From the NCBI RefSeq assembly GCF_000025545.1, contig NC_013930.1, positions 1 through 64,000 on the forward strand: 64,000 nucleotides of DNA, in the 5' to 3' direction. This stretch comes from Thioalkalivibrio sp. K90mix (lineage in GTDB: Bacteria; Pseudomonadota; Gammaproteobacteria; Ectothiorhodospirales; Ectothiorhodospiraceae). How positions within the stretch are numbered: position 1 is the stretch's first letter; the number at the start of each line of letters is the position of its first letter. A program made the position numbers and the translations under genes. Under the pieces are notes generated by a model, which was not told the origin of the DNA, did not search any database, and saw only the letters and a program-made list of their open reading frames with translations. This document shows positions 1 through 64,000 of this stretch, piece by piece.

Positions 1-56
1 ACGGTAGATCCGCCAGCACCGCGGCCGGCGGTGCGATGTCGCAAGGAGGCGATTCG

Positions 57-473
57 ATGTCGAAAGAAAACATTCGAGCAGAGTTCTCGACCGACCGGGA
101 CGGTTGGGGTTGGCTTCAGGATCAGATGACCCGTGGGCGCCCTGGTCTTCACACGATGGCGGCCCTGGTGGGGGCGATGGTCGCGCTTGCTATCACAGCG
201 CTCGTGGAAGGCAGTGTGCGTTTCGAGCAGCTTGCGCTGGTGGGGGTCGGTTTAGTCTGCTACGTCCTGCTGAGTCTCGTGGCAGCGCTGGGTCGTCAGG
301 CCGATGGTGTTGTCGAGCATGGTGGATGTGCGGCGACGGCCTTGCCGGTTTTCGTGAGCGCCTGCGTGATCGGTCTTGGGTTGACGCAGGTGGTTGCGGG
401 CATGGTTGTAGCGTCCGCCCTGGTGCCGATGGTGGCGCTGATGATGGTGGCGGATCGCTTCTGCTCGAAGTAG
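57..473 (+). CDS. small multi-pass membrane protein, unknown function
   Basis: I do not recognise the family. The 138-residue product has a charged N-terminus of about 35 residues followed by three or four hydrophobic stretches (near residues 35-57, 63-82 and 94-132) that look like membrane helices. The ATG at 57 is chosen over the in-frame ATG at 36 because a strong AAGGAGG lies 8-9 bases before it. The gene is followed by a promoter-like motif and then the SSB-like gene, so it probably ends a separate transcription unit. Confidence 0.65.
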   Translation: MSKENIRAEFSTDRDGWGWLQDQMTRGRPGLHTMAALVGAMVALAITALVEGSVRFEQLALVGVGLVCYVLLSLVAALGRQADGVVEHGGCAATALPVFVSACVIGLGLTQVVAGMVVASALVPMVALMMVADRFCSK

Positions 474-490
474 CGGTTTGCGACCTGGGA

Positions 491-528
491 AACGACCTTT
501 GCGGGTGTCAGTCTCGCGCGCGTAGGAT
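491..528 (+). promoter_or_regulatory. AACGACCTTTG motif with TAGGAT, candidate promoter
   Basis: AACGACCTTTGC at 491-502 is followed 32 bases after its first base by TAGGAT (523-528). The same motif with the same 32-base offset to TACGAT lies at 41006-41043, and close variants (AACGACCTTTGACA) occur at 8095 and 24507. It precedes the SSB-like gene and its hairpin-rich leader (about 570-650). Confidence 0.4.
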
Positions 529-663
529 GGAAGCTGATAGAAGCCCGACGCTGGGGTAACAAGCGACCGGGCCTTTCGGCCTTTTCCCACCGGGGAGATT
601 CATCATTCCCCGAGTGGGAAGGATGCGTCTCCCCTTCTCAACCAGAGATAGGAGACGTTTTCC

Positions 664-1422
664 ATGATGACGACAGACAGTAACTTCACGTTGCTGGGGG
701 AGCTCGGGGTTCACCCCGAACCCCTGAATATCCGGAGCGGTACCGCAGTGCGGTTGTCCATCGCTCAGGATAAGCCGGGAGGTGACCGTGGCTGGATCAA
801 GGTCATCGCTTTCGGCAAGGCGGCTGAGGCTGCGCTCTCGTACGCCAGGAAAGGTGCTCTTGTCTCTGTGAAGGGACACATGGAGCCCAAGCGTATCGAG
901 GTTCATGGCACCACCCTTACGACCGTTACCCTGATTGGGGAGCACATTCGCGTCGTACGGGCGGCTGTCGATCCTGATGACGGCGTTATCCAGGGCTTGG
1001 AGGATTCCGGGTCTGAAGGCAACACGGAGCCCACCCCAGAAACGAAGCCCAAACCGGATCCGGTTGCGGTGGCGCAGCAAGCGCCCCCGGTGACCGGTGT
1101 CGGGATGAGCTTCAATTTTGGTCAGGGTTCTGACTCAGGTTTTGCGTCAAGCTCACCGCGCCGGGAACGGCGTTCACCACCCTCCCCTGAGCCCTCAACC
1201 TCTGTAGAGCGCAAAGAGCCGGTCTACCGCACGTCGGAGGAATCGCGTTCACCGCGGTTTCAGCCACGCGTGGTTACGGCTGAGGAGCGTATGCAGGAAC
1301 TCGAGCGTTCAGGAGAAACCACCCATGAGCCGCAAGAGCGGTCGAAACCTTCCCTGGGAAAGCCCCCCCGTCCGGCCCCTGCCAAGCAGCAGGAGCCGCC
1401 GCTGGGTTTTCGGTGGGAATAG
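664..1422 (+). CDS. SSB-like single-stranded DNA-binding protein
   Basis: Residues 1-100 resemble an OB-fold single-stranded DNA-binding protein: a short N-terminal strand, a segment with W-I-K-V-I-A-F-G-K resembling the SSB W/F-V-A-F strand, a K-G strand (VSVKGHMEPKRIE) and a closing strand. Residues 105-252 are Pro-, Ser-, Glu- and Arg-rich and probably disordered. The usual acidic DDDIPF tip is absent; the protein ends in GFRWE, so partner binding through a standard SSB tail is doubtful. An AGGAG lies about 10 bases before the ATG. Hairpins at about 570-640 form the leader. An SSB role in plasmid replication or transfer is inferred. Confidence 0.6.
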   Translation: MMTTDSNFTLLGELGVHPEPLNIRSGTAVRLSIAQDKPGGDRGWIKVIAFGKAAEAALSYARKGALVSVKGHMEPKRIEVHGTTLTTVTLIGEHIRVVRAAVDPDDGVIQGLEDSGSEGNTEPTPETKPKPDPVAVAQQAPPVTGVGMSFNFGQGSDSGFASSSPRRERRSPPSPEPSTSVERKEPVYRTSEESRSPRFQPRVVTAEERMQELERSGETTHEPQERSKPSLGKPPRPAPAKQQEPPLGFRWE

Positions 1423-1511
1423 CGCATTCCGCGCTTCTTTAGCCCCTCCTCGGGTTTTGTGCTTATTCAGCGGTCCCGGTGGAGCGGGGTCGCATGTTCA
1501 GGAGAAACACC

Positions 1512-1982
1512 ATGCGAAAGATGAAGCTCGTGATTGTTGTTCTGGCATCCCTGGTGATGGTCGGTTGTGCGAATACGCCGATCGGCAGCGGGGACTACTC
1601 CGTCAATCAGGCCCGGACTCCGGGTACCGTTGTGAACGGAACCGTGACTGATATCCGTAGTGTTCGGGTCCAGGAGGACTCGCGTGCGGGTCAGCGTGGA
1701 ACCATTGGCGCCATTGCCGGTGCTGCGGCGGGAGCTGCGGTAGGCAACCAGGTAAGCGATGGTGCGACGCGACGGATCGCGCAGACCGCGGCAGCAGCGG
1801 CGGGATCGGCGATTGGCTCTCGAGCTGATCAGCGGATGGCGCAGCAGCAAGGATTGGAGCTCCAGGTAGAGCTTGAAGACGGTCGCCAGGTGGTTGTCAC
1901 CCAGGGCGTCGACCAATCCTTCGGTGTAGGTCAGCCGGTCCGGTTGATTCGTCACGGAAACACCTACCGGGTCACCCAGTAG
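1512..1982 (+). CDS. glycine-zipper outer-membrane lipoprotein (SlyB/Pcp-like)
   Basis: The 156-residue product begins with a lipoprotein signal: a basic start, a hydrophobic core and the lipobox L-V-M-V-G-C at about residues 14-19. Residues 65-105 contain two Gly/Ala-rich helices (GAIAGAAAGAAVGNQV and a second copy) typical of the glycine zipper 2TM family, followed by a small basic beta-rich C-terminus. By family it should sit in the outer membrane or periplasm. The ATG at 1512 follows CAGGAGAAACACC, a ribosome-binding context reused by many genes here; upstream in-frame starts lack it. Confidence 0.8.
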   Translation: MRKMKLVIVVLASLVMVGCANTPIGSGDYSVNQARTPGTVVNGTVTDIRSVRVQEDSRAGQRGTIGAIAGAAAGAAVGNQVSDGATRRIAQTAAAAAGSAIGSRADQRMAQQQGLELQVELEDGRQVVVTQGVDQSFGVGQPVRLIRHGNTYRVTQ

Positions 1983-2129
1983 GAGCTTGATCGCGGGCCT
2001 GTCCCGCGTAAACTTCACCCCGGTCGGGTTGGCGGCACCTTGAGTCTCCCGGTTGAACCGGGGATCATGGCCTCCGCCAGCCTTGCTGGTTCATTCAAGA
2101 CCTCCAAGGTTGGAGGCAAGGAGAAAACC

Positions 2130-4537
2130 ATGTCGGAAGTAATCTCGGGCGATGTTGCCCGTAACACCCAGGACGTTCCCTACCAGGCGGCCTCGCTGGG
2201 TATCTGGGATAGCAAGTACCACCTCAAGGATATGAATGGGGCGCCGGTTGACGGTGACCTCGATGGCATGTTCAGCCGGGTGGCCGCAGACCTCGCCTCC
2301 GAGGAACCGGAAGAAGTTCGCGAGAAGCACGAAGCGGACTTCCGTTGGGCCTTGGAGAATGGGGCGATCCCTGCGGGGCGTATCCTGTCCAACGCAGGGG
2401 CGCAGGCCTTCAAGCCCGCGACCACCCTGATCAACTGCACGGTATCCCGAACGGTTCGGGATTCGATGCGGGATATCCTGGAAGCCACCGTGGCGGCCGG
2501 GATGACCCTGAAGTCTGGAGCCGGTATCGGTTACGACTTCAGCACCCTCCGTCCGAAGGGGGCCACCGTATCCGGCGCTGGTGCCGAAACGAGTGGTCCG
2601 CTCACTTTCATGGACATCTTCGATGCCACATGCGCCACCGTGTCCTCCGCTGGAGGGCGTCGCGGGGCGCAGATGGGCACCTTCGATATCGGGCACCCGG
2701 ACGTGGAGCAATTCATTGCTGCGAAGCGCGCCAAGGGGCGCCTGACCAAGTTCAACCTGTCTCTGCTCATTCGCGACGAGTTCGTGGAAGCCGTCAAGGC
2801 TGACGCGGACTGGAAGCTGGCCTTCCCCTTGCTCCCCAGCGAGTCGGAGGAAGACCACGAGATCATCTACCGCGACTGGCCGGTGATCGAGGATGGGTAC
2901 ACGTTGGACGATGACGGCCGAGTGGCATGCCGTGTGTATCGCACGGTGCGTGCTCGGGAGCTGTGGGACAAGGTCATGCAGTCGACCTTTGACCACGCGG
3001 AGCCGGGGTTCATTCTCGTGGATCGTATCAACGAGATGAACAACAACTGGTTCTGCGAGACCATCAGGGCCACCAACCCGTAAGTAACCATGCGGCCTGC
3101 TGCGGTGACGCAGCATGGAAACACCCGATCTGATCGACTTGGAAATCCCGGCGGGGATGACAGGGGGCAAGCAGGGAGCGATCCCGTGCAGCCTGAACGA
3201 CTGAGTGATTGGGCTCTCCTGGGAGCAGGAGATGGAGCGACAGTCTGGACTCCCGGATAACGCCGTTCGATGTTCGCGTCGAACCCAGAAACGGGAGAGG
3301 GAGCGCCGAAGCGCCTCCCCGCCCTGCCTTCGGGCCGGGTCAGTAGCCGGGTAGCCGGTGAAAGTAACAGTGCGGTGGTGAACAGCCCTTACCTCCGGAT
3401 GGCGCCTGCCTGTTGGGCAGCGTCAATCTGACGCGGTTTGTGAAGGACCCCTTTACGGAGAAGGCCGAGTTCGACTGGGCCCGGTTCAAGAAGGTGGTGC
3501 GGATCTTCACGCGGATGCTGGACAACGTCGTGGATCGCTCGGGCTTGCCTCTTGAGGCGCAGCGCGAGGAGATCATGCGCAAGCGTCGTCACGGCATGGG
3601 GTTTCTCGGTCTCGGATCGACGATGGCAATGATGGGGCTTCCCTACGGGGAAGCGGGCTCTCTGGCCTTTACGGAAGAGGTGGCCCAGGTGATGGCAGTC
3701 GAGTCCTGGAAGATGGGTCTGGAGCTGTCGAAGGAAAAGGGACCGGCTCCGGTCCTGGACGAGGACTTCGAGATCACGCCGAAGATGATGCGGCAGCGTC
3801 CGGAGATGGCTCGCGACGGGTATTCCGTAGGCGATGTCATCAAGGGTCGTGTTCTGCATGCCCGGTACAGCCGGTACATGCAGCGCATCGCTGAGGTGGA
3901 GCCGAAGTTGGTGGAGGAGTTGGCCGAGCATGGCGCCCGGTTTACGCACGCCACCTCGATCGCCCCCACCGGGACGATTTCCCTGTCCATCGGGAACAAT
4001 GCCAGCAATGGCATTGAACCCTCCTTCATGCATCACTACACCCGGAACGTCATCGTGCCCGGCAAGCAGTCGAAGGAGTCCCAGGACGTCTATTCGTTCG
4101 AGCTGTTGGCCTATCGGTACTTCGTCAACCCGGAAGCGGGTCCGGAGGAACTGCCGGCCACGGCGCGAAGCGCGAATGACGTCTCGGTATCCGAGCATGT
4201 GCAGGTCCAGGCGGCGGCGCAAAAGTGGGTGGATTCGTCCATCTCCAAGACCGTCAACGTTCCCACTGAGATCGACTTCGGTGATTTCGAGAACGTGTAC
4301 CTGGAGGCGTTTGAGAGTGGCCTGAAAGGTTGTACCACCTACCGGTACAACCCGAAGTCCGCGATGGGCGTCCTCATGGACCCGAAGCAGCTCGAGAAGG
4401 AAACCTTCACGTTCGTTCAGGACAACGGCGAGGAGGTCACGCTGCGTGGCAACGAAAAGGTTTGGCACAACGGCCAGGAACACACGGCCGCCAACCTGTT
4501 CGCCGCGATTGAGGAGGGGTACTACGGAATGCTGTAG
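2130..4537 (+). CDS. nrdJ: class II (B12-dependent) ribonucleotide reductase large part NrdJa, interrupted by a group I intron
   Basis: This is a join of 2130-3081 and 3375-4537 encoding about 704 residues. NrdJ reduces ribonucleotides with adenosylcobalamin. Visible motifs: INCTVS (Cys103, redox partner), GAGIGYDF, and, across the splice junction, N-P-C-G-E-Q (Asn316, Cys318, Glu320) with L-P-P-D-G-A-C-L-L-G-S-V-N-L. Removing 3082-3374 restores the catalytic N-x-C-x-E in frame; the codon of the thiyl-radical Cys318 is split T|GT. Without splicing, translation stops at 3083. The usual Cys-rich tail is missing here and is supplied by the next gene, as in the split NrdJa/NrdJb of Pseudomonas. 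The ATG at 2130 has AAGGAG upstream and follows a CCTCC/GGAGG hairpin (about 2100-2116). No B12-riboswitch boxes were seen. Confidence 0.93.
3082..3374 (+). ncRNA. group I self-splicing intron in nrdJ (293 nt, no ORF)
   Basis: The boundaries come from restoring the conserved NPCGEQ codons. The 5' exon ends in CCGT (3078-3081), which pairs with GCGG at 3092-3095 to give P1 with the required U.G at the splice site. The last intron base is G3374. The 3' exon GTGGT (3375-3379) pairs with ACCAT at 3087-3091, directly beside the guide, as P10. A P7-like pairing joins GACTG (3199-3203) to CAGTC (3241-3245), and the hairpin between them, CTCCTG (3216-3221) with CAGGAG (3226-3231), fits P8. No homing endonuclease is encoded. 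The full fold and subgroup were not computed. Confidence 0.88.
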
Positions 4538-4610
4538 GCCCTGCTTTCAACCCCACCGGGGACACGTTCCCCGGCTGGGGGCGTGTACCCCTTTTTCAGG
4601 AGAGATCCAA

Positions 4611-5333
4611 ATGGACATGAAGGAAATCAAGAAGCCCATTATCGCCGTCCATCGCGGCGGCGGGCCCCAGGCCCCGGCGGAAAACAAGCCGGCGGACATT
4701 GACCCCCTGGAGCGGCGCATTTCGTCGCGGCCGGAAGGGGAGTTACCGGCAGTTTCACAGAAGATCTGCTACTACACCCAAGACGGCAAACAGACGGTCT
4801 ACCTGCTGGTCAGCTTCATGCCGGTCGAGGGTATGGTGGATGGCGAGAAGGTCGTGATTGAACGGCCGATCGAGTTCTTCCTGCCGACCGGGCAGCAGTC
4901 CGATTCGTACCAGTGGATCTCCGCGACCATGCGGAGCCTTTCCCTAGCCGCCCGCGGTGGCTATGCCGCACAGGCGCTAATGGACCTGCGTCAGGTGACG
5001 TGGGACAAGGGGCCAGTGCGGTGCGGATTGAATGAATACCGCAAGCCGGTGTATCACAACTCCGAAGCCGCCGCGATTGCCTATTCCATCCAGATGATCC
5101 TCTATCGTCGAGGGTTCCTGGACCTGGATGGCAACCAGCTCCCCTTGTGGGATTTGGTGGAGGCCTATCAGGGTCAAATCTCGCCGGTCCGTCCGGCGGC
5201 GGTCCAGACCCCGCCTCCGGGTGAAGAATCGGGCGTTCCGCAGCAGGGCGATTGTCCCCAGTGCGGCGGTGCCACCCAGATGATGGATGGCTGTCCGACC
5301 TGCCTCGACTGCGGGTATTCGAAGTGCTTATAA
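4611..5333 (+). CDS. nrdJb: class II ribonucleotide reductase accessory part NrdJb (TSCPD-type with Cys-rich tail)
   Basis: The 240-residue protein matches the C-terminal portion that single-chain NrdJ proteins carry after the barrel. Residues 55-175 resemble the TSCPD-like domain (I-E-F-F-L-P, W-I-S-A-T-M-R, A-A-I-A-Y-S-I-Q). The last 25 residues hold C-P-Q-C-G...C-P-T-C-L-D-C-G-Y-S-K-C, the zinc/thiol tail that re-reduces the active site. It starts 73 bp after nrdJa behind AGGAGAG and is followed by a terminator, so the two parts are probably made together and act as a complex. Confidence 0.85.
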   Translation: MDMKEIKKPIIAVHRGGGPQAPAENKPADIDPLERRISSRPEGELPAVSQKICYYTQDGKQTVYLLVSFMPVEGMVDGEKVVIERPIEFFLPTGQQSDSYQWISATMRSLSLAARGGYAAQALMDLRQVTWDKGPVRCGLNEYRKPVYHNSEAAAIAYSIQMILYRRGFLDLDGNQLPLWDLVEAYQGQISPVRPAAVQTPPPGEESGVPQQGDCPQCGGATQMMDGCPTCLDCGYSKCL

Positions 5334-5360
5334 GCCTTTGATTACACCGCAAACCCACAC

Positions 5361-5391
5361 CCCCGCGTTCATTTCGGACGCGGGGTTTTTG
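5361..5391 (+). terminator. intrinsic terminator after nrdJb
   Basis: CCCCGCGTTC and GACGCGGGG form a stem of eight to nine pairs around ATTTCG, followed by TTTTT, 28 bases after the nrdJb stop codon. Confidence 0.85.
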
Positions 5392-5407
5392 AGCACCCTT
5401 CGGGGTG

Positions 5408-5594
5408 CATTCCCGGGCGAATAAGGGTTCGTCGGGGAATGCACCCGGATCCATCCAGATCCAGGGGCCCTGCCCCGCTCCACCGTCTTTAAGCCAGCAC
5501 CCTCACCCGGTGTTGGATAAGGCGCGCATCGGGCATTCCCGAGCGTGATACACCCACCCTCCCCTTGAGCGGGAGGTTTTTCAGGAGAAACACC
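5408..5594 (+). ncRNA. structured leader RNA motif, copy 1
   Basis: First of four copies of a leader directly upstream of a gene start. The core (5483-5556) contains CCGTCTT, stem 1 CCAGCACC/GGTGTTGG around CTCACC, a second stem ending in GAGCGTG, and the conserved ACACCCA. A hairpin and CAGGAGAAACACC then lead into the ATG at 5595. Upstream, GGTGCATTCCC and GGGGAATGCACC (about 5403-5452) form a long stem that has a covarying counterpart in copy 2. Function unknown; a cis-regulatory RNA is inferred. Confidence 0.6.
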
Positions 5595-5837
5595 ATGACG
5601 GAACGAGAGTCGAAGCTGGTCTATTACGCAATGGCTCCGCGTGCCTACGCAGGGACCATCAGCGTGATCGAGGACGGCGACTTCCGCAGTTACTGGGTAC
5701 CCAAGCTGCGCGGGAAGATCGTCTGCCTGGACCGTAATCGTTTTAAGTTCGACCAGAAGCAAGCGGCGCTTGAAGAAGCCCGAGCATTTCGGGAGAGCTG
5801 TCGACAGGAAGCCCGTGAAGCGGGACTGATCCACTGA
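5595..5837 (+). CDS. hypothetical 80-residue protein under structured leader copy 1
   Basis: Family not recognised. The product is soluble and mixed in charge, with a beta-rich first half (YYAMAPRAYAGTISVIEDG) and a helical, Lys/Glu-rich C-terminal third. The ATG at 5595 has CAGGAGAAACACC before it and is the first start after the repeated leader RNA. A similar ribosome-binding context precedes the next gene 38 bp downstream, so the genes from here to about 7845 probably form one operon. Confidence 0.7.
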   Translation: MTERESKLVYYAMAPRAYAGTISVIEDGDFRSYWVPKLRGKIVCLDRNRFKFDQKQAALEEARAFRESCRQEAREAGLIH

Positions 5838-5875
5838 ACCCAACCGCCCTCTGGGCGCATTTGAGGAGAACCACC

Positions 5876-6139
5876 ATGCATTGCATCGGAAAGCGAGACG
5901 ACGAAGTCTATGTGGGCAACGCCTACGCGTATCACGGAGGTCTTGGGGTGCCGGAGTACCTGAGCCACCTGAAGACCGCCCGAGTCGGCGAAAAGGCGTT
6001 GGACCTGGACGGGAATCCACTCCCGCCGGATCTGCATCGCCCATTGTTCATTGGTCAGTCTGAAGTGGCGGAGTACAACCGCATCAAGGAGCATCAACTC
6101 ACCAGGATCCGCATGGGTCTGGGAGATGATCATGTCTGA
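5876..6139 (+). CDS. hypothetical 87-residue protein
   Basis: Family not recognised. It is a soluble protein with a His/Tyr-rich first half and a basic helical end. The start at 5876 follows GAGGAGAACCACC; an upstream hairpin uses CCGCCCTCTGGGCG. Its last 8 bases overlap the start of the HD hydrolase gene, so the two are translationally coupled. Confidence 0.7.
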   Translation: MHCIGKRDDEVYVGNAYAYHGGLGVPEYLSHLKTARVGEKALDLDGNPLPPDLHRPLFIGQSEVAEYNRIKEHQLTRIRMGLGDDHV

Positions 6140-6704
6140 TCGCGAAACGAAGCTGGAGGACCGGGCGCGTCGGTTTGCGACCGCAGCCCACGCGCGTGTG
6201 GGTCAGGTACGCAAGTACACCGGCGAGCCTTACATCGTGCATCCGGCCGCTGTCGTGGCGCTCGTGCGTTCGGTGGATCACACCGAGTCGATGTTGGCCG
6301 CTGCCTGGCTGCACGACACGGTGGAGGATACTGACGTCGAGCTGTCGGACATCGAGCGGGAATTCGGTGGCAAGGTCGCCTCCCTCGTCTACTGGCTCAC
6401 CGATGTGAGTCGGCCCGAGGACGGCAATCGAGCCGAGCGGAAGGCATTGGACCGGGCGCATCTTGCCCAGTCTCCAATGCCGGCCCAGACCGTGAAGCTG
6501 GCGGATCTGATCGACAACTCCCGTTCGATCTTTCGGCACGACCCGAACTTTGCGCGAGTGTACCTGCGCGAGAAGCGGCAACTGCTGGAGGTCATGCAGG
6601 AAGGCGACCGTCTCTTGCGAGCGGAAGCCTTTCGGCTGGTCGAAGACTACGAGGAGCGCCTGCGGGCCGATCTCCGAGAGAACCCCGCCATCCTGACCGC
6701 CTGA
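6132..6704 (+). CDS. MESH1/SpoT-type HD hydrolase, probable (p)ppGpp pyrophosphohydrolase
   Basis: The 190-residue protein is a stand-alone HD domain of the RelA/SpoT hydrolase type. It shows the order expected for that family: R-K-Y-T-G-E-P-Y-I-V-H-P (residues 22-33), the HD pair in A-W-L-H-D-T-V-E-D-T (about 55-64), and V-K-L-A-D-L-I-D-N-S (about 120-129). There is no synthetase, TGS or ACT domain, so it resembles small alarmone hydrolases, which degrade ppGpp. The start overlaps the preceding gene by 8 bp. Substrate assignment rests on family knowledge. Confidence 0.8.
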   Translation: MSDRETKLEDRARRFATAAHARVGQVRKYTGEPYIVHPAAVVALVRSVDHTESMLAAAWLHDTVEDTDVELSDIEREFGGKVASLVYWLTDVSRPEDGNRAERKALDRAHLAQSPMPAQTVKLADLIDNSRSIFRHDPNFARVYLREKRQLLEVMQEGDRLLRAEAFRLVEDYEERLRADLRENPAILTA

Positions 6705-6755
6705 ACGGCAACACCCCTACCCGCCCCTACGGGGGCGCATTCAAGGAGAAACACC

Positions 6756-7145
6756 ATGTCTGAACGCAACATCAAGCTGCCGGTCGACGGCATCGAAATC
6801 ACCCTCTCGGAAAACGAGCATGGGACATCGGGGACCGTCACGCACGATCCCGACCTGCCCGACATCGTGGGGAGTCTTGTGCTGGCGCATGCCTGCGCAG
6901 GAATCGATGTGGAAGATCCGGCGTACCTCGAAGGGCTGGAGACAGCCCTGGGGATGTACTGGAGCCATGTGGATCCCGACGCCCCGGGCGCGTTTTTAAT
7001 CGCCGGTCACAAAGAGGATGGCGAACAGCTCTACTGGAGTAACGACCAGGGCTGGGTGTCCGAGGATCAGGCCGACGTCTTTCACGACGCCAGCATTCGG
7101 GATCCGATGGGCGCCACGGGTCGAATCCAGACGCAGCCCCGGTAA
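6756..7145 (+). CDS. hypothetical 129-residue acidic protein
   Basis: Family not recognised. The product is acidic, with a beta-rich N-terminus (IKLPVDGIEITLSENE) and several short aromatic segments; no signal peptide, membrane helix or cysteine cluster was seen. The start follows a CCCCTACGGGGG hairpin and AAGGAGAAACACC. Confidence 0.7.
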   Translation: MSERNIKLPVDGIEITLSENEHGTSGTVTHDPDLPDIVGSLVLAHACAGIDVEDPAYLEGLETALGMYWSHVDPDAPGAFLIAGHKEDGEQLYWSNDQGWVSEDQADVFHDASIRDPMGATGRIQTQPR

Positions 7146-7187
7146 CTACTACCAACGCCCGTTGAGGGCTTCTTGAGGAGAAACACC

Positions 7188-7583
7188 ATGAGCGATACGA
7201 AAAACGTCCCGCTTCGTGCGGGCGACATCACCCTGGTGCTGGCGGCTCTGCGGGCCACGCAGTTGCTGTTCACGGATTCGCCGGATATCCGGTCGATCTG
7301 TGAGTGGAAGCTGCTGGACGAGGATGAGATCGAAGCGCTGTGCGAGAAGATCAACATCCGCCCCGAGTCCGGGTTCGACCTGGACGCCACCGAGCGCGGT
7401 ACCCTCTACTTTGCCCTGATGATGTGGGGCCAGTGGTCCGAGGGTCATCGCTTCAAGCAACAGGTGGCCCCGATCCTGGAAGACGGTTCGGAGTCGGATA
7501 CCAGCAAGCAGGCGGCGATCGAACTTCGTTTCCGCCTGAAAGACACGATCACCCCCGCTGAGCGTGCGGACCTGGTCGCGTAA
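7188..7583 (+). CDS. hypothetical 131-residue protein
   Basis: Family not recognised. It is a predicted soluble, mostly helical acidic protein. The start follows GAGGAGAAACACC and a small CCCGTTGAGGGC hairpin, 42 bp after the previous stop codon. Membership of the 5595-7845 operon is inferred from spacing. Confidence 0.7.
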   Translation: MSDTKNVPLRAGDITLVLAALRATQLLFTDSPDIRSICEWKLLDEDEIEALCEKINIRPESGFDLDATERGTLYFALMMWGQWSEGHRFKQQVAPILEDGSESDTSKQAAIELRFRLKDTITPAERADLVA

Positions 7584-7589
7584 CCCAAC

Positions 7590-7616
7590 GGGCACCCTTC
7601 GGGGTGCCTTTTTCTT
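7590..7616 (+). terminator. terminator-like hairpin inside a leader (possible attenuator)
   Basis: GGGCACCC TTC GGGGTGCC is followed by TTTTTC, and only a few bases later by the GAGGAG ribosome binding site of the gene at 7630. The hairpin is short of loop but could reduce transcription into the next gene. Confidence 0.55.
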
Positions 7617-7629
7617 GAGGAGAACCACT

Positions 7630-7845
7630 ATGTCATTTGCGAGCGATATGCTAGAGGCCCATGTCTGGGCGCTCGACGAGGGCTTTGTCCTCACCTACAC
7701 CTGTTCCTGCGGCCATGAATACTGGACCGCCTGGGACGGCGAGGTGGATGAGGATTGCCCCTCGTGCGGAACGACCAACGCCCCGACCGATGCCTGGTCG
7801 GCGGAGGACATTCGGGACGCAATGAAGGAGATAGCCATCACCTGA
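7630..7845 (+). CDS. small zinc-ribbon protein
   Basis: The 71-residue product has a C-S-C-G...C-P-S-C-G arrangement (about residues 24-50) typical of a rubredoxin-like zinc ribbon, flanked by acidic helices. It probably binds one zinc ion; partner unknown. The start is set by GAGGAGAACCACT just after the terminator-like hairpin. Confidence 0.75.
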   Translation: MSFASDMLEAHVWALDEGFVLTYTCSCGHEYWTAWDGEVDEDCPSCGTTNAPTDAWSAEDIRDAMKEIAIT

Positions 7846-7921
7846 ACAGCCAGCCTCTGGCGGGTGAAATCAATGCTTGTAGATCCAAGCGGAAATTCAC
7901 CCATCAGCCCAGGAGGCTGCG

Positions 7922-8053
7922 ATGTTCGACGATGTCGACTTCTCTGCCCTGTCCGAAAAGGACATTCTCACCCTTCTGCACATCCTTCGGGATTGCCGGA
8001 AGGATCCTTCCCTCCTCTATGAGCTGCGTGAGCGGCTCACTGAGGAGCTTTAG
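7922..8053 (+). CDS. 43-residue acidic helical protein
   Basis: A short ORF begins MFDDVDFSALSEKD and ends RLTEEL. It is preceded by AGGAGG at good spacing and followed immediately by a strong terminator, which argues that it is real and closes the operon. It looks like two amphipathic helices. Function unknown. Confidence 0.65.
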   Translation: MFDDVDFSALSEKDILTLLHILRDCRKDPSLLYELRERLTEEL

Positions 8054-8059
8054 CCCACC

Positions 8060-8086
8060 AGCCCCGCTTTGGCGGGGCTTTTTTTT
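8060..8086 (+). terminator. strong intrinsic terminator
   Basis: AGCCCCGC TTTG GCGGGGCT followed by eight T residues closes the operon ending at 8053. Confidence 0.92.
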
Positions 8087-8094
8087 GTCCGGGG

Positions 8095-8136
8095 AACGAC
8101 CTTTGACAACACCAAAGGCGTCGCGGGCTCTAATCT
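8095..8136 (+). promoter_or_regulatory. AACGACCTTTGACA motif upstream of a secreted-protein gene
   Basis: AACGACCTTTGACA (8095-8108) recurs exactly at 24507-24520. A TCTAAT/TAATCT box follows at 8129-8136, and TAATAC at 24541 in the other copy. The 20-base gap from TTGACA is long for sigma70, so it may instead be an activator site. Both copies precede genes of the same secreted family. Confidence 0.4.
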
Positions 8137-8177
8137 CAAGAGACCCTGGAAGAACCCCCTGGACAAGGAGCGTCCTG

Positions 8178-8615
8178 ATGACGATCAATTACCGTACTCC
8201 CCTGAACGCCCTGGCGGCCGCCGGCATGGCGCTGACCCTGGGCGGGGCCGCCTTCGCCGAAAGTGCCAACTACCGCGTCATCCTTCCCGACACCGCGAGT
8301 TTCGTGGCGACCGGTGGGGGTGGTAAAGAAGATCTCTGTGATGGGACGAGCGTCGAGGAGGTCTGGAAGTTCGAGGGGCATTCCAGCAGCGTCTACGGCG
8401 TCGCCGTCGACGGCGCCGGGAATGTGTACTCCGGGAGCCGTGACAACACCGTCCGCAAGATCGACCCGGACGGGAGCGAGGTCTGGAGCTTTACCGGGCA
8501 TTCCGATCGGGTCTACGGCGTCGCCGTCGACGGCGCCGGGAATGTGTACTCCGGGAGTCTTGACAACACCGTCCGCAAGATCCGCCAGACCAGTGACACG
8601 TGCACATCGGGCTAG
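8178..8615 (+). CDS. secreted protein with two propeller-like repeats (RVILPDT family)
   Basis: A signal peptide (residues 1-27, ending A-A-F-A-E) is followed by the motif N-Y-R-V-I-L-P-D-T, shared with four other secreted proteins in this window. Residues 70-140 hold two near-identical repeats of 40-41 residues (G-H-S...V-Y-G-V-A-V-D-G-A-G-N-V-Y-S-G-S-x-D-N-T-V-R-K-I), WD40- or SMP-like blades. Two blades cannot close a propeller, so this is either a truncated member or assembles with others. AAGGAG precedes the ATG at 8178. Confidence 0.75.
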   Translation: MTINYRTPLNALAAAGMALTLGGAAFAESANYRVILPDTASFVATGGGGKEDLCDGTSVEEVWKFEGHSSSVYGVAVDGAGNVYSGSRDNTVRKIDPDGSEVWSFTGHSDRVYGVAVDGAGNVYSGSLDNTVRKIRQTSDTCTSG

Positions 8616-8652
8616 CCCGCGTTCGGCATAACGGGGGTGCCACCCCTACCCC

Positions 8653-8684
8653 ACCCGTGTCGCCTCGGCGGCGCGGGTTTTTTG
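8653..8684 (+). terminator. intrinsic terminator
   Basis: CCCGTGTCGCC and GGCGGCGCGGG pair around a short loop and are followed by TTTTTT, 38 bases after the preceding stop codon. Confidence 0.8.
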
Positions 8685-8707
8685 TGTCCGGGGTGCCAAC
8701 CGAGAAA

Positions 8708-8736
8708 TCGACCGCTGTCCGGGTCTTGGCTACGCT
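8708..8736 (+). promoter_or_regulatory. TCGACA-family promoter (variant)
   Basis: AAATCGACC (TCGACC at 8708-8713) and TACGCT (8731-8736) with a 17-base gap match the promoter family that recurs through 9-40 kb. It drives the gene at 8769. Confidence 0.5.
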
Positions 8737-8768
8737 AGGAACGTGGAAGACATCCACGGACGGAAGCC

Positions 8769-9035
8769 ATGAGCAGTCATCACAAGAAGTACCGCCCCTA
8801 TATCCGCCGCCAGCACCCGGCCGACCGCGCCGATGATTTCAGCACAGCCCTGCGCCTGGCACTGTTTCAGGAGAACGGCTGGCGGGGCTGGGTTCTCGTG
8901 CAACACGGTGTACGCGGCAAGGTCGTGGAGATCGCCCGATCCCGAGGCGAGCTGATTCATTCGATGGTAGGTGCAGACGAGGGATTTCAGGCTTGGGCCC
9001 GGCGGGTTCAGGCGTTCGGCCCGCTTGTCGGATAG
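8769..9035 (+). CDS. hypothetical 88-residue basic protein
   Basis: Family not recognised. The N-terminus is His/Lys/Arg-rich (HHKKYRPYIRRQHPADR) and may bind nucleic acid; the rest is predicted helical. It starts 32 bp after a TCGACA-type promoter. The ribosome binding site is weak. Confidence 0.6.
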   Translation: MSSHHKKYRPYIRRQHPADRADDFSTALRLALFQENGWRGWVLVQHGVRGKVVEIARSRGELIHSMVGADEGFQAWARRVQAFGPLVG

Positions 9036-9106
9036 AGGCACACCCTACCTGCCCGGCGGGTCTGAAGCCGTTCCCCTGGCGTGGTGGGCGCTGACGCCCG
9101 AAGAAA

Positions 9107-9134
9107 TCGACAGACCCAAGCCGAGCGATAGCAT
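9107..9134 (+). promoter_or_regulatory. TCGACA-family promoter
   Basis: TCGACA (9107-9112), 16 bases, TAGCAT (9129-9134). The paralogous promoter at 18349-18376 has the same spacing and the same -10. The ATG at 9133 lies inside the -10 and is not used. Confidence 0.6.
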
Positions 9135-9165
9135 GGAAGCGAACAGTCAGAACAAGGAAGAACGC

Positions 9166-9423
9166 ATGGAACAGACCACACCGACACCCCCCGGATCCGA
9201 CGCTGACAGTGCGGATGCTCGACGCGGGCGCTTCCTGGTGGAGAACGGCGCCTGGTTGCGTTTCGGCGTGGATCAGGAATCGGAGGAAGACCGGAGTGCG
9301 GCGCTGGCGGTCCGTGTCCCGTTCAAGACCGATCTCTCGACGGTCGCCACCCGTGAGGACGCGGTGGATGCCGCAATCGAGGCCGCCGAACAAGCGACGA
9401 GCGAGGCGCATGGCAATGGCTGA
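9166..9423 (+). CDS. hypothetical 85-residue acidic protein, duplicated at 18408
   Basis: Family not recognised. Residues 25-85 are nearly identical to the C-terminal half of the product of the gene at 18408, which carries an extra helical segment of about 50 residues near its N-terminus. The start at 9166 follows AAGGAAG. The gene ends overlapping the next one, so the pair is translationally coupled, and the pair is duplicated as a unit. Confidence 0.7.
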   Translation: MEQTTPTPPGSDADSADARRGRFLVENGAWLRFGVDQESEEDRSAALAVRVPFKTDLSTVATREDAVDAAIEAAEQATSEAHGNG

Positions 9424-9590
9424 GACCGGCTACATCGTCCGCGCCTACCGATATCCGGTACTACCCGCGGCGTCCCCCGACTGGGAATCGACCCCTTATG
9501 CGCGGATCGAACCGATCAAGCGCTCGGCTCGGAGTCATTACCTCGCCCACAACGCGCGGTACCGCTACGAGATCCAGGCGGTTGAGGTGG
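9247..9590 (+). repeat. recent direct duplication, copy 1 (other copy 18662-19005)
   Basis: By reading, about 340 bases appear identical to 18662-19005. The block spans the end of one gene and most of the next. Divergence begins abruptly on both sides, which fits a recent duplication or gene conversion. Confidence 0.85.
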
Positions 9591-9703
9591 GAAAGAACGA
9601 CGGAGCGGTACAAGTCCTGTCTCGGGCGCCCCTACTGGAAGCTGCGCCCGAGCCGGGTGCCGCCCGGCTACGCTGGGTGTCCTGCGAGAACGGGGGCGCA
9701 TAG
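9410..9703 (+). CDS. hypothetical 97-residue basic protein, duplicated at 18823
   Basis: Family not recognised. The product is basic and beta-rich (TGYIVRAYRYPVLPA near the start) with no signal or membrane segment. The ATG at 9410 (or 9416) lies within the end of the preceding gene. The copy at 18823 differs mainly after residue 63. Confidence 0.65.
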   Translation: MAMAETGYIVRAYRYPVLPAASPDWESTPYARIEPIKRSARSHYLAHNARYRYEIQAVEVGKNDGAVQVLSRAPLLEAAPEPGAARLRWVSCENGGA

Positions 9704-9993
9704 TGTTCGCCCGCGGCCCAATGCCGGGCGCGACCCCCAAGGCAGACGCCCTGGGAAGGCTTCCTGGGGCTCGGTGCCGCCAGCGCGAGGCGCTCGGGAT
9801 TCGAGGGTATGTGGTCGAACTGCCCGATGGGCGCGCGATCGCCAGCGCCGGAAACGCCGGGAAGGCATGGGAAAAGGCCCTGGAATGGGCGCTAGGACAG
9901 GAACGGGAGCGAAAGGAACATGGAGCGAGTGACGAAAGAACACGTAGAGGAATGGGTGGAGAACCTGGTCCGCGCCAGCCGGCAGGCGGGTGA
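9703..9993 (+). CDS. possible small ORF overlapping its neighbours
   Basis: A GTG start touches the preceding stop codon. The central segment (GYVVELPDGRAIASAG, then a helical AGKAWEKALEWA) looks protein-like, but the last 74 bp overlap the better-supported gene at 9920 and the C-terminus there is low complexity. It may be real only in its first 70 codons, or spurious. Confidence 0.35.
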   Translation: MFARGPMPGATPKADALGRLPGARCRQREALGIRGYVVELPDGRAIASAGNAGKAWEKALEWALGQERERKEHGASDERTRRGMGGEPGPRQPAGG

Positions 9994-10384
9994 TCGCGAC
10001 AGCCGTGAGGTGGAAGTGGCCCGGCACCAGGTACTCGGCTTGCTCGAGCGCAGCCGAAAAGCCCTGGGAGAGGTCCGCAAGGAGCTGACCGACGCCGTCC
10101 ACGGGCCGTTGTTGCGGGACGGGAAAAACCGCGACGAAGGCGGACTCGACTTCTATCCCGATCCGGACCACATCTACGGGTGCGTCTGGCGGGCGTACCA
10201 TGCGATCAAACGACCGGTGCTCCCGGAGGCGGACTGGCGCGAGCGTGCCGCGCGGGCCTTGTGCCGCCAGCAAGATGACGACCCGGACGCCCCCGGCGAG
10301 TCGGACAATCACCAATACCGGTGGCAGGACTACCTGGAAATGGTGAAGGTCGTCGAACGGGAACATCAGGGCACGCGCGCATGA
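9920..10384 (+). CDS. hypothetical 154-residue protein
   Basis: Family not recognised. The first 75 residues are predicted helical and charged, possibly coiled coil; the rest is more compact with several aromatic residues. AAGGAAC lies just upstream of the ATG. It overlaps the next gene at ATGA, indicating coupling to the membrane protein at 10381. Confidence 0.65.
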   Translation: MERVTKEHVEEWVENLVRASRQAGDRDSREVEVARHQVLGLLERSRKALGEVRKELTDAVHGPLLRDGKNRDEGGLDFYPDPDHIYGCVWRAYHAIKRPVLPEADWRERAARALCRQQDDDPDAPGESDNHQYRWQDYLEMVKVVEREHQGTRA

Positions 10385-10914
10385 ACACGGAACCCCCTAT
10401 CGTCATCCGCCCGGCCATCCGGGCTTTCTACGGACGCCTGCTGATCGGCGCCGCCCTGCTGGCGGGCGGTCTGTATGCCCCGACCGCCGCCGCCGGCCTG
10501 GCGCGGCAGGAGTCGCAGCTGCTGCGGGATCTTGCCGGGGCCAGCTTCAACCTCCCCGGTCTGGGTGAAACAGGGATTGGCACCCTGGGGATGCTCCTGG
10601 GAATAGCCGGGGCCCTGGGCATGGCCGCCTGGATCATGCTGTCCCGGTACTACTACACCTGGCAGATGCACCCGGAGTACCTGCACGCCTCGGTCGGACT
10701 CGTCGCCAACAAGCAACGGGCGCTGTATTACGACAATGCTCGGATTCCAACCATCCGCCGCGGCATCATCGACCGGCTGCTCATGGTGGGGTCGCTGGAG
10801 GTGTCGTCCAGTGGCGCCGGCGGTGAGGGTGATTTTCGCATGGTCCGGATCTCCAACCCGGTCCGCCTCAAGCGCTCGGTGATGGAACGCATCGAGGCAG
10901 CCCGAGGCCGGTAG
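10381..10914 (+). CDS. membrane protein with a bacterial PH-like (bPH2) domain
   Basis: Two hydrophobic segments (about residues 18-40 and 65-93) are followed by a cytoplasmic module of about 80 residues: a Y-x-W-Q strand, then V-G-L-V...R-A-L-Y-Y-D-N-A-R-I-P-T-I, then G-S-L-E-V-S-S-S-G and a final strand and helix. This is the layout of YdbS/DUF304 bPH2 membrane proteins. Function unknown. It is coupled to the preceding gene by ATGA. Confidence 0.7.
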   Translation: MNTEPPIVIRPAIRAFYGRLLIGAALLAGGLYAPTAAAGLARQESQLLRDLAGASFNLPGLGETGIGTLGMLLGIAGALGMAAWIMLSRYYYTWQMHPEYLHASVGLVANKQRALYYDNARIPTIRRGIIDRLLMVGSLEVSSSGAGGEGDFRMVRISNPVRLKRSVMERIEAARGR

Positions 10915-11090
10915 TGGACCTGGAGAGCTGACAGCCACCGGCCCGAAGGCCAGTGAATACCGGTCGGAACCGGACATGGGTCCATCCATCTGACGTTTGC
11001 AACCACGGCCCCATCGGGACGTGAGATCCATTGGACCCGAACAGGGATAGCCTGCCACAGGCCCTGGCCTATGACGAGCGCCCTATAAAC

Positions 11091-11158
11091 TCGACAGATC
11101 CGCGGCGTTCGCTACGCTGAAGCCTCATTCAACGGAACCGGCCCGGAGCCGGCAGGAG
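11091..11158 (+). promoter_or_regulatory. TCGACA-family promoter with leader hairpin
   Basis: TCGACA (11091-11096), 16 bases, TACGCT (11113-11118). The leader carries the hairpin CCGGC-CCGGA-GCCGG (11138-11152) directly touching CAGGAG. The same layout recurs at 12558, 14061, 14589, 19979, 20721, 28501 and 29898. Confidence 0.65.
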
Positions 11159-11165
11159 AATCATC

Positions 11166-11405
11166 ATGGAACTGCGAATCAAAGGCACGGATACCCTGCT
11201 CAATGGCACCAAGGAAGTGATCGAAGGCGTCGCCCTGGTGCAAGGCATCGAGGAAGACGGTACGCCGATCTATGTAGGGGAAACCCAGGTCCACTGGAAT
11301 TCCCAACGGACCGTCCTGGAAGATGGCAAGGTGATCTGGGTCACCGAGGATGGCAAAGAGATCGCCCTCAACCCTGACCAAATCGAGAACGTCCCGGACG
11401 AATAG
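11166..11405 (+). CDS. hypothetical 79-residue acidic protein
   Basis: Family not recognised. It is beta-rich with repeated short strands (ELRIKGTDTLLNG, GTPIYVGETQVHW, KVIWVTEDGKEI), which suggests a small barrel or sandwich. It is the first gene behind a TCGACA promoter and hairpin leader. Confidence 0.7.
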   Translation: MELRIKGTDTLLNGTKEVIEGVALVQGIEEDGTPIYVGETQVHWNSQRTVLEDGKVIWVTEDGKEIALNPDQIENVPDE

Positions 11406-11418
11406 GAGGGGTGTCGCA

Positions 11419-11685
11419 ATGTACAGCAATAGCCATAACCGACCAGCATACAAGCGGGCCATTGGCCGCTTCCTTGTTCGGCCCTTGGTCGTTCCGGTCC
11501 TGGATTCACTAACGCTGTGGTCGTTCCGGTGGAAGCGCCTGAAAAATCCTGAAGATCAAGGCGGCAGGGTTGGTTCGGGCGTCTATTACCTCGACCCTCA
11601 GACGGGGCACCACCACCGGCGTGATTGTGCCGTGAGGATTTGCGAAGCGCGGGTGCGGAACACGAAGAACGCCCGCGGGCGCTGA
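11419..11685 (+). CDS. hypothetical 88-residue strongly basic protein
   Basis: Family not recognised. Arg/His-rich, with one short hydrophobic patch (FLVRPLVVPVLDSL) and a C-terminal H-H-H-R-R-D-C...C pair. ATAGGAGGGG precedes the ATG at 11419, 13 bp after the previous stop codon. Confidence 0.55.
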   Translation: MYSNSHNRPAYKRAIGRFLVRPLVVPVLDSLTLWSFRWKRLKNPEDQGGRVGSGVYYLDPQTGHHHRRDCAVRICEARVRNTKNARGR

Positions 11686-11699
11686 TGGGGAGCATCGGG

Positions 11700-11879
11700 A
11701 TGACGTCAAGACAACTGGGGGATCACACATTCACCGTCCGGGAGAAAACGTCCGGGTGGGCTGTGGTGCGCGACGACGGTTTCTTGATGGGGGTGGGATT
11801 CCCCACCGAGAAGAAAGCGCAAGACTGGCTTGACCGCGAGCTGGCGCTGGCCGAACAAGAAAAAGGAGAAGCCTCGTGA
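11700..11879 (+). CDS. hypothetical 59-residue protein, paralog of the product at 19151
   Basis: Family not recognised. The product aligns over nearly its full length with that at 19151: M-T-S-[RK]-Q-L-G, T-F-T-V-R, S-G-W, R-D-D-G and A-Q-x-W-L-D-R-E are shared. Predicted fold is three strands and a helix. It overlaps the next gene by GTGA. Confidence 0.7.
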   Translation: MTSRQLGDHTFTVREKTSGWAVVRDDGFLMGVGFPTEKKAQDWLDRELALAEQEKGEAS

Positions 11880-12070
11880 AAATCTTTGTCCTCATGGCGC
11901 AGCGCAAGTGCGACTACCCCAGGCAGTACGGCCCCGAGGCGCTGGCCTGCATGAGCGAGTACGAGCACGACGTCAATCCGTCCTGGCTGCATGAAAAGCG
12001 CGAATCCTACCTGAAGACGGACGAGCTCGAGTCGGTCTGCATCATCCCGCTGGAGGTCATCAGAGGATGA
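11876..12070 (+). CDS. hypothetical 64-residue protein
   Basis: Family not recognised. The GTG start overlaps the preceding stop codon (GTGA) behind AAAGGAG. It has two cysteines and a mixed charged composition. Its first strand (KIFVLMAQRKC) looks buried. Confidence 0.6.
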   Translation: MKIFVLMAQRKCDYPRQYGPEALACMSEYEHDVNPSWLHEKRESYLKTDELESVCIIPLEVIRG

Positions 12071-12123
12071 AGTTGAACGTCGACTCTCGCCCTCGAATGA
12101 CCCGATTGCAGCGGAGGTGACGT

Positions 12124-12486
12124 ATGCATAGCCACGAATCCTGCGACAACGACGAAACCAATAGGTCGCTCTTTGATCGGGTGGTGCTCATTGGGCCTGC
12201 TGTGTTTGTTGTGTTAGCGGTTAGTTGGTTAATCAGCGTTCTGCTTGTGATCGGCGCCGAGATCAGTGACGAGCGATATGAGGAAATCACCCAGATGGTC
12301 GAGGCTCAACCTGAGCTGAAGGGGACGGTCGCCCGCCTGATGGAAGGAGGATGCGGCCTGCCGGTTCGACATGGGACGTGTCTGACCTATTGGGACGCCC
12401 AGGAGATCGAAAAACGTTACGACATCCTGACCGGCAAAAAGATCAGCGATCGTCTGGCGCGGGACGTAGGGGTGTCCATCGACTAG
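12124..12486 (+). CDS. single-pass membrane protein, EISDERYE family, copy 1
   Basis: One membrane helix (about residues 22-44) is followed by a conserved module of about 75 residues: E-I-S-D-E-R-Y-E, M-V-E-A-x-P-E-L, G-T-V-x-R-L-M-E, a C-G...C pair, E-x-R-Y-[DE]-I-L-T-G and D-R-L-A-R-D. Paralogs lie at 16965 and 19363. The soluble part is probably periplasmic with one disulfide. GGAGG precedes the start. Confidence 0.7.
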   Translation: MHSHESCDNDETNRSLFDRVVLIGPAVFVVLAVSWLISVLLVIGAEISDERYEEITQMVEAQPELKGTVARLMEGGCGLPVRHGTCLTYWDAQEIEKRYDILTGKKISDRLARDVGVSID

Positions 12487-12557
12487 CCCGGCCGCCCCTG
12501 TACGGCACTCCTCGCCCCATCGGCACGGATGCACGCCCCGCGGTCCACTGCCAATAA

Positions 12558-12633
12558 TCGACAGATCCGGCGTCTTCGATACGCTGGAGTCTCCATCAAC
12601 GGATACCGGCCCGGAGCCGGCAGGAGCTTTTCA
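12558..12633 (+). promoter_or_regulatory. TCGACA-family promoter with leader hairpin
   Basis: TCGACA (12558-12563), 16 bases, TACGCT (12580-12585), then the ACCGGCCCGGAGCCGG hairpin and CAGGAG before the ATG at 12634. Confidence 0.65.
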
Positions 12634-13113
12634 ATGTCGCAACAGAACTACTATCGCAAGACCGTCACCGTGACCTTCTACGCCGAGAACCCGGAGGTAC
12701 TGGAGCAATCGGTCGAAGGTCTGGCTCAAGAAGCGGTTACGGGGGAGATCGTCGCGGATGCAGGCGACCAGAAGACCGAGACGATTTCGCCATTGGAGGC
12801 CGCCTACGGTCTGATCCGCGCGGGCTCCGAGCCCAGATTCTTCATGGATCTCCCGGACCCCGAACTGATTAACGAGAACCCCGAGGTCGAGGAGTGCATC
12901 GTCGCCCTGGCGCGCTGCGACATAGAGACCCCCGAGTTCGATGAGGCCCTTGGCCGCTTGCAGGCCATTATCGGTGTGAATTCCGGAGACCTGGCGGCTC
13001 AGTTCTTTTCGGGTATGGACTGGGCAAATATGGCCGCCAACGTGCGCCGCGACAAGGTCCGAGGCTACATCGGGGCCGAGCAGTCCCACGCCGATTCCGC
13101 CGTGAGCCGATAG
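12634..13113 (+). CDS. hypothetical 159-residue acidic protein
   Basis: Family not recognised. Acidic and soluble, with a beta-rich start (YYRKTVTVTFYAENPEV) and helical remainder. It is a single-gene unit behind its own TCGACA promoter and hairpin leader. Confidence 0.7.
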   Translation: MSQQNYYRKTVTVTFYAENPEVLEQSVEGLAQEAVTGEIVADAGDQKTETISPLEAAYGLIRAGSEPRFFMDLPDPELINENPEVEECIVALARCDIETPEFDEALGRLQAIIGVNSGDLAAQFFSGMDWANMAANVRRDKVRGYIGAEQSHADSAVSR

Positions 13114-13212
13114 GTCTGCGATCCACGACGCCCTCACTCCACACGACCGAAATCCGCCCGGCATCGTCCGGGCGGCGGACTCGGCCCGAAGCCGGCAAAG
13201 AGGATTACCACC

Positions 13213-13602
13213 GTGTCTCAAACGAACACTGAAAGCCCCTACCGCAACGTCCTTGTTGTTGTGCTGCCCGAGCGCCACATGCTGCCGCCGGATGGGGACG
13301 AATTCAAAGGGGATGATAGCGCCATCCCGGGCGTCTACAGCGTAGACGGCATCCCGGCTCGTGTGACCGACGATGAGGCCGCATACTACGCGCTGGAGAC
13401 GTTCCATGAGAGTCATGGGATCGCCTTCGTTGAAGACCTCGCGATCTTCGTGCTCGACACGAAGGCCGGTCGGCTGCTGAGCGAGGATGAAGAACCGACC
13501 GAGTGCGAGTCGATCGGCGGTGTGTCGTGCGAGAAAACCGGGACTGACCTTCCGCCGTGGCTCGTGACCCTCCTGCTCCGCGAACTGGACCCGCTGGGCT
13601 GA
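13213..13602 (+). CDS. hypothetical 129-residue protein, tandem paralog of the product at 13673
   Basis: Family not recognised. It shares with the product at 13673 the order L-V-V-V-L/L-I-L-A-T, D-D-[SR]-[AS]-[IV]-P-G-[VA]-Y, D-[GI]-I-P-[AR], D-E-x-A-Y-x-A-L-E-x-F-H and a V-x-D-T-x-[AT]-G-R-[LI]-L strand. The GTG start follows AAGAGG and a CGGCCCGAAGCCGGC hairpin. Confidence 0.65.
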   Translation: MSQTNTESPYRNVLVVVLPERHMLPPDGDEFKGDDSAIPGVYSVDGIPARVTDDEAAYYALETFHESHGIAFVEDLAIFVLDTKAGRLLSEDEEPTECESIGGVSCEKTGTDLPPWLVTLLLRELDPLG

Positions 13603-13672
13603 ACGAACGCCAGCGGCCCCATCCCACACAGTCACCGCGCCCCGGGGTCGGGCGCGAGGAGCGTTCCTGTTG

Positions 13673-13993
13673 ATGCCCGATACCTCTGAGCAGTCCAACC
13701 GATCACTCCTGATCCTGGCGACTGCGCACGGAGACATCACCGAACCGGACGACCGCTCAGTACCTGGCGCGTACCGGATCAGCGACATTCCCCGTGCGCT
13801 GCCCGACGAGGATGCGTACCTGTGGGCGCTGGAGGCCTTTCACCGCACCGTCGCGGTTGAACGACTGGAGGACTTTGATCTGAGTGTCGTGGACACCGGG
13901 ACGGGGCGCATCCTGCCGGCAGGGGTTGGGGCGGCGCCCGGCGGGGACGCCACCTGTCGCAAGGTGGCACAGCAACCAGTTACCAGGATGTAG
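13673..13993 (+). CDS. hypothetical 106-residue protein, tandem paralog of the product at 13213
   Basis: Family not recognised. Same small domain as the preceding gene, with a shorter C-terminus. The ATG at 13673 (TTG at 13670 is possible) follows GAGGAGCG. A degraded third copy with an internal deletion lies at about 19724-19960, together with the following promoter. Confidence 0.65.
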   Translation: MPDTSEQSNRSLLILATAHGDITEPDDRSVPGAYRISDIPRALPDEDAYLWALEAFHRTVAVERLEDFDLSVVDTGTGRILPAGVGAAPGGDATCRKVAQQPVTRM

Positions 13994-14060
13994 CACGCTT
14001 CGAGTTGGGGTGAGACACGGGGAATGCCCGTCAGAAACGGCGATCACACGCTCCAAAAAA

Positions 14061-14135
14061 TCGACAAGACCACGCGATTCGCTACGCTGGAGCCTCATTC
14101 AACGGAACCGGCCCGAAGCCGGTAGGAGAATCCCC
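14061..14135 (+). promoter_or_regulatory. TCGACA-family promoter with leader hairpin
   Basis: TCGACA (14061-14066), 16 bases, TACGCT (14083-14088), hairpin CCGGCCCGAAGCCGG, then AGGAG. Nearly identical to 19979-20053, including the upstream bases, so the two are duplicates. Confidence 0.65.
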
Positions 14136-14516
14136 ATGGAAACGATCAATGACATCAGCCCGGCCATCCTCATCGTCGGCAACCCTGTCGATGGTATGAG
14201 TCATATCGGCCCGTTCGCGGATGCCGAGGAGGCCAACGAATACGGCGACGGCCTGGATGAGGACTGGTGGGTGGTCACCCTGGCCGCACCCGAAATCGAG
14301 GATGCCGAGGAAACGGTCCTCACATTCCAGACGCGCCTCACCTCCGAGGATATCCCGGACGACTTCGAGGTGCGGCCGCTGCAACCGGGCGACGAGGCCC
14401 GCGACAAGGTGACCTGCCTGTCCTGCGGCCTGAGTTGGGACAATGCGGTAGCAACCGGAATCACGCCGACCCCGGCGGCGCGCTGCCCGTTCGAGCCGTT
14501 CCATCGGGGCGAATAA
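14136..14516 (+). CDS. hypothetical 126-residue acidic protein with C-terminal CxxC
   Basis: Family not recognised. An acidic, beta-rich N-terminal domain of about 90 residues is followed by C-L-S-C-G...C-P-F-E-P-F-H, possibly a small zinc site. Behind its own promoter and hairpin leader. Confidence 0.7.
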   Translation: METINDISPAILIVGNPVDGMSHIGPFADAEEANEYGDGLDEDWWVVTLAAPEIEDAEETVLTFQTRLTSEDIPDDFEVRPLQPGDEARDKVTCLSCGLSWDNAVATGITPTPAARCPFEPFHRGE

Positions 14517-14588
14517 CCCCCGAGTTCTCGAGAAACATCCGAGCGAGAGCCCACCGCAAGGCGGATCGACGGAGGGCGGGAGAAGAAA

Positions 14589-14665
14589 TCGACAACCCGC
14601 CCTCCTCGGCTATTCTGGAACCATACCCATCACGGATACCGGCCCGAAGCCGGCAGGAGAATACC
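14589..14665 (+). promoter_or_regulatory. TCGACA-family promoter with leader hairpin
   Basis: TCGACA (14589-14594), 16 bases, TATTCT (14611-14616), hairpin ACCGGCCCGAAGCCGG, AGGAG, ATG at 14666. Confidence 0.65.
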
Positions 14666-15037
14666 ATGAGTCATTCAGTCGATAAGGACCGCATCTTCAC
14701 CCTCGACTCGGGGGAGTTCGACGACTTTGGTGTGGACGTGTTCGCCCGCGCGCTGGAGGATTTGGACCTGTTCGCGCTGGGCGAGGCCTACGTGAACGCC
14801 GTGGCAGCCGGAGAAGCCCCGGCCCCTGGCATGACCCCGAATATCGGGTTCGCCGCGTGGCTGGAGGCGCAGGGCAAGATCGAGCGCCTGTCCGTCGATC
14901 GCCACCACACCGGTCGCACAGGGACGTTTATCCTGGCCCCGGGGCGCGATCTCGAGATGGCGACCCGCAAGGGGGAACGCGCCAAGGCGGACGCAGAGTA
15001 TCCGTATGCCGAACACGAGGGTCTGCACAAGGATTGA
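14666..15037 (+). CDS. hypothetical 123-residue protein
   Basis: Family not recognised. Acidic helical first half, then a basic segment with a short beta hairpin (RTGTFILAPGRD). No signal or membrane segment. First gene of a unit that probably runs to 16682. Confidence 0.7.
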   Translation: MSHSVDKDRIFTLDSGEFDDFGVDVFARALEDLDLFALGEAYVNAVAAGEAPAPGMTPNIGFAAWLEAQGKIERLSVDRHHTGRTGTFILAPGRDLEMATRKGERAKADAEYPYAEHEGLHKD

Positions 15038-15103
15038 GGTGATGCCGGAACGGCCAACAGCTAAGACCTTGGAACCCCATCGATCCACAGCGGAGATTCG
15101 ACC

Positions 15104-15445
15104 ATGAACAAGGAAGTGACCCGCAAGCAGGGGCCGCATGAAGTTCGACTGGAACGCACAGCGGCCGGGATCAACCTGCATCTCACCACCAATGGCGAGG
15201 ACTGGTATTCCGCCCCGGTCGACCGTGACACGGTCGCTCTGCTGGAGGGCGCGTCCCGGACGTTCGTGCGAGCCCTGGACGAGAGCCCCGCGGTTCAGCG
15301 GGCCCGGGAGCTGGTCGCCAGTCTCGAAGAAATGGAGGCCGAGAACCCGGATCTGCTGGAATACGTGCGGCACACCAGTCCCGGGCAGCGCATCGTCGAG
15401 CGACTCGATGCCTCGGCGCGAATGAAATCATCCAGGGAGGGGTAA
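15104..15445 (+). CDS. hypothetical 113-residue protein
   Basis: Family not recognised. A beta-rich start of about 45 residues is followed by two charged helices. The ribosome binding site is weak. The next gene starts 5 bp after its stop codon, so they are probably cotranscribed. Confidence 0.65.
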   Translation: MNKEVTRKQGPHEVRLERTAAGINLHLTTNGEDWYSAPVDRDTVALLEGASRTFVRALDESPAVQRARELVASLEEMEAENPDLLEYVRHTSPGQRIVERLDASARMKSSREG

Positions 15446-15450
15446 GTATT

Positions 15451-16107
15451 ATGTCGGATTACATGACGGTTCACGCCAACGAGGGACGCACGACCAATCG
15501 GTTCACCGTCCATGAGCTGCCCGATGGCTGCATTGGTGTCGAAGGCCCCAACGGGGTATCGATGCGCCTGCTCAACGCCCTGATGCGCGGCCTGTCAGAG
15601 GAGGAAGAAAACCTCCATTTGAGTATGGACCTGGCCGCACGGACCGGGTGGACCTTCTTCATCGGCCCGCCGGATGCGCTGGCGGCCCGCACCCGGGCAC
15701 TGGACGAGGACGCCAAGGCCAGCGCCCCGGGGCCGGATGCCCCGGTCATGGAGCGCCTGCGACACTGGGGCGCCCATGGCGAGCCCGGCCTGTCCGCCAA
15801 CACGCTGGCGGGCGCACTGAAAGCCGATCTCAACGGGGCGGATCTGCCCGAGGCCATCCATTACCCGCACGACCCCTCGGATCTGCGCCGGTGCCGCCTG
15901 CTGATCGATCAGGTGCCGGAAGCGGCCCCCGAGAGCCTGCGTCTGCTGCGCGCCGCCAGCCCGCAATGGGACGCCCTGGCGCGCGGGTGGGGCGCCCTGT
16001 GCGCCCGGATGGATCACGAATGCCCACAGTGGCGTGCCCCGGAGGGTGAAACGTTCGCCCTTCGGACCTACCGGCACCTCCAAGCGGTGATCGAGGGCGC
16101 GGACTAG
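15451..16107 (+). CDS. hypothetical 218-residue protein
   Basis: Family not recognised. Soluble, Ala- and Leu-rich, predicted mainly helical after a beta-rich start of about 35 residues. GGGAGGGG lies inside the end of the preceding gene, supporting the ATG at 15451. Confidence 0.65.
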   Translation: MSDYMTVHANEGRTTNRFTVHELPDGCIGVEGPNGVSMRLLNALMRGLSEEEENLHLSMDLAARTGWTFFIGPPDALAARTRALDEDAKASAPGPDAPVMERLRHWGAHGEPGLSANTLAGALKADLNGADLPEAIHYPHDPSDLRRCRLLIDQVPEAAPESLRLLRAASPQWDALARGWGALCARMDHECPQWRAPEGETFALRTYRHLQAVIEGAD

Positions 16108-16127
16108 CCCCGTCGAACGAGAACACG

Positions 16128-16682
16128 ATGCGAGACTTCACGACAACGCCCTCCCCGTGGGGGAACTACGGATTCATCGTTCGCCGAAGCGTTGATGGAC
16201 GGATCTTCCACCGGTCATTCCCGGCGAAGGTGGGACGGGATACGCCCGCGGAAATCGAGAGGGCCCGAGCCGCAGCCGAGGCCTTTGATCAAGAGCTTCT
16301 GGATGGACAGCAGGCCGCGCGAGAACGCAAAAAACGAGAACGACCCAGCAAAGGGATGTCGCCGGTCGGCGGGATTCAGCCCTATCTAGTCGACTATGCC
16401 TGGGGGCGCGAGCACGAGTACCGCGCCTTCATGGTCCGTAAGATGGTCAACGGCGATTTTCACCAGAAGTGCTTCTGGATACAGGACCATGGTGAGCGCG
16501 GCGCCTGGATCGCGGCCTGCAAGCATCTGGCGGTCATCGAGGGCATCGACCCCGAGCCGTTGATCGACCGCTACCCGGGAGAGGCGATTTGGGAGAAAGC
16601 GCGGGCGCTGCGGCGACATAACCGCGGTGAGCGCGTGCCGAAGGACGGGCTGGAGGGAACACCGTACGAAGATTATTGCTGA
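16128..16682 (+). CDS. hypothetical basic protein with two similar strand-helix units
   Basis: Not firmly recognised. The 184-residue product shows two related units: Y-G-F-I-V-R-R-S-V-D-G-R-I-F-H-R-S-F followed by a helix, and Y-R-A-F-M-V-R-K-M-V-N-G-D-F-H-Q-K-C-F followed by a helix. A three-stranded sheet plus helix of this style is found in AP2-like DNA-binding domains, but the match is by eye only. A basic linker (ARERKKRERPSK) joins the units. Confidence 0.6.
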   Translation: MRDFTTTPSPWGNYGFIVRRSVDGRIFHRSFPAKVGRDTPAEIERARAAAEAFDQELLDGQQAARERKKRERPSKGMSPVGGIQPYLVDYAWGREHEYRAFMVRKMVNGDFHQKCFWIQDHGERGAWIAACKHLAVIEGIDPEPLIDRYPGEAIWEKARALRRHNRGERVPKDGLEGTPYEDYC

Positions 16683-16877
16683 GCGGGTCGAGGGCGCGCG
16701 TCAGCAGAAGCGACCACGCCGAACCCCTATGTTCAGCGCGAACCGGGCGCGGTGAGCCCCTGCCTCACCCGTGTGGCGTTCCGGAATGCGCCGGGGCGAA
16801 TCCGAGAAGCCCTTCCGTTTCGCCGTGACAAGGGGATGGATTCGCGCGCCGCGCGAACACGAAGAGGCCATGGAAAA

Positions 16878-16905
16878 TCGACAAAAGGAAGTTGGAGTTC
16901 AGGAT
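16878..16905 (+). promoter_or_regulatory. TCGACA-family promoter, weaker -10
   Basis: AAAATCGACA (TCGACA 16878-16883) is followed after 16 bases by CAGGAT (16900-16905). It precedes the gene at 16965. Confidence 0.45.
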
Positions 16906-16964
16906 GGCCCCAGGACGTAGAAAAACAATTCGTGTTCTATTCACTGAGGAAAACGGAATACAAA

Positions 16965-17351
16965 ATGCCGTACGCCTTAATCATAATCATAGTCATAGGC
17001 ACCACACTGGTTTTGGAGGTTGTCTTGGGATCTAGTGCGTTCAGCACACCTAGTGCGTTCAACCCAGACTTGGGGGGCGAAATCAGTACCGAGGAATACG
17101 AACGACTGGGGCAGATCGTCGAGGAGCGGCCGGATCTGCATGCGATCGTTTTGGAGAAGCTGGAGAGCGGCTGCAAATACGGCGGCAACGTAAAGCCGAT
17201 GTGCATCCAGGAGGCGGAGCTTTCAAGCATTGAAGCGAGGTATGAGCGAACCGTCAATGCGCCACCCGTGGCGGATCTGCTTCAGTCGATCAGGATTGCA
17301 CAAGAGAGGGCGAACCACAGACCTCCCGAGGAGACGATCCTGGATAAGTAA
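16965..17351 (+). CDS. single-pass membrane protein, EISDERYE family, copy 2 (divergent)
   Basis: The start at ATG 16965 places a membrane helix at residues 3-24, as in the paralogs; the longer frame from 16752 runs through the promoter. The module E-I-S-T-E-E-Y-E, I-V-E-E-R-P-D-L, L-E-S-G-C...C and I-E-A-R-Y-E-R-T is recognisably that of the products at 12124 and 19363, with a longer C-terminal tail. Confidence 0.6.
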   Translation: MPYALIIIIVIGTTLVLEVVLGSSAFSTPSAFNPDLGGEISTEEYERLGQIVEERPDLHAIVLEKLESGCKYGGNVKPMCIQEAELSSIEARYERTVNAPPVADLLQSIRIAQERANHRPPEETILDK

Positions 17352-17389
17352 GGGAACGAGTGGGGCACAAGTGGGGCGCAGCCTGAAAA

Positions 17390-17465
17390 TCGACAGATCT
17401 GAAGGACTCGTTACGATGAAGCCTCCATCAACGCAAGCGGCGCAGAGCCGCTAAGGAAATATCCA
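17390..17465 (+). promoter_or_regulatory. TCGACA-family promoter with compensated leader hairpin
   Basis: TCGACA (17390-17395), 16 bases, TACGAT (17412-17417). The leader hairpin is AGCGGC-GCAGA-GCCGCT instead of CCGGC/GCCGG: stem bases changed on both sides while pairing is kept, followed by AAGGA. Confidence 0.65.
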
Positions 17466-18269
17466 ATGTCGAAGATCAACGAAGTCGTCACCCTCGCCTG
17501 CCACACGGCGTCTGGAGACCCGAGCGTCTACACCTACTCAACTGCGGTCGAGGCAGCCGAACGCGCAAAGGGGGTGCATATCGAACGGGCCCGCAATGCC
17601 GCCCTGAAGGCAGGCTATCAGGAGCCGATGGTGGCTTTTGACCGAGATCACCAATCGGAGCTGTCGAGCGGTGTCGAGGAAACCGGGCGCAAGGTTCAGC
17701 GCACCACCGATGCGACACGGTTCGCCCTGCTGGCGGTCACCGACTCCGTCCGGGACGAGGTGCAGTTCGAGGTATCCTGTATTCGCGGCGCAAAGGACAT
17801 GCACACCGCGGCGGAGGTGGCGCTGGTGATGCGCAAACCGGATCAGATGATGGATGCGTTTGTCCGTGGGGGTCTGCGGGTCGACGTCGCGCCGCCGGAA
17901 ATGCAGGCGCTTTTCGTGGCCGCCAGTCGCGTACAGGCCTGCGGTCATCTGGACGGGCTCGTCGCGCTGCAAGAGGCGGAGAAGCAACCCTCGCTCTCGG
18001 AGGCGTTCGAGGCGATCTGGGAACAGGGTGGCGTGCGCATGAGCGATGGATCGATTCACGGTGAGGTGGGTCACCTCGCCTACGTGGCGATTGACGAGGA
18101 CGACGGCGGCGCGATCAGCGATGCGCCGCGATTCTGGCGTCGGGCCATCAAGCTGGCGTACGGCGTGATGATCGAGGAACGAGAGGAAGGTTTCGGGCGC
18201 CCGCGAGAGGAAGATCTGTTGGGGCCCGGCTACTTCAAGCCCCGCGGTCCGGAGGCGGTGGCCGCATAG
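17466..18269 (+). CDS. hypothetical 267-residue protein
   Basis: Family not recognised. Soluble and mostly helical, with Ala/Glu/Arg-rich segments. It is a single-gene unit with its own promoter, hairpin leader and a following terminator. Confidence 0.7.
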   Translation: MSKINEVVTLACHTASGDPSVYTYSTAVEAAERAKGVHIERARNAALKAGYQEPMVAFDRDHQSELSSGVEETGRKVQRTTDATRFALLAVTDSVRDEVQFEVSCIRGAKDMHTAAEVALVMRKPDQMMDAFVRGGLRVDVAPPEMQALFVAASRVQACGHLDGLVALQEAEKQPSLSEAFEAIWEQGGVRMSDGSIHGEVGHLAYVAIDEDDGGAISDAPRFWRRAIKLAYGVMIEEREEGFGRPREEDLLGPGYFKPRGPEAVAA

Positions 18270-18296
18270 CGACCCCGAGAAAGGAAAACGCCTCTT

Positions 18297-18328
18297 ACCC
18301 GCGTCGCTTCGGCGGCCCGGGTTTTTCG
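18297..18328 (+). terminator. intrinsic terminator
   Basis: ACCCGCGTCGC and GGCGGCCCGGGT pair imperfectly and are followed by TTTTT, 28 bases after the stop codon of the preceding gene. Confidence 0.75.
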
Positions 18329-18348
18329 TTTGGGGATGGCGGAAGAAA

Positions 18349-18376
18349 TCGACAGGCCACGGCCGGGCGATAGCAT
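18349..18376 (+). promoter_or_regulatory. TCGACA-family promoter
   Basis: TCGACA (18349-18354), 16 bases, TAGCAT (18371-18376). Paralogous to the promoter at 9107-9134. Confidence 0.6.
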
Positions 18377-18407
18377 GGAAGCGAACTAACAGATCAAGGA
18401 GCCCCGC

Positions 18408-18836
18408 ATGGAACAGACGCCCTCGACCCCACGGCCAAAGGAATCAGGTGTGCGCCTGCACGAGATCCTGATTGAGCTGGCGGAGGTCCTCGGTGCGGAG
18501 GAAGACCCCGAGGCTTATATGTGGGACGTCAGCGACGTGCAGGACTGGTTGCATGAGGTGGCGGATCTGATGGCAGCCCTGCCCTCGGTGTCCGAAGTGG
18601 GTCACGAAGATGCGAATCAGGCGCAGGATGCGCGACGCGGTCGTTTCCTGGTGAAGCACGGCGCCTGGTTGCGTTTCGGCGTGGATCAGGAATCGGAGGA
18701 AGACCGGAGTGCGGCGCTGGCGGTCCGTGTCCCGTTCAAGACCGATCTCTCGACGGTCGCCACCCGTGAGGACGCGGTGGATGCCGCAATCGAGGCCGCC
18801 GAACAAGCGACGAGCGAGGCGCATGGCAATGGCTGA
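18408..18836 (+). CDS. hypothetical 142-residue protein, longer paralog of the product at 9166
   Basis: Family not recognised. The C-terminal 65 residues are almost identical to the product at 9166. About 50 extra helical residues (after residue 15, LHEILIELAEVLGAEEDP and on) separate the common N-terminal M-E-Q-T from the common C-terminus. The start follows AAGGAG. Confidence 0.7.
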   Translation: MEQTPSTPRPKESGVRLHEILIELAEVLGAEEDPEAYMWDVSDVQDWLHEVADLMAALPSVSEVGHEDANQAQDARRGRFLVKHGAWLRFGVDQESEEDRSAALAVRVPFKTDLSTVATREDAVDAAIEAAEQATSEAHGNG

Positions 18837-19005
18837 GACCGGCTACATCGTCCGCGCCTACCGATATCCGGTACTACCCGCGGCGTCCCCCGACTGGGAA
18901 TCGACCCCTTATGCGCGGATCGAACCGATCAAGCGCTCGGCTCGGAGTCATTACCTCGCCCACAACGCGCGGTACCGCTACGAGATCCAGGCGGTTGAGG
19001 TGGGC
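18662..19005 (+). repeat. recent direct duplication, copy 2 (other copy 9247-9590)
   Basis: By reading it appears identical to 9247-9590 over about 340 bases. Part of a larger collinear set of paralogs described among the findings. Confidence 0.85.
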
Positions 19006-19116
19006 AAGAAGGACGGAGCGGTTCAAGTCCTATCCCGGAAGACCCTGCTGGAAGCCACGCCCGAGCCGGGTACCGCCCGGATACGCTGGGTGTCCCGCGA
19101 GAACCGGGGCGAATAG
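18823..19116 (+). CDS. hypothetical 97-residue basic protein, copy of the product at 9410
   Basis: Family not recognised. Identical to the product at 9410 for the first 60 or so residues, then a few substitutions. Overlaps the preceding gene in the same way as its copy. Confidence 0.65.
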   Translation: MAMAETGYIVRAYRYPVLPAASPDWESTPYARIEPIKRSARSHYLAHNARYRYEIQAVEVGKKDGAVQVLSRKTLLEATPEPGTARIRWVSRENRGE

Positions 19117-19150
19117 TGTTCGCTGCGGCCGATGATTGGGGGGCATCGAG

Positions 19151-19366
19151 ATGACGTCAAAACAGCTGGGAGCCCGCACCTTCACCGTCCGGGCAAAACC
19201 ATCCGGGTGGTTTGTGGAGCGCGACGATGGGTTGGTTATAGGGATGGGTTTTTCCAGCGAGAAGGAAGCACAAGGCTGGCTCGACCGCGAGGTTGAACTG
19301 GCACGACAACAGCAAACGGAGCCTGGAAGGCCTGACCGAGAACATCACAACGGAGGTGAAAAGTGA
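19151..19366 (+). CDS. hypothetical 71-residue protein, paralog of the product at 11700
   Basis: Family not recognised. Same layout as the product at 11700 with a longer Glu/Arg/His-rich tail. It ends overlapping the GTG start of the membrane protein gene at 19363, preserving the B-C gene order of the 11.7-12.5 kb region. Confidence 0.7.
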   Translation: MTSKQLGARTFTVRAKPSGWFVERDDGLVIGMGFSSEKEAQGWLDREVELARQQQTEPGRPDREHHNGGEK

Positions 19367-19719
19367 GTACCGACGAACTAGACAACAACAACATCAACAA
19401 GATGACAGCCTGGGAGTGGGTTCGACTCTTCGCAATGGCCATCGGTTTGATAGTAGCGATTATCGTAATCATGACAACGGTGTATCCCAGTGAGATCAGC
19501 GACGAGCGATATGAAAAGGTCACCCAGATGGTCGAGGCTCACCCTGAGTTGCGCGGCACGGTCTCCCGTCTGATGGAAGAGGGTTGCGGGGTCGGCCGCC
19601 GCCATGCGCCATGCCTTACCGTTTCGAACTTCCGGGGAATCGAGCGCCGCTACGAGATCCTGACCGGCCAAACGCCCGGTGACCGTCTGGCGCGAGACCT
19701 GGATGTGGTTATCGAATAG
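19363..19719 (+). CDS. single-pass membrane protein, EISDERYE family, copy 3
   Basis: GTG start in a GTGA overlap behind GGAGGTG. One membrane helix (about residues 22-43) and the conserved E-I-S-D-E-R-Y-E module with its C...C pair, closest to the product at 12124. Probably anchored with the module in the periplasm. Function unknown. Confidence 0.7.
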   Translation: MSTDELDNNNINKMTAWEWVRLFAMAIGLIVAIIVIMTTVYPSEISDERYEKVTQMVEAHPELRGTVSRLMEEGCGVGRRHAPCLTVSNFRGIERRYEILTGQTPGDRLARDLDVVIE

Positions 19720-19723
19720 TCAG

Positions 19724-19960
19724 GGGAACCGCCTACGGCGACATCATCGAGCCAGGCGACCGTTCAGGTCCCGGATCGTACCGGGTCCGCAACATTCTCG
19801 GTGCCCTGCCGGACGAGGATGCGTACCGGTGGGCACTGGAGGCGCTTCACCGCACCCGGCGGCGATGCCATCTGGTGCAAGGTGGCGCAGGCAACCGCCA
19901 TCGGGATGCCGGGCCCTCCCAGTCGGAGTGCGACACGGGAAACACCCGTCAGAAACGGCG
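19724..19960 (+). pseudogene. degraded third copy of the 13213/13673 gene family
   Basis: Reading from about 19730 gives Y-G-D-I-I-E-P-G-D-R-S-G-P-G-S-Y-R and L-P-D-E-D-A-Y-R-W-A-L-E-A, matching residues 19-60 of the product at 13673. There is no start codon, and the frame then jumps to sequence matching 13950-14060 (3' end plus the next promoter), so an internal part is deleted. The following promoter and leader remain intact. Confidence 0.75.
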
Positions 19961-19978
19961 ATCACACGGTGCGAAAAA

Positions 19979-20053
19979 TCGACAAGACCACGCGATTCGC
20001 TACGCTGGAGCCTCAATCAACGGAACCGGCCCGAAGCCGGCCAGGAGAACGTT
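19979..20053 (+). promoter_or_regulatory. TCGACA-family promoter with leader hairpin
   Basis: TCGACA (19979-19984), 16 bases, TACGCT (20001-20006), hairpin CCGGCCCGAAGCCGG, CAGGAG. A duplicate of 14061-14135 now driving a different gene. Confidence 0.65.
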
Positions 20054-20269
20054 ATGTGCGAGAAAGCCCAATCACACTATGAATCCACCCTTGCCGAGAT
20101 GGAGGGCCTCATAGAACGCTTCCGCGGATTGGTCGCGCCAATGCCGCATCACGGAGACAAATGCGAAGACTCGCAGAAGCAGTGTCTCCTTCAGGCACTG
20201 TCGCAACTCGAGCAAACAGTCAACGGCCTCGAGCCGAAAGATTTCGCCAGCACAAGGAGCATACAGTGA
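20054..20269 (+). CDS. hypothetical 71-residue protein
   Basis: Family not recognised. Two predicted helices with four cysteines (Cys2 and C...C around residues 37-44). Its stop codon overlaps the start of the membrane protein at 20269, so the two are coupled. Confidence 0.65.
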   Translation: MCEKAQSHYESTLAEMEGLIERFRGLVAPMPHHGDKCEDSQKQCLLQALSQLEQTVNGLEPKDFASTRSIQ

Positions 20270-20718
20270 TGAAATGGAAGATTGGTGGACACGTTCTGCT
20301 GTTGGTCTCACTCGTGCTTCTGGTGGCGCTTCGGGGCTTTGAGATCCATCTTGGCGACGAGGACGTCTCAAGCGCCCTCAAGTCCTGGCTTGCGGTGGTG
20401 GCGGTCAACGGAACCGGCGGACTGATTTTCGCGGGGTATGGCTTGGCGGGCCTGACATGGAACAAGGCCCAGGGCAGCGCGCACGAGATGGCGGTAAAAC
20501 TCCTCGACGGCTTGTTCCTGATCAATTTGTCGTTGATCGGCGCCGCTGGGGTGATGTGGATCCTCCACGATGCGCAACAATCGCATTTGCCCGATGTGCA
20601 GGCATCCATGATCGCCCCCTTGGTAGCGGTTGCGGCCACTCTGGTCGTCCTGTTGATTGCGACCGAAATCCGGAATCATCTCGCGAGCCGAGAGGGATCG
20701 GGAAACGCGGAGCCGTAA
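20269..20718 (+). CDS. four-helix membrane protein, unknown function
   Basis: Four hydrophobic segments (about residues 6-23, 36-60, 78-100 and 113-133) with short loops and a basic C-terminus. ATG at 20269; GTG at 20266 is also possible. Family not recognised. Confidence 0.65.
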   Translation: MKWKIGGHVLLLVSLVLLVALRGFEIHLGDEDVSSALKSWLAVVAVNGTGGLIFAGYGLAGLTWNKAQGSAHEMAVKLLDGLFLINLSLIGAAGVMWILHDAQQSHLPDVQASMIAPLVAVAATLVVLLIATEIRNHLASREGSGNAEP

Positions 20719-20720
20719 AC

Positions 20721-20792
20721 TCGACAGATCCGGCCGGTTCGCTACGCTGAAGCCTCATTTAACGGAACCGGCCCGAAGCCGGCAGGAGAACC
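20721..20792 (+). promoter_or_regulatory. TCGACA-family promoter with leader hairpin
   Basis: TCGACA (20721-20726), 16 bases, TACGCT (20743-20748), hairpin CCGGCCCGAAGCCGG, CAGGAG, ATG at 20793. Confidence 0.65.
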
Positions 20793-21103
20793 CATGACAC
20801 CCCCGATTCGAGTACCTGACCTGCTGCGTGGACGATGACGCTGAAGCGATCGATGCGATGGTTAATGGGTCGACTGAGGTGTCCGCACGCACGTTCCGGC
20901 GCCGCTGTGACTGGACGCAGGCCAGCGAGATGCTCGGCTATGATCAGTGCCCGCCAGGATTGCGACTGGATACCGATTTCGCGGTCAGCTTCCACAAGAG
21001 TCACTTCAAGGGGCGGCCCTGCTATTACATCGTCCATAGCGCGATCGAGTACGTGTTTGTGAGCCCGGAGCACCGCGCAGAACGGATGGCGGAGGGCACC
21101 TGA
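20793..21103 (+). pseudogene. hypothetical gene frameshifted at a CCCCC tract
   Basis: The ATG at the expected distance from AGGAG opens a frame that stops after 14 codons. With one C fewer in the CCCCC run at 20797-20801, it continues as M-T-P-R-F-E-Y-L-T-C-C-V-D-D-D-A-E and runs to 21103 (about 102 residues). A GTG at 20828 could start a shortened form. The tract could be a slippage site, a switch, a mutation or a sequencing error. Family not recognised. Confidence 0.65.
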
Positions 21104-21414
21104 TGATCGACCTAAAACGACCCACATTCCCGGCCCTGATCTGGGAGCTTCGCAAACACTTTGAGCAGAGTGCCGCCACATGGGATGAAGACTGCCCCTG
21201 TGGGCGCGGACAGAAGACGCGCGGGCTGACCCCTTGCACCGACTGCATCATTGACGAGCTGGTTCGACGCGGGATCAGCCGCGATCTGGCCCTAGAGGCC
21301 CGCTGTGACCTGGCGGAAATCCGGGATCGGCAGCGACGCTTCAGCGAGAAGATCCAGACGATGCAGGAGACCGTTCAAGACAGCGTGCCAGCGCGAGGCA
21401 AGGACCGTGCGTGA
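21103..21414 (+). CDS. hypothetical 103-residue protein with Cys cluster
   Basis: Starts in a TGATG overlap with the preceding gene. Contains C-P-C-G-R-G...C-T-D-C (about residues 32-48), a probable zinc site, followed by a long charged helix. Family not recognised. Confidence 0.65.
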   Translation: MIDLKRPTFPALIWELRKHFEQSAATWDEDCPCGRGQKTRGLTPCTDCIIDELVRRGISRDLALEARCDLAEIRDRQRRFSEKIQTMQETVQDSVPARGKDRA

Positions 21415-21643
21415 ACGCCTGGCCCTGTTCCTGATTCAACTGGGACGCCTGCTGCACCCGCAGGTGGTGCGGGTGGCGGTCTATATACCCCCACGCGAGA
21501 TTTCGTTCGAGGACGCCGAAGCGGCGGAACAGGGCGCGGCGGCCGCCTTCGAGCGCGCCACCCGACACTGGCAAAACGAACGCCAGGCGGAGAAGATGCT
21601 GTGGGAACTCCGTCCCGAGTTGTGCGAAGACATGGAGCGTTAG
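21407..21643 (+). CDS. hypothetical 78-residue protein
   Basis: GTG start overlapping the preceding gene by 8 bp. A short hydrophobic first helix (LALFLIQLGRLL) and a strand are followed by a charged helix (EDAEAAEQGAAAAFERA). Family not recognised. Confidence 0.55.
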   Translation: MRERLALFLIQLGRLLHPQVVRVAVYIPPREISFEDAEAAEQGAAAAFERATRHWQNERQAEKMLWELRPELCEDMER

Positions 21644-21654
21644 AGGGGAGTCGA

Positions 21655-21954
21655 TTGAGTTACTCGGACACCATTTCGATTGGGTCGATAGCACTGCTTA
21701 TCGGCGGCGTCCTGGTGGTGGTCACGGTCCTTCTGTGGTGGCGCCGGGAGCTGGAGCGGGATCAGTGGAAGGCGCATTTCCTGCTACCGGCCCTGCTGCT
21801 GCTCGCGGGCACCTGGATTTTGCACGGGCATGAGACCTCCAGCGGTCAGACGGTGTACGACTGGCCGTTTCAGCGAAACGCCGTGGATCGCGAGTCCCTC
21901 GGCGATTTCGGGGTGCCCTCCGGCACTACACCTCAAGAGCGGATCGAACACTGA
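21655..21954 (+). CDS. two-helix membrane protein
   Basis: TTG start behind GAGGGGAG. Hydrophobic segments at about residues 8-28 and 42-58, then a polar C-terminal third. Last gene of the coupled set from 20793. Family not recognised. Confidence 0.55.
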   Translation: MSYSDTISIGSIALLIGGVLVVVTVLLWWRRELERDQWKAHFLLPALLLLAGTWILHGHETSSGQTVYDWPFQRNAVDRESLGDFGVPSGTTPQERIEH

Positions 21955-22336
21955 CTCGTATGAACCGCGCTCTTGGGTGTGCTGCAAGAACGGCTGCACC
22001 CCAGTGGAGCAGAAAACGCCCCACTGGAATGGTCACTCACAGAAAGGCTGTTGTCACTCGAGATCTGACGTGGCCGGGTCCGCAGAAGCGGATAGACAGC
22101 ATGCCACGCTTAATGCCTCGCGCCGTTATAGAACCGGGAACAGAAGAAACGGACGAGCTGAAAAACGACTTTGACCAAATGGCCCATGGTGTGCAGATTG
22201 GCGAGACAATCAATGGACAGAGGACGTCCGTATAAAACTCGATCACCAGGAAAGTCAGGCCCAAACGTTCCACTCCGCGCCGAAGCACCGCGTCATAACT
22301 AACCCGCTGGCGGTCACCGTCACCGCAGCGTTCCTT
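21955..22336. other. gap without a convincing gene
   Basis: Holds one weak frame (21960-22235) with no ribosome binding site and unlikely composition. From about 22175 the frame of the secreted gene at 22337 is open and encodes a plausible signal-peptide core, but it has no ATG, GTG or TTG. Confidence 0.5.
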
Positions 22337-23206
22337 ATGGTGGGTATAGGGAAGGTATCCGCTGGGGAATTCAGGATCGTGCTACCCGAAACCGCCGGCT
22401 ACACCAGCGCAGGGTCGGGGGCGAATGGGGCTCCGGAAGCCGCCGCAGAGGATTGCTACGACCCCGACAATATCGGCCAGGTCGGGGAATGGTCGGGTTG
22501 TGAGGGCATGCTTATCGTGGATGACCACATGCTGCGCGAAGCCGCCAGTAACGCGATCGGGATCAGGGGAGACGACTCCTTCAATGTCGCCCCAGGCGAT
22601 GCCTATGCGCCGGAGAACCTGACGGAGACCTTTACGTTCGAGCAGGACGGCCGGGATGTCTTCACCGGTCAGGTTGTCAATATGTCCAGTCTATTCCGTG
22701 ATTCTGACATGGATCTGGATATTGGCTACTGGGACACCTCCCGCGTTGAGAGTATGAGCCACATGTTCCGGGGTACTACGATGTTCAATCAGGACATCGG
22801 GAGCTGGAACGTGACCAGTGTCATCACCATGGAACGGATGTTTGATAGCGCAGAAGCATTCAATCAGGATATTGGTGGCTGGGATATGTCCAATGTCCGG
22901 GTGCTGTCCTCGATGTTCCGTTACTCCGGTAGCGTGTTCAATCAGGACATCGGCGGATGGGACACTTCGAACGTCGAAGCCTTCAATCATATGTTCCAGC
23001 GCAACAACGCATTCAATCAAGATATTGGCGGGTGGGATGTCTCGAGCGCGCGCGATGATTCGGACTTCGCGCGCATGTTTGAGAATACCGACGCATTCGA
23101 CCAGAATCTCTCGTGCTGGGATGTGGAGCACATCGAGGAGGTGCCAACGGTCTTTGGCGTCGGTGTGGACGACAGGCCTCGGTGGGGTGAGTCTCCGCCG
23201 TGCTGA
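22337..23206 (+). CDS. secreted BspA-like (DUF285-type) repeat protein, RVILPDT family
   Basis: Residues 90-270 carry repeats of about 25 residues of the BspA/DUF285 surface-protein type: F-N-Q-D-I-G-x-W-[ND]-[VTM]-S-x-V-x-x-M-x-x-M-F. Near the N-terminus is E-F-R-I-V-L-P-E-T, the motif shared with other secreted proteins here. From ATG 22337 the signal peptide is too short; the same frame upstream reads T-N-P-L-A-V-T-V-T-A-A-F-L, a proper signal core, but lacks a standard start codon. The true 5' end may be frameshifted. Confidence 0.75.
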   Translation: MVGIGKVSAGEFRIVLPETAGYTSAGSGANGAPEAAAEDCYDPDNIGQVGEWSGCEGMLIVDDHMLREAASNAIGIRGDDSFNVAPGDAYAPENLTETFTFEQDGRDVFTGQVVNMSSLFRDSDMDLDIGYWDTSRVESMSHMFRGTTMFNQDIGSWNVTSVITMERMFDSAEAFNQDIGGWDMSNVRVLSSMFRYSGSVFNQDIGGWDTSNVEAFNHMFQRNNAFNQDIGGWDVSSARDDSDFARMFENTDAFDQNLSCWDVEHIEEVPTVFGVGVDDRPRWGESPPC

Positions 23207-23293
23207 TAGATCGGACATGAGGCGCGACCGCAAGGTATCGCGCCCCACGCCCGGCCATGAACGAACAGAACACGATTCACAAGGATTGTGAAG

Positions 23294-24451
23294 ATGACCA
23301 CAGCGAACCAGGGACGGGTTCGAGTTGATCGGTCGGCCGTTCAGGTCGGCAAGCCCCTCCCCTTTTCCGTCTATGACCACCGCGGTCATCTGGTCATGCG
23401 AGCCGGGTACGTGCTGACGCGCGAAGCCCAGCTGGACCGGCTCCTGGAGCTCGGGATGTTTCAGGACCCCGATCCCGCACGGGAAGCCACGGCGAACCGG
23501 GATCGAAAGAATGTCCGTCAGGCGAGAGGACGGCCGATTGAGCGGCTGGAGGATCTCCAGTGGCAGGTGGGTCGCGTACTCGATCAGCTGGTCGCCGGCG
23601 ACGGAAACCCCGAGACCATGACGCACCGGGTCGTGCCGGAACTGACGGATCTGAGCGCAGCGTGCCCCGATGCCTTGATCGGTTATATCCACCAGGAACG
23701 GGAAGCACCCTACGGGCACACCCATGCCTTGAATGTGGCGGGACTCGTGCTGCTGCTTGGGCGTTCTATGGGGTTCGAGCCGTCGACGCTGAAGGCCAGC
23801 GCGGCGGCCGCCCTTACCGGCAATATCGGCATGGCGGATCTGCAAAACGTCCTCCTGCTACAGTCCGATCCGGTCACCGCCGAGCAACGCCGCGAGATCC
23901 AGTCCCATCCCGAGACCTCGGCGCAGATGCTGGAAGATGCCGGCGTGGTAGATTCCGCCTGGCTTCGCGTCGTGCGAGAACATCACGAACGCTGCGATGG
24001 GAGCGGGTATCCACGCGGCATCGGAGAGACGGCCATCCATCCGGGCGCACGCCTGGTGGCGGTGGCGGATCGTTACAGCGCGAGCATTTCGCCTCGGCAG
24101 TACAGGCCGCAGATGAGTTCACAGGAAGCGCTGCGCGAGATGTTTGCGGACCACAACGAAACGGCGCAGTGCCCGTATGACCGTGAGGTCCTGGCTGCCC
24201 TGATCAAGCTGCTGGGGGTATATCCGCCCGGCACCCGGGTCCGGCTTGCCAGCGGCGAATATGCCATCGTGGTGAAACGGGGGGCATCGAAATCCACCGC
24301 ACCACGGGTGGCGGCCTATGCCGACCGAAATGGGGCGCCCTATTCCGGTGGCCCCCTGGTGCGGGACACACGGGATCCGGACTACAACGTCCGCGGGATT
24401 GCGGAAACACCGCCGCCCCTGCCCTGCCCGCTCGCCGCGTTTTGGGTATAG
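23294..24451 (+). CDS. HD-GYP domain protein with degenerate HD motif
   Basis: The 385-residue protein has an N-terminal DUF3391-like region (residues 1-60) and an HD-GYP domain (about 115-310). The H-T-H segment and the GYP motif (H-H-E-R-C-D-G-S-G-Y-P) and V-A-D-R-Y are present, but the HD signature reads A-A-L-T-G-N-I-G-M where H-D is expected. Loss of two metal ligands suggests no c-di-GMP hydrolysis; a sensing or scaffolding role is inferred. ATG 23294 is preferred over GTG 23288 for its spacing from AAGGA. Confidence 0.8.
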   Translation: MTTANQGRVRVDRSAVQVGKPLPFSVYDHRGHLVMRAGYVLTREAQLDRLLELGMFQDPDPAREATANRDRKNVRQARGRPIERLEDLQWQVGRVLDQLVAGDGNPETMTHRVVPELTDLSAACPDALIGYIHQEREAPYGHTHALNVAGLVLLLGRSMGFEPSTLKASAAAALTGNIGMADLQNVLLLQSDPVTAEQRREIQSHPETSAQMLEDAGVVDSAWLRVVREHHERCDGSGYPRGIGETAIHPGARLVAVADRYSASISPRQYRPQMSSQEALREMFADHNETAQCPYDREVLAALIKLLGVYPPGTRVRLASGEYAIVVKRGASKSTAPRVAAYADRNGAPYSGGPLVRDTRDPDYNVRGIAETPPPLPCPLAAFWV

Positions 24452-24506
24452 ATACAGGGCTTGGCTTGCTCAGGCCGGTAACGCGGCGCCCACTACATCC
24501 ACGCAA

Positions 24507-24546
24507 AACGACCTTTGACAGGCGCGCTCGGGTGGCCGCGTAATAC
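24507..24546 (+). promoter_or_regulatory. AACGACCTTTGACA motif upstream of the LRR gene
   Basis: AACGACCTTTGACA (24507-24520) and TAATAC (24541-24546), the same motif and spacing as before the secreted gene at 8178. Confidence 0.4.
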
Positions 24547-24583
24547 AGGAATCCGAGGAATACGAAGGACAAGGAGCGTCCGC

Positions 24584-27500
24584 ATGCATCAGAAGGCCCA
24601 ATCCCCCCAGCTGCTGAAAAAACCGCTCGCGTTGGCGATCGGCGTGGTGCTGGCGAGCGCCTACCTCACCTCTGTATCGGCCGGGGAATCCGGTATCCGG
24701 GTGGTGCTACCCGACACCAGCGACAAGGTGGATACCGCCGGAATGACCCCGACCCCGGGGGATCCGGAGGTCTGGAACTCCTACGCCCACTCCGAAGGCT
24801 TTTCGACGGTCGGCGACTACGCCACGGATGATGTGGCTTTCAATAGTGAATCGGCCACCTGCCTGCCGATGGGTCCGGGCTGCGAAGACTTCAATGACTA
24901 CTTCCCCGAGCCGAACCCCGCGGGTGACCTGCGGTTCAACAGCAACGACCTGGTGAGTACGACCGGGCTGGAGACCATCGAGACGGTGGGGGGTGAACTG
25001 AACCTCAGTTTTAATGATCTGACCGACGTGGATGGGCTTTCGGGGCTGCGTGAAGTGGGCGGGACACTGAACCTGCGGGGCAACGACCTGACCGACCTGC
25101 GGGGACTGGGCAGCCTGCACACGGTGGGCGGTGCGGTCTTCCTGGACCGAAACGACCTCCAGACGCTGGACGGTCTGGAGAACCTGGAGGAGACGGGCAG
25201 CATTTACCTGTACGGGAACGACCTGACGGATATCTCGGCCCTGAGCGGGCTCCGTCGCGCGGGTGGCATCTTCCATCTGTACGACAACCCCCGCCTGGCT
25301 GACCTGTCGCCGCTGTCGAACATCGAAGACGATGTGGCCTTCCAGGGCTCATTCGGCGGTCAGGTCCGCATCGACGCCGGCATCCATGAGCGCGCGGGCT
25401 TCGTGCCGATCCAGGGCGGCGCCCTGTGCCAGGACCACAACGCCGATGCGTTCAACGATAGCTACGCCCAGCAGGCCGAGGTGTGCGCGGATGATACGAT
25501 GGAGGCCTCGGCCACCTGGAACTCCTACGCCCACTCCGAAGGCTTTTCGACGGTCGGCGACTACGCCACGAATGATGTGGCTTTCAATAGTGAATCGGCC
25601 ACCTGCCTGCCGATGGGTCCGGGCTGCGAAGACTTCAATGACCACTTCCCCGAGCCGAACCCCGCGGGTGACCTGCTGTTCAACAGCAACGACCTGGTGA
25701 GCACGGCCGGGTTGGAGACCATCGAGACGGTGGGGGGTGAACTGAACCTCAGTTTTAATGATCTGACCGACGTGGATGGGCTTTCGGGGCTGCGTGAAGT
25801 GGGCGGGACACTGAACCTGCGGGGCAACGACCTGACCGACCTGCGGGGACTGGGCAGCCTGCACACGGTGGGCGGTGCGGTCTTCCTGGACCGAAACGAC
25901 CTCCAGACGCTGGACGGTCTGGAGAACCTGGAGGAGACGGGCAGCATTTACCTGTACGGGAACGACCTGACGGATATCTCGGCCCTGAGCGGGCTCCGTC
26001 GCGCGGGTGGCATCTTCCATCTGTACGACAACCCCCGCCTGGCTGACCTGTCGCCGCTGTCGAACATCGAAGACGATGTGGCCTTCCAGGGCTCATTCGG
26101 CGGTCAGGTCCGCATCGACGCCGGCATCCATGAGCGCGCGGGCTTCGTGCCGATCCAGGGCGGCGCCCTGTGCCAGGACCACAACGCCGATGCGTTCAAC
26201 GATAGCTACGCCCAGCAGGCCGAGGTGTGCGCGGATGATACGATGGAGGCCTCGGCCACCTGGAACTCCTACGCCCACTCCGAAGGCTTTTCGACGGTCG
26301 GCGACTACGCCACGAATGATGTGGCTTTCAATAGTGAATCGGCCACCTGCCTGCCGATGGGTCCGGGCTGCGAAGACTTCAATGACCACTTCCCCGAGCC
26401 GAACCCCGCGGGTGACCTGCTGTTCAACAGCAACGACCTGGTGAGCACGGCCGGGTTGGAGACCATCGAGACGGTGGGGGGTGAACTGAACCTCAGTTTT
26501 AATGATCTGACCGACGTGGATGGGCTTTCGGGGCTGCGTGAAGTGGGCGGGACACTGAACCTGCGGGGCAACGACCTGACCGACCTGCGGGGACTGGGCA
26601 GCCTGCACACGGTGGGCGGTGCGGTCTTCCTGGACCGAAACGACCTCCAGACGCTGGACGGTCTGGAGAACCTGGAGGAGACGGGCAGCATTTACCTGTA
26701 CGGGAACGACCTGACGGATATCTCGGCCCTGAGCGGGCTCCGTCGCGCGGGTGGCATCTTCCATCTGTACGACAACCCCCGCCTGGCTGACCTGTCGCCG
26801 CTGTCGAACATCGAAGACGATGTGGCCTTCCAGGGCTCATTCGGCGGTCAGGTCCGCATCGACGCCGGCATCCATGAGCGCGCGGGCTTCGTGCCGATCC
26901 AGGGCGGCGCCCTGTGCCAGGACCACAACGCCGATGCGTTCAACGATAGCTACGCCCAGCAGGCCGAGGTGTGCGCGGATGATACGATGGAGGCCTCGGC
27001 CACCTGGAACTCCTACGCCCACTCCGAAGGCTTTTCGACGGTCGGCGACTACGCCACGAATGATGTGGCTTTCAATAGTGAATCGGCCACCTGCCTGCCG
27101 ATGGGTCCGGGCTGCGAAGACTTCAATGACCACTTCCCCGAGCCGAACCCCGCGGGTGACCTGCTGTTCAACAGCAACGACCTGGTGAGCACGGCCGGGT
27201 TGGAGACCATCGAGACGGTGGGGGGTGAACTGAACCTCAGTTTTAATGATCTGACCGACGTGGATGGGCTTTCGGGGCTGCGTGAAGTGGGCGGGACACT
27301 GAACCTGCGGGGCAACGACCTGACCGACCTGCGGGGACTGGGCAGCCTGCACACGGTGGGCGGTGCGGTCTTCCTGGACCGAAACGACCTCCAGACGCTG
27401 GACGGCCTGGAGAACCTGGAGGCGACGGGCAGAATTTACCTGTACGGGAACGACCTGACGGATATTTCGGCCCTGAGCGGGCTGCGTCGCACTGGCAACC

Positions 27501-28480
27501 GCTTCCATCTGTACGACAACCCCCGCCTGGCCGATCTGTCGCCGCTGTCGAACATCGAAGACGATGTGGTCTTCCAGAGCTCATTCGGCGGTCGGGTCCG
27601 CATCGACGCCGGAATCCATGAGCGCGCGGGCTTCGTGCCGATCCAGGGCGGCGCCCTGTGCCAGGACCACAACGCCGATGCGTTCAACGATAGCTACGCC
27701 CAGCAGGCCGAGGTGTGCGCGGATGATACGATGGAGGCCTCGGCCACCTGGAACTCCTACGCCCACTCCGAAGGCTTTTCGACGGTCGGCGACTACGCCA
27801 CGAATGATGTGGCTTTCAATAGTGAATCGGCCACCTGCCTGCCGATGGGTCCGGGCTGCGAAGACTTCAATGACCACTTCCCCGAGCCGAACCCCGCGGG
27901 TGACCTGCTGTTCAACAGCAACGACCTGGTGAGCACGGCCGGGTTGGAGACCATCGAGACGGTGGGGGGTGAACTGAACCTCAGTTTTAATGATCTGACC
28001 GACGTGGATGGGCTTTCGGGGCTGCGTGAAGTGGGCGGGACACTGAACCTGCGGGGCAACGACCTGACCGACCTGCGGGGACTGGGCAGCCTGCACACGG
28101 TGGGCGGTGCGGTCTTCCTGGACCGAAACGACCTCCAGACGCTGGACGGCCTGGAGAACCTGGAGGCGACGGGCAGAATTTACCTGTACGGGAACGACCT
28201 GACGGATATTTCGGCCCTGAGCGGGCTGCGTCGCACTGGCAACCGCTTCCATCTGTACGACAACCCCCGCCTGGCCGATCTGTCGCCGCTGTCGAACATC
28301 GAAGACGATGTGGTCTTCCAGAGCTCATTCGGCGGTCGGGTCCGCATCGACGCCGGAATCCATGAGCGCGCGGGCTTCGTGCCGATCCAGGGCGGCGCCC
28401 TGTGCCAGGACCACAACGCCGATGCGTTCAACGATGACTACGCCCAGCAGGCCGAGGTATGCGAGAGCGTTGAGGGGTAG
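24584..28480 (+). CDS. 1298-residue secreted protein with five 248-residue leucine-rich repeat blocks
   Basis: A signal peptide (residues 1-38, ending S-V-S-A-G-E) precedes the shared motif I-R-V-V-L-P-D-T. The rest is five tandem blocks of 248 residues. Each has a Cys pair (C-L-P-M-G-P-G-C), six leucine-rich repeats of about 20 residues (L-N-L-S-F-N-D-L, L-N-L-R-G-N-D-L, V-F-L-D-R-N-D-L, I-Y-L-Y-G-N-D-L types) resembling receptor-L/LRR surface domains, and a second Cys pair (A-L-C-Q-D-H...E-V-C). It is probably exported and exposed; ligand unknown. AAGGAG precedes the ATG. Confidence 0.85.
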   Translation: MHQKAQSPQLLKKPLALAIGVVLASAYLTSVSAGESGIRVVLPDTSDKVDTAGMTPTPGDPEVWNSYAHSEGFSTVGDYATDDVAFNSESATCLPMGPGCEDFNDYFPEPNPAGDLRFNSNDLVSTTGLETIETVGGELNLSFNDLTDVDGLSGLREVGGTLNLRGNDLTDLRGLGSLHTVGGAVFLDRNDLQTLDGLENLEETGSIYLYGNDLTDISALSGLRRAGGIFHLYDNPRLADLSPLSNIEDDVAFQGSFGGQVRIDAGIHERAGFVPIQGGALCQDHNADAFNDSYAQQAEVCADDTMEASATWNSYAHSEGFSTVGDYATNDVAFNSESATCLPMGPGCEDFNDHFPEPNPAGDLLFNSNDLVSTAGLETIETVGGELNLSFNDLTDVDGLSGLREVGGTLNLRGNDLTDLRGLGSLHTVGGAVFLDRNDLQTLDGLENLEETGSIYLYGNDLTDISALSGLRRAGGIFHLYDNPRLADLSPLSNIEDDVAFQGSFGGQVRIDAGIHERAGFVPIQGGALCQDHNADAFNDSYAQQAEVCADDTMEASATWNSYAHSEGFSTVGDYATNDVAFNSESATCLPMGPGCEDFNDHFPEPNPAGDLLFNSNDLVSTAGLETIETVGGELNLSFNDLTDVDGLSGLREVGGTLNLRGNDLTDLRGLGSLHTVGGAVFLDRNDLQTLDGLENLEETGSIYLYGNDLTDISALSGLRRAGGIFHLYDNPRLADLSPLSNIEDDVAFQGSFGGQVRIDAGIHERAGFVPIQGGALCQDHNADAFNDSYAQQAEVCADDTMEASATWNSYAHSEGFSTVGDYATNDVAFNSESATCLPMGPGCEDFNDHFPEPNPAGDLLFNSNDLVSTAGLETIETVGGELNLSFNDLTDVDGLSGLREVGGTLNLRGNDLTDLRGLGSLHTVGGAVFLDRNDLQTLDGLENLEATGRIYLYGNDLTDISALSGLRRTGNRFHLYDNPRLADLSPLSNIEDDVVFQSSFGGRVRIDAGIHERAGFVPIQGGALCQDHNADAFNDSYAQQAEVCADDTMEASATWNSYAHSEGFSTVGDYATNDVAFNSESATCLPMGPGCEDFNDHFPEPNPAGDLLFNSNDLVSTAGLETIETVGGELNLSFNDLTDVDGLSGLREVGGTLNLRGNDLTDLRGLGSLHTVGGAVFLDRNDLQTLDGLENLEATGRIYLYGNDLTDISALSGLRRTGNRFHLYDNPRLADLSPLSNIEDDVVFQSSFGGRVRIDAGIHERAGFVPIQGGALCQDHNADAFNDDYAQQAEVCESVEG
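24773..28480 (+). repeat. five 744-bp tandem repeats inside the LRR gene
   Basis: Units start at about 24773, 25517, 26261, 27005 and 27749. Units 2 and 3 look identical; units 4 and 5 share variants in their second half (for example A-T-G-R-I for E-T-G-S-I). The pattern implies recent unequal exchange. Confidence 0.9.
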
Positions 28481-28500
28481 TAGCTGACCTGAAAAGAAAA

Positions 28501-28577
28501 TCGACAAGAAGAACCGATTCGATACGATGACATCTCCTGACAACCTGGAGCCGGCCCAAAGCCGGACAGGAGGCTTC
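28501..28577 (+). promoter_or_regulatory. TCGACA-family promoter with leader hairpin
   Basis: TCGACA (28501-28506), 16 bases, TACGAT (28523-28528), hairpin GCCGGCCCAAAGCCGG, AGGAGG, ATG at 28578. Confidence 0.65.
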
Positions 28578-28904
28578 ATGCAGACCCTCTGCTCGTTCAC
28601 CCTCAACGAAAAGCGATTCGTTCAGGGGAAGAACGCCCTGAAGGATGTTCCGGAATCGTTCGGATTCTTCCGCAAGACGCGCGGCGGTCTGCTGCTGTTC
28701 CTGCGCAACGGTCGCCGTATTGGCGGGGTCCGCCGGGACGGGTTGATCTATCGATCCTCCAGGTTGGAGATCAACGGAAAACCCCGCTGGTGGCATCAGC
28801 CCGCGCCACCGGAGGAACTCGGCGGCCTCGAGTACATGAGTCTCGAGTCGCACGAGGAAGCCCGGAAAGCCCTGGAAATCGGGTTCGAGGCCCAACCCTC
28901 GTGA
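28578..28904 (+). CDS. hypothetical 108-residue basic protein
   Basis: Family not recognised. Beta-rich and basic, with strands such as GGLLLFLRNGRRIGGV, and an acidic helical tail. First gene of a unit probably running to 29853. Confidence 0.65.
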   Translation: MQTLCSFTLNEKRFVQGKNALKDVPESFGFFRKTRGGLLLFLRNGRRIGGVRRDGLIYRSSRLEINGKPRWWHQPAPPEELGGLEYMSLESHEEARKALEIGFEAQPS

Positions 28905-29221
28905 GAATCCCCTGCCCGGACTGTCAGGCGCACCCCGGGCAACTGCATCAGCCGGGGTGCAGCCTCGATCCGTGCCCGGCCTGCGGAAACGTATTCCGAT
29001 CCTGCCAGTGCCTGGATGACGGAACCCCTCGGGTCCGATGGACGGGATACTGGCAAGGCACCCTGGAATGTCGCGCGTTCGGGTGGTACGTCCGGCCCAT
29101 CGAGGGGCAAGGCGACGTGCGCTGTGGCCGCGACCATCCCGACGCCGTGGAAGACCTGAACCGGCTCGCACGCGATGCGATCTGGGATCCGGATCAGCTG
29201 CGGTACGAACGCGTCCAGTGA
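28901..29221 (+). CDS. hypothetical 106-residue protein with Cys/His clusters
   Basis: GTG start in a GTGA overlap. C-P-D-C...H...H-x-P-G-C-x-x-x-P-C-P-A-C-G...C-x-C in the first 40 residues suggests two zinc sites; the remainder is a compact aromatic domain. Family not recognised. Confidence 0.65.
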   Translation: MRIPCPDCQAHPGQLHQPGCSLDPCPACGNVFRSCQCLDDGTPRVRWTGYWQGTLECRAFGWYVRPIEGQGDVRCGRDHPDAVEDLNRLARDAIWDPDQLRYERVQ

Positions 29222-29240
29222 GGCACAGCGAGGCGTGAAT

Positions 29241-29477
29241 ATGGATCAAGACCAACTGGAGCGGATCACCAGCTTGCTCAAAGGTAGCTGGCCGATGGAA
29301 GAGGACGAGGCGCAGCACATCGCGACCAACTGCCTTGAGGTCCTGGAGCGTGACGCTGGGTATCGCGATCGGCTGACGCGCCTGATGCGGGTGCTGCCAA
29401 GCGAATGCGCGATGACCGCCGCCCTTGCCGCCAACCAGATGATCGGACTCCACAGTACCCGCAAAAGGGCTCATTAG
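29241..29477 (+). CDS. hypothetical 78-residue helical protein
   Basis: Family not recognised. Predicted all-helical and soluble; GGCGTGAAT precedes the start, so the ribosome binding site is weak. Confidence 0.55.
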   Translation: MDQDQLERITSLLKGSWPMEEDEAQHIATNCLEVLERDAGYRDRLTRLMRVLPSECAMTAALAANQMIGLHSTRKRAH

Positions 29478-29532
29478 GCCTTTTGCGCATCACCCCACGG
29501 AACCTGGCCCGTAGCCAAGGAGGAAAGCCCGC

Positions 29533-29853
29533 ATGCAACCCGACATTCTAAAAAGAATACCCACCCTGCCTCAGCGCCAGGATTCCCGCTCCGAACAGTT
29601 GCGCGACCTGCTCGCTGTCGCGAATCGGCTGGGCATGTACGACGCCGCCGATGCCATCCGGTCGATGTTCGACGCGAACACGCTACCCGCTGCGCCACAC
29701 GGATGCCACTGCGACCTCACCCCGGGGGAGCAGCCTGACGGCTGCGTCCTCGATGAGGGAAAGCCGGAGGACTGCGTGCATGCGCACCCGGGGATGCGCA
29801 AGGAGCAGTGCCACTATTGGCGCCTGGTGCAGGAACCCGGAGATGGGGTCTAA
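29533..29853 (+). CDS. hypothetical 106-residue protein with C-terminal Cys/His cluster
   Basis: Behind AAGGAGG and a hairpin-like leader. A helical first half is followed by H-x-C-x-C, C, D-C-x-H-x-H and C-H, a pattern compatible with metal binding. Family not recognised. Confidence 0.65.
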   Translation: MQPDILKRIPTLPQRQDSRSEQLRDLLAVANRLGMYDAADAIRSMFDANTLPAAPHGCHCDLTPGEQPDGCVLDEGKPEDCVHAHPGMRKEQCHYWRLVQEPGDGV

Positions 29854-29897
29854 CAAACGGAGTCACCGGCTACACCTGCTCAGACAGGCCCGAAAAA

Positions 29898-29971
29898 TCG
29901 ACAGATCCCGCCGCCCCGATAGACTGGCCCCCAACTCACGGATACCGGCCCGGAGCCGGCAGGAGCTCCAC
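29898..29971 (+). promoter_or_regulatory. TCGACA-family promoter with leader hairpin
   Basis: TCGACA (29898-29903), 16 bases, TAGACT (29920-29925), hairpin ACCGGCCCGGAGCCGG, CAGGAG. Confidence 0.65.
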
Positions 29972-30163
29972 ATGGATCAAGTATTCAGCCAGAACACCCT
30001 CCACGATCACATCGCCGCGCACGGAATGGGTGACCCAACCCCGGAGGGTTGCGCTCTGGGGCGCCGTCTTATCGAGACAGGCGATGATTATGCGACGGCC
30101 GCTCACGAAGTCGTGGCTCGGGGGCTGACGCATCCACCGGAGGAAGACGGTGATGACGATTGA
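29972..30163 (+). CDS. hypothetical 63-residue acidic protein
   Basis: Family not recognised. Single gene behind its own promoter and hairpin; helical with an acidic C-terminus (EEDGDDD). Confidence 0.65.
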   Translation: MDQVFSQNTLHDHIAAHGMGDPTPEGCALGRRLIETGDDYATAAHEVVARGLTHPPEEDGDDD

Positions 30164-30222
30164 TCGTCTGAAAGGCACCCCCCGACTCTGCGTGGAGCCG
30201 CCTAAGCCCCACCCACGAAAAA

Positions 30223-30250
30223 TCGACAGAAAGTGGGCGCGGCGGATACT
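30223..30250 (+). promoter_or_regulatory. TCGACA-family promoter
   Basis: TCGACA (30223-30228), 16 bases, GATACT (30245-30250), then AAAGGAA before the ATG at 30280; no leader hairpin here. Confidence 0.55.
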
Positions 30251-30279
30251 GACCGCGAACCCATTAAAAAGGAACCGGG

Positions 30280-30516
30280 ATGATTCCAGATAAACGCGTG
30301 AACTCCTTCCACGTCGGCCAGGTATGGGAAAGCCCTAAAGGGACCTTCTACCGTGTCATGGACCGCCAGCGCGGCGGCAAGGCCACCCTGCGCCTCGACG
30401 CAGACGGATCCGGCCGCAAGACGGTACGCGATTGGGATGCCGTGATCGGCTGGGTCTTGTACGGCGACCCCGAGCATGCGGACGAATACCCCACTGGACA
30501 GGAAACCCGGGCGTGA
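30280..30516 (+). CDS. hypothetical 78-residue protein
   Basis: Family not recognised. Beta-rich small domain (VGQVWESPKGTFYRVM, ATLRLDADG) resembling short SH3-like barrels. Overlaps the next gene by GTGA. Confidence 0.65.
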   Translation: MIPDKRVNSFHVGQVWESPKGTFYRVMDRQRGGKATLRLDADGSGRKTVRDWDAVIGWVLYGDPEHADEYPTGQETRA

Positions 30517-30776
30517 AGCGTTTCGCCCGCGAGTTCGAACTGGAGGAATGGGGTCAGGTGATCGCCATTCGCAACCAGACCGGGAAAGGTCAGCCCCGTG
30601 TGCTGATCTACGCCCAGCCACCGGGCTATGAGGTGGCCTCGGTCGGGGTGTTATTCGATCTCACACCCGAAGGCAACGACAAGGCCGATGCCTATTTCAA
30701 AGACCTCGATCTCGACCAGATCCGGGAGGCGTTGCAGGTACTGGTGGGTATGAACAAGAAAGCTGGAAGTTGCTAA
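30513..30776 (+). CDS. hypothetical 87-residue protein
   Basis: GTG start coupled to the preceding gene. A beta-rich core (GQVIAIRNQTGKGQPRVLIYA) and a C-terminal helix. Family not recognised. Confidence 0.6.
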   Translation: MKRFAREFELEEWGQVIAIRNQTGKGQPRVLIYAQPPGYEVASVGVLFDLTPEGNDKADAYFKDLDLDQIREALQVLVGMNKKAGSC

Positions 30777-30823
30777 CCAAACGCATCGGGGCGCGTGCCC
30801 GCACCTGCTCCGTGGGGCGCGGT

Positions 30824-31753
30824 TTATCCGCAGGCGCGTTTGGCTTTGCGGGCCATCCCGCCAAGGATCCTGCGAACGAGCGGCCGCAGAAAAGGCGTGA
30901 CATGCACGAGCGCCGCACCGAGCGGACTCAGGAGACGATAAAGCCCGACCAGAGGGGCACCATACCACTGGGCGCGCAAAGGCCCGTCCCGCCACGCACG
31001 AAGAGCCATGACGTCTGAGTGATTGAGGGTCTGGTAGACCGCCGTCGAAAACACCAAGAACGCGGGCATACGACGGGTGAACACCCGTAGAGAGCCTGAC
31101 GGGAAGCTGAAGGTGTCGGAGGAGCCTCGTGCCGTTCGCTCCTGGATGTATGCCGCAATCGCGGCCCAGCGCTCTTCCACCCTCTCCTGCTCGGTCTGAT
31201 GATCCTGACGCTCGATGTCCGCCAGCATGGCTCGGAGCACCCGGCCCTCCCGGCTCTTCAGCCAGTTCACGGTATGCGTCACATGCTCAGGCAGGTTCTG
31301 GACCGCAGACGCGTTGGCGATGCGGACGATGGCGGCATGCATCGGGCGACGCGCTGCCTCGGGGTTGTCGCGGTCGATCTCCACCGATTCACGCCGCTTC
31401 CCCGTATGGTATTCGCACAGCTCCAGGAGGAGTTCGAGCTGATCCACTTCGGGAAGTTGTCGGGGTACCAGGTTGAGAAAGCGCGTTGCCGTCTTCCCGG
31501 ACATCTTCACTCGGCCGGAGCGCCAGCGGGGAAGCGTCTCGATGGCGTAGTCGTGCGCGCTCGATCCAAACGCGCGTCGATAATTGTCGAACAGCGCATC
31601 CAGCTGTTCCTCGGAGAGCCGGAACAGCGTATCCAGAACCTCGTCCACAAACGGCGGGCCGATACGCCGGCGCAGCCGCTTGAAGTCCTCGATATGTTCG
31701 AGGGCCCGGCGCTGTTCACTCGATAGAGCACGCCCGCCGTAGTGGTAAGCCAT
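30824..31753 (-). CDS. hypothetical 309-residue helical protein
   Basis: Family not recognised. Charged, mostly helical; a more hydrophobic region near the C-terminus (about residues 255-295) is probably not a full membrane anchor. It is the first gene on the minus strand in this part and has a TCGACA-like promoter upstream at 31859-31832. It converges with the gene ending at 30776. Confidence 0.65.
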   Translation of the reverse strand: MAYHYGGRALSSEQRRALEHIEDFKRLRRRIGPPFVDEVLDTLFRLSEEQLDALFDNYRRAFGSSAHDYAIETLPRWRSGRVKMSGKTATRFLNLVPRQLPEVDQLELLLELCEYHTGKRRESVEIDRDNPEAARRPMHAAIVRIANASAVQNLPEHVTHTVNWLKSREGRVLRAMLADIERQDHQTEQERVEERWAAIAAYIQERTARGSSDTFSFPSGSLRVFTRRMPAFLVFSTAVYQTLNHSDVMALRAWRDGPLRAQWYGAPLVGLYRLLSPLGAALVHVTPFLRPLVRRILGGMARKAKRACG

Positions 31754-31831
31754 TCTGCTGTCCTTGCTCCAGGTCCGTAAAAGCCCAATCCGGGTGCCCG
31801 AGATCGCGCGTCAGAGGGTTTTGTTGGGGAA

Positions 31832-31859
31832 AGATCGCACGGGGGCCGCAATCTGTCGA
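31832..31859 (-). promoter_or_regulatory. TCGACA-family promoter, minus strand
   Basis: Reading leftwards, AAATCGACAG (TCGACA 31859-31854) is followed after 16 bases by CGATCT. The -35 side is clear, the -10 poor. Confidence 0.4.
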
Positions 31860-31969
31860 TTTAATCCGACCCACCCCCTCCCCATCGGGGGCGCAGTGGC
31901 GTTACAGTCGGGACAGAACCCGGTGATTGGGGCCGGGCCCCTCAAGCAAGGATGCGAAGGAGGTCAAGG

Positions 31970-32233
31970 ATGGCCGTGTACGTCGATGACGCACAGATCC
32001 CATTCGGTCGGATGGTGGTTTGCCACATGCTGGCCGACACCGAGGAAGAGCTTCATGCGATGGCGGAGCGTATCGGGCTCCACCGACGCTGGCACCAATC
32101 CCCTGGCACCTGGCGAAGCCACTACGATGTCGCCCTCGCCCGTCGGGAACTGGCGGTGCTGCATGGCGCGATCGAGATTACCCGCCGCGAGGCTGTCCGT
32201 GTTCGACGCAGACATCGGGCTATGTGCGCATAA
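31970..32233 (+). CDS. DUF4031 family protein
   Basis: The 87-residue product begins M-A-V-Y-V-D-D-A-Q-I-P-F-G-R-M-V-V-C-H-M-L-A-D-T-x-E-E-L-H-A-M-A, the signature of DUF4031, a small family common in phages and plasmids, and continues with H-Y-D-V and A-I-E-I-T-R-R-E. Biochemical role unknown. AAGGAGG lies upstream of the ATG. Confidence 0.85.
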   Translation: MAVYVDDAQIPFGRMVVCHMLADTEEELHAMAERIGLHRRWHQSPGTWRSHYDVALARRELAVLHGAIEITRREAVRVRRRHRAMCA

Positions 32234-32243
32234 AGGAGCAGCG

Positions 32244-32675
32244 TTGGAGATCGTTGAAGACGAAGTCGCAGTGCTGAACCAGACCGACGATGAAGAACGC
32301 GATCCACCCTGCTTCGGTTATGCGCCGAGCCTGAACTTTACACCGATCTTTTGGGGCTGGATGGAAGGTGTCGGCGAACGCTGCATCTGTATTGGCGCCT
32401 ACGTCGTGGATGCCTTCCAGAAGAAACGGCTACTGGCGCTCGCCTTGAATGACGGCGACTTGGATCGCATCTCCGGCGGCCGCGGTTCGCTCATCCGTAA
32501 CGACCTGATGCGAGTGTTTCAGTGCCCTCACCCATTCCCGTTACCGCCTCATATCACCCTGGGGCCCTCATCGATAATCGACGGTGTGAGCCATGAGTAT
32601 GCCGCAGAGATCGGGCTGCGCATCCGGGCCGCGCTGCTGCGCCCGGAAGGGCCCGAGGTGTACTGGATCCCATGA
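32244..32675 (+). CDS. hypothetical 143-residue protein
   Basis: TTG start behind AAAGGAG, 10 bp after the DUF4031 gene. Mixed alpha/beta with several aromatic and Cys residues (F-W-G-W-M-E-G-V-G-E-R-C-I-C). Family not recognised. It is probably expressed with the DUF4031 protein. Confidence 0.6.
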   Translation: MEIVEDEVAVLNQTDDEERDPPCFGYAPSLNFTPIFWGWMEGVGERCICIGAYVVDAFQKKRLLALALNDGDLDRISGGRGSLIRNDLMRVFQCPHPFPLPPHITLGPSSIIDGVSHEYAAEIGLRIRAALLRPEGPEVYWIP

Positions 32676-32801
32676 AGTCCCGGTGATCCAGGGTTCCGTT
32701 CATCGGGGGGTATAATGATGGCGGCCGAAATAGATCCATCTGAAAAGCCCTGGCCGCACGACAGTGTACATGCGGACAGGGGCGATAAAGACCGAAAACC
32801 C

Positions 32802-34013
32802 TTACCGGTCCGGGCTGAAGGCGCAGCGGATCCGATGCCGCTCACCCCAATCATTCGGAGGATCGATCCGGCTTTCCAGAACGCTCCCATCCTCCAGATC
32901 CAACGCGTATAGGGCGTCCTCACCATCGAATCGATGACCGCCCGGAACCTCTGTGGTGCTCCAGTAGTGAGAAACCGAAGAGGCACCAAAATCAACCGGA
33001 AGCTGGTCACGGTTTTCCCACAGAAGCTGAAGCTCGGGAAGGTTGGGGTGGTGCCACCCGCCGCCAAACTTAAGTCTGCATTCATTGCCCGTAATGTGAA
33101 TGCCGGGTATAGCGCTTGTGTTTGACGTACTCGGGAAGCTCGCGCCACTCCTGCTAAGGTGGTAGTGGAGAACAGGACCACCCCGAGCCGCGTAGAAGAT
33201 CCGGCGGCCATCGACTGATCCGGCGTACATCAGTTCTCGATATTTCTCGAGACCTCGGAAAACACCACGGTCTCCAACAGAGGCGTTTTCGGGGTCCAGT
33301 CGATCATCATGTGCCCCGTACGGCTCGGCGTGGCGCACACAGAAGGTCCGGGCATTAGAGCCTTTACGGTGTGAATCTACCTCGCCATTATTCGCGGTGC
33401 TCCAAATGCGGCCGTATGTCGTCTCCATTGGTTCGGAGATCCAGGCTCGCATGTGCGTAACAGTATCCATGAGCTCTCGGAATTCGGCGGCCGAAATTTC
33501 AAAGCTATCGATCTCCGAAGAGGAAGGTAGAAACCAGTCGGTATGCCCATGTTCGTCCATGTCTTCGCAGAAATGAACCGGCGTTTTTTGGGTGCGCCAG
33601 CTCATACCCATTATCTTGTGCCGAAGCTCGCCATCCCCGTTTGCCACTGAAGGAAGCCTCGGAAAGCTCGAGATTACGCCTTCCGTCCCCCATGCTCCGA
33701 AGGTCATGGTAGACGCGACATAGATCGCCCGCCCGTCCGAGTGCGTTCCTGCAAAGAAACTGCCGTCATCGCAGGTGTCCCCAGGTTCATCGCAACCAGA
33801 AGGAAGAGAGGGATTAGAGGACGAGGCCACCTGCTGTGAGGCGGCGGAAATCACAACGCGGTGGCCCGCGTTTTCAGCAGACAGGGAGTGCGAAGCCCCC
33901 ATCAAGGCCACCAGGGAGAGCTGTAACGCAATGGCAGCTCGGTTTCGGTTGACCGAAGGTTTCGAGAAAGACCGAAGCCTTCCTCCGAAAAAGCGCGCCC
34001 GAGGGCGGTTCAT
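32802..34013 (-). CDS. secreted protein with DUF1566-like domain(s), RVILPDT-like N-terminus
   Basis: An N-terminal basic region and hydrophobic core ending S-L-S-A-E-N are followed by G-H-R-V-V-I, aligned with the motif of the other secreted proteins here. Two DUF1566-like units follow: one around H-T-D-W-F-L-P-S-S-S-E-I-D...R-I-W-S-T...F-C-V-R, and one around G-W-H-H-P-N-L-P-E-L...Y-W-S-T-T-E...R-I-R-C-A-F. The ATG at 34013 fits AAGGATG spacing better than 34022. Export is inferred from the signal. Confidence 0.7.
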   Translation of the reverse strand: MNRPRARFFGGRLRSFSKPSVNRNRAAIALQLSLVALMGASHSLSAENAGHRVVISAASQQVASSSNPSLPSGCDEPGDTCDDGSFFAGTHSDGRAIYVASTMTFGAWGTEGVISSFPRLPSVANGDGELRHKIMGMSWRTQKTPVHFCEDMDEHGHTDWFLPSSSEIDSFEISAAEFRELMDTVTHMRAWISEPMETTYGRIWSTANNGEVDSHRKGSNARTFCVRHAEPYGAHDDRLDPENASVGDRGVFRGLEKYRELMYAGSVDGRRIFYAARGGPVLHYHLSRSGASFPSTSNTSAIPGIHITGNECRLKFGGGWHHPNLPELQLLWENRDQLPVDFGASSVSHYWSTTEVPGGHRFDGEDALYALDLEDGSVLESRIDPPNDWGERHRIRCAFSPDR

Positions 34014-34113
34014 GTCATTCATCCTTGAAGAGATCGATAAAACTGATAACGCGCATCGGAGACTACAGGGGGCTCCAAGGGTCGTTCAAACCACAAGCCC
34101 GATGATTCAGAAA

Positions 34114-34141
34114 TCGACGGGTCACAGGGGTCTGGTAGCGT
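34114..34141 (+). promoter_or_regulatory. TCGACA-family promoter (variant)
   Basis: AAATCGACG (34114-34119), 16 bases, TAGCGT (34136-34141), then a leader with CGGCCCAGAGCCG hairpin before the ATG at 34192. Confidence 0.55.
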
Positions 34142-34191
34142 GGTACCTCGATCAATGGAAACGGCCCAGAGCCGAAACGGAGCCCCCACCC

Positions 34192-34545
34192 ATGAGCGAC
34201 CCGGCACCAACCCCCGGAACCATCGCGGCACTGGCCGATATGCAGTCCCGCCAGCACGGCGAAGACCTCCTCGATGACCTGGTGCATGACCTACAGGACC
34301 GCGCCGCAGTCCAGCATCTCAACGAGATGGACGAAGGGGACGACGCCGAAGGTGCCCTGGCGTCCTTCTCGCGCGAAGCAGCCGACATCAACAACCGCGG
34401 ACCGTCCGGTCAGGTGCAGTGGCTCATCGAGCAGATGGGGGAACAGCGCGCCTATGCGGCGATTGAAGCCGCGGCCCGCCAGCGCGATCAAAACCTCAAG
34501 AAGAAGCTGATGTCGGCGGTGGCCCGCGAAGAGGCCCAGGCATGA
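34192..34545 (+). CDS. hypothetical 117-residue acidic helical protein
   Basis: Family not recognised. Predicted fully helical, acidic in the middle and basic at the C-terminus (ARQRDQNLKKKLM). Overlaps the UDG gene by ATGA, so it may act with it or control it. Confidence 0.65.
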   Translation: MSDPAPTPGTIAALADMQSRQHGEDLLDDLVHDLQDRAAVQHLNEMDEGDDAEGALASFSREAADINNRGPSGQVQWLIEQMGEQRAYAAIEAAARQRDQNLKKKLMSAVAREEAQA

Positions 34546-35159
34546 TCACGTTCGACTGCCAGCGATGCCGTCTGCACGAAACAGCCGAGCAGGTGGTGAA
34601 TCCGGACGGGGCTCGGCACTCGATCCTCGCGGTCGGGGAAGGCCCCGGCGCCATCGAGGATGACTATGGTGTGGGTTTTGTCGGAACAGCCGGCCAAACC
34701 CTTGAGCGCGAGATCCGTGCGGTCGCAGGGCTCGGCCGCCAGCAGTGGGCGCGGGCGAACATCGTACGTTGCCGCCCACCGGATAACCGGAAACCCCGGA
34801 CCGATGAAGTGAGCGCCTGCGCCGGCTGGCTGGACGCAGCGATTGATGGGATGGCGCCCCGCGTCATTCTGGCCGTCGGGGAGTCCGCCGGGCGGAAGCT
34901 CGCGAATGCAAGGATCCGGAAGGGCACCGCCTACCTTGGTCAGGTCCACCAACTGCTATCGGGGTTGAACCCGGACGCCGGCTTTATCCGTCATCTCCCG
35001 CACTATCGCCAGGTGCCTGTGGTCCCAATGCCGCATACGAGTGGCCTGGCATGGAATCGGCGCTACCGCCCCCCGGAGTCACCCGGGGACTCGCGCGCAA
35101 TCGCCGAACTGGGCCGCGATGCGATTCTTGCGGCATACCACATCCTCCGGGGTCAGTAG
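34542..35159 (+). CDS. uracil-DNA glycosylase superfamily protein (family 4-like)
   Basis: The 205-residue protein shows the UDG order: an N-terminal C-x-x-C (Cys6, Cys9), V-G-E-G-P-G-A-I-E-D-D-x-G-x-G-F-V-G-T-A-G (the water-activating loop), N-I-V-R-C-R-P-P-D-N-R-K-P and a second Cys a few residues on (four cysteines as in [4Fe-4S] family 4 enzymes), and P-H-T-S-G in place of H-P-S. It would excise uracil from DNA in base-excision repair. Coupled to the gene at 34192. Confidence 0.8.
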   Translation: MITFDCQRCRLHETAEQVVNPDGARHSILAVGEGPGAIEDDYGVGFVGTAGQTLEREIRAVAGLGRQQWARANIVRCRPPDNRKPRTDEVSACAGWLDAAIDGMAPRVILAVGESAGRKLANARIRKGTAYLGQVHQLLSGLNPDAGFIRHLPHYRQVPVVPMPHTSGLAWNRRYRPPESPGDSRAIAELGRDAILAAYHILRGQ

Positions 35160-35174
35160 GTTCGGCCCAACAAA

Positions 35175-35202
35175 TCGACAGACATTCGGCAGTCGGCATA
35201 CT
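35175..35202 (+). promoter_or_regulatory. TCGACA-family promoter with leader hairpin
   Basis: TCGACA (35175-35180), 16 bases, CATACT (35197-35202); the leader hairpin CCCGTCCGCAGCGGG then touches GCAGGAG. Confidence 0.6.
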
Positions 35203-35248
35203 GCAAGTCCACCCAACGTAACCCGTCCGCAGCGGGGCAGGAGAAACC

Positions 35249-35662
35249 GTGGAAAAGATCATCAACAACCCCGAGCACCCCGATCAGCCGCTGTACGCCG
35301 GTTATGTATTCTGGGACACCCGCGCCGACTTCTATGCAGCGGTGTACGCAGACACGGCGGAGGAAGCCAAGGAGAAGCTGATTGATCAAGAAGGCGAGCT
35401 GATGCTATTCGCCACCGTGGAGGATCAATGGTTCGGCGAAGGATACGTCGAGGAGGTCAAAGAGACGACGAAAGAGTATATGGATTCCCTGCCGGAACCG
35501 GACCCCCTCCGCCGCGCCCTGAAGATGATCAAGGCCCGTATCGAGGGGGCGTACGACGACGTCAACCTGATGGAATGGGGGCCGCTGGGAACCGATCCCT
35601 TGCGGGACATCGAGGACATGCTGAATAAGGCCCTGGCCGGAGCGCCGCTGGTGCGTACTTGA
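35249..35662 (+). CDS. hypothetical 137-residue acidic protein
   Basis: GTG start behind AGGAG. A beta-rich first 60 residues (Y-A-G-Y-V-F-W-D-T-R-A-D-F-Y-A-A-V-Y-A-D-T-A-E-E-A) resembles the product at 49718; helical C-terminus. Family not recognised. Confidence 0.65.
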   Translation: MEKIINNPEHPDQPLYAGYVFWDTRADFYAAVYADTAEEAKEKLIDQEGELMLFATVEDQWFGEGYVEEVKETTKEYMDSLPEPDPLRRALKMIKARIEGAYDDVNLMEWGPLGTDPLRDIEDMLNKALAGAPLVRT

Positions 35663-35740
35663 TATCCACCGGACACCGAGCTGGTCATGGAGCTGTGCGA
35701 TCCTGACACTCACACCCCAAGAACATGGAAAGGAGTCCGC

Positions 35741-36334
35741 ATGGAGACCCGCTATGACGCGCATCCGACGATCACCTGGGACGACTGGCTGACGGCCGCT
35801 GCGCCGGCACAGGGACCAAACCAGGGCGTCGTGCATGTCGTGCAGGGGATGGCAATGTCCACGGACGGATTGACACTGCACATGGAGGCCACGACCGCCG
35901 CTTGCGGGTGGTACCGGGAGTCCACGCATACGCCGCTGGATCCAAGTAACGAGGAATGGAGCTTCGATAGGGCCATGATGTGGATCTTTGAGCGCCGGGA
36001 CGCGCTGGAACGTACGCCCGCGCCCGATCGATTCTTTCGTGAACTCACGCCCTGGCCGGCCAATACCCGTGTCGCCATCGCCGCCGGCCGTTATGTGCGT
36101 GGGTGGGCATTGCCGCCCAGCGCACAGCCGCAGTGGGATGTCCGGCTCGCGGTGCCCGCTTCGCTGCTCCACCGTGCCCTCACTGGGCTGCTCGGCCCCG
36201 GCGAAACCATGAACGGGCTGCGCGCCGGGTTTCACGAATACCCGAGAGATCGCAGCGAGGTAACCGGAATCCGGATCGAGCATCCCGCCTCGGGGCGGGA
36301 GGTATTGATGCCCGTGTCACCGGTTGCGGACTAA
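35741..36334 (+). CDS. hypothetical 197-residue protein
   Basis: Family not recognised. Soluble, Trp-rich, mixed alpha/beta. AAAGGAG precedes ATG 35741, which is preferred over 35687. The secreted gene at 36362 follows after 27 bp. Confidence 0.65.
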   Translation: METRYDAHPTITWDDWLTAAAPAQGPNQGVVHVVQGMAMSTDGLTLHMEATTAACGWYRESTHTPLDPSNEEWSFDRAMMWIFERRDALERTPAPDRFFRELTPWPANTRVAIAAGRYVRGWALPPSAQPQWDVRLAVPASLLHRALTGLLGPGETMNGLRAGFHEYPRDRSEVTGIRIEHPASGREVLMPVSPVAD

Positions 36335-36361
36335 CACAACGCCATCAAGGAGGATGGCACC

Positions 36362-36823
36362 ATGAAACATTCGCGCCTGTATTGGGTATCAGTCATAGCC
36401 GCCACGGTAATGATGCTCTTGCTGGCTTCGGGTCACGCCGTCGCCTCGGAGGAGTATCGAATCATCCTCAACACGAACGACGTCGTGGAAACCCGAGATA
36501 CCTTCAAGTTGGGGGATCGCGGGGAGCGGACGAATGTCGAGTGCGAGGAGGCAGGCGGCGAGGTCTTTGAGAGCGATGACGGCCAGGTGATGTGCCGCTT
36601 CAACCGCGCCTCATGCCCGTCGGGATGGTCACTCAAGAACGGCTGGCGCTCGTACAGTGCGAATTACTGCGAAAGCTCGCCGACCTGCCAAAATCCGTGC
36701 TCAGCAAGCGGGACCCCCTTCTCCGAGAATGCCACCCAGCATTCCTGTGGTTACTCCACCGGTCCCGGGCCCTGTTACGCACGGACCTGCTACGCGACCC
36801 GGGAGGATGTGGGGTGTCATTGA
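36362..36823 (+). CDS. secreted Cys-rich protein, RVILPDT-like N-terminus
   Basis: A signal peptide (residues 1-29, ending A-V-A-S) is followed by E-E-Y-R-I-I-L-N-T, the variant motif of the secreted family. The C-terminal half has about a dozen cysteines (C-P-S-G-W, Y-C-E-S-S-P-T-C-Q-N-P-C, C-G-Y...C-Y-A-R-T-C-Y...G-C-H), implying a disulfide-rich extracellular domain. AAGGAGG precedes the ATG. Ligand unknown. Confidence 0.75.
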   Translation: MKHSRLYWVSVIAATVMMLLLASGHAVASEEYRIILNTNDVVETRDTFKLGDRGERTNVECEEAGGEVFESDDGQVMCRFNRASCPSGWSLKNGWRSYSANYCESSPTCQNPCSASGTPFSENATQHSCGYSTGPGPCYARTCYATREDVGCH

Positions 36824-37077
36824 TTCACAGCGTCATGCTCACCCTGAAGCAGGCACTGGCGGCGATACTGGCATTAGCCGCCGCCGTGGGATTCGCTGCC
36901 GTGGCGCTTTGGGTGGGTGTTCAGATCATGGGATCTGTCGAAACCGCTGGCTGGATCGCCTTTTTCGCCACGGCCGGCGGGCTTTACACCACAATGCTTA
37001 TCGCCCTTGTCGGCCTGGCGATGGTGGCGACAGCCGTGTCGCACTGGAACTGGGGTGACGACGGAGCGAGCCGATGA
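36814..37077 (+). CDS. two-helix membrane protein
   Basis: GTG start with GGGAGG 7 bases upstream, overlapping the previous stop codon. Two hydrophobic helices (about residues 12-36 and 45-75). Overlaps the nuclease gene by ATGA; the three genes 36362-38159 form a coupled envelope/secretion unit. Confidence 0.6.
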   Translation: MSLIHSVMLTLKQALAAILALAAAVGFAAVALWVGVQIMGSVETAGWIAFFATAGGLYTTMLIALVGLAMVATAVSHWNWGDDGASR

Positions 37078-38159
37078 TGCACCTTCTGCGACGCGGTGCC
37101 TTCGCGATCCTGCTGATAGTCCTACTTCCGTCCGCCGCGCTAGCAGACCTGCGCCTGGCAAGCTGGAACATCCAGCACCTCGGCTGGAACGTCGGGAAGG
37201 ACTACCCGGCCGTCGCACGCATCGCGGCGCAGTTCGACTTTCTGGCGATCCAGGAGGTGATGAACGCCGAGGGGATTTACCGCCTGCGTGACACCCTGGA
37301 AGACGCGACCGGTGCCGAGTGGTCCGTGTTGTACTCCGACGCGCTGGGCCGCAACACCTATCGGGAAAAGTACGCGTTCCTGTGGCGGGAGGCCGCAGTG
37401 GAGTATGTCGGTGGAGCGCTCACCTACATCGACGAGGCCGACCGGTTTGCCCGTGAGCCGTTCTCCGCGGTGTTTCGGTCCCGGGGCACGGATCAGCATT
37501 TCCTTGCCGCCACGGTTCACATCACCTACGGCGACCGTGTGGCGGATCGTGTCGAGGAGATCGAGGCACTGCGGCGGTACTGGGACTGGCTGGCGGACGT
37601 GATGCCGGAGTACGCCGGCGAACGCATCCTGTTCGGCGACTTCAATCTGCCGCCGCACCACGACGGTTGGGCCTCGATGCGGGCGGTGGCCGAACCCCTG
37701 GTGACCGAGGGCGCCACCACCCTATCCACGCATGACCGTCGCTACGCGAATCTGTACGACAATCTCTGGGTGCCGAAGGATCACACGCTACCCCTGGGGG
37801 ATGCCGGCATCCTGCCCTTCCCCGTCGTTCTGAGTGAGGTAACCGGGGTGTACTGGGATCACGAAAAGGCCCGCGACCGGGTCTCCGACCATGCCCCGGT
37901 GTATGTACTGTTCGAAGGAAACACGCTGCACGACGCGGTGGTCGCGGAGATCGCCGATCAAGAAGCGGGCTGCATCGATCTCAATCGCGCCTCGGTGAGC
38001 GAACTCACCGCCCTGCCCCATATTGGCGAGGCACGAGCGGAGGCGATCAAGGACGGGCGGCCGTGGAATGCCGTGCGAGACCTGAAAGAGATTCGCGGGA
38101 TCGGGGCTGGGCGTCTGGAGGAGATAAAGGCGAGAGGGGAGGCCTGCATCGAGCCTTGA
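37074..38159 (+). CDS. secreted endonuclease/exonuclease/phosphatase-fold nuclease with C-terminal helix-hairpin-helix
   Basis: A signal peptide (residues 1-24) precedes an EEP domain: L-A-S-W-N-I-Q-H (Asn), I-Q-E-V (Glu metal ligand), H-F-L-A-A-T-V-H-I, G-D-F-N-L-P (Asp/Asn) and S-D-H-A-P-V (catalytic His). Residues 300-361 carry a ComEA-like HhH unit (C-I-D-L-N-R-A-S-V-S-E-L-T-A-L-P-H-I-G...I-R-G-I-G), which by family binds DNA. It probably degrades DNA outside the cytoplasm. Confidence 0.85.
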   Translation: MMHLLRRGAFAILLIVLLPSAALADLRLASWNIQHLGWNVGKDYPAVARIAAQFDFLAIQEVMNAEGIYRLRDTLEDATGAEWSVLYSDALGRNTYREKYAFLWREAAVEYVGGALTYIDEADRFAREPFSAVFRSRGTDQHFLAATVHITYGDRVADRVEEIEALRRYWDWLADVMPEYAGERILFGDFNLPPHHDGWASMRAVAEPLVTEGATTLSTHDRRYANLYDNLWVPKDHTLPLGDAGILPFPVVLSEVTGVYWDHEKARDRVSDHAPVYVLFEGNTLHDAVVAEIADQEAGCIDLNRASVSELTALPHIGEARAEAIKDGRPWNAVRDLKEIRGIGAGRLEEIKARGEACIEP

Positions 38160-38181
38160 AGGGAGGTTCAGACCGCTGGTT

Positions 38182-38487
38182 TCAGCGTGCCTGAAGATCG
38201 AGCGCCGGGCTGTCGTCCCGGGAAGCGGCTTTACGCTCCCCCAAGACATTCCAGACAAGAAGATGACGATGCGGCGGAAAGGCCACGAAGCACGGGAGAT
38301 CCTGCTGGTCGCGGCGCCGCACCACGCGTAGCTCCAGGTGAAGCTGACTGGCATCCTGGTGGGTAATCGCCCGCTGACCGTCCTGCTGGGCCCGGAGGGC
38401 GCAATCCCGCTCAGGCCCCACATCCCGCCATTGATCGGAACCCTGATCCGGGTCGTTCCAGCGCGCCTGCGCAATCCATTGCGACAT
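38182..38487 (-). CDS. hypothetical 101-residue protein
   Basis: Starts MSQWIAQARWND behind GGGAGGGTGAG. Compact, basic and His-rich in its second half. Second gene of a short minus-strand operon. Family not recognised. Confidence 0.6.
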   Translation of the reverse strand: MSQWIAQARWNDPDQGSDQWRDVGPERDCALRAQQDGQRAITHQDASQLHLELRVVRRRDQQDLPCFVAFPPHRHLLVWNVLGERKAASRDDSPALDLQAR

Positions 38488-38573
38488 CCACTCACCCTCC
38501 CTGGTGTTCGTTTGCAACGCGCATGATGCCGTCCATCGAGCGGTCGTTCCACCGGCCGCTGCCGGCCGCGAGG

Positions 38574-38807
38574 TCAGATGGGGTCCTGTACGCGTGCCTC
38601 GACCCACTCGGCCAGCCGTCGACCATCCAGCGAGAGCGATCCCAGGCCAAGGACCTCCGTATCGGGGCCTCGCTCCACGGTGATGGAGGCGTTGTACAGC
38701 TCCGGATAGTCGAGGATGAACATCGAGTCCTCGAGGGCATCACGCAACCGGTCGAAGGTGGACTCGGGGATCTCGAATGCGACCACGATGCGAACGATCT
38801 GGGGCAT
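38574..38807 (-). CDS. hypothetical 77-residue protein
   Basis: First gene of the minus-strand unit. A small beta-alpha domain (QIVRIVVAFEIPESTFDRL...MFILDYPELYNASITVERG). Family not recognised. Its promoter lies at 38865-38838. Confidence 0.65.
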   Translation of the reverse strand: MPQIVRIVVAFEIPESTFDRLRDALEDSMFILDYPELYNASITVERGPDTEVLGLGSLSLDGRRLAEWVEARVQDPI

Positions 38808-38837
38808 GGAAACGCCTTTGAATGGGGTGATGGCCCC

Positions 38838-38865
38838 ACTATCCACGCCTCGACCCGGCTGTCGA
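38838..38865 (-). promoter_or_regulatory. TCGACA-family promoter, minus strand of a divergent pair
   Basis: Reading leftwards TCGACA (38865-38860), 16 bases, GATAGT (38843-38838). Back to back with the plus-strand site at 38895. Confidence 0.55.
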
Positions 38866-38894
38866 TTTTCCCGGCGCGCACCCGCGCGAGAAAT

Positions 38895-38927
38895 CGACAA
38901 AAGCGCGGGATCCGCTTCAATAGGATC
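38895..38927 (+). promoter_or_regulatory. TCGACA-family promoter, plus strand of a divergent pair
   Basis: AAATCGACA (38895-38900); the best -10 is TAGGAT at 38922 but with 21 bases between, or TTCAAT at 38917 with 16. AAGAGGA precedes the gene at 38955. Confidence 0.45.
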
Positions 38928-38954
38928 GAACCGACATTCAAGAGGATCTAAGCG

Positions 38955-39350
38955 ATGGCGAACAACAGCTGGGCCGAGATTGACCTGTACATTGCGGATG
39001 GTGCCAAAAAAGAGAAGGCCTGGGCGATCACGCGGGATGTCGATCACCCGGAGCAGTTCATCGCCTTCTACGGCACCTGGGACGAACGGAAGCGTCTGAC
39101 GGGCCGCAAGGCGACGGTGATGAGCGCCGCCAGCGCGGATGACAGGGCGTGGGAGAAGGAGCGCAAAGGCTACCGCCGGGTCCCGGGGTTCTGGATCAAC
39201 CTGGAGACGGGCAAGGTAATCGACCGCCCCCCGTCCCAGGCGGCCGCCGAAGCCGCGGCGGAAGCGGCGGCGGAGCGAAAGGCGCAAAAATCGATCGAGC
39301 GCGAATGGCTGAAAAACCGGGGTGATGCCCCGCGGCGGGCGCTGTTCTGA
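38955..39350 (+). CDS. hypothetical 131-residue basic protein ending RRALF
   Basis: Family not certain; the region K-G-Y-R-R-V-P-G-F-W after a strand-rich first half faintly recalls WGR-type domains, but I would not assign it. An Ala/Glu helix (AAAEAAAEAAAER) and a basic tail follow. It ends P-R-R-A-L-F, like two other proteins here (44179, 44899). Confidence 0.65.
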   Translation: MANNSWAEIDLYIADGAKKEKAWAITRDVDHPEQFIAFYGTWDERKRLTGRKATVMSAASADDRAWEKERKGYRRVPGFWINLETGKVIDRPPSQAAAEAAAEAAAERKAQKSIEREWLKNRGDAPRRALF

Positions 39351-39389
39351 GGCGCGGACGGCAACCCGTCAAATCCATTTGCCAAGAAA

Positions 39390-39724
39390 TCGACAAGCCG
39401 AAACGTTCTGGCAATCTGGACCCATCGAAACCAACACCGGTCGCCTGTGGCGGCTGAGGCGAAACACCGGCGGCCCCGGCCAACTGGAACAGGGGTGGGA
39501 TTTGCAGGCGAGTGCCCGAGGGATATGGCCCCGAAAACCCCTGCACCAAGGACTGCCGCCGGGCCATCGCGCCCATCTCCTCGGCAGGGCCAAGGGGAAA
39601 CGCCACCTCACGGCGCCGCGCGTTGCAGGTGACAACGCACAATGCAGCGGTTGCTCATGGACATCAGCGACCCCGTACCGACGCCGGCACCGATCAGGAC
39701 GATCAGGCCGGCGTTTTTTATGGG
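39390..39724 (+). ncRNA. 291-bp transcription unit copy A (candidate small RNA), inverted copy at 56535
   Basis: TCGACA (39390-39395), 16 bases and CAATCT (39412-39417) precede a 291-base block (39434-39724) that ends in a terminator: ACGCCGGC/GCCGGCGT stem with TTTTTT (39690-39719). The block reappears inverted at 56535-56825 with, by reading, one mismatch. Each copy has its own promoter outside the identical block. Frames inside are short or run through the terminator, so a small RNA is favoured over a protein, but a 35-codon frame (39522) exists. Confidence 0.55.
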
Positions 39725-39843
39725 TGCAAACGACGCTTTGACAGCGCTCACCGGCCCGGCCACCATGAACTCCGAGCAAGCATGCCGGGCGCAATGCCCG
39801 AATCATCCAGGGCAGGATGGAAACGGAAAAGGATTTTCAGATC

Positions 39844-40086
39844 ATGCAACGAAGCACCTGGAAGGTCGTCGCCGCGACCGCAATCACCCTGACGCTGTCC
39901 GCCTGCGGGCCCAGCCTGTCGCCAGAGGCGCAGGAGGTCGAGGGCTCCTTGACGGAGCGCCAACTCGAGCTTCTGGAACGCTCGGCCGATCGTCGCGGGC
40001 TAACCCGCGAGGAAGCGCTGGAGCAAATGGCAGAGGACTACGCCGAGATGGAGCAACGCTTCGGCAATCTGTCGGATCAGTTCTAG
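39844..40086 (+). CDS. small lipoprotein, tandem paralog of the product at 40186
   Basis: 80 residues: signal with lipobox L-T-L-S-A-C at about 16-21, then G-P-S-L-S-P-E-A-Q-E and a helical acidic tail. An AACGACGCTTTGACA motif lies upstream at 39729. A related lipoprotein follows with its own promoter. Confidence 0.75.
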   Translation: MQRSTWKVVAATAITLTLSACGPSLSPEAQEVEGSLTERQLELLERSADRRGLTREEALEQMAEDYAEMEQRFGNLSDQF

Positions 40087-40106
40087 CGTCGCCCTCCGAG
40101 AAGAAA

Positions 40107-40134
40107 TCGACAGCCTGGCGCCGAAGGGTACCTT
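40107..40134 (+). promoter_or_regulatory. TCGACA-family promoter
   Basis: TCGACA (40107-40112), 16 bases, TACCTT (40129-40134), upstream of the lipoprotein gene at 40186. Confidence 0.55.
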
Positions 40135-40185
40135 GAATGCCGGCTACAAAAGAAAGCCGCCAACCAACGACCGAGGTAAAAAGCG

Positions 40186-40419
40186 ATGAAGAAGATGACG
40201 ACCCTTCTATCCACAGTGACCCTGACCCTTCTGCTGGGCGCATGCGCCGGGGAAGAAAGCAATCTTTCTCCGGAAGCGCAGGAGCTCAAGGACAGCATGA
40301 GCGACTCCGAGCTCGAGGATTTCGAAGGCTACGCGAACATGATGGGAGCCACGCTTGAAGAGGCGCTCGAGGCCGAGGCCTCGGACATCGACGCGGGGCG
40401 ATCCGATGGTGAGTTCTAG
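40186..40419 (+). CDS. small lipoprotein, tandem paralog of the product at 39844
   Basis: 77 residues: lipobox L-L-L-G-A-C, then N-L-S-P-E-A-Q-E-L and a helical, very acidic tail. The shared L-S-P-E-A-Q-E and the E-E-A-L-E segment mark it as a paralog of the preceding gene. Function unknown. Confidence 0.75.
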   Translation: MKKMTTLLSTVTLTLLLGACAGEESNLSPEAQELKDSMSDSELEDFEGYANMMGATLEEALEAEASDIDAGRSDGEF

Positions 40420-40482
40420 GGTTCAGTGAACGGCCACCCAGACCTGGGGTGGGGCATCCCGCCCGGCTAACAGGAGAAACCA

Positions 40483-40944
40483 TTGAAACAGAAAGCACCG
40501 GATGCCCCCTCCCCATTCCCCAGCGAACCCCTGGAAGGACCCTTTGCAGCGCTTGAGTGGGAATGCCGGCGCTGGGAACAGCGCGAGCTCGGAATTGATC
40601 CAGAAGTAGGTGTGTTCTATTGCGAAGGCGCGAGCCTAATCGAGGGCGTCAGCGACCAGCACGGCGGCATCGTGCTCCGCGTACCTTGGCGGATCGAAGA
40701 GAACACCGAGGGTGATGCAGGTGCCCCGATCGTCCTGCGCATCAGCAGCCGCCAGGTGGAATTCGTGGACCTGTCCGCCATGGAGGAGATCGATCCGGAG
40801 CGGGCGGAGAGTGCGGAGTTTCGCAAATCGATGGCCTCGGATGTTATCCGCCAGCTTTCCAGTGTCTGGTGGGAAGGGGTTCGCTCCTGCATTCGGGCTC
40901 ACCCGGGCATGCTGCACCAGAATCAGCGAAATTGCGCTCACTAG
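40483..40944 (+). CDS. hypothetical 153-residue protein
   Basis: TTG start behind CAGGAGAAACCA. Mixed alpha/beta with Trp-rich helices; no signal or membrane segment. Family not recognised. Confidence 0.65.
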   Translation: MKQKAPDAPSPFPSEPLEGPFAALEWECRRWEQRELGIDPEVGVFYCEGASLIEGVSDQHGGIVLRVPWRIEENTEGDAGAPIVLRISSRQVEFVDLSAMEEIDPERAESAEFRKSMASDVIRQLSSVWWEGVRSCIRAHPGMLHQNQRNCAH

Positions 40945-41005
40945 CGGGGGTGTTTCGCGCCCGAGAATCACCGTGCGCCCAGCGCACATCCAGTGTCGCG
41001 CGAAA

Positions 41006-41043
41006 AACGACCTTTGCCGCCTGAAAAGGCTGCACGATACGAT
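41006..41043 (+). promoter_or_regulatory. AACGACCTTTGC motif with TACGAT
   Basis: AACGACCTTTGC (41006-41017) with TACGAT at 41038-41043 repeats the layout at 491-528. It opens the 41-50 kb gene series. The 41045-41218 leader contains GC-rich hairpins and ends in TTTTTTTGGAGG. Confidence 0.45.
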
Positions 41044-41218
41044 CAAGGCTCATTAGACCCCGCGCCAGGGTAACGGCGATCGGCTTCGGTTGATAATTGG
41101 GAGGTTTCGATCTCCTTCCGGCCGCCACGGCCACCCTGTTTCTTCTGGACAGGAATAACACCCACCCGGGGTCTACCGTACCCCGAGCGGGCGGTGACCC
41201 CTTTTTTTGGAGGTCACC

Positions 41219-41596
41219 ATGCTGAAATATCCAGCCCCTCTGCGGGCCATTCCCTATGGGGCGCCGCCCCAGGAAAACCGCCTGCTTCGCATCCCCATGA
41301 TCGCTCCCTCCTACGGGGGTACCGATACACCTCTCGTCGAGATTCCGTATCAGGTCTTGTTTTCGTTCACCGTGCATCACTTCCTCGAGCCGAACCGGCC
41401 CGCGGAATGGATCGTGGGAACGATGGAGGGATCGTTGCTGGTAATGCGCTATCACGAACGTTGCGTGCGTTTCATCGCCCCCTCGAACACGCCTGAAGCG
41501 CGATTCGAAAGCGATGCCTACGACGTCGACGATTTCCTCATGATGGATCGCAACTACACCCGTCGCCTTCTGTACGACATGGCGCTGGCCTCGTAA
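41219..41596 (+). CDS. hypothetical 125-residue protein
   Basis: ATG with GGAGGTCACC upstream. Beta-rich, Pro- and aromatic-rich protein without recognised motifs. First gene of the 41-50 kb series. Confidence 0.65.
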   Translation: MLKYPAPLRAIPYGAPPQENRLLRIPMIAPSYGGTDTPLVEIPYQVLFSFTVHHFLEPNRPAEWIVGTMEGSLLVMRYHERCVRFIAPSNTPEARFESDAYDVDDFLMMDRNYTRRLLYDMALAS

Positions 41597-41683
41597 GCGA
41601 GGCGCCTTCCCATACCCGCCGTTCCGGGCTTGCAAGACCCACCGCATGCCCGAACGGGGGGTATGCGCCGAAGGAGATCACCC

Positions 41684-41893
41684 ATGGAACTGAAGATGAA
41701 CGATTCCACCGGAGAGCGGCGCTCAGTGCTCGAAATCCGGGATGAGGATGAAGGGGTCTGGATCCGCGTCATCAAGCGCGTCCATGACTACCAGATCATC
41801 GTCTTCGACCTGAACAGCCAGAACGAGGTTGGCCGGGTCAGTCGCCGCCGTCGCAAGGCGGCCTTCGATTACGCCCGGGCCTGTGTGGCTTGA
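41684..41893 (+). CDS. hypothetical 69-residue protein
   Basis: Small beta-rich protein with a basic C-terminus (VSRRRRKAAFDYARA). GGAGATCACCC precedes the ATG, behind a GCCGTTCCGGGC/GCCCGAACGG hairpin. Family not recognised. Confidence 0.65.
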   Translation: MELKMNDSTGERRSVLEIRDEDEGVWIRVIKRVHDYQIIVFDLNSQNEVGRVSRRRRKAAFDYARACVA

Positions 41894-41916
41894 GGGTAGC
41901 TGAAAACCCCGCGGCT

Positions 41917-41948
41917 CCGGGGTGTGTTGATACCACGACACACCCCGG
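41917..41948 (+). other. perfect 11-bp leader hairpin
   Basis: CCGGGGTGTGT (41917-41927) and ACACACCCCGG (41938-41948) form a perfect stem with a 10-base loop and no T run, just upstream of the start at 41977. Every gene in this series has such a hairpin with unrelated sequence. Confidence 0.7.
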
Positions 41949-41976
41949 GCCGGGGGTGTGCGTTTGGAGATCACCA

Positions 41977-42558
41977 ATGGAAAACTTTCGCCACCCCTAC
42001 GGGACGCTGATCCCAATGGACAGCGCCAGCCCTTATGACCGCAAAACCCTGGCGTACTGGCGCCAGCTGGCGGAGCAGGAATCGAATCTCGACGACCTTG
42101 AGGTCGTGTTCTTGTTCGACACCGAGATCCTCGAAGATCCGGAATGCGGATCCACCGAAGGATTGGATCATGGCGGTCGCTGCTTCCTGCTGGATGACCC
42201 ATGGGAAGCCATCTGGGTTCATTCCCAGGAAGGGTTGACCCGTCGTGACGAGCTCGCCACCGCGTATGGAATGGGAACGGTCCACATCCATGAAAAAAGC
42301 GGCGGCGTGATTGCCGAAATCTGGCCGGATGTCCGTCGCAAGGCCCAGTCGGGCGGCGTACGACTGCCGTTCACGAAAGCCTTCGTCAGTCGCTCCGATG
42401 CCGAGGACTGGCTGGGTCGGATGTACCGGGATTCCGGGCTCTCGCCTCAGCAGACCCGGATGCAGACCCGTCAGGTTCAGGTGCTGGCGGAACGCGCCCT
42501 TTTGCGGGAGGTGTTCCGGGATCGCCTGAACAGCCCTCCCCGCAAGGTCGCGCTGTAA
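41977..42558 (+). CDS. hypothetical 193-residue protein
   Basis: Family not recognised. Acidic N-terminal half, basic helical C-terminal half. ATG 41977 follows GGAGATCACCA. Confidence 0.65.
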   Translation: MENFRHPYGTLIPMDSASPYDRKTLAYWRQLAEQESNLDDLEVVFLFDTEILEDPECGSTEGLDHGGRCFLLDDPWEAIWVHSQEGLTRRDELATAYGMGTVHIHEKSGGVIAEIWPDVRRKAQSGGVRLPFTKAFVSRSDAEDWLGRMYRDSGLSPQQTRMQTRQVQVLAERALLREVFRDRLNSPPRKVAL

Positions 42559-42657
42559 GCCGGCCTCGACACATGCCCGAAAACGGGCGTTTACCCAACC
42601 CTGTATCCGCGTGCTCCAATGGGGGCGCACGGATGCAGGCATTTCTAGGAGAGAACC

Positions 42658-43311
42658 ATGCAAAACACCGCCATTGCACATGAATCGATCTTCGGCGGCT
42701 TCGGCCGCATTATTCCCTTCGATCTGAAGCAGGAGCGTGAAGCCCTGCTGCAACTGGAATCCGCCTTGCGGATGGCCGAGAAGTTCCAGGAGCCGGCCGA
42801 AGAGATGCCGGTCGCCAGCCTTCGTATGAATGCATCCGGTGAGCTGGAAATCCACGCCATCGGGGCGGAAGCGATCCTGGAAGCCTTCGACGCCAACGGG
42901 GTCAGCCCGATCCATGCGGTCTGGAAGCTGCGGTCCGACTCGGACTGGCAGTACGAGCGCATGGTCTGGGCATTCGCCATCGGGGCCGTTCAGGCAGCCT
43001 ATGACGCCGCCGGTGCGGCCGGATATTTCGCCGAGCTGATCCCCGAAGTGCGCAACACGCTGATCAGTGTATGGGGTCGCAGTCCGGTATCGGTGACCAG
43101 CCCCGTGTTTGGCACGCGGGAGGAAGCGCTGGAATGGCTGGCGGACATGGCCGAGGAGGACACCATCGAGGTGACCCCCGAACGCCTGGCCGCGGGCAAG
43201 CCGGCCGCTACCCTGGAAATGGCCCTGGAGGATCTTCAGCGTCGTCACCAGATGATGGCCTGGAATCATCCGGTCGCCGAACCGGTCACTGAAATGGCCT
43301 TGCACGGCTAA
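42658..43311 (+). CDS. hypothetical 217-residue protein
   Basis: Family not recognised. Helical, Ala/Glu-rich soluble protein. Its leader holds the hairpin ATCCGCGTGCTCC/GGGGCGCACGGAT and AGGAGAGAACC. Confidence 0.65.
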   Translation: MQNTAIAHESIFGGFGRIIPFDLKQEREALLQLESALRMAEKFQEPAEEMPVASLRMNASGELEIHAIGAEAILEAFDANGVSPIHAVWKLRSDSDWQYERMVWAFAIGAVQAAYDAAGAAGYFAELIPEVRNTLISVWGRSPVSVTSPVFGTREEALEWLADMAEEDTIEVTPERLAAGKPAATLEMALEDLQRRHQMMAWNHPVAEPVTEMALHG

Positions 43312-43374
43312 ACCCAAAACCCACCCCGCCCTGGTCCGTTCGGACACAGGCGACCTTTCATGCATCCCTTCGGG

Positions 43375-43549
43375 GGTGCATACCCGAATCCATGGCGCGT
43401 GGGTTCCGGTATGCACCGCTGGATCGTGACGCCACGATCCGCTCCCGTCTTCATGCAGGCACCCTCACCCGGTGCCGAAGAAGCACGCTCGGAACCTCGG
43501 GCGTGAAACACCCAACACCGCCATCGGCGGTTCTTTCAGGAGAAGCACC
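43375..43549 (+). ncRNA. structured leader RNA motif, copy 2
   Basis: Upstream stem GGTGCATACCCG/CCGGTATGCACC (43375-43417) matches the stem before copy 1 with paired changes. The core (43444-43514) has GGCACC-CTCACC-CGGTGCC, then GAAGAAG and the stem CACGCTCG/CTCGGGCGTG type with GAACCT loop, then AAACACCCA. A final CCGCCATCGGCGG hairpin leads to CAGGAGAAGCACC and the ATG at 43550. Confidence 0.65.
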
Positions 43550-44179
43550 ATGCACTACACGAAAGGCCCTTATGGGGTCCTGCTCGATGTGGATATGCCC
43601 CCGAATACGTGGGACTCCCGCATTCATCGATCACTCGATGCGATACCCACTCTCGCTTTTGTTCATCGGCCCACCTTGGTCACGCGAGAAGAAGTGTCGA
43701 AAGGGCAGATTCTCCACGCGGCCAAGAATCCGCTCGACGTCGAAAAGATCACGCCGATTGTCGACGGGGACGAAGACTTCGACGGGCTTATCTGGCTCGT
43801 GGATCCGGAACAGGCGCATCAATTGGAACGGATCCGGTCGCTGCTGCACTACGGGCAGATCAGCCGGTTCCCCGATCAGGATGCCTGGATGGTATCGCCC
43901 GCGGTGGATCCGTCCGGAGTGACGGGGCCGATCCGGGCTCCAACGCCCAGCCATGTGATGGACGCCCTCGAGTACATGAAGGAAAACTTCAGCAATCTGG
44001 AGCCTCAGTCGGGGCAGGATCAGCGTCTGTGGCGTCTCGTTCGCGCGTTTGCCATCGAGGCCTCCGTGTTCCATTCAGACACCCAGGACGCCTCGGAATC
44101 CACTGAAACGGTGGTGCCGATGGAGGCCCAGTGGATCGAACGCGATCGTCAGGCGTGTCCTTCGCGGGCACTGTTTTAG
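43550..44179 (+). CDS. hypothetical 209-residue protein under structured leader copy 2, ending SRALF
   Basis: Family not recognised. Soluble, mixed alpha/beta, Asp/Pro-rich. It ends C-P-S-R-A-L-F, similar to the products ending at 39350 and 44899. The start is fixed by CAGGAGAAGCACC. Confidence 0.7.
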   Translation: MHYTKGPYGVLLDVDMPPNTWDSRIHRSLDAIPTLAFVHRPTLVTREEVSKGQILHAAKNPLDVEKITPIVDGDEDFDGLIWLVDPEQAHQLERIRSLLHYGQISRFPDQDAWMVSPAVDPSGVTGPIRAPTPSHVMDALEYMKENFSNLEPQSGQDQRLWRLVRAFAIEASVFHSDTQDASESTETVVPMEAQWIERDRQACPSRALF

Positions 44180-44227
44180 TACCCACACCGGGGCAACCCC
44201 TGCCCCGTTCTTTTCAGGAGAACCACC

Positions 44228-44899
44228 ATGGAGCACTTACCGCACTCCCGCCTGACGGGGGAGTCGCCGGAGGCCGTCGGTCGCCTGCTCGACCCCAAGC
44301 GGGATCGGGAAGCGATTGACGAGCTGATGGAGAAGGACTGGCAAACGGACTGGGCCCTGGCCGGGGCCGTGTCACTGGTCTGGCATCAGGATAACGCCGT
44401 CTCGGTGGCCGGAGTCGGCCGCTACGCCCTTCAGGACTGCCTGGACGCCCATGATCGCGGGGATTCGGGTCGGGGGCACCTGATTTTCGTGCCCCGGCAC
44501 GAAGGGATCCGATCCGCCGTTCTCGAAAACGTGATGCGGTTCGGTATCGAGCCCTGCGAAGGCGGTGAGTACCGCCGTTTCTCGGACTGGGTCTGTGAAG
44601 CCCTGGAACCCCAACTTCGGGACCAGGGCGCCCTTTGGACCTGGCCCGCCTGGCCGGTCAAGGGCGGTCACGATGACAGCCGCGGTTACATCATGCTGAC
44701 CCGCCCGGGGCGCGAGCGCGTCGCTGACATCCTCATCGAGGTCGGCAGCCCTCGAAAGCTGACCCGAGCCATCTGGTTCGAACTGGCCGCCGCCAACCTG
44801 ACGGACCGACGAGTCCGAAGTGAACTTCGGTCCGCCCGGGCCCCGTTGGGCGCCTGGCTGGGCGTACCGGATGGTGTCGAGCGACGATCCCTGTTCTGA
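44228..44899 (+). CDS. hypothetical 223-residue protein ending RRSLF
   Basis: Family not recognised. Soluble, Trp- and Arg-rich; ends V-E-R-R-S-L-F. CAGGAGAACCACC precedes the ATG behind a CGGGGC/GCCCCG hairpin. Confidence 0.7.
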   Translation: MEHLPHSRLTGESPEAVGRLLDPKRDREAIDELMEKDWQTDWALAGAVSLVWHQDNAVSVAGVGRYALQDCLDAHDRGDSGRGHLIFVPRHEGIRSAVLENVMRFGIEPCEGGEYRRFSDWVCEALEPQLRDQGALWTWPAWPVKGGHDDSRGYIMLTRPGRERVADILIEVGSPRKLTRAIWFELAAANLTDRRVRSELRSARAPLGAWLGVPDGVERRSLF

Positions 44900-45023
44900 A
44901 GTCGTAAATCCACGCCAGCCGATGCACTGCATAGCTGGCCTCTTCCCAATCTGTATCGCCCGCCTTTGGCGGGCCCCTATTTCCGGAGCCGCGCGCCCGT
45001 TTCTGGTCGATGCGCGATCCACT

Positions 45024-45129
45024 CCCGTCTTCATGCAGGCACCCTCACCCGGTGCCGAAGAAGCACGCTTGGAACCTCGGGCGTGAAACACCCACCACCG
45101 CCACCGGCGGTTCTTACAGGAGATACACC
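45024..45129 (+). ncRNA. structured leader RNA motif, copy 3
   Basis: Core nearly identical to copy 2 (CCGTCTTCATGCAGGCACC onward). The second stem reads CACGCTTG/TCGGGCGTG; the changed base keeps pairing as G.T. The final hairpin is CCGCCACCGGCGG, then CAGGAGATACACC and ATG 45130. Confidence 0.65.
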
Positions 45130-46497
45130 ATGAAAAAGCTGATGAAGTCTGATTCAGTGGATATCGACCTCAATGAGGTCGAAGGCCTGGAGTTGTGCGA
45201 CCCGGATTGTGGCCCGATGGGTTATGACGGGCCTGTGATTCGCCGGTTGTCGGAAAACCGGATCGCAGTCGGTCAACTCGTCCGGGACGATGATCCCGCG
45301 ATCTTCCAAATGTTGGAAGACGACAATATGGCGAACGTCGTCATTGCAGAAAACGCATCGACCGCCGAACTGGAAAGATTGCACGCAGCACTGGGGACCA
45401 CCGTCCACAACGGCGTGCTCGATGAACCTGTGTTCTCCGAGATGCTGGATCAAACCAACCGCCACGGACGGGCCTTGCTCGAGTCCTGGGTTCAGGACCT
45501 AGCAAAACGCACGCTGGACCCCGTGTTTCTTCAGGACGAAGACCAGGTGCAACGTCTCAAGGCAGTGGATCAGGATATGTTGCTGTCCCAGGAGATGAAT
45601 GACCCGGACCTGCGGGACTGGGCCATTCGGAACGCCCCGTCGAGCGTGACGATATCCGATGGATGGATCCGGTCGCGCATTCGGCGGGGTATTCGCAACC
45701 GGGATGAAAGCCTGGCGGATCTGGACTGTGTGAAGCGTCACTGCAACACCGCCGATCTTGCGAAAGAGCAGGCGAAAACCCTGCTCAACGACGCCCCTGA
45801 AGACCTCGATGAAGTCAACGTGGTCGAAGGCGCGGTGGATCAGTGGTGGGCGGATCTCGTGACGGAAGGCGGATTCGGTGACAAGTATGCCGTTCCGTTT
45901 AAACATGCGTACCACTCCTCGGCCGGTCCGATATCGCTGTCGGTCACCGGAACGTGGCCCGATTTCGGGGAACGGTTGGGGGGTGTCTGCCTGCTGGAAT
46001 CCGACCAGGTAGAGATGTGCCGCAAAGACGCGGACCTGTACGCCTTCACACGGTTTCGTCACGACAGGACCTGGGGTACGGCCGACGTCGAGCTCGACCC
46101 GGCGTTTGCCGAGGCCCTGGGCGTCGGCCGCTATATCCAGTTCAGTGATCTGAGAAAGGCTGAATCCACGATCCGCGAGTGGATGGATCAGGCCTGGAGG
46201 TCCGGTTCGGGCGCCTTCTGCGTCCTGCCCTCCGCGCGTGAACGCGGTTTTATCGAGGCCGCTGAAACCCTCGCCTCGATCATCGTTGATGAAATCGAGG
46301 ATGCGATGAACGGCAATGTGTTCGTCAGCATCATCGATATCCTCGAGTACGACCCGGTCGAAGGTGTCTGGCATGTCCTGGAGGATCAACAGCACACCTG
46401 TGGCGGATTCATCGGAGATGCCTGGGCCCGCGACGGGCTTGCGGACATGCTCCCCCGTGCGCAGGAAGAACCGGAACCCGCCGCACTGGCGGCGTAA
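45130..46497 (+). CDS. hypothetical 455-residue acidic protein under structured leader copy 3
   Basis: Family not recognised. One of the largest unknown proteins here: acidic, soluble, apparently multidomain, with a helical middle (residues 100-230) and an alpha/beta C-terminal half. It has no P-loop, Cys cluster or membrane segment that I can see. Confidence 0.75.
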   Translation: MKKLMKSDSVDIDLNEVEGLELCDPDCGPMGYDGPVIRRLSENRIAVGQLVRDDDPAIFQMLEDDNMANVVIAENASTAELERLHAALGTTVHNGVLDEPVFSEMLDQTNRHGRALLESWVQDLAKRTLDPVFLQDEDQVQRLKAVDQDMLLSQEMNDPDLRDWAIRNAPSSVTISDGWIRSRIRRGIRNRDESLADLDCVKRHCNTADLAKEQAKTLLNDAPEDLDEVNVVEGAVDQWWADLVTEGGFGDKYAVPFKHAYHSSAGPISLSVTGTWPDFGERLGGVCLLESDQVEMCRKDADLYAFTRFRHDRTWGTADVELDPAFAEALGVGRYIQFSDLRKAESTIREWMDQAWRSGSGAFCVLPSARERGFIEAAETLASIIVDEIEDAMNGNVFVSIIDILEYDPVEGVWHVLEDQQHTCGGFIGDAWARDGLADMLPRAQEEPEPAALAA

Positions 46498-46572
46498 TCC
46501 GAACCAACCTCGACCCCAACGCCCCGCGCTGCACTTTGGTGCGGCAAAGGGCCTTTTGAATGGAGAAGCACC

Positions 46573-46896
46573 ATGAAGAGCATTACGATTGAGCTGTACC
46601 CCGAGTCCAAGCACGAGATCGACATGCCCCTGACCGGGCGTGTCGAGATCAGCGAGGGCATGCTGGAGGAAGTGAAGACGTTGGCGCAGGTCTGCCGGCA
46701 ACATGGGCTGAACGCACTGCAACGCTTCGACTTCTCGCCGGAGTGGGACTGGGATGACACGACAGAGATGGATCTTCTCTGGGTGACAGAGGACAGTATC
46801 CGCTTCAGTGCCCGCCCCAAGCACATGGACCTGGAATTCGAGTCGCAGGATATTCTGCTGCGTGATCTCGAGGCCCAGTTCCAGGCGGCTCTTTGA
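46573..46896 (+). CDS. hypothetical 107-residue protein
   Basis: Acidic alpha/beta protein beginning MKSITIELYPESKHEIDMP. GAATGGAGAAGCACC precedes the ATG. Family not recognised. Confidence 0.65.
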   Translation: MKSITIELYPESKHEIDMPLTGRVEISEGMLEEVKTLAQVCRQHGLNALQRFDFSPEWDWDDTTEMDLLWVTEDSIRFSARPKHMDLEFESQDILLRDLEAQFQAAL

Positions 46897-46906
46897 GAGG
46901 TCGGTC

Positions 46907-47107
46907 ATGTCGGAAGCCGATGAGATCGCTCGCACGATCGTCCGCGTCGATGCACGACAGCCGAGGAGCCACGACGAGGCCTGTCAATGGGTCGCGCGTG
47001 ACTACATGCCCGATGCAGGACGTCAGGTCATCGACAACGTGGCTCAGGCCTGGATGGGGCGGGTGTCGTCATTCGACGGCAGCCACAACTGCCCAGCGTT
47101 CGACTAA
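46907..47107 (+). CDS. hypothetical 66-residue protein
   Basis: Starts 10 bp after the preceding stop codon behind GAGAGG. Helical, two Cys and several Asp/His. Family not recognised. Confidence 0.55.
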   Translation: MSEADEIARTIVRVDARQPRSHDEACQWVARDYMPDAGRQVIDNVAQAWMGRVSSFDGSHNCPAFD

Positions 47108-47309
47108 AACCCACAGCGGGATGTGCGCCTTGTGCGCACGCCCGCCTTACCCTTCTTCTGGACCCCTGCCGAATCGGCGCGGGTCTGCGCTCCTCCCATG
47201 GGCCTTCGGGCATCGCGCCGGGGGGATGCGCTACGCTGTAGATCCGCGATGTCCAAACTGCACGAACCGCCAAAGGGCATAGGGAGCATGCCAGGGCCAA
47301 GGAGAAGCT

Positions 47310-47747
47310 ATGCAAGCGCCGCCCGGACGCTCCCTGCTGTACAACCCCCGATCCATGCGTTTGAGTGAGTACAGCCTGTTTCTGGGCGTGCTGGTGGCCA
47401 TGATCGCCCCCTGGGCGCTGATGGCGCCGGGCGACTTCGGCGAATTCATTCTGCGCGCCTGGTTGCTGGTATCTCTGATGGCGGTCCTGCCACTGGGGCA
47501 GTCCCGGGTCATTACCCCCTGGGTCCGGCTTCCGCTGGGGGTAACAGTCTTCACGGTGACCGCCATTGGAAAAATGAACCTGGCGGTTCTGCATGGGCTG
47601 GAGGGGCCGACGGATCTCAGCAAGTGGCCCTGGGTGCCGGCACTCGTTTATGTCTTCGTGAGCTTCTTTGCGGCCCTCTTTATCGCCAACCGGCGCCAGA
47701 CCCGACGCATGGCCCTGGAATCGCGCGAATCGGAATCGGCCGTGTAA
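47310..47747 (+). CDS. four-helix membrane protein
   Basis: 145 residues with hydrophobic segments at about 20-42, 45-63, 70-90 and 105-125 and a basic C-terminus. AAGGAGAAGCT precedes the ATG. Family not recognised. Confidence 0.7.
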   Translation: MQAPPGRSLLYNPRSMRLSEYSLFLGVLVAMIAPWALMAPGDFGEFILRAWLLVSLMAVLPLGQSRVITPWVRLPLGVTVFTVTAIGKMNLAVLHGLEGPTDLSKWPWVPALVYVFVSFFAALFIANRRQTRRMALESRESESAV

Positions 47748-47845
47748 TCCGGCGCCCGTCATGCCGGGAAGAATTTGAACGAGGCCGGGGCGTGCGTTTT
47801 CATGGGGAAAAGGAATCCCCTAGCAGCTGAAAGGAGTCAGCGATC

Positions 47846-48379
47846 ATGCTTCAGCGCATCAAGAACTACCTGATCCGTCGCGCCGAGCGCACCCCCTACT
47901 TCCACCTCAAAGGCTACATGGAGCGCTACTGGCTGCTGGGCGGAACCGCCCGGGATCCGCGGCCGGTCATACAACGAGCCTGGGTGGGCAGCATCCTGGA
48001 CCGCTGGGTCGGCCGCCTGGTCTGCGTCCGGATCCACCGCATTCTCAGTTCCGATCACGATCGGCACCTGCACGATCACCCGTGTTCATCCGCAAGCCTC
48101 ATCCTGGAGGGCGGCTACTGGGAGATCTTCCCGAAGCGTCAGGACCAGCACCCGTCTGAGGATGCCGTTCACTACCGCCGCGTATGGCGCGGGCCGGGCA
48201 CCGTCGTGGTGCGCCGCGCTGGTACCCGGCATCGCCTGGAGCTCGAGCCCGGCGTCACGCCGGTCAGCCTGTTCGTGTTCGGCCCCCGCACGCAGAAGTG
48301 GGGGTTCTATACCGAATCGGGGAAGGTCTACTGGCGCGAGTACCTGGGCCTGGACCCAGCAGCGGAATCAGCCCCTTGA
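47846..48379 (+). CDS. cupin-like protein
   Basis: 177 residues. H-D-R-H-L-H-D-H-P (about residues 71-79), S-A-S-L-I-L-E-G-G-Y-W-E and R-R-A-G-T-R-H-R-L-E-L match the two histidine-bearing strands of a cupin barrel, so it probably binds a metal. Similar proteins occur in phages. AAAGGAG lies upstream. Substrate unknown. Confidence 0.65.
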   Translation: MLQRIKNYLIRRAERTPYFHLKGYMERYWLLGGTARDPRPVIQRAWVGSILDRWVGRLVCVRIHRILSSDHDRHLHDHPCSSASLILEGGYWEIFPKRQDQHPSEDAVHYRRVWRGPGTVVVRRAGTRHRLELEPGVTPVSLFVFGPRTQKWGFYTESGKVYWREYLGLDPAAESAP

Positions 48380-48410
48380 GGCGCCATGCGATCCCGCCGG
48401 TCGCCCTCCC

Positions 48411-48513
48411 ACCGTCTTCATGCAGGCATCCTCACCCGGTGCCGAAGAAGCGCGTTCGGAACCTCGAACGTGACACACCCAACGCTCCGACAGGAGCCCT
48501 TTAGGAGAGCACC
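48411..48513 (+). ncRNA. structured leader RNA motif, copy 4
   Basis: Core CCGTCTTCATGCAGGCATCC onward. The first stem is GGCATC/GGTGCC. The second stem reads CGCGTTCG/CGAACGTG: compared with copy 2, C-G became T-A and T.G became T-A, keeping pairing. Then ACACACCCA, a CTCCGACAGGAG stem and AGGAGAGCACC before ATG 48514. Confidence 0.65.
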
Positions 48514-49086
48514 ATGGAACCATCCATACCTTTGATTGGTATCAGCGGACCGGCTCGTTCCGGGAAAGACGCCACAGCGTCGATCCTGGTGGCGCGCGGG
48601 TTCGAACGGATCGCCTTTGCCGACCCCGTGAAGGCGGCGGTCGGGGCCCTTTTCCCGGACGTCGATCATTACGAGGACAAGGAACGGGTGATCCCGGAGA
48701 TTGGCAAAAGCTCGCGCGAGTTGCAGCAAACGCTCGGGACGGAATGGGGACGCCACATGGTTCATCCGAACCTGTGGCTGATCCTGGCCGATCGAGCGAT
48801 CGAAGCGGCCTTTGCCGCAGGAAAGCCCGGTGTGGTGATCTCGGACGTTCGTTTCGACAACGAAGCCGAGTTCGTTCGCAACCGGGGCGGCCTGGTCGTG
48901 CGTCTTCATCGTGAAGACCGCGAGCAAATCCGTTCTCATGCGTCCGAGGCGGGCATTGAGGATGCCCTCGTGGATGTGGAGCTGGACAACAACGCCGCTT
49001 CGTTGGAGGCCCTAGCGGCTGAGTTCGATCGGGTGGTGTGGCCGGTCCTGCGGGAACGCGATGCAACGCCTTCGTCGGTCGCCTAG
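48514..49086 (+). CDS. deoxynucleoside monophosphate kinase (phage-type)
   Basis: 190 residues: P-loop G-P-A-R-S-G-K-D-A-T-A (about 11-21), F-A-D-P-V-K, a central Q-Q-T-L-G-T-E-W-G-R and V-I-S-D-V-R-F-D-N-E-A-E, the arrangement of the phage dNMP kinase family. It would phosphorylate dNMPs to dNDPs, feeding DNA synthesis together with the ribonucleotide reductase. It has the fourth copy of the structured leader. Confidence 0.8.
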   Translation: MEPSIPLIGISGPARSGKDATASILVARGFERIAFADPVKAAVGALFPDVDHYEDKERVIPEIGKSSRELQQTLGTEWGRHMVHPNLWLILADRAIEAAFAAGKPGVVISDVRFDNEAEFVRNRGGLVVRLHREDREQIRSHASEAGIEDALVDVELDNNAASLEALAAEFDRVVWPVLRERDATPSSVA

Positions 49087-49182
49087 CCAGGCACCCGACC
49101 TTCACCCGTCCCCCATCCGGGGGGCGGGTCTACCCTACGCCGGCCATCCCGCCGGCTTTTGACCAGAGCAAGGAGAAACACA

Positions 49183-49644
49183 ATGGCGAACAACTACGAA
49201 ACGTCCACCATCCTCCAGACGATCCCGGATCGCCTTCTGAACGACCTGGATCATCGAGTGCTCCGCGAGATGGGTGCAACCATCGAGAAGACACACGACG
49301 GGTCGCACTATCTGTGCATGGAGGATTACTCGGTAGACTTCTGGTTCATCGAACCTGAGAGGCTGCCGGAGATCATCGGCCTGTTCCAGGACTGCTATCC
49401 GGAACCGGAGAAGGCCCCGAAGTGGGTGGAGCGCCTGCTGGAAGAGGTGCGGCGGATACAAAAGATCGATGAACTTCATCCGGGCGATCCACAAACCCTG
49501 GAGATCGATTTCAATGAAGTCGGGGTCGATTGGCACGACGTGCTGCAATCGCTCCTGGAAAAGCCCGAGAACACCGGGCCCGACCGCCTCGACGCCATCG
49601 AGATCAAGGCGGCCTACTGGTGCGAGAAGCCACGGCCCGCATGA
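49183..49644 (+). CDS. hypothetical 153-residue acidic protein
   Basis: Family not recognised. Helical, Glu/Trp-rich. Behind AAGGAGAAACACA and a CGGGTC-type hairpin. Confidence 0.65.
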   Translation: MANNYETSTILQTIPDRLLNDLDHRVLREMGATIEKTHDGSHYLCMEDYSVDFWFIEPERLPEIIGLFQDCYPEPEKAPKWVERLLEEVRRIQKIDELHPGDPQTLEIDFNEVGVDWHDVLQSLLEKPENTGPDRLDAIEIKAAYWCEKPRPA

Positions 49645-49717
49645 GTTCGGCGGGCATGTCACGCGCATCACCCGGGACGACATCGATGTCATTGGCATCG
49701 ATCATGTCCTGGAGTTC

Positions 49718-50035
49718 ATGCGCAAGGGTGGCTCCATCGACTTCGATGGGGGTCTGACGGCAACACCCGTTCAGCCCCCGAAGAAACCAGTGGTGCTGAA
49801 CGAGCCGGAGGACGGAGCCAGTCTGTACGAGGCTATCGTGACGCACGATGCCTCCTGCTCGGCCGTGATTCGCGTGTACGCGAACTCAACCGAAGAGGCC
49901 CGTGAGATGATGTCCGATAGTCAGACGCTTCAGAATGTTTCCTTCGATCTTGATGACGACAACATGCCCAATCAGTATTACCTGGGCGATGAGGACGCCA
50001 TCGAGAAGATCGACTGCAACGAATCGGCAGCCTGA
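49718..50035 (+). CDS. hypothetical 105-residue acidic protein, 5' end uncertain
   Basis: The conservative start is ATG 49718, but the frame upstream to about 49640 reads convincingly (F-G-G-H-V-T-R-I-T-R-D-D-I-D-V-I-G) and lacks ATG, GTG or TTG, so a frameshift or unusual start is possible. The Y-E-A-I-V-T...V-Y-A-N-S-T-E-E-A-R-E-M segment resembles the product at 35249. Ends before a terminator. Confidence 0.6.
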   Translation: MRKGGSIDFDGGLTATPVQPPKKPVVLNEPEDGASLYEAIVTHDASCSAVIRVYANSTEEAREMMSDSQTLQNVSFDLDDDNMPNQYYLGDEDAIEKIDCNESAA

Positions 50036-50046
50036 CCGCCAAACCC

Positions 50047-50092
50047 ACCCCCCCCGGCCCCGCGAAAGCGGGTCGGGGGTTTTTTGTGGGGT
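50047..50092. terminator. intrinsic terminator between convergent genes
   Basis: CCCCCCGGCCCCGC GAAA GCGGGTCGGGGG followed by TTTTTT; the reverse side has a weak A tract. It separates the plus-strand series from phoH. Confidence 0.9.
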
Positions 50093-50098
50093 GGCGGG

Positions 50099-51499
50099 CT
50101 AGAGGTGTTCCGACGCGAAAGCCGACAATCGCGAACGCTCGCCCTGGATCAGCGCCAGATGCCCGCCATGGTCGAACTCGCGGAAGCGATCAACGACGTA
50201 GGTCAGGCCGGAGGAGGTCTCGGTCAGATAAGGGGTGTCGATTTGGTCCAGATTGCCGAGGGCCACGATCTTCGTGTCGGGCCCGGCGCGGGTGATCAGG
50301 GTTTTCATCTGCTTGACCGTGAGATTCTGGGCCTCGTCGAGAATGATGTAGCGGTTGAAGAAGGTCCGGCCGCGCATGAAGTTCATCGAGCGGACCTTGA
50401 CGCGCTTCTCGATCAGGTCGTGGGTTGCCTGACGGCTCCAGTCGCCGCTGGAGTCATCGATGTCTACCAACGCTTCCAGGTTGTCCATCAGTGCCCCCAT
50501 CCAGGGCATCATCTTTTCTTCTTCAGTGCCAGGCAGGAAGCCGATGTCCTCGCCTACCGGGATCGTCGCACGGGTCATCAGCACCTCGCGATAGGTCTTG
50601 CGATCGAGGACCTGGGAGAGTCCGGCCGCCAGTGCCAGAAGGGTCTTACCGGTGCCGGCACCCCCGACCAGGGAAACGAAATCGATCTCGGGGTCCATGA
50701 GGAGACGCAAGGCATAAGCCTGCTCCCGATTTCGTGGCTTCACGCCCCAAGACCCCATGGCATTCAGGTTTAGGGCCTCGAGGACGGCGCTGGGGGCGTC
50801 GCGGTCGACCTCGAGCACCATCGCGTCTAGCGGCAGATCGCCTTCGAGATACACGAACTGGTTGGGGCAAAACTCACGGGTAATCTCCCCATGCACGCGG
50901 TAATAGTCCTTGCCGTTGTGCGTCCAGGACTCCACCGTGGACTCCAGCGACTCCCAGAAATCCGCCGCCAGGGCATCCGACCCGCGCGGCAGGAGGTCCA
51001 GGTCGTCCACGGCGTGATCGTTCCGGTAGTCCTGCGCCTCGATCCCGGCCGCCGCGGCCTTGATTCGAAGGTTGATGTCCTTGGTGACCAGGGCCACCTT
51101 GCGCTCAGGGTTCCGTTCACACAGCGCCATCGCACAACCCAGGATGGTGTTGTCCGCGACATCCACTCCGAGTCCGTCTGGAACATTCGACTCGTCGCCA
51201 CGCGACTGGAAGTACAGGTGCCCCGTAGGGCGTTGCTCGTCGCACAGGGCCGACTCCCCCATGGACAGCGCAATACCATTGAGCAGGTTCTGGTGGCCGG
51301 CGGCCTGGATTAGATCATCGAGGAAGCGACTGGCCTGGCGCGCATTGCGGGCCACCTCATTTTGCCCCTTCTTGTGGCGATCCAACTCCTCCAGTACGGC
51401 CATCGGGATGAACAGATCATGCTCGTGGAAGCGAAACAGGGCAGTCGGGTCGTGCATCAGCACGTTGGTGTCGATGACAAAAAAGCAGGGTTGAGCCAT
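50099..51499 (-). CDS. PhoH-family ATPase with N-terminal PIN domain (PhoH2-type)
   Basis: The 466-residue protein has a PIN RNase domain (F-V-I-D-T-N-V-L-M-H-D, then A-D-N-T-I-L and V-T-K-D-I-N acidic clusters, residues 1-150) followed by a PhoH ATPase domain with Walker A G-G-A-G-T-G-K-T and Walker B Y-I-I-L-D-E-A-Q-N. Family members combine RNA helicase and RNase activity, and phages often carry phoH genes. ATG 51499 is preferred because ATG 51511 would overlap the AAGGA site. Confidence 0.88.
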   Translation of the reverse strand: MAQPCFFVIDTNVLMHDPTALFRFHEHDLFIPMAVLEELDRHKKGQNEVARNARQASRFLDDLIQAAGHQNLLNGIALSMGESALCDEQRPTGHLYFQSRGDESNVPDGLGVDVADNTILGCAMALCERNPERKVALVTKDINLRIKAAAAGIEAQDYRNDHAVDDLDLLPRGSDALAADFWESLESTVESWTHNGKDYYRVHGEITREFCPNQFVYLEGDLPLDAMVLEVDRDAPSAVLEALNLNAMGSWGVKPRNREQAYALRLLMDPEIDFVSLVGGAGTGKTLLALAAGLSQVLDRKTYREVLMTRATIPVGEDIGFLPGTEEEKMMPWMGALMDNLEALVDIDDSSGDWSRQATHDLIEKRVKVRSMNFMRGRTFFNRYIILDEAQNLTVKQMKTLITRAGPDTKIVALGNLDQIDTPYLTETSSGLTYVVDRFREFDHGGHLALIQGERSRLSAFASEHL

Positions 51500-51613
51500 A
51501 GCAGAGAGCATCCTTTCTCGTTGGGTTCCAGTCCTTGGAGTGCCGTGCGCAGTAAGCGCTAGGGCGGCACATCCTCAGCGTGCCGCCGTGAGGGTTGGTC
51601 GTTCAAATCGACC

Positions 51614-53992
51614 TCAAGAGGCATACAGTGCGGCCGGGCGTTCCCAGACCGGCGGCTTGGCCTCCATCGGGGACGGTTCCAGCGGTTCCGGTCGATGCAG
51701 GCCAAAGCCCTGTCCGTAGTCGATGCCGATCTCGCGCAGTGACACCAGAAGGCGCGGGTCGGAGACGAACTCGGCAACCGTCTCCAGGCCCATCACATGC
51801 CCGATATGGTGGATGCTCTCCACCATTGCATGGTGAATCGGGTCCTCGGCCATATCGCGAACGAAGCTCCCGTCAATCTTGATGTAGTCGACCTTGAGAT
51901 CGCGCAGGTAGCCAAACGAGGACATGCCTACGCCGAAATCATCCAGCGCGAACCGGCAGCCCAGCCCTCGCAGCTCCTTCATAAAGCGGCTGGCCTGGTC
52001 CAGGTTGGCAATGGCCGCGGTCTCGGTGATCTCGAAGCAGATCCGGGAGGGGTCGACGCGTGTGTGGCGGAAGATCTTGGTAATGAAGTCGAGCATCTCG
52101 ATGTCGCATAGCGACTGCCCGGACAGGTTGACGGAGTAGCGGCCCTTGAACCCGCTTCCGGGGTTCGCCATGTGGGTGAGCACGCGGCGAATCACCCAGC
52201 GATCGATTTGCGGCATGATCCCGAAGCGTTCGGCGGCCGGGATAAACGTGCCTGGGGAGAGAAGCTCGCCTTTCTGGTCCAGAACGCGCACCAGGACCTC
52301 GGTGTACCCCTTCCCCTTCCCCGACACCGGGCAGATGTTCTGCCCGTGGAGCCACAGACGATCGGCCTCGATGGCCTCGCTGATTGCCTGCACACAGTGC
52401 ATGTGATCCTCGCAGTACGCCACGTTTTCGTCCCCCGAATGGGTAACGTGGATCCGGTTGCGCCCCGCCTCCTTGGCGAGGTAGCACGCGGCGTCCGCCT
52501 TGCTCATAAACTGCTCGGCATCCCCAGTGTCGGGGTCAATGGGGGCTACACCGATCGAGACCCCTACCGTAAAGACCTTGCCCTGCCACTCGAAGCGGCC
52601 CTCGGCCACGGATGCGCGGATCTTTTCCGCGATCGCCTCCGCCTCTCCAAGTGTGCAGCGTTCCAGCAAAATCCCGAACTCATCTCCCCCCAGTCGGGCA
52701 AGCACGTCGCTGCTGCGCAAGCGCTCCTGGAACTGCGTCGCAAGCTGGCGGAGCAGCTCATCACCCGCCGGGTGTCCGCAGGTATCGTTGACTACCTTGA
52801 ACTGATCGAGATCGAGATAGATCAAGCTGTGATCGATCCCATTACGACGCGCATGGATGACCATTTTGCGCAGGCGCCGCTCGAACTCAGCTCGGTTGGG
52901 AAGGCCGGTCAGCTCATCGTGGCGGGCCGCCCAGATCAGATCCCGTTCCAATGAGCGTGAGCGCGTCACATCGCGGAAGACCAGGGCCGCGCCTATGATG
53001 GCACCGGATCGGTTACGGATCGGCGAGGCGACCTCTTCGATCTCGTACTGCTGGCCGGTGCGCGACACCAGCATCTGGTCATGCCGCAGGCCCGAGGCCA
53101 TGCCGTCGTAGACGCACTCGGTCAAGGGGTGATAAATGCGGGTGCCACTGGATGCGTCGATCAGCATAAACACGTCGTCCAGGCGGTGGTTGACCGCCTC
53201 GTCATGCGTCCACCCCGTCAAATGCTCGGCGACAGGGTTGAGGTATTCGACATGCCCGCGCAGATCCGTCGTGATCACCGCATCCCCGATCGCGTGGAGC
53301 GTCACCTGGGCGCGCTCCTTCTCGTGGAAGAGTTCGGATTCCGAGCGGGCGGTGCGGCGATACACGAGCCACCCCGCCAGCAGCCCAACGATCAGAGACA
53401 GCCCGCCCAAAAGGGGTAATGCCACTATGGCCTTCGCATAGTCCGACGAGGACGAATCCCGGAGCGAGTCCGCCGCTTCGGCGTGGCGCCGCATCAGCTC
53501 CCCAAAAAACGCATCGAGCTCGGCGTGACGTGGGAGGAACGCATCCAGTTCCTCGATCGGAAGCGCGCCCAGTGCAGCCCGCTCAAGCGCGAGGCCCTGG
53601 GAGAATCCCGTGTCCGCCAGGGCCAATTGCCAGGCCTGATACTCATCGGATGCGGCTGTTTCGGAGTCGACCAACTGACGATACGCGTCGTGCAATACGT
53701 CAATACGATGATCCGCCTGCGCAAAGCCTTCGAACGCGTCGGCGTCTTCCCGAGAGAGTGACGCCTGAATGAGGTAGGAAGTCCGGTTTAATGCCGCGTG
53801 GCGTGCCTCGTAAAGGAGCTGAAGCGTCGTATTAGAAGTAACCAGCTGCTGCTTCTGCGATTGCGCATGCGCCAAGCGATCCATCCCGATCCAAATCAGG
53901 ATCAGGAGCAGAAAGAGAACGAAGCCAAAACCGAGAATGATGGCGGACGTTGAGCCTGTCCGCGATGACGCAATGTCCGTTTGCGATTCCAC
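51614..53992 (-). CDS. membrane-bound PAS-GGDEF-EAL cyclic-di-GMP enzyme
   Basis: The 792-residue protein has two membrane helices (about 18-36 and 188-210) bracketing a helical sensor, a PAS domain (about 230-350), GGDEF (R-L-G-G-D-E-F, about 440) and EAL. The EAL signature reads E-V-L; V-N-L-S, F-E-I-T-E-T, D-D-F-G and K-I-D-G-S-F are present, so both activities look possible. No inhibitory RxxD is obvious. A TCAAAGG-like site is weak; single gene. It may adjust c-di-GMP of the host. Confidence 0.88.
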   Translation of the reverse strand: MESQTDIASSRTGSTSAIILGFGFVLFLLLILIWIGMDRLAHAQSQKQQLVTSNTTLQLLYEARHAALNRTSYLIQASLSREDADAFEGFAQADHRIDVLHDAYRQLVDSETAASDEYQAWQLALADTGFSQGLALERAALGALPIEELDAFLPRHAELDAFFGELMRRHAEAADSLRDSSSSDYAKAIVALPLLGGLSLIVGLLAGWLVYRRTARSESELFHEKERAQVTLHAIGDAVITTDLRGHVEYLNPVAEHLTGWTHDEAVNHRLDDVFMLIDASSGTRIYHPLTECVYDGMASGLRHDQMLVSRTGQQYEIEEVASPIRNRSGAIIGAALVFRDVTRSRSLERDLIWAARHDELTGLPNRAEFERRLRKMVIHARRNGIDHSLIYLDLDQFKVVNDTCGHPAGDELLRQLATQFQERLRSSDVLARLGGDEFGILLERCTLGEAEAIAEKIRASVAEGRFEWQGKVFTVGVSIGVAPIDPDTGDAEQFMSKADAACYLAKEAGRNRIHVTHSGDENVAYCEDHMHCVQAISEAIEADRLWLHGQNICPVSGKGKGYTEVLVRVLDQKGELLSPGTFIPAAERFGIMPQIDRWVIRRVLTHMANPGSGFKGRYSVNLSGQSLCDIEMLDFITKIFRHTRVDPSRICFEITETAAIANLDQASRFMKELRGLGCRFALDDFGVGMSSFGYLRDLKVDYIKIDGSFVRDMAEDPIHHAMVESIHHIGHVMGLETVAEFVSDPRLLVSLREIGIDYGQGFGLHRPEPLEPSPMEAKPPVWERPAALYAS

Positions 53993-54128
53993 CCAAACAC
54001 TCCTTTGTTCGAGGGGGAGGGAAGCTCATGGGGTGCGACAACAAGAAAGCCGCCATCCAAGCGGCTTGAACCCTATACCGTTCAAGGGGGCTCGGTCAAT
54101 TCCGGGCACACCTCACGGGTTTTGCCTG

Positions 54129-54473
54129 TCAGGCGGACACCAGTCCAACAAGGCGATACAAGGCCAGCAGCGCAGTAACGCCACCGAGCCAGACGACATA
54201 GAACAACAGGCGACCGAAGTGCCTCCAGGGCGAGATGGATGAGGTCCATCGGGCCTGTGGATTCATGGCGGCCGACACCCAGAAAGACCAGACGAAGACC
54301 AGCCCCAGGACGGCGCCGTGCTCCTCCATCAAAGCCACCAGGATCGAAATCAGCACAATGACGCCCAGTAGAATCTTTTCGAGCGCAAACTGGGGTCTAT
54401 ACGAAAACACCTGACGCAAGGCCGAGGGGATCGTGGTGGGGATGCCGTCGGAAGGTGGTGTGTGCCGGGTCAT
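54129..54473 (-). CDS. three-helix membrane protein
   Basis: 114 residues with hydrophobic segments at about 35-50, 55-72 and 85-110. GAGGATCGACC precedes the ATG. Family not recognised. The IS605-type element inserted just upstream of it. Confidence 0.65.
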   Translation of the reverse strand: MTRHTPPSDGIPTTIPSALRQVFSYRPQFALEKILLGVIVLISILVALMEEHGAVLGLVFVWSFWVSAAMNPQARWTSSISPWRHFGRLLFYVVWLGGVTALLALYRLVGLVSA

Positions 54474-54524
54474 GGTCGATCCTCAAGTGCGGTCGGGTCT
54501 GACGCTCCATTCACGAGGACAAGC

Positions 54525-54640
54525 GTTGACTGCTCTCCGCCCTAAAGGACGGAGATTCCCAATTCATCGAGAACTGCCCATGCCACAATCACGGCGCAGG
54601 ACTGACATTCTCTCCAAGGGCGCGCACCGCCAGCCCGGCG
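54525..54640 (-). ncRNA. predicted omega RNA region at the tnpB 3' end
   Basis: In characterised elements the guide (omega) RNA overlaps the tnpB 3' end and the right-end hairpin. That hairpin is present here, and the sequence beyond 54525 would act as guide. Position inferred, not measured. Confidence 0.4.
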
Positions 54641-55710
54641 GCTTTGATGTTGACCGCGGCGTTCACGTCGCGGTCGTGTTCGGTGCAGCATTCGGGGCAG
54701 GTCCAGGTGCGAACGGACAACGGCAGTGCGTCGACCACATGGCCGCAGTGCGAACACCGTTTGCTCGACGGGTACCACGGGTCGATGGCGACCAGTTGCC
54801 GCCCGGCCCATTCGGCTTTGTACGCCAGTTGCCGGACAAACTCGCCCCAGCCCGCATCACTGATGGCTTTTGCCAGATGCGGGTTGCGCAGCATGTTCTT
54901 CACCTTCAGGGATTCGACGCAGATCACTTGGTTCTCGTTGACGATCTGGCGGGACTGCTTGTGCAAGCGGTCCATCCGGCAATCGGCGATTTTGGCGTGA
55001 AGTCGCGCCACCTTCTGTCGGGCCTTGGCACGGTTCTTCGAGCCGAGTTTCTTGCGGCTCAGTCGTCGTTGCGCCAAGGCCAGTCGGGCGGCGTATTTTG
55101 CCGTATGGCGGGGATTGCCGGTTCGATGCCCGTCGCTGGTGACGAACATGTCCTTCAGTCCGAGATCGATACCCACCATCTTCGGGGTGACGGGCCGCTT
55201 CTCGGGGTTGAACTCGCACAGGCAGCTCACGAAGTAGCGGCCGGCCGAGTCCATGGAGATGTTGATACTGGTGGGTTCGGAGGGAAGCGTCCGACTCCAC
55301 CGGATGTTCAAGGGCTCCCGGCACTTGGCCAGGAACAGTTGCCCTTCCCGGTACTGGAACGCCGAACGGGTGAACTCCGCCGACTGGCGGGCACGTTTCT
55401 TCTTGAAGTTCGGGTACCGGGCGCGGCCCGCGAAGAAATTCTTGAACGCGGTCTGCTGATGGCGAAGACACTGCTGAAGCGGCACCGAGCTGACCTCGTT
55501 GAGGAAGGCCGTTTCCTCGGCCTTTTTCATCGCGGTCAGGTAGGCGCTGGCCTCGGTATAGGCGATCTTCTCCTGGCGCTCAAAGAACGCATCCGTGCGG
55601 TAGCGCAGCACGGTGTTGTACACCAGGCGCACGCAACCGAACGTCCGCGCCAGAAGCACTTCCTGCTCCGGCGTCGGATAGAAACGGTATTTGTAGGCGC
55701 GCTTCACCAT
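54589..55710 (-). CDS. tnpB: TnpB RNA-guided nuclease of IS605-type element
   Basis: The 373-residue protein has the N-terminal Y-K-Y-R-F-Y-P-T-P-E-Q, the RuvC motifs G-I-D-L-G-L-K-D (first Asp), C-V-E-S-L-K-V-K-N-M (Glu) and D-R-D-V-N-A-A-V-N-I (last Asp), and a C-x-x-C...C-x-x-C zinc finger between the last two. All catalytic residues are present, so it is probably active as a reRNA-guided DNA endonuclease. Confidence 0.92.
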   Translation of the reverse strand: MVKRAYKYRFYPTPEQEVLLARTFGCVRLVYNTVLRYRTDAFFERQEKIAYTEASAYLTAMKKAEETAFLNEVSSVPLQQCLRHQQTAFKNFFAGRARYPNFKKKRARQSAEFTRSAFQYREGQLFLAKCREPLNIRWSRTLPSEPTSINISMDSAGRYFVSCLCEFNPEKRPVTPKMVGIDLGLKDMFVTSDGHRTGNPRHTAKYAARLALAQRRLSRKKLGSKNRAKARQKVARLHAKIADCRMDRLHKQSRQIVNENQVICVESLKVKNMLRNPHLAKAISDAGWGEFVRQLAYKAEWAGRQLVAIDPWYPSSKRCSHCGHVVDALPLSVRTWTCPECCTEHDRDVNAAVNIKAAGLAVRALGENVSPAP

Positions 55711-55741
55711 GTCTTACAGCTTACCAAGCGTTCTGTAACAC

Positions 55742-55984
55742 TCAACCACAAGGGCGCGCTTCCTCCTCGGCCTGAACGCCGAGGTCTCCGCGCGGGGGGG
55801 GTGATGAAAAGGCGGCATGCGGGTTCTGCTCACGCCATAGGGCTAAAGCTAGAGAGCGCTCGCGCACCAGGGGTCCACTGTACGCACTGTAGTGACGCCC
55901 GCAGCCGGGGCATCGAGCTTCCAGGGGATCGCCGACCAGGAAGTCGATCTGGCAGCCCAGGCAGAACAAGCGCTCTGATGTCAT
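55742..55984 (-). CDS. zinc-ribbon protein with 3' end replaced by an insertion element
   Basis: 80 residues starting M-T-S-E-R-L-F-C-L-G-C behind CAGGATATTACG. C-L-G-C...C-P-G-C suggests a zinc ribbon. The last ~17 codons (after H-A-A-F-S-S-P-P-P) are read from the left end of the IS605-type element, so the native C-terminus is lost. Second gene of the operon from 56312. Confidence 0.65.
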   Translation of the reverse strand: MTSERLFCLGCQIDFLVGDPLEARCPGCGRHYSAYSGPLVRERSLALALWREQNPHAAFSSPPPRGDLGVQAEEEARPCG

Positions 55985-56009
55985 CGTAATATCCTGCTGG
56001 GAGGGCAAA

Positions 56010-56312
56010 TCAGGCGGACTTGCAGAGCGAGAGGTGGCGCTTCGGGCGAATGTGTTCCTGCTCGCGAATACTTCCTTCGATCGCGCGCAGTGCGTTGTCT
56101 TCGCCAAGCACTTTCACCAGAAAGCGCGCCTGGTGCCGGGGGCTGGTATGCGGACTCGGGGCCTCCAGCGCGCCAAGGGCCTCGGGGCCGATGGCATCGA
56201 CGATCGAGCGTACCAACGGCTGCACCAGGGGGGCGCCAAATCGGGATGCAAGGTGCTCGCATTCCTCAGCGGCATTAAAGGTCGGGTGGTAAGCCAGCGC
56301 CTGTGCAGTCAT
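56010..56312 (-). CDS. hypothetical 100-residue protein
   Basis: Helical, with His-rich middle and basic C-terminus. AAGGAGGAGAG precedes the ATG. Family not recognised. First gene after the promoter at 56390-56363. Confidence 0.65.
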   Translation of the reverse strand: MTAQALAYHPTFNAAEECEHLASRFGAPLVQPLVRSIVDAIGPEALGALEAPSPHTSPRHQARFLVKVLGEDNALRAIEGSIREQEHIRPKRHLSLCKSA

Positions 56313-56362
56313 CTCTCCTCCTTGAGGACGATTGGTTGATTGGGGTTCTGGATCGCTCGCAA

Positions 56363-56390
56363 ATACTACTCACGACACGTTGGGTGTCGA
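56363..56390 (-). promoter_or_regulatory. TCGACA-family promoter, minus strand
   Basis: Reading leftwards TCGACA (56390-56385), 16 bases, TAGTAT (56368-56363), upstream of the operon at 56312. Confidence 0.6.
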
Positions 56391-56534
56391 GTTTCGTGAA
56401 TGGGGGAATCAGGACTTCGATCGATCAGCAATCCATTGCTAAGGGTGGCAGCCTCTGGCCCTCTGTGGCGCGCACTGTAGTGCGGCGTGACCGGACCTTC
56501 AAGTAGCGCAAGCGGATGGCGCGCTCACAACTGC

Positions 56535-56866
56535 CCCATAAAAAACGCCGGCCTGATCGTCCTGATCGGTGCCGGCGTCGGTACGGGGTCGCTGATGTCC
56601 ATGAGCAACCGCTGCATTGTGCGTTGTCACCTGCAACGCGCGGCGCCGTGAGGTGGCGTTTCCCCTTGGCCCTGCCGAGGAGATGGGCGCGATGGCCCGG
56701 CGGCAGTCCTTGGTGCAGGGGTTTTCGGGGCCATATCCCTCGGGCACTCGCCTGCCAATCCCACCCCTGTTCCAGTTGGCCGGGGCCGCCGGTGTTTCGC
56801 CTCAGCCGCCACAGGCGACCGGTGTGTTGTAAGGCCCCAGGTTGATCGATGCCGTGCGGCTGTCGA
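56535..56866 (-). ncRNA. 291-bp transcription unit copy B (candidate small RNA)
   Basis: Inverted copy of 39434-39724: TCGACA (56866-56861), 16 bases, CAACCT, then the 291-base block down to the terminator at 56568-56538. By reading one substitution separates the copies. Sequence outside the block, including the promoter spacer, is different, so selection or conversion acts on the transcribed part. Confidence 0.55.
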
Positions 56867-57180
56867 TTTTTTCGCTCCTTCGCACCTGGGGTTGAACCGC
56901 GTCCCTGCGATCCGTGCATCCGTGCCGGGCTCCTGCCCTAGTCTCCCTTGCCTCGTCCTGGGCCTGCGCTCCCTGCGCGCTTTTCCTGTTTTGGCGCTGG
57001 ATCCTTCCAGCTGCTCATCCCGGCTGTTCCGTTCCTGAGATGACTCCAGATTGCCCGAAGAAAACCGGTTGTCGATTTCTTGAAGGACGACCGCGAAAAA
57101 ACCGGAAATCCGAGCCGTCGACTTTTTGAAGAACGCGTGGCAGGGTCTAAAGAGCGAGTTGCAAAAGGACAAGGAACGTT
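56867..57180. other. intergenic region with further promoter-like sites
   Basis: Minus strand: TCGACA at 57075-57070 with CAATCT after 16 bases. A 26-codon frame follows (start about 57017). Plus strand: GTCGATTTCTTGAAGGACG (57071) and GTCGACTTTTTGAAGAACG (57117) are two similar boxes; TTGAAG with TAAAGA after 16 bases could drive the gene at 57181. No solid gene seen. Confidence 0.45.
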
Positions 57181-57411
57181 ATGACCGCACATACGGGGAC
57201 CATTACACCCCGTCAGATGCTACTGGGGGTCTACAAGGCCACTTCAGATGCCGCGCCCGTCGAGGTCCGCAGGATCGTCACGATGAATGAACTGGAGGCG
57301 GCCGATGAAGACGGCGGCGAGGCCGCGATGCTCGAGCTCATTGAAAGACGGGCGCACGAGCACGCCGCTCGGGGGAAGACCACGTCCTGGCCGGACCCGG
57401 ATAGCGCCTGA
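57181..57411 (+). CDS. hypothetical 76-residue acidic protein
   Basis: Helical, Glu/Ala-rich. AAGGAACGTT precedes the ATG. Family not recognised. Confidence 0.6.
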   Translation: MTAHTGTITPRQMLLGVYKATSDAAPVEVRRIVTMNELEAADEDGGEAAMLELIERRAHEHAARGKTTSWPDPDSA

Positions 57412-57442
57412 CACTAGAATGCTTGAACACTAGGGAGGGTGT

Positions 57443-57754
57443 ATGCAGATCCAGAACCGAACCATTACCGGACGCTCGATTCAGTGCGCGCGCGACGGTC
57501 AGCCCGCCGTCCTGCTTCGCATCGAACGACTGGAGCTGGAGGGAGGCCACCTCCGCGCTCAGGCGGTCTGGGCGGACAGCCTGACGCCGGCACCTGGCGG
57601 CGCGGTCGTGCTCGATGCAGCGGCGGCGCAGGAGCTTCCGGCGGATCCGGAACAGCAGGCCATCGACCTGCTCAGGCGGCTCGGATGGGTGCCTTCGGGG
57701 AAGATGCCAGGACCGCAAAGCTGGACCGACGCCCACGACCCCATGGGGTTCTGA
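57443..57754 (+). CDS. hypothetical 103-residue protein
   Basis: Beta-rich first half (RSIQCARDGQPAVLLRIERL), helical second half. GGGAGGGTGT precedes the ATG. Convergent with the operon ending at 57787. Family not recognised. Confidence 0.6.
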   Translation: MQIQNRTITGRSIQCARDGQPAVLLRIERLELEGGHLRAQAVWADSLTPAPGGAVVLDAAAAQELPADPEQQAIDLLRRLGWVPSGKMPGPQSWTDAHDPMGF

Positions 57755-57786
57755 ATCGCAGCCCCGGCCTCGACCAGTGGCCGGGT

Positions 57787-58212
57787 TTAGGAACCTTGCT
57801 CGTCTTCCGGCCCGCGGTCCGGTTTTTCCAGCAGCCGCGGCCCATGCTCCCGAAGGGACTCAAGACCGGTTTGCAGACTCAGACCGTGGATGTAGCCCTC
57901 CACCTCGGTCTTCGCGGATTCCTTGGCGGCCTCCATGGCCTCGACGAACTGGCTGTGGACATGCGACACGTTCTGCGGCGCATTCTCGAGCCGGATCTTC
58001 ATCGAAAGAACAGCGGCCTTCAGCTTGCCCTTGGGAATCGATCCTGGTGCCGAGGCCAGCGCCAACATGAGCCACAGAATGAGGGTGCAACGCTTCTTCA
58101 GAGCCTTGTACCTGACCTCAAGCGAGGCGACCACTCCGTCAATGGATTCCTGTCGAACGGGCTCCGCACCCAAGTCGAACCGGATTTCGTTCTCATCGTT
58201 GTACATCGACAT
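57787..58212 (-). CDS. hypothetical 141-residue helical protein, coupled to ligA
   Basis: Starts MSMYNDENEIRFDLG; the start codon lies 1 bp past the ligase stop codon (TAAaATG), so the genes are coupled. A moderately hydrophobic central helix (about residues 42-58) and a long amphipathic tail. Family not recognised. Confidence 0.65.
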   Translation of the reverse strand: MSMYNDENEIRFDLGAEPVRQESIDGVVASLEVRYKALKKRCTLILWLMLALASAPGSIPKGKLKAAVLSMKIRLENAPQNVSHVHSQFVEAMEAAKESAKTEVEGYIHGLSLQTGLESLREHGPRLLEKPDRGPEDEQGS

Positions 58213-58213
58213 T

Positions 58214-60172
58214 TTACTTGCCCCCTTCCATTTGGGCGGCCCAGGCCGCTTCATCCAGAATCCGAACCTGCTCCTTGCCCGCTTTTTCGTTGATGGCTTC
58301 GGCCTTCTTGCGCTTTGAGCCCGCTTTTTCACCACATACCAGGATCGTCGTCTTGGAGTTCACGCCGGATTGGATCGTCGCGCCTAGTCCGCGCGCCTGC
58401 TCCTCCAGCTCGCCCCGGCTCCCGAGGGTCAGGGTGCCGGTGAACACGATGGACTGCCCCGCCAGCGGGCCTTCGGCCGCGGCGCCCTCGCCCGCCAGCG
58501 GCGTGCGCTCCAGATTGAAGCCCAGACGAATCATGGCCTCGATGCGCTCGCGCTGCTCCTGCAACTGTTCGGCGATCGATGCGGAGGTGATGGGGCCAAA
58601 CCCCTCCACCGCCGCGATGTCCTCGGCCGTCAGGTTCGTGATCGACTCCAGCGGGTAGACCGCCAGCAGCTTGCGCGAGTCGCCGCGCCCGAGGTGACGC
58701 AGACCCAGTGCGGCCAGGAATCGCCAGTCCGGCACAGCCTCTCGGAGGCATCGCGCCAGTTCCCGCACGAGGTTGGAGGCCTGACCGGGGCCGAACCCCA
58801 TGCTCACAAAGGCCACAGCGTTCAGATCGAACAAACCGCGCAGATCCGTATGCCCGTTCTCGACCAAGACCTCAACGGTCTTCGGCCCGAACAGATCGGC
58901 ATTGCCCATGACGTGAAAGAAGTGGCGTAGCCGCGCTTCGGCCTGGGCCAGGCAGCCCACGGTATTCGGGCATACCGCGTACTCGCCCTCGACCTCAGCC
59001 TCGTGTCCGCAGGACGGGCAATGGGTCACGGTCATCGGTTCAGACGCCGGTTCCAGAACCCGCTCCAGCTTCGGGATCACGTCGCCCGCGCGACTGATCT
59101 CGATTTCGGCCCCGACCCCGAGCCCCTGCTGGGCCAGATTAGCCGCAGTGTGGGCGGTCACGTTCGAGATGCGCGCCCCGGTCAGAAGCACAGGATCGAA
59201 CTCAAGCACCGGGGTAATGCGCCCAGTGCGCCCGGTCTGGATGCGAATGTCGCGCACACGGACATGAGCGACCTCGCCCTTGGTCTTGAGCGCGACTCGC
59301 CATCGATGATGGTGGGATGTGGAGCCCATGTGGGCTTTCACCGTCTCATCCGTGACCTCCAGCACAACCCCGTCCGTGCGGTACGGCACGGCCTGACGCA
59401 GCGCCTCCATGCGTTCCTGCCAGCTTGCCATCACGACGGCGGCCGACGCCTGCCACGCGGGAAGCTGGCGATAGGGGAAGAAGATGATGGCTTGAGCATC
59501 CGCCGCCTTCTGATGATGCGGCTTGACCGTATCGGCCCCGACAAACCCCGCGACGAAATTGCGCGGATGCGGCATGCCGAAGGCCACCCGAATCTCGTCC
59601 TGAAAGAACATCTCCTCCAGCACCAGCTCGCCCGGGCCCGGCTCCATCGAGCCATCCGGCGTGCGCAGACCGCGCTCAAAGGCGTGGGAGATGTCGGCTC
59701 CGGCAAAACCGTTGCCGCGTGTGACCAGGCGGCCATCCGGGCGCTGCATTCCGGCAATGCCATCCAGCTTCGGGGTCATCCGAAACGTCAGGGTTTCGGA
59801 GCGGATGCCCAGCGCCTCGGCAGCGACCTCGACCCGCCCAAGGAAGCGGCGAAGCTCGTCCTCGGTGTAGGCCTTGTCGGTCGAGAGCATCGGGGTGTCA
59901 TGCTTGACCGTATCACCCTCGAAGGCTTCCCCCTCAGGTTCCACCGCCTTGAGGAACGGATGCTCCGGGTCTTTCTCCGACAGGGTGGCGATGAACAGGT
60001 GATCGTAGACCGCATCCGGCACCAGGGGCTGCCCGGCGCGGTAGGAGGCGTTCAGGCGCTCACAGGCGGTCGCCAGTTCATCCACAGTGCAGTCGCGGGG
60101 GTGCTTGAAGCCTGTGGGCAGCTCCACGGTGTCATCCATGACGGTGCTCTCCAGTGCCAGTTCGTGATTCAT
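58214..60172 (-). CDS. ligA: NAD+-dependent DNA ligase
   Basis: The 652-residue protein has the LigA order: P-M-L-S-T-D-K-A-Y (counterpart of S-L-D-N-A-F), the adenylation motif K-L-D-G (about 135-138), an OB region with G-R-T-G-R-I-T-P-V, a four-Cys zinc finger (C-P-S-C-G...C-P-N-T-V-G-C), helix-hairpin-helix repeats and a C-terminal BRCT domain (I-V-F-T-G-T-L). The middle of the nucleotidyltransferase domain is diverged from chromosomal enzymes. ATG 60172 has GGAG at good spacing. It seals nicks in DNA. Confidence 0.88.
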   Translation of the reverse strand: MNHELALESTVMDDTVELPTGFKHPRDCTVDELATACERLNASYRAGQPLVPDAVYDHLFIATLSEKDPEHPFLKAVEPEGEAFEGDTVKHDTPMLSTDKAYTEDELRRFLGRVEVAAEALGIRSETLTFRMTPKLDGIAGMQRPDGRLVTRGNGFAGADISHAFERGLRTPDGSMEPGPGELVLEEMFFQDEIRVAFGMPHPRNFVAGFVGADTVKPHHQKAADAQAIIFFPYRQLPAWQASAAVVMASWQERMEALRQAVPYRTDGVVLEVTDETVKAHMGSTSHHHRWRVALKTKGEVAHVRVRDIRIQTGRTGRITPVLEFDPVLLTGARISNVTAHTAANLAQQGLGVGAEIEISRAGDVIPKLERVLEPASEPMTVTHCPSCGHEAEVEGEYAVCPNTVGCLAQAEARLRHFFHVMGNADLFGPKTVEVLVENGHTDLRGLFDLNAVAFVSMGFGPGQASNLVRELARCLREAVPDWRFLAALGLRHLGRGDSRKLLAVYPLESITNLTAEDIAAVEGFGPITSASIAEQLQEQRERIEAMIRLGFNLERTPLAGEGAAAEGPLAGQSIVFTGTLTLGSRGELEEQARGLGATIQSGVNSKTTILVCGEKAGSKRKKAEAINEKAGKEQVRILDEAAWAAQMEGGK

Positions 60173-60228
60173 GGTCGATCTCCACCGGCTTCGGGCCGGA
60201 CATCCGCCGCCCGCGGCGGTCAACCGGA

Positions 60229-60438
60229 TCAGTCGTCATCCCGGTAGTAGTACAGGTACTCGTCCTCGTTCTTGTCCGTTTCGTCGAAAAGCGGAGCGCT
60301 CCGGTCATCGCGGGTGATGCTCCTAGCGCTGATGGAACCCTTTCGAACGAAATGCTTGAGCACCATGCCGCCGACCACCAGAAAGACCAGCAGGCCGATA
60401 AAGCCAACCAAAATCCAGGTTAATTCAGGGGAGAGCAT
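60229..60438 (-). CDS. single-pass membrane protein, 69 residues
   Basis: One hydrophobic helix at residues 8-28, then a cytoplasmic, basic then acidic tail ending D-E-Y-L-Y-Y-Y-R-D-D-D. Operon partner of ligA. Family not recognised. Confidence 0.65.
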   Translation of the reverse strand: MLSPELTWILVGFIGLLVFLVVGGMVLKHFVRKGSISARSITRDDRSAPLFDETDKNEDEYLYYYRDDD

Positions 60439-60440
60439 AT

Positions 60441-60716
60441 TCAGCGACCCTCAAGGGTTTCCTGAGCCCGCAGTTCGGACTCGACCCGATCCCGCGCGCC
60501 GCGCAGCCAGGGTTCATTGGGATCGAGCCCCAACCGGCGTCGTCCAATCGGGGTGTCGAGGTGGCCCATCACGTTTTGCAGGGCCTCCAGCAGCGCCCGG
60601 TGCCGATCTTCGTGGATGTACGCCGCATCCGTGTCGTGGATCCGGTCCACGCACCACGTCACCTCCGGGCACGCCTCCGGGTCGCCTTGCAGGTAAATCG
60701 TCTGGGGCATGGTCAT
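60441..60716 (-). CDS. hypothetical 91-residue acidic protein
   Basis: Start at 60716 with AAGGAGG 5 bases upstream. Acidic helical protein with two Cys (P-E-A-C-P-E-V-T-W-C). First gene of the minus-strand operon running to 57787. Family not recognised. Confidence 0.6.
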   Translation of the reverse strand: MTMPQTIYLQGDPEACPEVTWCVDRIHDTDAAYIHEDRHRALLEALQNVMGHLDTPIGRRRLGLDPNEPWLRGARDRVESELRAQETLEGR

Positions 60717-60797
60717 GCCGTCCTCCTTGGTCGCATCCTTACGCATCCTCCCATCGTTCGTTGAAAACCATGGCCGGTTCCGAATGAATGGATGACC

Positions 60798-60825
60798 AGT
60801 CTATCGAGGTGCACCCGCTTGTCGA
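60798..60825 (-). promoter_or_regulatory. TCGACA-family promoter, minus strand, for the ligA operon
   Basis: Reading leftwards TCGACA (60825-60820), 16 bases, TAGACT (60803-60798), the same -10 as at 29920. Confidence 0.6.
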
Positions 60826-60899
60826 TTTCTTTCAGCAAAGATCCGCGTGAACCTTCGCCCACTCGGGCGGGGAGGTAAGCGGGGGCCGCGCAAGCGGCC

Positions 60900-60975
60900 C
60901 TATTCGGGTGTCTTCTGCCCCTGCACATAAGCCTTGAGCGTCTCGATGGTGGCTCCGCCTGTCACACACAGCACG
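60900..60975 (-). pseudogene. tnpA (IS200-type Y1 transposase) 3' remnant
   Basis: Reads V-L-C-V-T-G-G-A-T-I-E-T-L-K-A-Y-V-Q-G-Q-K-T-P-E and a stop codon, the C-terminal helix of IS200/IS605 TnpA. The catalytic Tyr and HUH are gone. Confidence 0.75.
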
Positions 60976-61100
60976 ACCGGGACATCAATGCGGCACTGAA
61001 CATCAAGCACCAGGGCTTGATCCATTTGAAGGCGGAAGGGCTGTCCGTCTCTGCCCATGGAGGCTCGCGTAAATCCGGCATGTCGCCGGTTGCTGCCTAA
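60972..61100 (+). pseudogene. tnpB 3' remnant
   Basis: Reads H-D-R-D-I-N-A-A-L-N-I-K-H-Q-G-L and continues to a stop codon at 61098-61100. D-R-D-I-N-A-A is the last RuvC motif of TnpB. It differs from the tnpB at 54589, so it came from another element. Confidence 0.8.
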
Positions 61101-61134
61101 GAAGTGGGAAGCCTCGCCCGTGGCGCGTCAGCGC

Positions 61135-63435
61135 TTAGGGCGGGGAGCAGTCACTATCTCGGGGTCCGTCCGACACCCGGTACGACTCCAGAAGCAAGCG
61201 AACGGGGGTATAGAGCGGCTCGATGACGGCGCGCGGGTCCAGTACCCACAAGTGCCGATCCGTATCCTGTTCTGAACGGACCATGCGCCCGATCCCCTGC
61301 GCGGTCTGCCAGTAGGTCTCGGCCGCCTTGGACTCGAAGTTCGCCCGCCCCCGGTTGCGCGCCGCCTGGGAAATGGAGCGGTTGAGCCCCACCGGCAAAC
61401 GGGCGATGACCAGATCCGACACCTGACTCAAACCCTCCGACGTCAGGTTGATCCCGGTCCATGCGGCACCGGTGGCGAGCCACACCGGACGCTCCCCGTT
61501 TCGGCTCGACGCGACGAAGGCCTCGCGAAGGGCGGACAGCCGCGCGCCGGGGCCCTGGGCGATCAGACGCTCGCCCAGCGTATCGGCCAGACGTTCGGAC
61601 AGGCCCTCGATGTCCCGGTAGGCCGTCAGCAGGACCAATGTCCCCTGCTCCGCCCCCTCCGTGATCCGCGCAAGATCCCGTGCCGTATCGTCCAGCCATT
61701 GCTGAACCAGTGCGGCGTAGATTGCCGGGTCAGTTTCCGACGTGCTGGGCGGTCGACGCTCGGGGTTGCGCTCGATATGGGCGATCACATTGCCCCGCAC
61801 CCAGTCCGGGCGTACGGGCTTGAGGGTACGCAGACGCTCGCGCGGGAGCGCCAAAACCTGAGTGAGATGACGCGCCGAATACCAGCCCTGCGTATCCGAT
61901 ACGTCGGCTCGCCGCGAATCCCGTGTCGGGACATAAAGCGTGGCCGACATCAGCACCGCCGCGTCGACCTGCGACCACATGCGCTCGAACAGGCGCCGCA
62001 GCCCCTGACCACCCACCGCCAGCGACAGGTAGCCGCGCACCGGTGATGAGGACAGTTGCAGCAGGGCCCGTTCGCGCTGGGACGCCCGGAGAATCGAGCG
62101 TGTCCGCTTCAGCAGCGCGAGAAGGCCGGGATCGGCCGTGTGCTGGCGGGCCCTTTCCGCGCGCCCGATGAGGGCGTCAACGGCCTGGTGCAGCCGACCC
62201 GCCTGAACCTGAACCGCCGCATAGCGATCATCGCCCGGAAACAGCAGGATCTCCCCGCCCCGCTCGGGGAACCGGTTGTGCAAATCCTTCAGGACCTCTT
62301 CGACCGCCTCGAGGTCCCGCTTACCCGTCTTCAGCAACAACGCCGCGGGCAGTGAGCGCAAAAGGCGCGGGAGCTGATCCAGCGAGGCCGTCGGGGACAG
62401 GACGGCGTTGGCGTTTTCCTCGAACTGGTGGGCCTCGTCAAGCACAAGGACCTCGTGAGGCGGCAACAGGTAGCGCTCGAGGCCGATCATTCGGGCGTGG
62501 AGCGCGTACATCGCGTGCGTGCAGAACACGATCGGCGCATCCCCTTCCAGATCCCGTGCCGCCATTGCCGCCCGAATCCCCGGATCGGTTTCGCTTTCTG
62601 CGTCGCCTCCGATCTCCTCCGCCGACAGCTCCAATTCCTCCACCCCGTACCCATCCGGCAGCAGCGTGGCGAGATCATCGGTCAGGTGGGAGACCGGTTG
62701 TCCTTCAACCGACGCGAAGGCTGCGGTCGAGTCGGTTCGCCCCGCCGGCGCACCTGCATCCAGCCATTGCAGCAGGGCTGAACCCGAGGCCTGGGTCTCC
62801 GGGTCGGAACCCGACTGCATCAAGGAGGCGAGCTGGCGGGCGCGGCCGGCATGGAAGAATTGTGCCGCGCCGAGAAAGAACTGCATGGGTCGATTCAGCC
62901 CTGGGCAGGATCCGAACTCCCGCGCCAGTGCCGCCAGCACGCCCAGCGTGGGCCCGCACACCACCACCCGCTCGCGCCCGGCGGCCAGGGCATCCTCCAC
63001 CGCTTGTGCCACCGCGCGGCCCTTGCCGGTACCGGTGGCTGCCTCCGCCAGCAAGATCGCATTGGCCGCCAACCCCTCGGCCAGCGGAGCATAGAAACGT
63101 CCCTGCTCCGGGCGCATCCAGTCCGGGCCTTCCGCCCTCCGATCCGCGGCCTCTGTTCGCTTCGAACGTGGTTCCCCACCCGGCTGATTCAGGTGGCCGT
63201 GCAGGAGTTCGCTCAGTACCTCGGACCACGGCTCATCCCCCTGGCGCAGACCGGACAGCACGGCGAGATCCCGTGCCCCGAGATTGATGGAAATCGAGTC
63301 AAGGCCCACAGCCGGCAACCGCCGGCGGCGGGCGGTATGCGCCGCGGCGTGAAGGCGCTCCCGAAAGAAGCGGCTCTGCCCGGTGGCGGGGATGTCGGTG
63401 AGGCGTTCGGGGCTGTACTTGAGTCGAATCTGCAT
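61135..63435 (-). CDS. DinG-family helicase, probable type IV-A CRISPR CasDinG (Csf4)
   Basis: The 766-residue XPD/DinG-like helicase has Walker A A-T-G-T-G-K-G (133-139), L-V-L-D-E-A-H, L-M-S-A-T-L, T-G-A-A-W-T-G-I-N and Q-G-I-G-R-M-V-R-S. The four iron-sulfur cysteines of ordinary DinG are missing between motifs I and II, as reported for CRISPR-associated DinG. It is divergent from a Cas6-like gene. The last codons (S-D-C-S-P-P and stop) are read from the right end of the deleted IS605 element, so the native C-terminus may be altered. Start ATG 63435 follows AGGATGCAAGG. Confidence 0.75.
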   Translation of the reverse strand: MQIRLKYSPERLTDIPATGQSRFFRERLHAAAHTARRRRLPAVGLDSISINLGARDLAVLSGLRQGDEPWSEVLSELLHGHLNQPGGEPRSKRTEAADRRAEGPDWMRPEQGRFYAPLAEGLAANAILLAEAATGTGKGRAVAQAVEDALAAGRERVVVCGPTLGVLAALAREFGSCPGLNRPMQFFLGAAQFFHAGRARQLASLMQSGSDPETQASGSALLQWLDAGAPAGRTDSTAAFASVEGQPVSHLTDDLATLLPDGYGVEELELSAEEIGGDAESETDPGIRAAMAARDLEGDAPIVFCTHAMYALHARMIGLERYLLPPHEVLVLDEAHQFEENANAVLSPTASLDQLPRLLRSLPAALLLKTGKRDLEAVEEVLKDLHNRFPERGGEILLFPGDDRYAAVQVQAGRLHQAVDALIGRAERARQHTADPGLLALLKRTRSILRASQRERALLQLSSSPVRGYLSLAVGGQGLRRLFERMWSQVDAAVLMSATLYVPTRDSRRADVSDTQGWYSARHLTQVLALPRERLRTLKPVRPDWVRGNVIAHIERNPERRPPSTSETDPAIYAALVQQWLDDTARDLARITEGAEQGTLVLLTAYRDIEGLSERLADTLGERLIAQGPGARLSALREAFVASSRNGERPVWLATGAAWTGINLTSEGLSQVSDLVIARLPVGLNRSISQAARNRGRANFESKAAETYWQTAQGIGRMVRSEQDTDRHLWVLDPRAVIEPLYTPVRLLLESYRVSDGPRDSDCSPP

Positions 63436-63443
63436 CCTTGCAT

Positions 63444-63483
63444 CCTGTATAAACCAAACCATGTTTACTTTACAGCATACAGG
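63444..63483. promoter_or_regulatory. inverted repeat between divergent dinG and csf5-like genes
   Basis: CCTGTAT (63444-63450) and ATACAGG (63477-63483) are perfect inverted repeats 26 bases apart, enclosing AAACCAAACCATGTTTAC. The A/T-rich region also must hold both promoters. An operator is inferred. Confidence 0.45.
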
Positions 63484-63525
63484 CTCTGGACTACGGTAGG
63501 AAACGCTGACAACAAGGAGGTTCCA

Positions 63526-64000
63526 ATGTACTTCGCACACACCGTGCTCTGGCCGGGCAAACCGCCCGCCGCCTATCGCCGGATCCTCGCCTCACTCGTA
63601 CCCGATGAAGGCGAATTCCAGATCCCGCCGGAGATCTTCCACTACGGCCCCGATGGCAAGCCGCTTCAGGGGCTCTCGCCATTTCGGTTTTCGTCGAAAT
63701 CCGGTGACGGCGACCAGACCCAACTGGTGCTCTCAGCCATCGGGCCGCAGGCGGTTGCAATGCTGCGCCGCGAGACCTGGAAGATCACTCACCTGCTCAG
63801 TGAATCGAAGGGGCACCCGCTGGCGGATCGCACCCACACGGGCTACTGCGAACTGCGCGTCGCTCCGCGACCGGAGACATTTTTGGTAAACCACATGATC
63901 GCCGAGCGCCACCAGCGCGAGCGCGGCGCGTCGTCGGACCCCGAGGTAATTCGACGCAAGATCCTAGCGGGACTCGAAGCGCAATGCGCCCTGCTCGGCC
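63526..64000 (+). CDS. Cas6-like protein, possible Csf5 of type IV-A CRISPR-Cas (partial)
   Basis: The frame is open to the window edge (158 codons seen). Features of Cas6-like ferredoxin folds: an N-terminal hydrophobic strand (YFAHTVLWPG), H-Y-G-P-D-G-K-P-L-Q-G-L-S-P-F-R-F, and L-V-L-S-A-I-G-P-Q-A-V-A-M-L. In type IV-A loci the crRNA endonuclease gene neighbours dinG. AAGGAGG precedes the ATG. The assignment rests on these motifs and the context; no CRISPR array or csf1-3 lies in the window. Confidence 0.5.
   Translation, partial: MYFAHTVLWPGKPPAAYRRILASLVPDEGEFQIPPEIFHYGPDGKPLQGLSPFRFSSKSGDGDQTQLVLSAIGPQAVAMLRRETWKITHLLSESKGHPLADRTHTGYCELRVAPRPETFLVNHMIAERHQRERGASSDPEVIRRKILAGLEAQCALLG

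Follow-up and report, generated by a model that had tools for sequence, protein, structure and literature searches.

A plasmid-private promoter and leader class on the 240-kb plasmid of Thioalkalivibrio sp. K90mix

One promoter-like box recurs on both strands of a plasmid of the soda-lake bacterium Thioalkalivibrio sp. K90mix, in many copies followed by a leader hairpin, and it raises the question of which protein reads it. We analysed a window of 64,000 nucleotides, bases 1-64000 of a 240,256-base plasmid contig in a two-contig genome totalling 2,985,056 bases. The K90mix genome as published has the same total of 2,985,056 bases, made up of a 2.74-Mb chromosome and the 240-kb plasmid NC_013930 (PMC3368412). 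The reference cassette (11088..11165, plus strand) opens with the box AACTCGACA at 11088-11096 and the -10 element TACGCT at 11113-11118. Its leader consists of a hairpin (CCGGC at 11138-11142, loop CCGGA, GCCGG at 11148-11152) and the Shine-Dalgarno sequence AGGAG at 11154-11158, with the ATG at 11166. All 24 boxes listed in the initial annotation are present, each placed there at its TCGACA part, three bases into the box. The count of more than twenty given with that list is borne out but incomplete, as it left out a site at 38891 (+) and all sites beyond the window.

Using a position model of box and -10 element trained on AAATCGACA sites, we found 54 strong plasmid sites, and, once the gap between the two elements was allowed to vary, 61 copies of (A/G)AAATCGACA-16 nt-TAnnCT on the 240-kb plasmid. 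The same model gave no match scoring above 13 in the 280 kb of chromosome that we scanned. When up to two mismatches were allowed across the whole genome, the plasmid held 55 matches (229 per Mb), versus 12 on the 2.74-Mb chromosome (4.4 per Mb). Within the window, AAATCGACA with at most one mismatch occurs 34 times against 10.3 expected, and the maximum of 100 shuffles was 18. Beyond K90mix, exact matches were absent from 46 other genomes of the order, and in a class-wide search 36 of 369 genomes had one exact match each, which is chance level. Among the matches listed for viral contigs, each contig had one, as expected for a 14-base pattern, and leader DNA found no meaningful match among plasmids and phages. 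These absences refer to the collections searched, in which the K90mix record itself is possibly not included. We regard it as virtually certain that the cassettes form a real promoter-leader class private to this plasmid.

The placement of the copies is that of promoters. Fifty-seven of the 61 are intergenic in a replicon that is 86% coding (gene calls, coding figure and intergenic masks come from simple scripts of our own), so the box does not occur equally often inside genes, the finding that the initial annotation had named as speaking against a promoter. A same-strand start codon follows within 150 nt at 53 of the 61 sites, compared with 25% of random intergenic positions and strands. Site density is 0.50 per kb at 8.6-115 kb and 0.13 at 115-163 kb; it falls to 0.03 in the remainder, which is rich in transfer genes, and the first 8.6 kb contain no site. 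With 53 genes directly downstream of a box, and box-led units holding 88 of the 149 genes called at 8.6-115 kb and 118 genes plasmid-wide, the earlier suggestion of one regulon of dozens of uncharacterised genes is well supported.

Besides the reference copy, the window contains seven plus-strand cassettes with a complete hairpin of the usual kind: 12555..12633 (before ORF 12634-13113), 14058..14135, 14586..14665 (before ORF 14666-15037), 19976..20053, 20718..20793, 28498..28577 (before ORF 28578-28904) and 29895..29971 (before ORF 29972-30163). Three further plus-strand copies have altered hairpins: compensatory variants at 17387..17465 (AGCGGC/GCCGCT) and 35172..35248 (CCCGT/GCGGG, before ORF 35249-35662), and a shortened CGGC/GCCG stem at 34111..34191. 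Cassettes lacking a hairpin lie, again on the plus strand, at 8705..8768 (before ORF 8769-9035), 9104..9165 (before ATG 9166), 18346..18407, 30220..30279 (before ORF 30280-30516) and 38891..38954, the last being the one absent from the earlier list. The copy at 18346 is a paralogue of that at 9104 together with its gene: a block of promoter and two genes is duplicated at 9104-9703 and 18346-19116, and the first proteins are 93% identical over 75 residues. Other copies are a cassette at 40104..40185 (+; before ORF 40186-40419), a cassette at 60717..60828 (-; before ORF 60441-60716(-)), the box AACTCGACA with TAGTAT at 56313..56393 (-; before ORF 56010-56312(-)) and a box promoter at 57040..57078 (-) that has no ORF directly downstream. 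Weaker copies comprise 16875..16905 (+), where the box is AAATCGACA, 31754..31862 (-; before ORF 30824-31753(-)) and 38808..38868 (-), which is divergent from 38891. The initial annotation had given all its boxes a 16-base gap and a recognizable -10 element; the gap holds in 23 of its 24 boxes and is 17 at 8708, and the -10 elements at 16878 (CAGGAT), 31859 (CGATCT) and 38865 (GATAGT) are poor.

Two box promoters, at 39387..39721 (+) and 56535..56869 (-), are each followed by one of two identical copies of an apparently non-coding 291-nt element (39434-39724 and 56825-56535), whose 3' end is a terminator-like hairpin with a T run. Rfam gave this element no significant match, and the collections searched contained no close relative of it; it may be a small RNA of the plasmid that belongs to the box regulon. 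Another unusual case lies at 20718-20840, where the ORF behind the cassette stops after 14 codons; it either is what remains of a decayed gene or encodes a very short peptide. The plasmid also carries a second promoter-like class, TTGAACGACC-N14-TAnnnT, with six exact copies of the 10-mer, all intergenic: 34089(-) and 51606(-), the latter with CAnnnT, and plasmid positions 120580(-), 140537(-), 150741(+) and 192020(+). The 34089 site stands back to back with the box cassette at 34111, and the exact 10-mer is absent from 280 kb of chromosome. Other over-represented plasmid 9-mers sit within genes, many of them in leucine-rich repeats; a gene at 24584-28480 encodes a 1298-aa leucine-rich-repeat protein and contains four to five near-identical 744-bp tandem repeats.

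Across 55 core sites the box consensus is (A/G)A(G/A)AAATCGACA(G). The T, G and A of the hexamer are invariant (55/55), and C occupies its second position in 51/55; TCGACA as a whole accounts for 43/55 and TTGACA for 1/55. An A-rich flank precedes the hexamer, and columns upstream of -3 show no conservation. We found no palindromic partner of the box within 30 bases upstream, making it an asymmetric site. The gap from box to -10 is exactly 16 nt in 57 of the 61 sites. The -10 element has A(-11) at 54/55 sites and T(-7) at 55/55; C(-8) occurs at 39, and the element is followed by GG. When sigma-70 proteins melt a promoter, A(-11) and T(-7) are the two bases flipped out, and their near-invariance therefore identifies a -10 element of the sigma-70 family. 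Several -10 elements that start with C are preceded by TGG or TGA, resembling the TGn of an extended -10.

We compared this architecture with promoters of the host by surveying 680 kb of chromosome with long ORFs crudely masked, counting 5-mers located 16-18 nt (hexamer spacing) before TAnnnT. TTGAC was the top chromosomal 5-mer, with 9 occurrences against 0.5 expected, and TCGAC occurred 0 times against 1.4 expected. The chromosomal TTGAC sites are ordinary (for example, TTGACA-TATATT) and lack an A tract. In a survey of the same kind on the plasmid, TCGACA-N16-TAnnnT ranked first, with 32 occurrences against 0.5 expected. The box promoters thus have the -10 element of host sigma-70 promoters and lack the host-type TTGAC -35. 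Overall, with TTGAC on the chromosome and TCGACA on the plasmid, two -35 preferences coexist in one cell, divided by replicon; this is our main result, and it goes beyond the initial annotation. A constraint imposed by TCGA methylation was considered and rejected, since TCGA is equally frequent on both replicons (1.20 of expectation on the plasmid, 1.16 on the chromosome).

Could host RpoD alone account for these promoters? In such a scheme, one founder cassette with a weakened -35, TCGACA, would have multiplied and passed it on, with low expression tolerated on the plasmid. Because a single base separates the box from the sigma-70 -35, host RpoD might indeed use it weakly, and copies from one ancestor would retain the founder's C without any special reader. 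The sigma-70-type architecture, the TGn-like sequences beside the weaker -10 elements, and the visible relatedness of the cassettes by descent all fit. Against this, the spacer columns of the 55 core sites have drifted to background level while the hexamer columns held, including the C, and TTGACA, one step away and preferred by the host, was seen only once. Moreover, the spacer is fixed at 16, and the A-rich flank is missing from the chromosomal TTGAC promoters that we found. We therefore consider RpoD acting alone a rather unlikely reader, and think it fairly likely that the -35 specificity of the box needs something more. The initial annotation had proposed a dedicated regulator or sigma factor. 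Indirect support for this comes from the distinction between TCGACA and the host's TTGAC, from the rigid spacer, and from region 4.2 of host RpoD, which we take to be canonical by comparison with E. coli; a plasmid sigma factor did not turn up.

The three sigma-70 family models (PF04542, PF04545 and PF08281) match nothing on the plasmid, every match being chromosomal. This weighs against the idea that a divergent sigma factor, encoded by the plasmid or an alternative one from the chromosome, recognizes TCGACA-N16-TAnnCT. A rigid spacer and a strict two-part motif are what sigma specificity typically produces, and the chromosome does encode several sigma-70-family proteins other than RpoD, but a chromosomal sigma should have chromosomal targets, and the motif is essentially absent there; we judge this explanation improbable. 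Activators of known type were similarly missing: the FlhC family (PF05280) has no match in the whole genome, and no MotA- or AsiA-like family appears among the PHROG and Pfam matches listed for most plasmid proteins, a comparison that very divergent relatives would escape. The Pfam scan took in most plasmid proteins and the PHROG comparison a part of them, with families read from the matches listed. Given that nothing of a known type matched on the plasmid, a known-type sigma factor or activator is unlikely and a divergent one possible.

The plasmid does encode HTH_3 and other HTH proteins, and these could also supply a repressor. The box would then be its operator, covering the -35 element in otherwise ordinary sigma-70 promoters and serving as a plasmid-wide off switch in the manner of KorA/KorB. 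Confinement to the plasmid and the many units covered agree with an operator as well, but the box lacks both symmetry and a palindromic partner in the 30 bases upstream, and the fixed 16-nt spacing fits a promoter element better, which leaves a repressor operator very unlikely.

We consider it probable that the boxes define a plasmid-private regulon in which a putative plasmid-encoded factor alters -35 recognition by host RNA polymerase. Read from the DNA, this rests on the copy number, the plasmid confinement, the pre-gene placement, the -35-like AAATCGACA, the near-fixed 16-nt spacer and the sigma-70-type -10, together with leader hairpins whose stems covary and cassettes that recur almost unchanged in front of unrelated genes. 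In this model, host RNA polymerase carrying a sigma-70-family sigma would use the -10 element, and the putative plasmid protein would bind the asymmetric box as one site and alter -35 recognition, as T4 MotA does. The majority of small accessory genes at 8.6-115 kb would be transcribed as one regulon largely apart from host promoters.

The leaders downstream of these promoters, measured from box to ATG, are of three types: about 60 nt with no hairpin, about 78 nt with one, and about 108 nt with two. A hairpin of the form CCGGC-CCRNA-GCCGG adjoins the Shine-Dalgarno sequence in 27 of the 61 sites, in line with the earlier estimate that about half have a hairpin touching AGGAG, and 10 of these 27 leaders carry an extra upstream CCGCCCG...CGGGCGG hairpin. 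The three stem variants described earlier also proved real. Most leaders have CCGGC/GCCGG, the copies at 17387 and 103656 have GCGGC/GCCGC (with one G-U at 103656), and CCCGT/GCGGG occurs at 35172. In an ungapped alignment, 98.5% of helix 2 cells are paired, with two-sided changes in 2 of 5 pairs (3 sequences); helix 1 is 100% paired, with two-sided changes in 2 of 7 pairs (4 cells). Slid-alignment controls showed far lower pairing than both helices. The covariation supports genuine RNA pairing in the leader, but it is not overwhelming because the independent events are few and the sequences related.

The leader hairpins sit between the -10 and the Shine-Dalgarno sequence and have no T run, and no Rfam match was found anywhere in the window. 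One candidate role, a hairpin that frees the Shine-Dalgarno sequence, was rejected in silico, as 26 leaders did not differ from shuffled upstream sequence (p = 0.45). Although the hairpin may be a post-transcriptional element of the box regulon, we hold any assignment of leader function to be doubtful. Another candidate is translational control of the regulon by a CsrA-type protein, encoded by the plasmid and targeting the GGAs that flank the hairpin. A divergent CsrA-family protein is indeed encoded at 200075-200341(-), besides the chromosomal CsrA, and 25 of the 27 hairpin leaders keep a GGA a few bases ahead of the hairpin, with the Shine-Dalgarno GGA just 3'. RsmQ, a plasmid CsrA homologue, prefers ACGGA (PMC9928087), which is the sequence in type I leaders. 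However, AnGGA occurs in only about 12 of the 27 hairpin leaders, type II leaders carry GCGGA, and the leader GGA lies outside any predicted loop, whereas RsmQ prefers loops. Since the leaders are related by descent, the GGA conservation is not independent, and the chromosome has a CsrA of its own. We accordingly rate control by the plasmid CsrA as unlikely.

Comparison of individual cassettes suggests how they came to precede so many genes. The cassettes at 14058 and 19976 are alike at 67 of 73 positions, including an identical 15-nt stretch of spacer, and their similarity extends further upstream; their identity stops at the Shine-Dalgarno sequence, and the proteins encoded downstream show no detected similarity. 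Those at 11088 and 20718 agree at 66 of 73 positions from box to Shine-Dalgarno and nowhere else, again with no detected similarity between the downstream proteins. Among all the proteins downstream of cassettes, only 7 similar pairs were found. Near-identical cassettes before unrelated genes imply that the cassettes move or recombine independently of the genes, and we think it quite likely that they exchange by recombination. Recombination within the common cassette would let new genes acquire a ready-made promoter and leader, as has been proposed for the promoter early stem-loops (PeSL) of T4-type phages.

The box cassettes resemble three known systems and are a member of none. In T4 middle promoters, MotA with AsiA redirects sigma-70, and the MotA box wwwTGCTTtA lies 12 +/- 1 from the -10 (PMC2988021). 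The plasmid promoters share with these the number of sites (about 60), an element-specific asymmetric box in place of the host -35, a host-type -10 that in part has TGn, and the driving of the element's own genes by host polymerase. They differ in the box itself, AAATCGACA with 16 nt from hexamer to -10, and in being carried by a conjugative plasmid rather than a lytic phage; moreover, MotA promoters have no described hairpin leader. For the T4-type PeSL (Arbiol 2010, Comeau 2014), module shuffling has been proposed, and the title of the later study calls them promoter-terminator motifs (both via PMC4503421). As far as that account describes them, the two systems share repeats of promoter and stem-loop among small uncharacterised genes with signs of shuffling, and the hallmark of near-identical cassettes flanked by unrelated genes is seen here in the 14058/19976 and 11088/20718 pairs. 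By the same account, the PeSL stem-loop is a terminator, in contrast to the plasmid hairpin, which lies in the leader by the Shine-Dalgarno sequence and lacks a T run.

The third system, the SAS/ESAS of cluster K mycobacteriophages, is a 13-bp repeat, GGGATAGGAGCCC, at start codons (PMC3203893). Both here and in these phages, start-associated repeats include AGGAG and about half have an extra upstream inverted repeat; as further parallels, the phage repeats are confined to non-structural genes and missing from the host genome. Unlike them, the plasmid leaders carry CCGGC-loop-GCCGG-AGGAG instead of GGGATAGGAGCCC, their pairing covaries, and a promoter precedes them at fixed spacing, whereas the phage repeats have neither compensatory changes nor a promoter.

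Plasmids also offer precedents, in that KorA/KorB of IncP and AcaCD of IncC are each a case where a single plasmid-encoded factor governs many promoters of its own plasmid. Their operators, however, are known at far fewer promoters, mainly of the backbone, and here about 60 sites occupy the accessory region with almost none in the transfer region. AcaCD differs further in that the K90mix plasmid has no member of the FlhC/AcaC family, although the AcaB family is present, as are MobI, KfrA and ParB.

The conjugative plasmid has genes for both a relaxase of the MOBH type and an F-type transfer ATPase. It is rich in small genes, the majority of which have no Pfam match. A nuclease with two helix-hairpin-helix motifs, encoded at 37074-38156, fits the published K90mix DNase (PMC4777378). 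The plasmid additionally carries a phage-like DNA metabolism set (ribonucleotide reductase, dUTPase, dNMP kinase, uracil-DNA glycosylase, an NAD ligase, a GyrB-like topoisomerase, PhoH and a DarB-like antirestriction protein). In a viral-contig search with two plasmid proteins, one gave two weak matches and the other none. The top tblastn match of the relaxase was pGSUB1 of Geoalkalibacter subterraneus (NZ_CP010312, 242 kb), which has in common with the K90mix plasmid the transfer genes, type IV CRISPR (Csf), PhoH, SSB, a C5 methyltransferase and several small genes, at 25-67% identity. The Csf genes, at 61135-63435 of the window and 63526-66712 of the plasmid, are 27-33% identical to their pGSUB1 counterparts. 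The over-represented promoter of pGSUB1 is TTGACA-N17 (11 versus 0.9 expected), so a private -35 is not a trait of the whole plasmid family.

A fuller version of our model is possible, though we put it forward tentatively: a plasmid protein of a new kind would redirect -35 recognition to AAATCGACA, and about 60 exchangeable cassettes and a control layer of leader hairpins, perhaps served by the plasmid CsrA, would jointly switch on the accessory genes. Most plasmid accessory genes are uncharacterised, and the usual view is that piecemeal regulation or host sigma factors control them. In K90mix, about 120 genes on a single plasmid apparently lie behind one private promoter type, so a single experiment on its reader could reveal when and why the plasmid uses them. 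The cassettes would also offer a naturally occurring orthogonal type of promoter and an example, outside phages, of modules shuffled through a promoter-leader cassette. If a plasmid protein does redirect the -35, it would be the plasmid counterpart of sigma appropriation in T4.

Follow-up and report, generated by a model that had tools for sequence, protein, structure and literature searches.

The secreted proteins TcpF and CofJ leave the cell via type IVb pili: their N-terminal segment docks in clefts of a trimeric minor pilin that sits at the tip of the pilus. Signals of this type require an aromatic residue, their motifs differ between families, and cross-binding between the two systems was not observed (PMC9565799). 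Binding modules can also be part of the pilin. Modular pilins are widespread, e.g., PilB of S. sanguinis (PMC8179133), and PilX2 of Saccharibacteria carries a propeller on a type IV pilus minor pilin, the loss of which lowers host binding (PMC12206443).

According to PMC3368412, Thioalkalivibrio sp. K90mix has a chromosome of 2.74 Mbp and, in addition, a linear plasmid of 240 Kbp. The source genome consists of two contigs with 2,985,056 bases; the window, i.e., the whole stretch of 64,000 nt that was analyzed, represents bases 1–64000 of the plasmid contig C2 (240,256 bases). A motif found on nine C2 proteins appears similar to the TcpF/CofJ signals in that it is a short mature N-terminal segment with an aromatic residue near its start, it is diverged between bacterial families, and its replicon also encodes a type IVb-like pilus. 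It differs in that TcpF and CofJ are each the one cognate secreted protein of their pilus, whereas K90mix has nine candidates with one motif. In addition, the K90mix motif is followed by a hydrophobic strand, pilus binding is here a proposal, and there is no sequence likeness to FxxxYxSxS, SxGGAFT or YGF. By analogy, the nine proteins may use the motif in a TcpF/CofJ-like mode, to dock on a type IV pilus of the plasmid and be exported by it; we consider the chances of this reading, with its presumed binding and export, to be about even. Among the titles and abstracts of an open-licence library, no paper on a pilus signal common to several cargos or on the pili of C2 came up.

Nine proteins with a common post-signal motif

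The motif consists of an aromatic residue, His or Ile, then Arg and [VI][VI][LI]. The first-pass annotation had placed it directly after the signal peptides of five proteins in the window. Translation shows it at these positions, straight behind signal-peptide-like stretches, in 8178, 24584, 34022 (minus strand, given there as 34013) and 36362. The motif of 22337 is also where it was placed, but the signal peptide of this protein is unproven because there is no ATG, GTG or TTG in frame upstream of the hydrophobic stretch. A strict seven-residue pattern, [RKH][VIL][VIL][LI][PSN][DENA][TAS], was run over six frames of all C2. It has six matches, which are four of the five proteins above and new sites at 87561 (minus) and 231227; by eye, a signal-like stretch precedes each of the six. 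A looser scan of C2, made with a crude hydrophobicity filter and with many rows lacking a signal-like protein removed by eye, adds motif sites at 36458 (the fifth protein of the first-pass annotation), 195405 and 217403 (minus). The gene starts of the family are thus 8178, 22337, 24584, 34022 (minus), 36362, 87654 (minus), 195276, 217499 (minus) and 231119. The residue before Arg is Y, F or H in eight of the nine and Ile in 24584. All nine have the signal-like stretch, that of 22337 without a canonical start, with cleavage sites placed by eye or by a crude predictor. Profile A1, built from all nine and recovering them by construction, has no further match at E ≤ 1 in the whole genome, chromosome included.

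Held-out tests were used to evaluate the family. Each member was left out in turn and ranked among the 3,604 ORFs of 40 aa or more in the six frames; 8178 and 87654 were both excluded from training whenever either of them was ranked. With signal and motif together, all nine members rank 1 of 3,604, with E-values from 1.2e-8 to 0.18; taken singly some are weak (0.1 for 22337 and 0.18 for 24584). With the mature side alone, eight members have ranks of 1, 1, 1, 2, 1, 1, 4 and 1, and 36362 ranks 56. With a 15-residue position matrix, eight of the nine are among the five best of about 480,508 positions; 36362 is unranked, apparently because one residue is missing after RIIL. Signal plus motif discriminates better than the motif alone in the held-out ranking. 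These ranks show that the motif family is real on plasmid C2 and that 36362 is its least secure member. A count of the aromatic-[RK]-strand arrangement after predicted signals on three plasmids (7/53, 3/66 and 1/38) was set aside, as it rests on a crude and unreliable predictor with misplaced sites and missed starts.

Payload modules and shared 5' DNA

The modules that follow the motif had been described as unrelated, which holds in part: three of the nine are WD40/PQQ propellers and two have Lcl_C matches, one of them below cut-off. Propeller matches are found in 8178, 87654 and 231119. The protein at 8178–8615 (plus strand, 145 aa) has two WD40-like blades only and carries the motif YRVILPDTASFVATG at 8271–8315. 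The protein at 22337–23206 (plus) has DUF285 (BspA-type) repeats and the motif FRIVLPETAGYTSAG at 22370–22414; its hydrophobic stretch starts ahead of the first canonical start codon. An LRR/Receptor-L array of a 1298 aa protein is encoded at 24584–28480 (plus), with the motif IRVVLPDTSDKVDTA at 24695–24739. Bases 24772–28463 of this gene form about five direct repeats of 744 bases each with 96–99% identity. The Lcl_C (DUF1566-like) protein of 406 aa is at 32802–34022 (minus) and has the motif HRVVISAASQQVASS at 33819–33863 (minus). Protein 195276 has an EP-repeat spacer and the sub-cut-off Lcl_C match by Pfam, and 217499 has no Pfam match. Searches of plasmids with the LRR protein gave one weak Mollicutes record and nothing useful, and those with the Lcl_C protein gave nothing useful.

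A DNA block at 8157–8345 (plus), which comprises the RBS, signal peptide and motif of 8178, has a counterpart at C2:87490–87677 (minus) in 87654. The two are alike over approximately 190 bases and the likeness ends where the payload starts. Upstream of the genes, the motif AACGACCTTTGACA is exact only before 8178 and 24584, which bears out the earlier claim that these two have it in common. The upstream element AACGACCTTTGA is at 8095–8106 (plus) for 8178 and at 24507–24518 (plus) for 24584. Related elements are AACGACTTTGA at 22164–22174 (plus), 173 bases before 22337, and AACGACCCTTGG at 34075–34086 (minus), 64 bases before the start of 34022. The looser pattern AACGAC-N(1-2)-TTG[AG], which was made after seeing four of its sites, occurs nine times on C2, whereas ten random sequences that keep its dinucleotide steps contain 1.3 on average. 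Five of the nine sites are 64–173 bases upstream of 8178, 22337, 24584, 34022 and 231119, where the distances for 34022 and 231119 are measured to the starts given here and not to those of the crude gene caller. One site outside the family precedes the pilus ATPase gene 209523 and overlaps the end of the previous gene, two stand before the gene that ends at 221684 (minus) and the gene that starts at 222088, and no gene begins within 400 bases of the site at 145117 (minus). The confinement to the plasmid, the upstream element (five of nine genes) and the shared DNA block fit a functional unit.

Type IV pilus systems on C2 and related plasmids

The first-pass annotation had suggested a look for secretion genes elsewhere on the replicon, and Pfam analysis reveals two type IV pilus systems on C2, T4P-B and T4P-A. 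T4P-B (184046–194160) has TcpQ, secretin, PilO, ATPase, platform protein and PilS genes at C2:184046–192693, all above cut-off (PF10671, PF00263, PF06864, PF00437, PF00482 and PF08805), followed by a large prepilin-like gene, 192898. The complete set from TcpQ to PilS is as in type IVb operons of the R64/TCP type. The Shufflon_N domain (PF04917) is a feature of R64-type PilV. Unlike these operons, the prepilin-like 192898 lacks Shufflon_N (no match at E ≤ 10), and genes of secreted proteins are found downstream, one of them with the motif. The 192898 protein has no family match and no convincing match among PDB sequences, none being H-type-lectin-like; TcpB and CofB end in a domain of this type. 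The motif gene 195276 is two genes downstream of 192898, after 194198 and 194670. These two (194198–194554 and 194670–195221; L011:10198–10554 and 10670–11221) encode related small proteins, both with an SxxIRxxLG stretch close to the N-terminus and with Cys modules of the form C...GG...C, and possibly represent a second cargo type.

T4P-A (204937–219093) comprises genes for two ATPases, a platform protein, a secretin that includes an OmpA domain, and short pilin-like proteins; the latter start with MFSLII or MVNLIL and have no Pfam match. Minor-pilin-like proteins of C2 are those at 192898, 212232, 213223 and 214194. Motif gene 217499 (minus) sits among paralogues of T4P-A genes. Two of the nine motif genes are thus in or beside the pilus clusters, which make up about 11% of C2, and seven are elsewhere; by binomial arithmetic this placement is not significant on C2 alone (~0.26). 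Type II secretion of the motif proteins was considered and is unsupported: GspD (TIGR02517) has no match over cut-off in the genome, although a diverged GspD could escape this search. The sub-cut-off matches are a chromosomal PilQ beside a shikimate-kinase-like frame (by eye) and the plasmid secretin.

The ends of the C2 record (1–2093 and C2:236911–240256) are identical over approximately 2.1 kb, the right-end copy being interrupted by ~1.25 kb of inserted DNA that contains transposase-like frames. C2 is possibly circular with overlapping record ends, in contrast to the linear form of the published record.

The exact motif was not found to be enriched in related genomes, which the first-pass annotation had named as a result that would speak against its proposal. 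A1 has only four matches, all in the genus, in 95 other relatives at E ≤ 0.01. These have E-values of 0.004–0.008, lie chiefly over the signal part, and cover just positions 5–38 or 17–38. In 368 other genomes of the class there are three matches at E ≤ 1e-3, none convincing; these (L068–L070, E 2.7e-4 to 8.3e-4) were rejected by eye as outer-membrane-like, unrelated and ABC ATPase proteins.

The pilus system itself has relatives. A search with the T4P-A secretin among 47 family genomes (own included) shows one other secretin match, which lies on a 301,689-base contig of genome G038; in G009 the query matches the OmpA part only. The T4P-A ATPases of G038 and C2 are 60% identical. The contig in G038 also has identical ends (4.4 kb). 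Its protein g266 has DUF285 repeats, is 39% identical to 22337 and has the mature start SYKILVPVSDSS, with the order signal, aromatic residue, Lys and strand; a T4P-A-type pilin follows 13 bases after this gene. Protein g222 (EYVLRISIQNAS) has InlB-type repeats and is 29% identical to 24584 over ~290 residues, and g234 has the mature start NNLITIVPLTGEGYTA. The K90mix profile does not recover these three proteins, and a wider profile, A3, does so by construction. Two paralogues of g222 (G038:C2 200169–201749 and 291065–292099, both minus) are called as frames without a 5' signal peptide, one having a signal-like stretch in another frame just upstream. The mutual paralogues g191 and g271 (mature DETSYCFSV and QDERYCLVL) were left outside the family.

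On the T4P-A contig of Vreelandella massiliensis (164,040 bases), a single DUF285 protein is encoded; its mature start is SDDPMVFRYYSTEF, and A3 misses it. Another protein, v39, with FRYF after the signal and adjoining a minor pilin, was judged by eye to be a beta-barrel and rejected. The layout of signal, aromatic residue, basic residue, hydrophobic strand, Gly-acidic linker and repeat module thus appears, by eye, to recur across plasmids with different letters, much as the published signals vary from family to family; this is a resemblance and not proof. The T4P-A ATPase (E ≤ 1e-80) is found on 18 plasmid records, e.g., L027 and L028, from several hundred kb upward, in Variovorax, Pseudomonas, Vibrio, Bosea and others; it is 39–56% identical, and the genes, where read, are mostly annotated as hypothetical. 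No motif protein was seen near T4P-A in the Pseudomonas, Variovorax and other loci read. DUF285 is present on 61 plasmid records, and no record with both DUF285 and the T4P-A ATPase is among the matches listed, which comprise 40 of the 61.

A pattern scan for T4P-A-type pilins in 84,980 species genomes reveals six loci. Macromonas has two such pilins (656 and 651 aa), which combine an Ig domain with seven RCC1 repeats, i.e., modular pilins with a fused RCC1 propeller (L051:9294–11264 and 13252–15207, minus). The two in an Agitococcus MAG, of 587 and 504 aa, have weak Ig-like matches (L052:4540–6303, minus, and 10001–11515). The fused propellers in Macromonas and Saccharibacteria show that pili of this kind present repeat modules. 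In the modular pilins and tip adhesins PilB and PilX2, too, type IV pili present binding modules, including seven-bladed RCC1 propellers, but the modules of K90mix are separate secreted proteins with a signal peptide and not pilins.

Protein 36362 and the reading of the motif

The gene at 36362–36823 (plus) encodes a secreted Cys-rich orphan of 153 aa with a mature start near SEEYRIILNTNDVV and the motif YRIILNTNDVVETRD at 36455–36499. It has YRIIL and the post-signal position in common with the family, yet it fails both motif-only tests. Its sole Pfam match is far under cut-off, and searches of PDB sequences, 72,556 plasmid records and 368 further genomes of the class gave no relatives. An AlphaFold2 model from the single sequence has a mean pLDDT of 45.7. 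It is possible, though we lean the other way, that 36362 is a secreted Cys-rich protein outside the family with a chance likeness in YRIIL. The rank of 56 on the mature side, the missing rank with the 15-residue matrix and the absence of the upstream element before the gene all agree with this. Against it, 36362 ranks 1 of 3,604 (E 0.0074) when held out with signal and motif, and C2 has its C-x(3)-GG...C-x-F arrangement in just two further proteins, 194198 and 194670, which are encoded beside motif gene 195276. This pattern was picked after seeing the three proteins, and BLAST shows no significant likeness between them. The adjoining gene at 37074–38159 encodes a secreted DNase with a helix-hairpin-helix domain and without the motif. 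Judged by domains and organism, it is the salt-tolerant DNase of K90mix described in PMC4486849; a homologous frame is present on the Vreelandella T4P-A plasmid. A search of plasmids with the DNA of 36362–38159 gave nothing useful.

The earlier proposal is thus supported in part: a sorting or assembly tag is still the reading of the motif that we favor, and the two pilus systems on the same plasmid are a candidate partner, but the exact motif is absent from the other genomes searched. A common 5' end, made up of the upstream element, RBS, signal and first mature residues, could also result from a signal-peptide cassette that was spread by duplication and recombination, has no role in binding a partner, and leaves the payloads in the periplasm or has them exit otherwise. 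The block shared by 8178 and 87654 does show the 5' end moving or being converted as a unit, and the better discrimination by signal plus motif agrees with such a cassette. Nevertheless, motif residues are kept among members whose signal peptides are otherwise different, and the mature side alone recovers eight of the nine members, so that we regard this explanation as rather unlikely. The motif might instead be a tag for a surface partner other than a pilus, the payloads being anchored by an outer-membrane or surface-layer protein to which the strand is added. LRR, DUF285 and WD40 modules are typical of surface proteins in general, and seven of the nine motif genes lie outside the pilus clusters. 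However, an unsystematic look at C2 revealed no such partner, and there is no motif protein on the chromosome at E ≤ 1, which makes a chromosomal partner less likely; this explanation appears improbable.

In the pilus docking model, the signal peptide would take each motif protein across the inner membrane. Cleavage would leave a mature N-terminus in which a few residues precede Y, F, H or I, followed by Arg and a short strand of hydrophobic residues, and this N-terminus may dock at the pilus tip, on a minor pilin. Extension of the pilus through the secretin would then bring the payload, be it a propeller, LRR, BspA-type repeat, Lcl_C or Cys-rich domain, to the surface, where it would be displayed or released. 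A broader and more tentative proposal is that C2 encodes a multi-cargo system for pilus secretion and display, in which one short N-terminal address, spread as a DNA cassette and in part controlled by a common upstream element, would bring many unrelated binding modules to the pilus tip; related plasmids would have the same scheme with a diverged address of their own, or modules fused to pilins.

If pilus docking is correct, nine candidate cargos with one signal would make the signal readable by comparison. It would also show how a pilus can gain binding functions with the pilin unchanged, and this soda-lake chemolithotroph would be a harmless model of pilus-dependent secretion.

Follow-up and report, generated by a model that had tools for sequence, protein, structure and literature searches.

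What does a plasmid encode in a 291-bp block of DNA that it carries twice, in opposite orientations and nearly without change, and why are both copies kept? The stretch analysed here, called the window, comprises bases 1-64000 of the 240,256-bp plasmid contig of Thioalkalivibrio sp. K90mix, a soda-lake sulfur bacterium with a genome of 2,985,056 bp. The published genome has the same length, and its 240-kb plasmid was reported to be linear (PMC3368412). The most economical reading of the pair is that the block specifies an sRNA that is stable, structured and fed by two promoters and that in one of the two loci also forms the 3' end of a putative CsrA sponge. We assign a probability of about 0.6 to this reading, that is, to a pair of non-coding sibling sRNAs on the plasmid, with copy 2 serving in addition as the 3' end of a CsrA-sponge-like leader RNA.

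The duplicated block and its plasmid promoters

Copy 1 of the block lies at 39434-39724 on the plus strand and copy 2 at 56825-56535 on the minus strand, and the two share 290 of their 291 bases (BLAST E 6.6e-149, so the likeness is not due to chance), with a sole mismatch at 39503, T in copy 1 and G in copy 2, as a preliminary description of this DNA had claimed in reporting an inverted pair one base apart. They form the only long inverted pair of the window, with 291-nt arms and 16,810 nt between them, and they are the only two copies in the whole genome. Both are found in intergenic gaps, of 904 and 466 bp, which are the third and fifth longest of the window, where the median is 99 bp. The copies either arose by recent duplication or stay alike through recombination, one differing base being unable to tell gene conversion from recent duplication.

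Each copy has a promoter of its own, and these are indeed separate and non-identical, as described before: TCGACA-N16-CAATCT at 39390..39417 (+) for copy 1, with the TCGACA box at 39390-39395, and TCGACA-N16-CAACCT at 56839..56866 (-) for copy 2, with the box at 56866-56861. Further out, at 57048..57075 (-), the copy 2 unit has an outer promoter, again TCGACA-N16-CAATCT. A position weight matrix built from 27 sites of the plasmid, none of them at the RNA loci (consensus AAAAAATCGACAGA...TTCGATA..CTGG), ranked these three promoters 27, 39 and 41 among 480,434 positions of the plasmid (scores 30.9, 22.1 and 20.2, respectively), and its maximum in the chromosome was about 15.0 in the 2.4 Mb scanned by script, which represent 87% of that replicon. 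The strict form of the class, AAAATCGACA-N16-YANNCTGG, has 27 sites on the plasmid and none in the same 2.4 Mb of chromosome, and a related strict pattern, searched for genome-wide, gave 17 matches, all of them on the plasmid, and none with the reversed control. Despite this plasmid-only class of promoters, no protein with a sigma-70 region 2 was found on the plasmid. Written as AAAATCGACA-N16-TANNCTGG, the class has at least 27 plasmid sites, for instance at 14058, 14586, 19976, 29895, 39387 (+) and 56869 (-). Several plasmid genes also have in common a conserved 5' UTR in which the hairpin CCGGCCCGAAGCCGG stands immediately 5' of the ribosome-binding site, examples being 14061-14141, 19979-20059 and 94134 (-).

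Counted from the -10 boxes, the predicted transcript starts fall near 39424 for copy 1 and 56832 for the short RNA of copy 2. At the other end both copies close with the same intrinsic terminator, as had been proposed, consisting of ACGCCGGC...GCCGGCGT and then T6, at 39681..39719 (+) and 56540..56578 (-), with the inner hairpin GATC[AGGAC]GATC; the hairpin is present in the MFE structure of copy 1. This terminator is absent from the list of a simple terminator scanner, probably because its stem is interrupted, and it was read directly from the sequence instead. Apart from the promoter boxes, the sequence before the block diverges abruptly between the copies, as does everything after it, and thus the earlier statement that conservation is limited to the transcribed part stands as far as the flanks are concerned, but not to the exact base, given that the identical part sets in about 7-10 nt into the predicted transcript instead of at +1. 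In the sibling-sRNA reading, copy 1 would produce one structured RNA of about 300 nt, running from the plasmid-class promoter to the intrinsic terminator, and the inner promoter of copy 2 would produce the same RNA, with dosage and two promoter contexts feeding a single RNA species that may act in trans.

The rival explanation that survives best, which we nevertheless consider improbable, is a passive recent duplication, where a small recombination event copied 291 bp behind another promoter and the resulting RNA has no function. The single differing base is compatible with recent copying, and the plasmid contains other short duplications of high identity (60952-61154 = 97064-97266, 98%, and 9213-9718 = 18626-19130, 95%), but the ends of the block nearly match the predicted transcript ends, and independent promoters of the same class are present at both sites, neither of which is expected from the copying of a random segment.

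The GGA leader of copy 2 and the candidate Csr/Rsm parts of the plasmid

Between the outer promoter (57075) and copy 2 there is a leader of about 180 nt (56870..57047, minus strand), unmentioned, like the outer promoter itself, in the preliminary description, which contains 15 GGA and six A(R)GGA hairpin loops. No other stretch on this strand of the plasmid equals its GGA density, 15 in 170 nt versus a mean of 3.0, and its GGA hairpins, which include gctggaAGGAtccagc, gcgcAGGGAgcgc, gggcAGGAgccc and atcgcAGGGACgcggt, number 7 versus the 1.2 expected from dinucleotide shuffles (p 0.0005, which is the limit of 2,000 shuffles). A looser count of any GGA loop with arms of at least 3 pairs is not decisive alone, since chromosomal coding stretches equal the leader in this density. 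When exclusively A(R)GGA loops are counted, six are reached by just two 200-nt segments in 2.64 Mb, both strands included, namely the leader and plasmid 161351-161550. These counts place the leader among the top two CsrA-sponge-like stretches of the scanned sequence. A chromosomal segment at 476452 with five GGA hairpins was set aside, as it looks coding and resembles dnaK by eye. The leader had no match to the Csr/Rsm families of Rfam up to E 5, and the block itself is not a sponge by its GGA count (7 GGA versus 6.4 expected, and one GGA hairpin).

The terminator scan found no terminator between the leader and copy 2, and therefore the outer promoter should yield, by read-through, an RNA of about 520 nt, in which the block would be the 3' domain and would provide the terminator of the GGA-hairpin leader. 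The leader part of this longer RNA, built like a CsrA/RsmA sponge, would work by titrating CsrA. Additionally to the chromosomal CsrA, the plasmid has a divergent CsrA homologue of its own at 200117-200275 (-), with 51.9 bits and an intact reading frame. A second candidate sponge, CsrB-like in its layout, is located at plasmid 161351-161790 (+), with about 20 GGA motifs, many of them in hairpin loops, and its own intrinsic terminator. This second RNA was unrecognised by Rfam and had no homologue in 29 congeners, and a 40-nt match in one congener was discarded, being no more than the terminator that follows a tRNA-like gene. It is conceivable, though we offer it tentatively and would not expect it to hold in full, that a self-contained Csr/Rsm circuit exists on the plasmid, made up of the divergent CsrA, the CsrB-like sponge at 161351-161790, and a further sponge with the duplicated stand-alone sRNA, transcribed from the plasmid-only promoter class, as its 3' half, which together would tune plasmid and host translation. 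Among the titles and abstracts covered by a limited literature search, we found no description of a plasmid that has a CsrA homologue together with sponge RNAs.

A narrower alternative, still within the sRNA reading, takes the block as an sRNA that represses mRNAs by base pairing in trans and is unrelated to CsrA, the leader being a separate RNA that merely lies upstream. The leader is absent at copy 1, and the free-standing promoter, the terminator and the open loops resemble those of base-pairing sRNAs; nonetheless, a duplex screen against 92 translation-start regions in the window found no pairing that stood out from that of shuffled RNA (best z -2.8), and we rate this alternative as unlikely too. 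A 21-nt similarity at plasmid 148199-148219 was rejected as a target, given its sense orientation inside a likely reading frame.

Coding potential, fold and relatives of the block

The codon scores of the block are negative in all six frames, from -0.13 to -0.38 per codon, compared with a mean of +0.20 and a 5th percentile of +0.09 for the predicted plasmid genes, in agreement with the former remark that no frame is convincing. The very small protein that had been left as an alternative thus finds no support in any frame. The candidate is a 35-codon ORF starting at ATGGCCCCGAAAACC, with a GAGGGAT stretch just 5' of its ATG, and we regard a small-protein gene of this kind as very improbable considering those scores and the longer open frames, which run through the terminator and have ends that differ between the copies. 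The predicted fold is compact, with open loops and three 3' hairpins, the last of which is the terminator (MFE -134.9 kcal/mol, with a modest z of -2.0 versus shuffles). As a prediction, the small RNA first proposed for this block is well supported by the plasmid-class promoters, the terminator, the negative codon scores, the long intergenic gaps and the lack of transposon ends.

The Rfam covariance-model search gave no match for the block, nor for the region around copy 2 up to E 5, and no relative of the block was found in 29 congeners, in the order (47 genomes) or in a 369-genome sample of the class. The search of other replicons suggested at the outset gave no further copy in the genome and no relative in plasmids, phages or IMG/VR (two 23-24-mer scans), and when the plasmid and 2.4 Mb of chromosome were searched by nhmmer with its filters off, no convincing diverged copy was detected. 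The weak homology matches span 25-42 nt, mostly at the terminator end, and the single match to a GTDB contig in a 21-mer scan, one exact 21-mer in a Phycisphaerae MAG, was taken as chance. As for the neighbours, the genus has no relative of the 131-aa protein upstream of copy 1; for the 100-aa protein on the downstream side of copy 2, there are relatives of about 49% in two congeners, with no block at those loci, and scans of viral contigs with flanking proteins (n=2) found nothing.

As improbable as the small-protein gene is a DNA-level element, either inverted repeats serving a 16.8-kb inversion or a mobile element. The inverted pair has a length sufficient for RecA-dependent recombination, and the 16.8 kb between the copies could in principle invert, but this is unsupported, the single assembly shows one orientation only, and the block has no terminal inverted repeats, target duplications, internal transposase or further copies. 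A symmetric placement of the copies around the replication terminus was also considered and dropped, the GC-skew maximum being a broad plateau at about 48-68 kb.

Known systems and other features of the plasmid

Sibling sRNAs, near-identical RNA genes in more than one genomic copy, are a known arrangement (PMC4211561), as seen with csrB, which is duplicated in Vibrio tasmaniensis (PMC6262261), and with the multicopy sRNA LhrC (PMC4132741). The block would be of this known kind, being a highly similar RNA gene in two copies, each with its own promoter and terminator as judged from the DNA, and it differs in being an orphan on a plasmid, with copies 99.7% identical, one of them behind a sponge-like leader; the RNA sequence matches nothing known in our searches. 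With CsrB, RsmY and RsmZ it is the leader of copy 2, and not the block, that shares the repeated A(R)GGA hairpin loops, the intergenic location and a CsrA homologue, here on the same plasmid, whereas the leader lacks an Rfam match and a terminator of its own and is predicted to run into another RNA. Plasmid-borne CsrA homologues redirect host behaviour, and one of them, the CsrA/RsmA homologue RsmQ, binds hairpins in RsmY and RsmZ, two RNAs of the host (PMC9928087). The K90mix plasmid likewise carries a CsrA-family gene, but unlike the case of RsmQ it also has two sponge-like RNA stretches itself. With a plasmid that brings sponge RNAs beside CsrA, the control of translation by plasmids could be tested directly, and an orphan RNA in two near-identical copies behind different plasmid promoters offers a clean case for testing why sibling sRNAs are retained in bacteria.

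Some other features were observed along the plasmid. A TnpB-family gene (OrfB_IS605, with a Cas12f1-like TNB domain) is located at 54589-55710 (-), about 0.8 kb downstream of copy 2, and no link between this gene and the block was found. The 203-bp pair at 60952-61154 and 97064-97266 (98%) reads like a tnpB 3' end plus downstream end sequence, with the 61-kb copy being apparently a fragment. At 24584-28480 there is an ORF of 1298 aa with a signal-peptide-like start and five tandem 744-bp repeats at 98% identity. Finally, the contig end (236911-240256) repeats the contig start (1-2093) exactly, as 1-1450 and 1448-2093, split by an insert of 1250 bp that has two transposase-like ORFs, IS3-like by eye, and a 3-bp duplication. 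This repeat is either a circular overlap left untrimmed, although a linear form was published for the plasmid (PMC3368412), or a terminal repeat that differs by an insertion.
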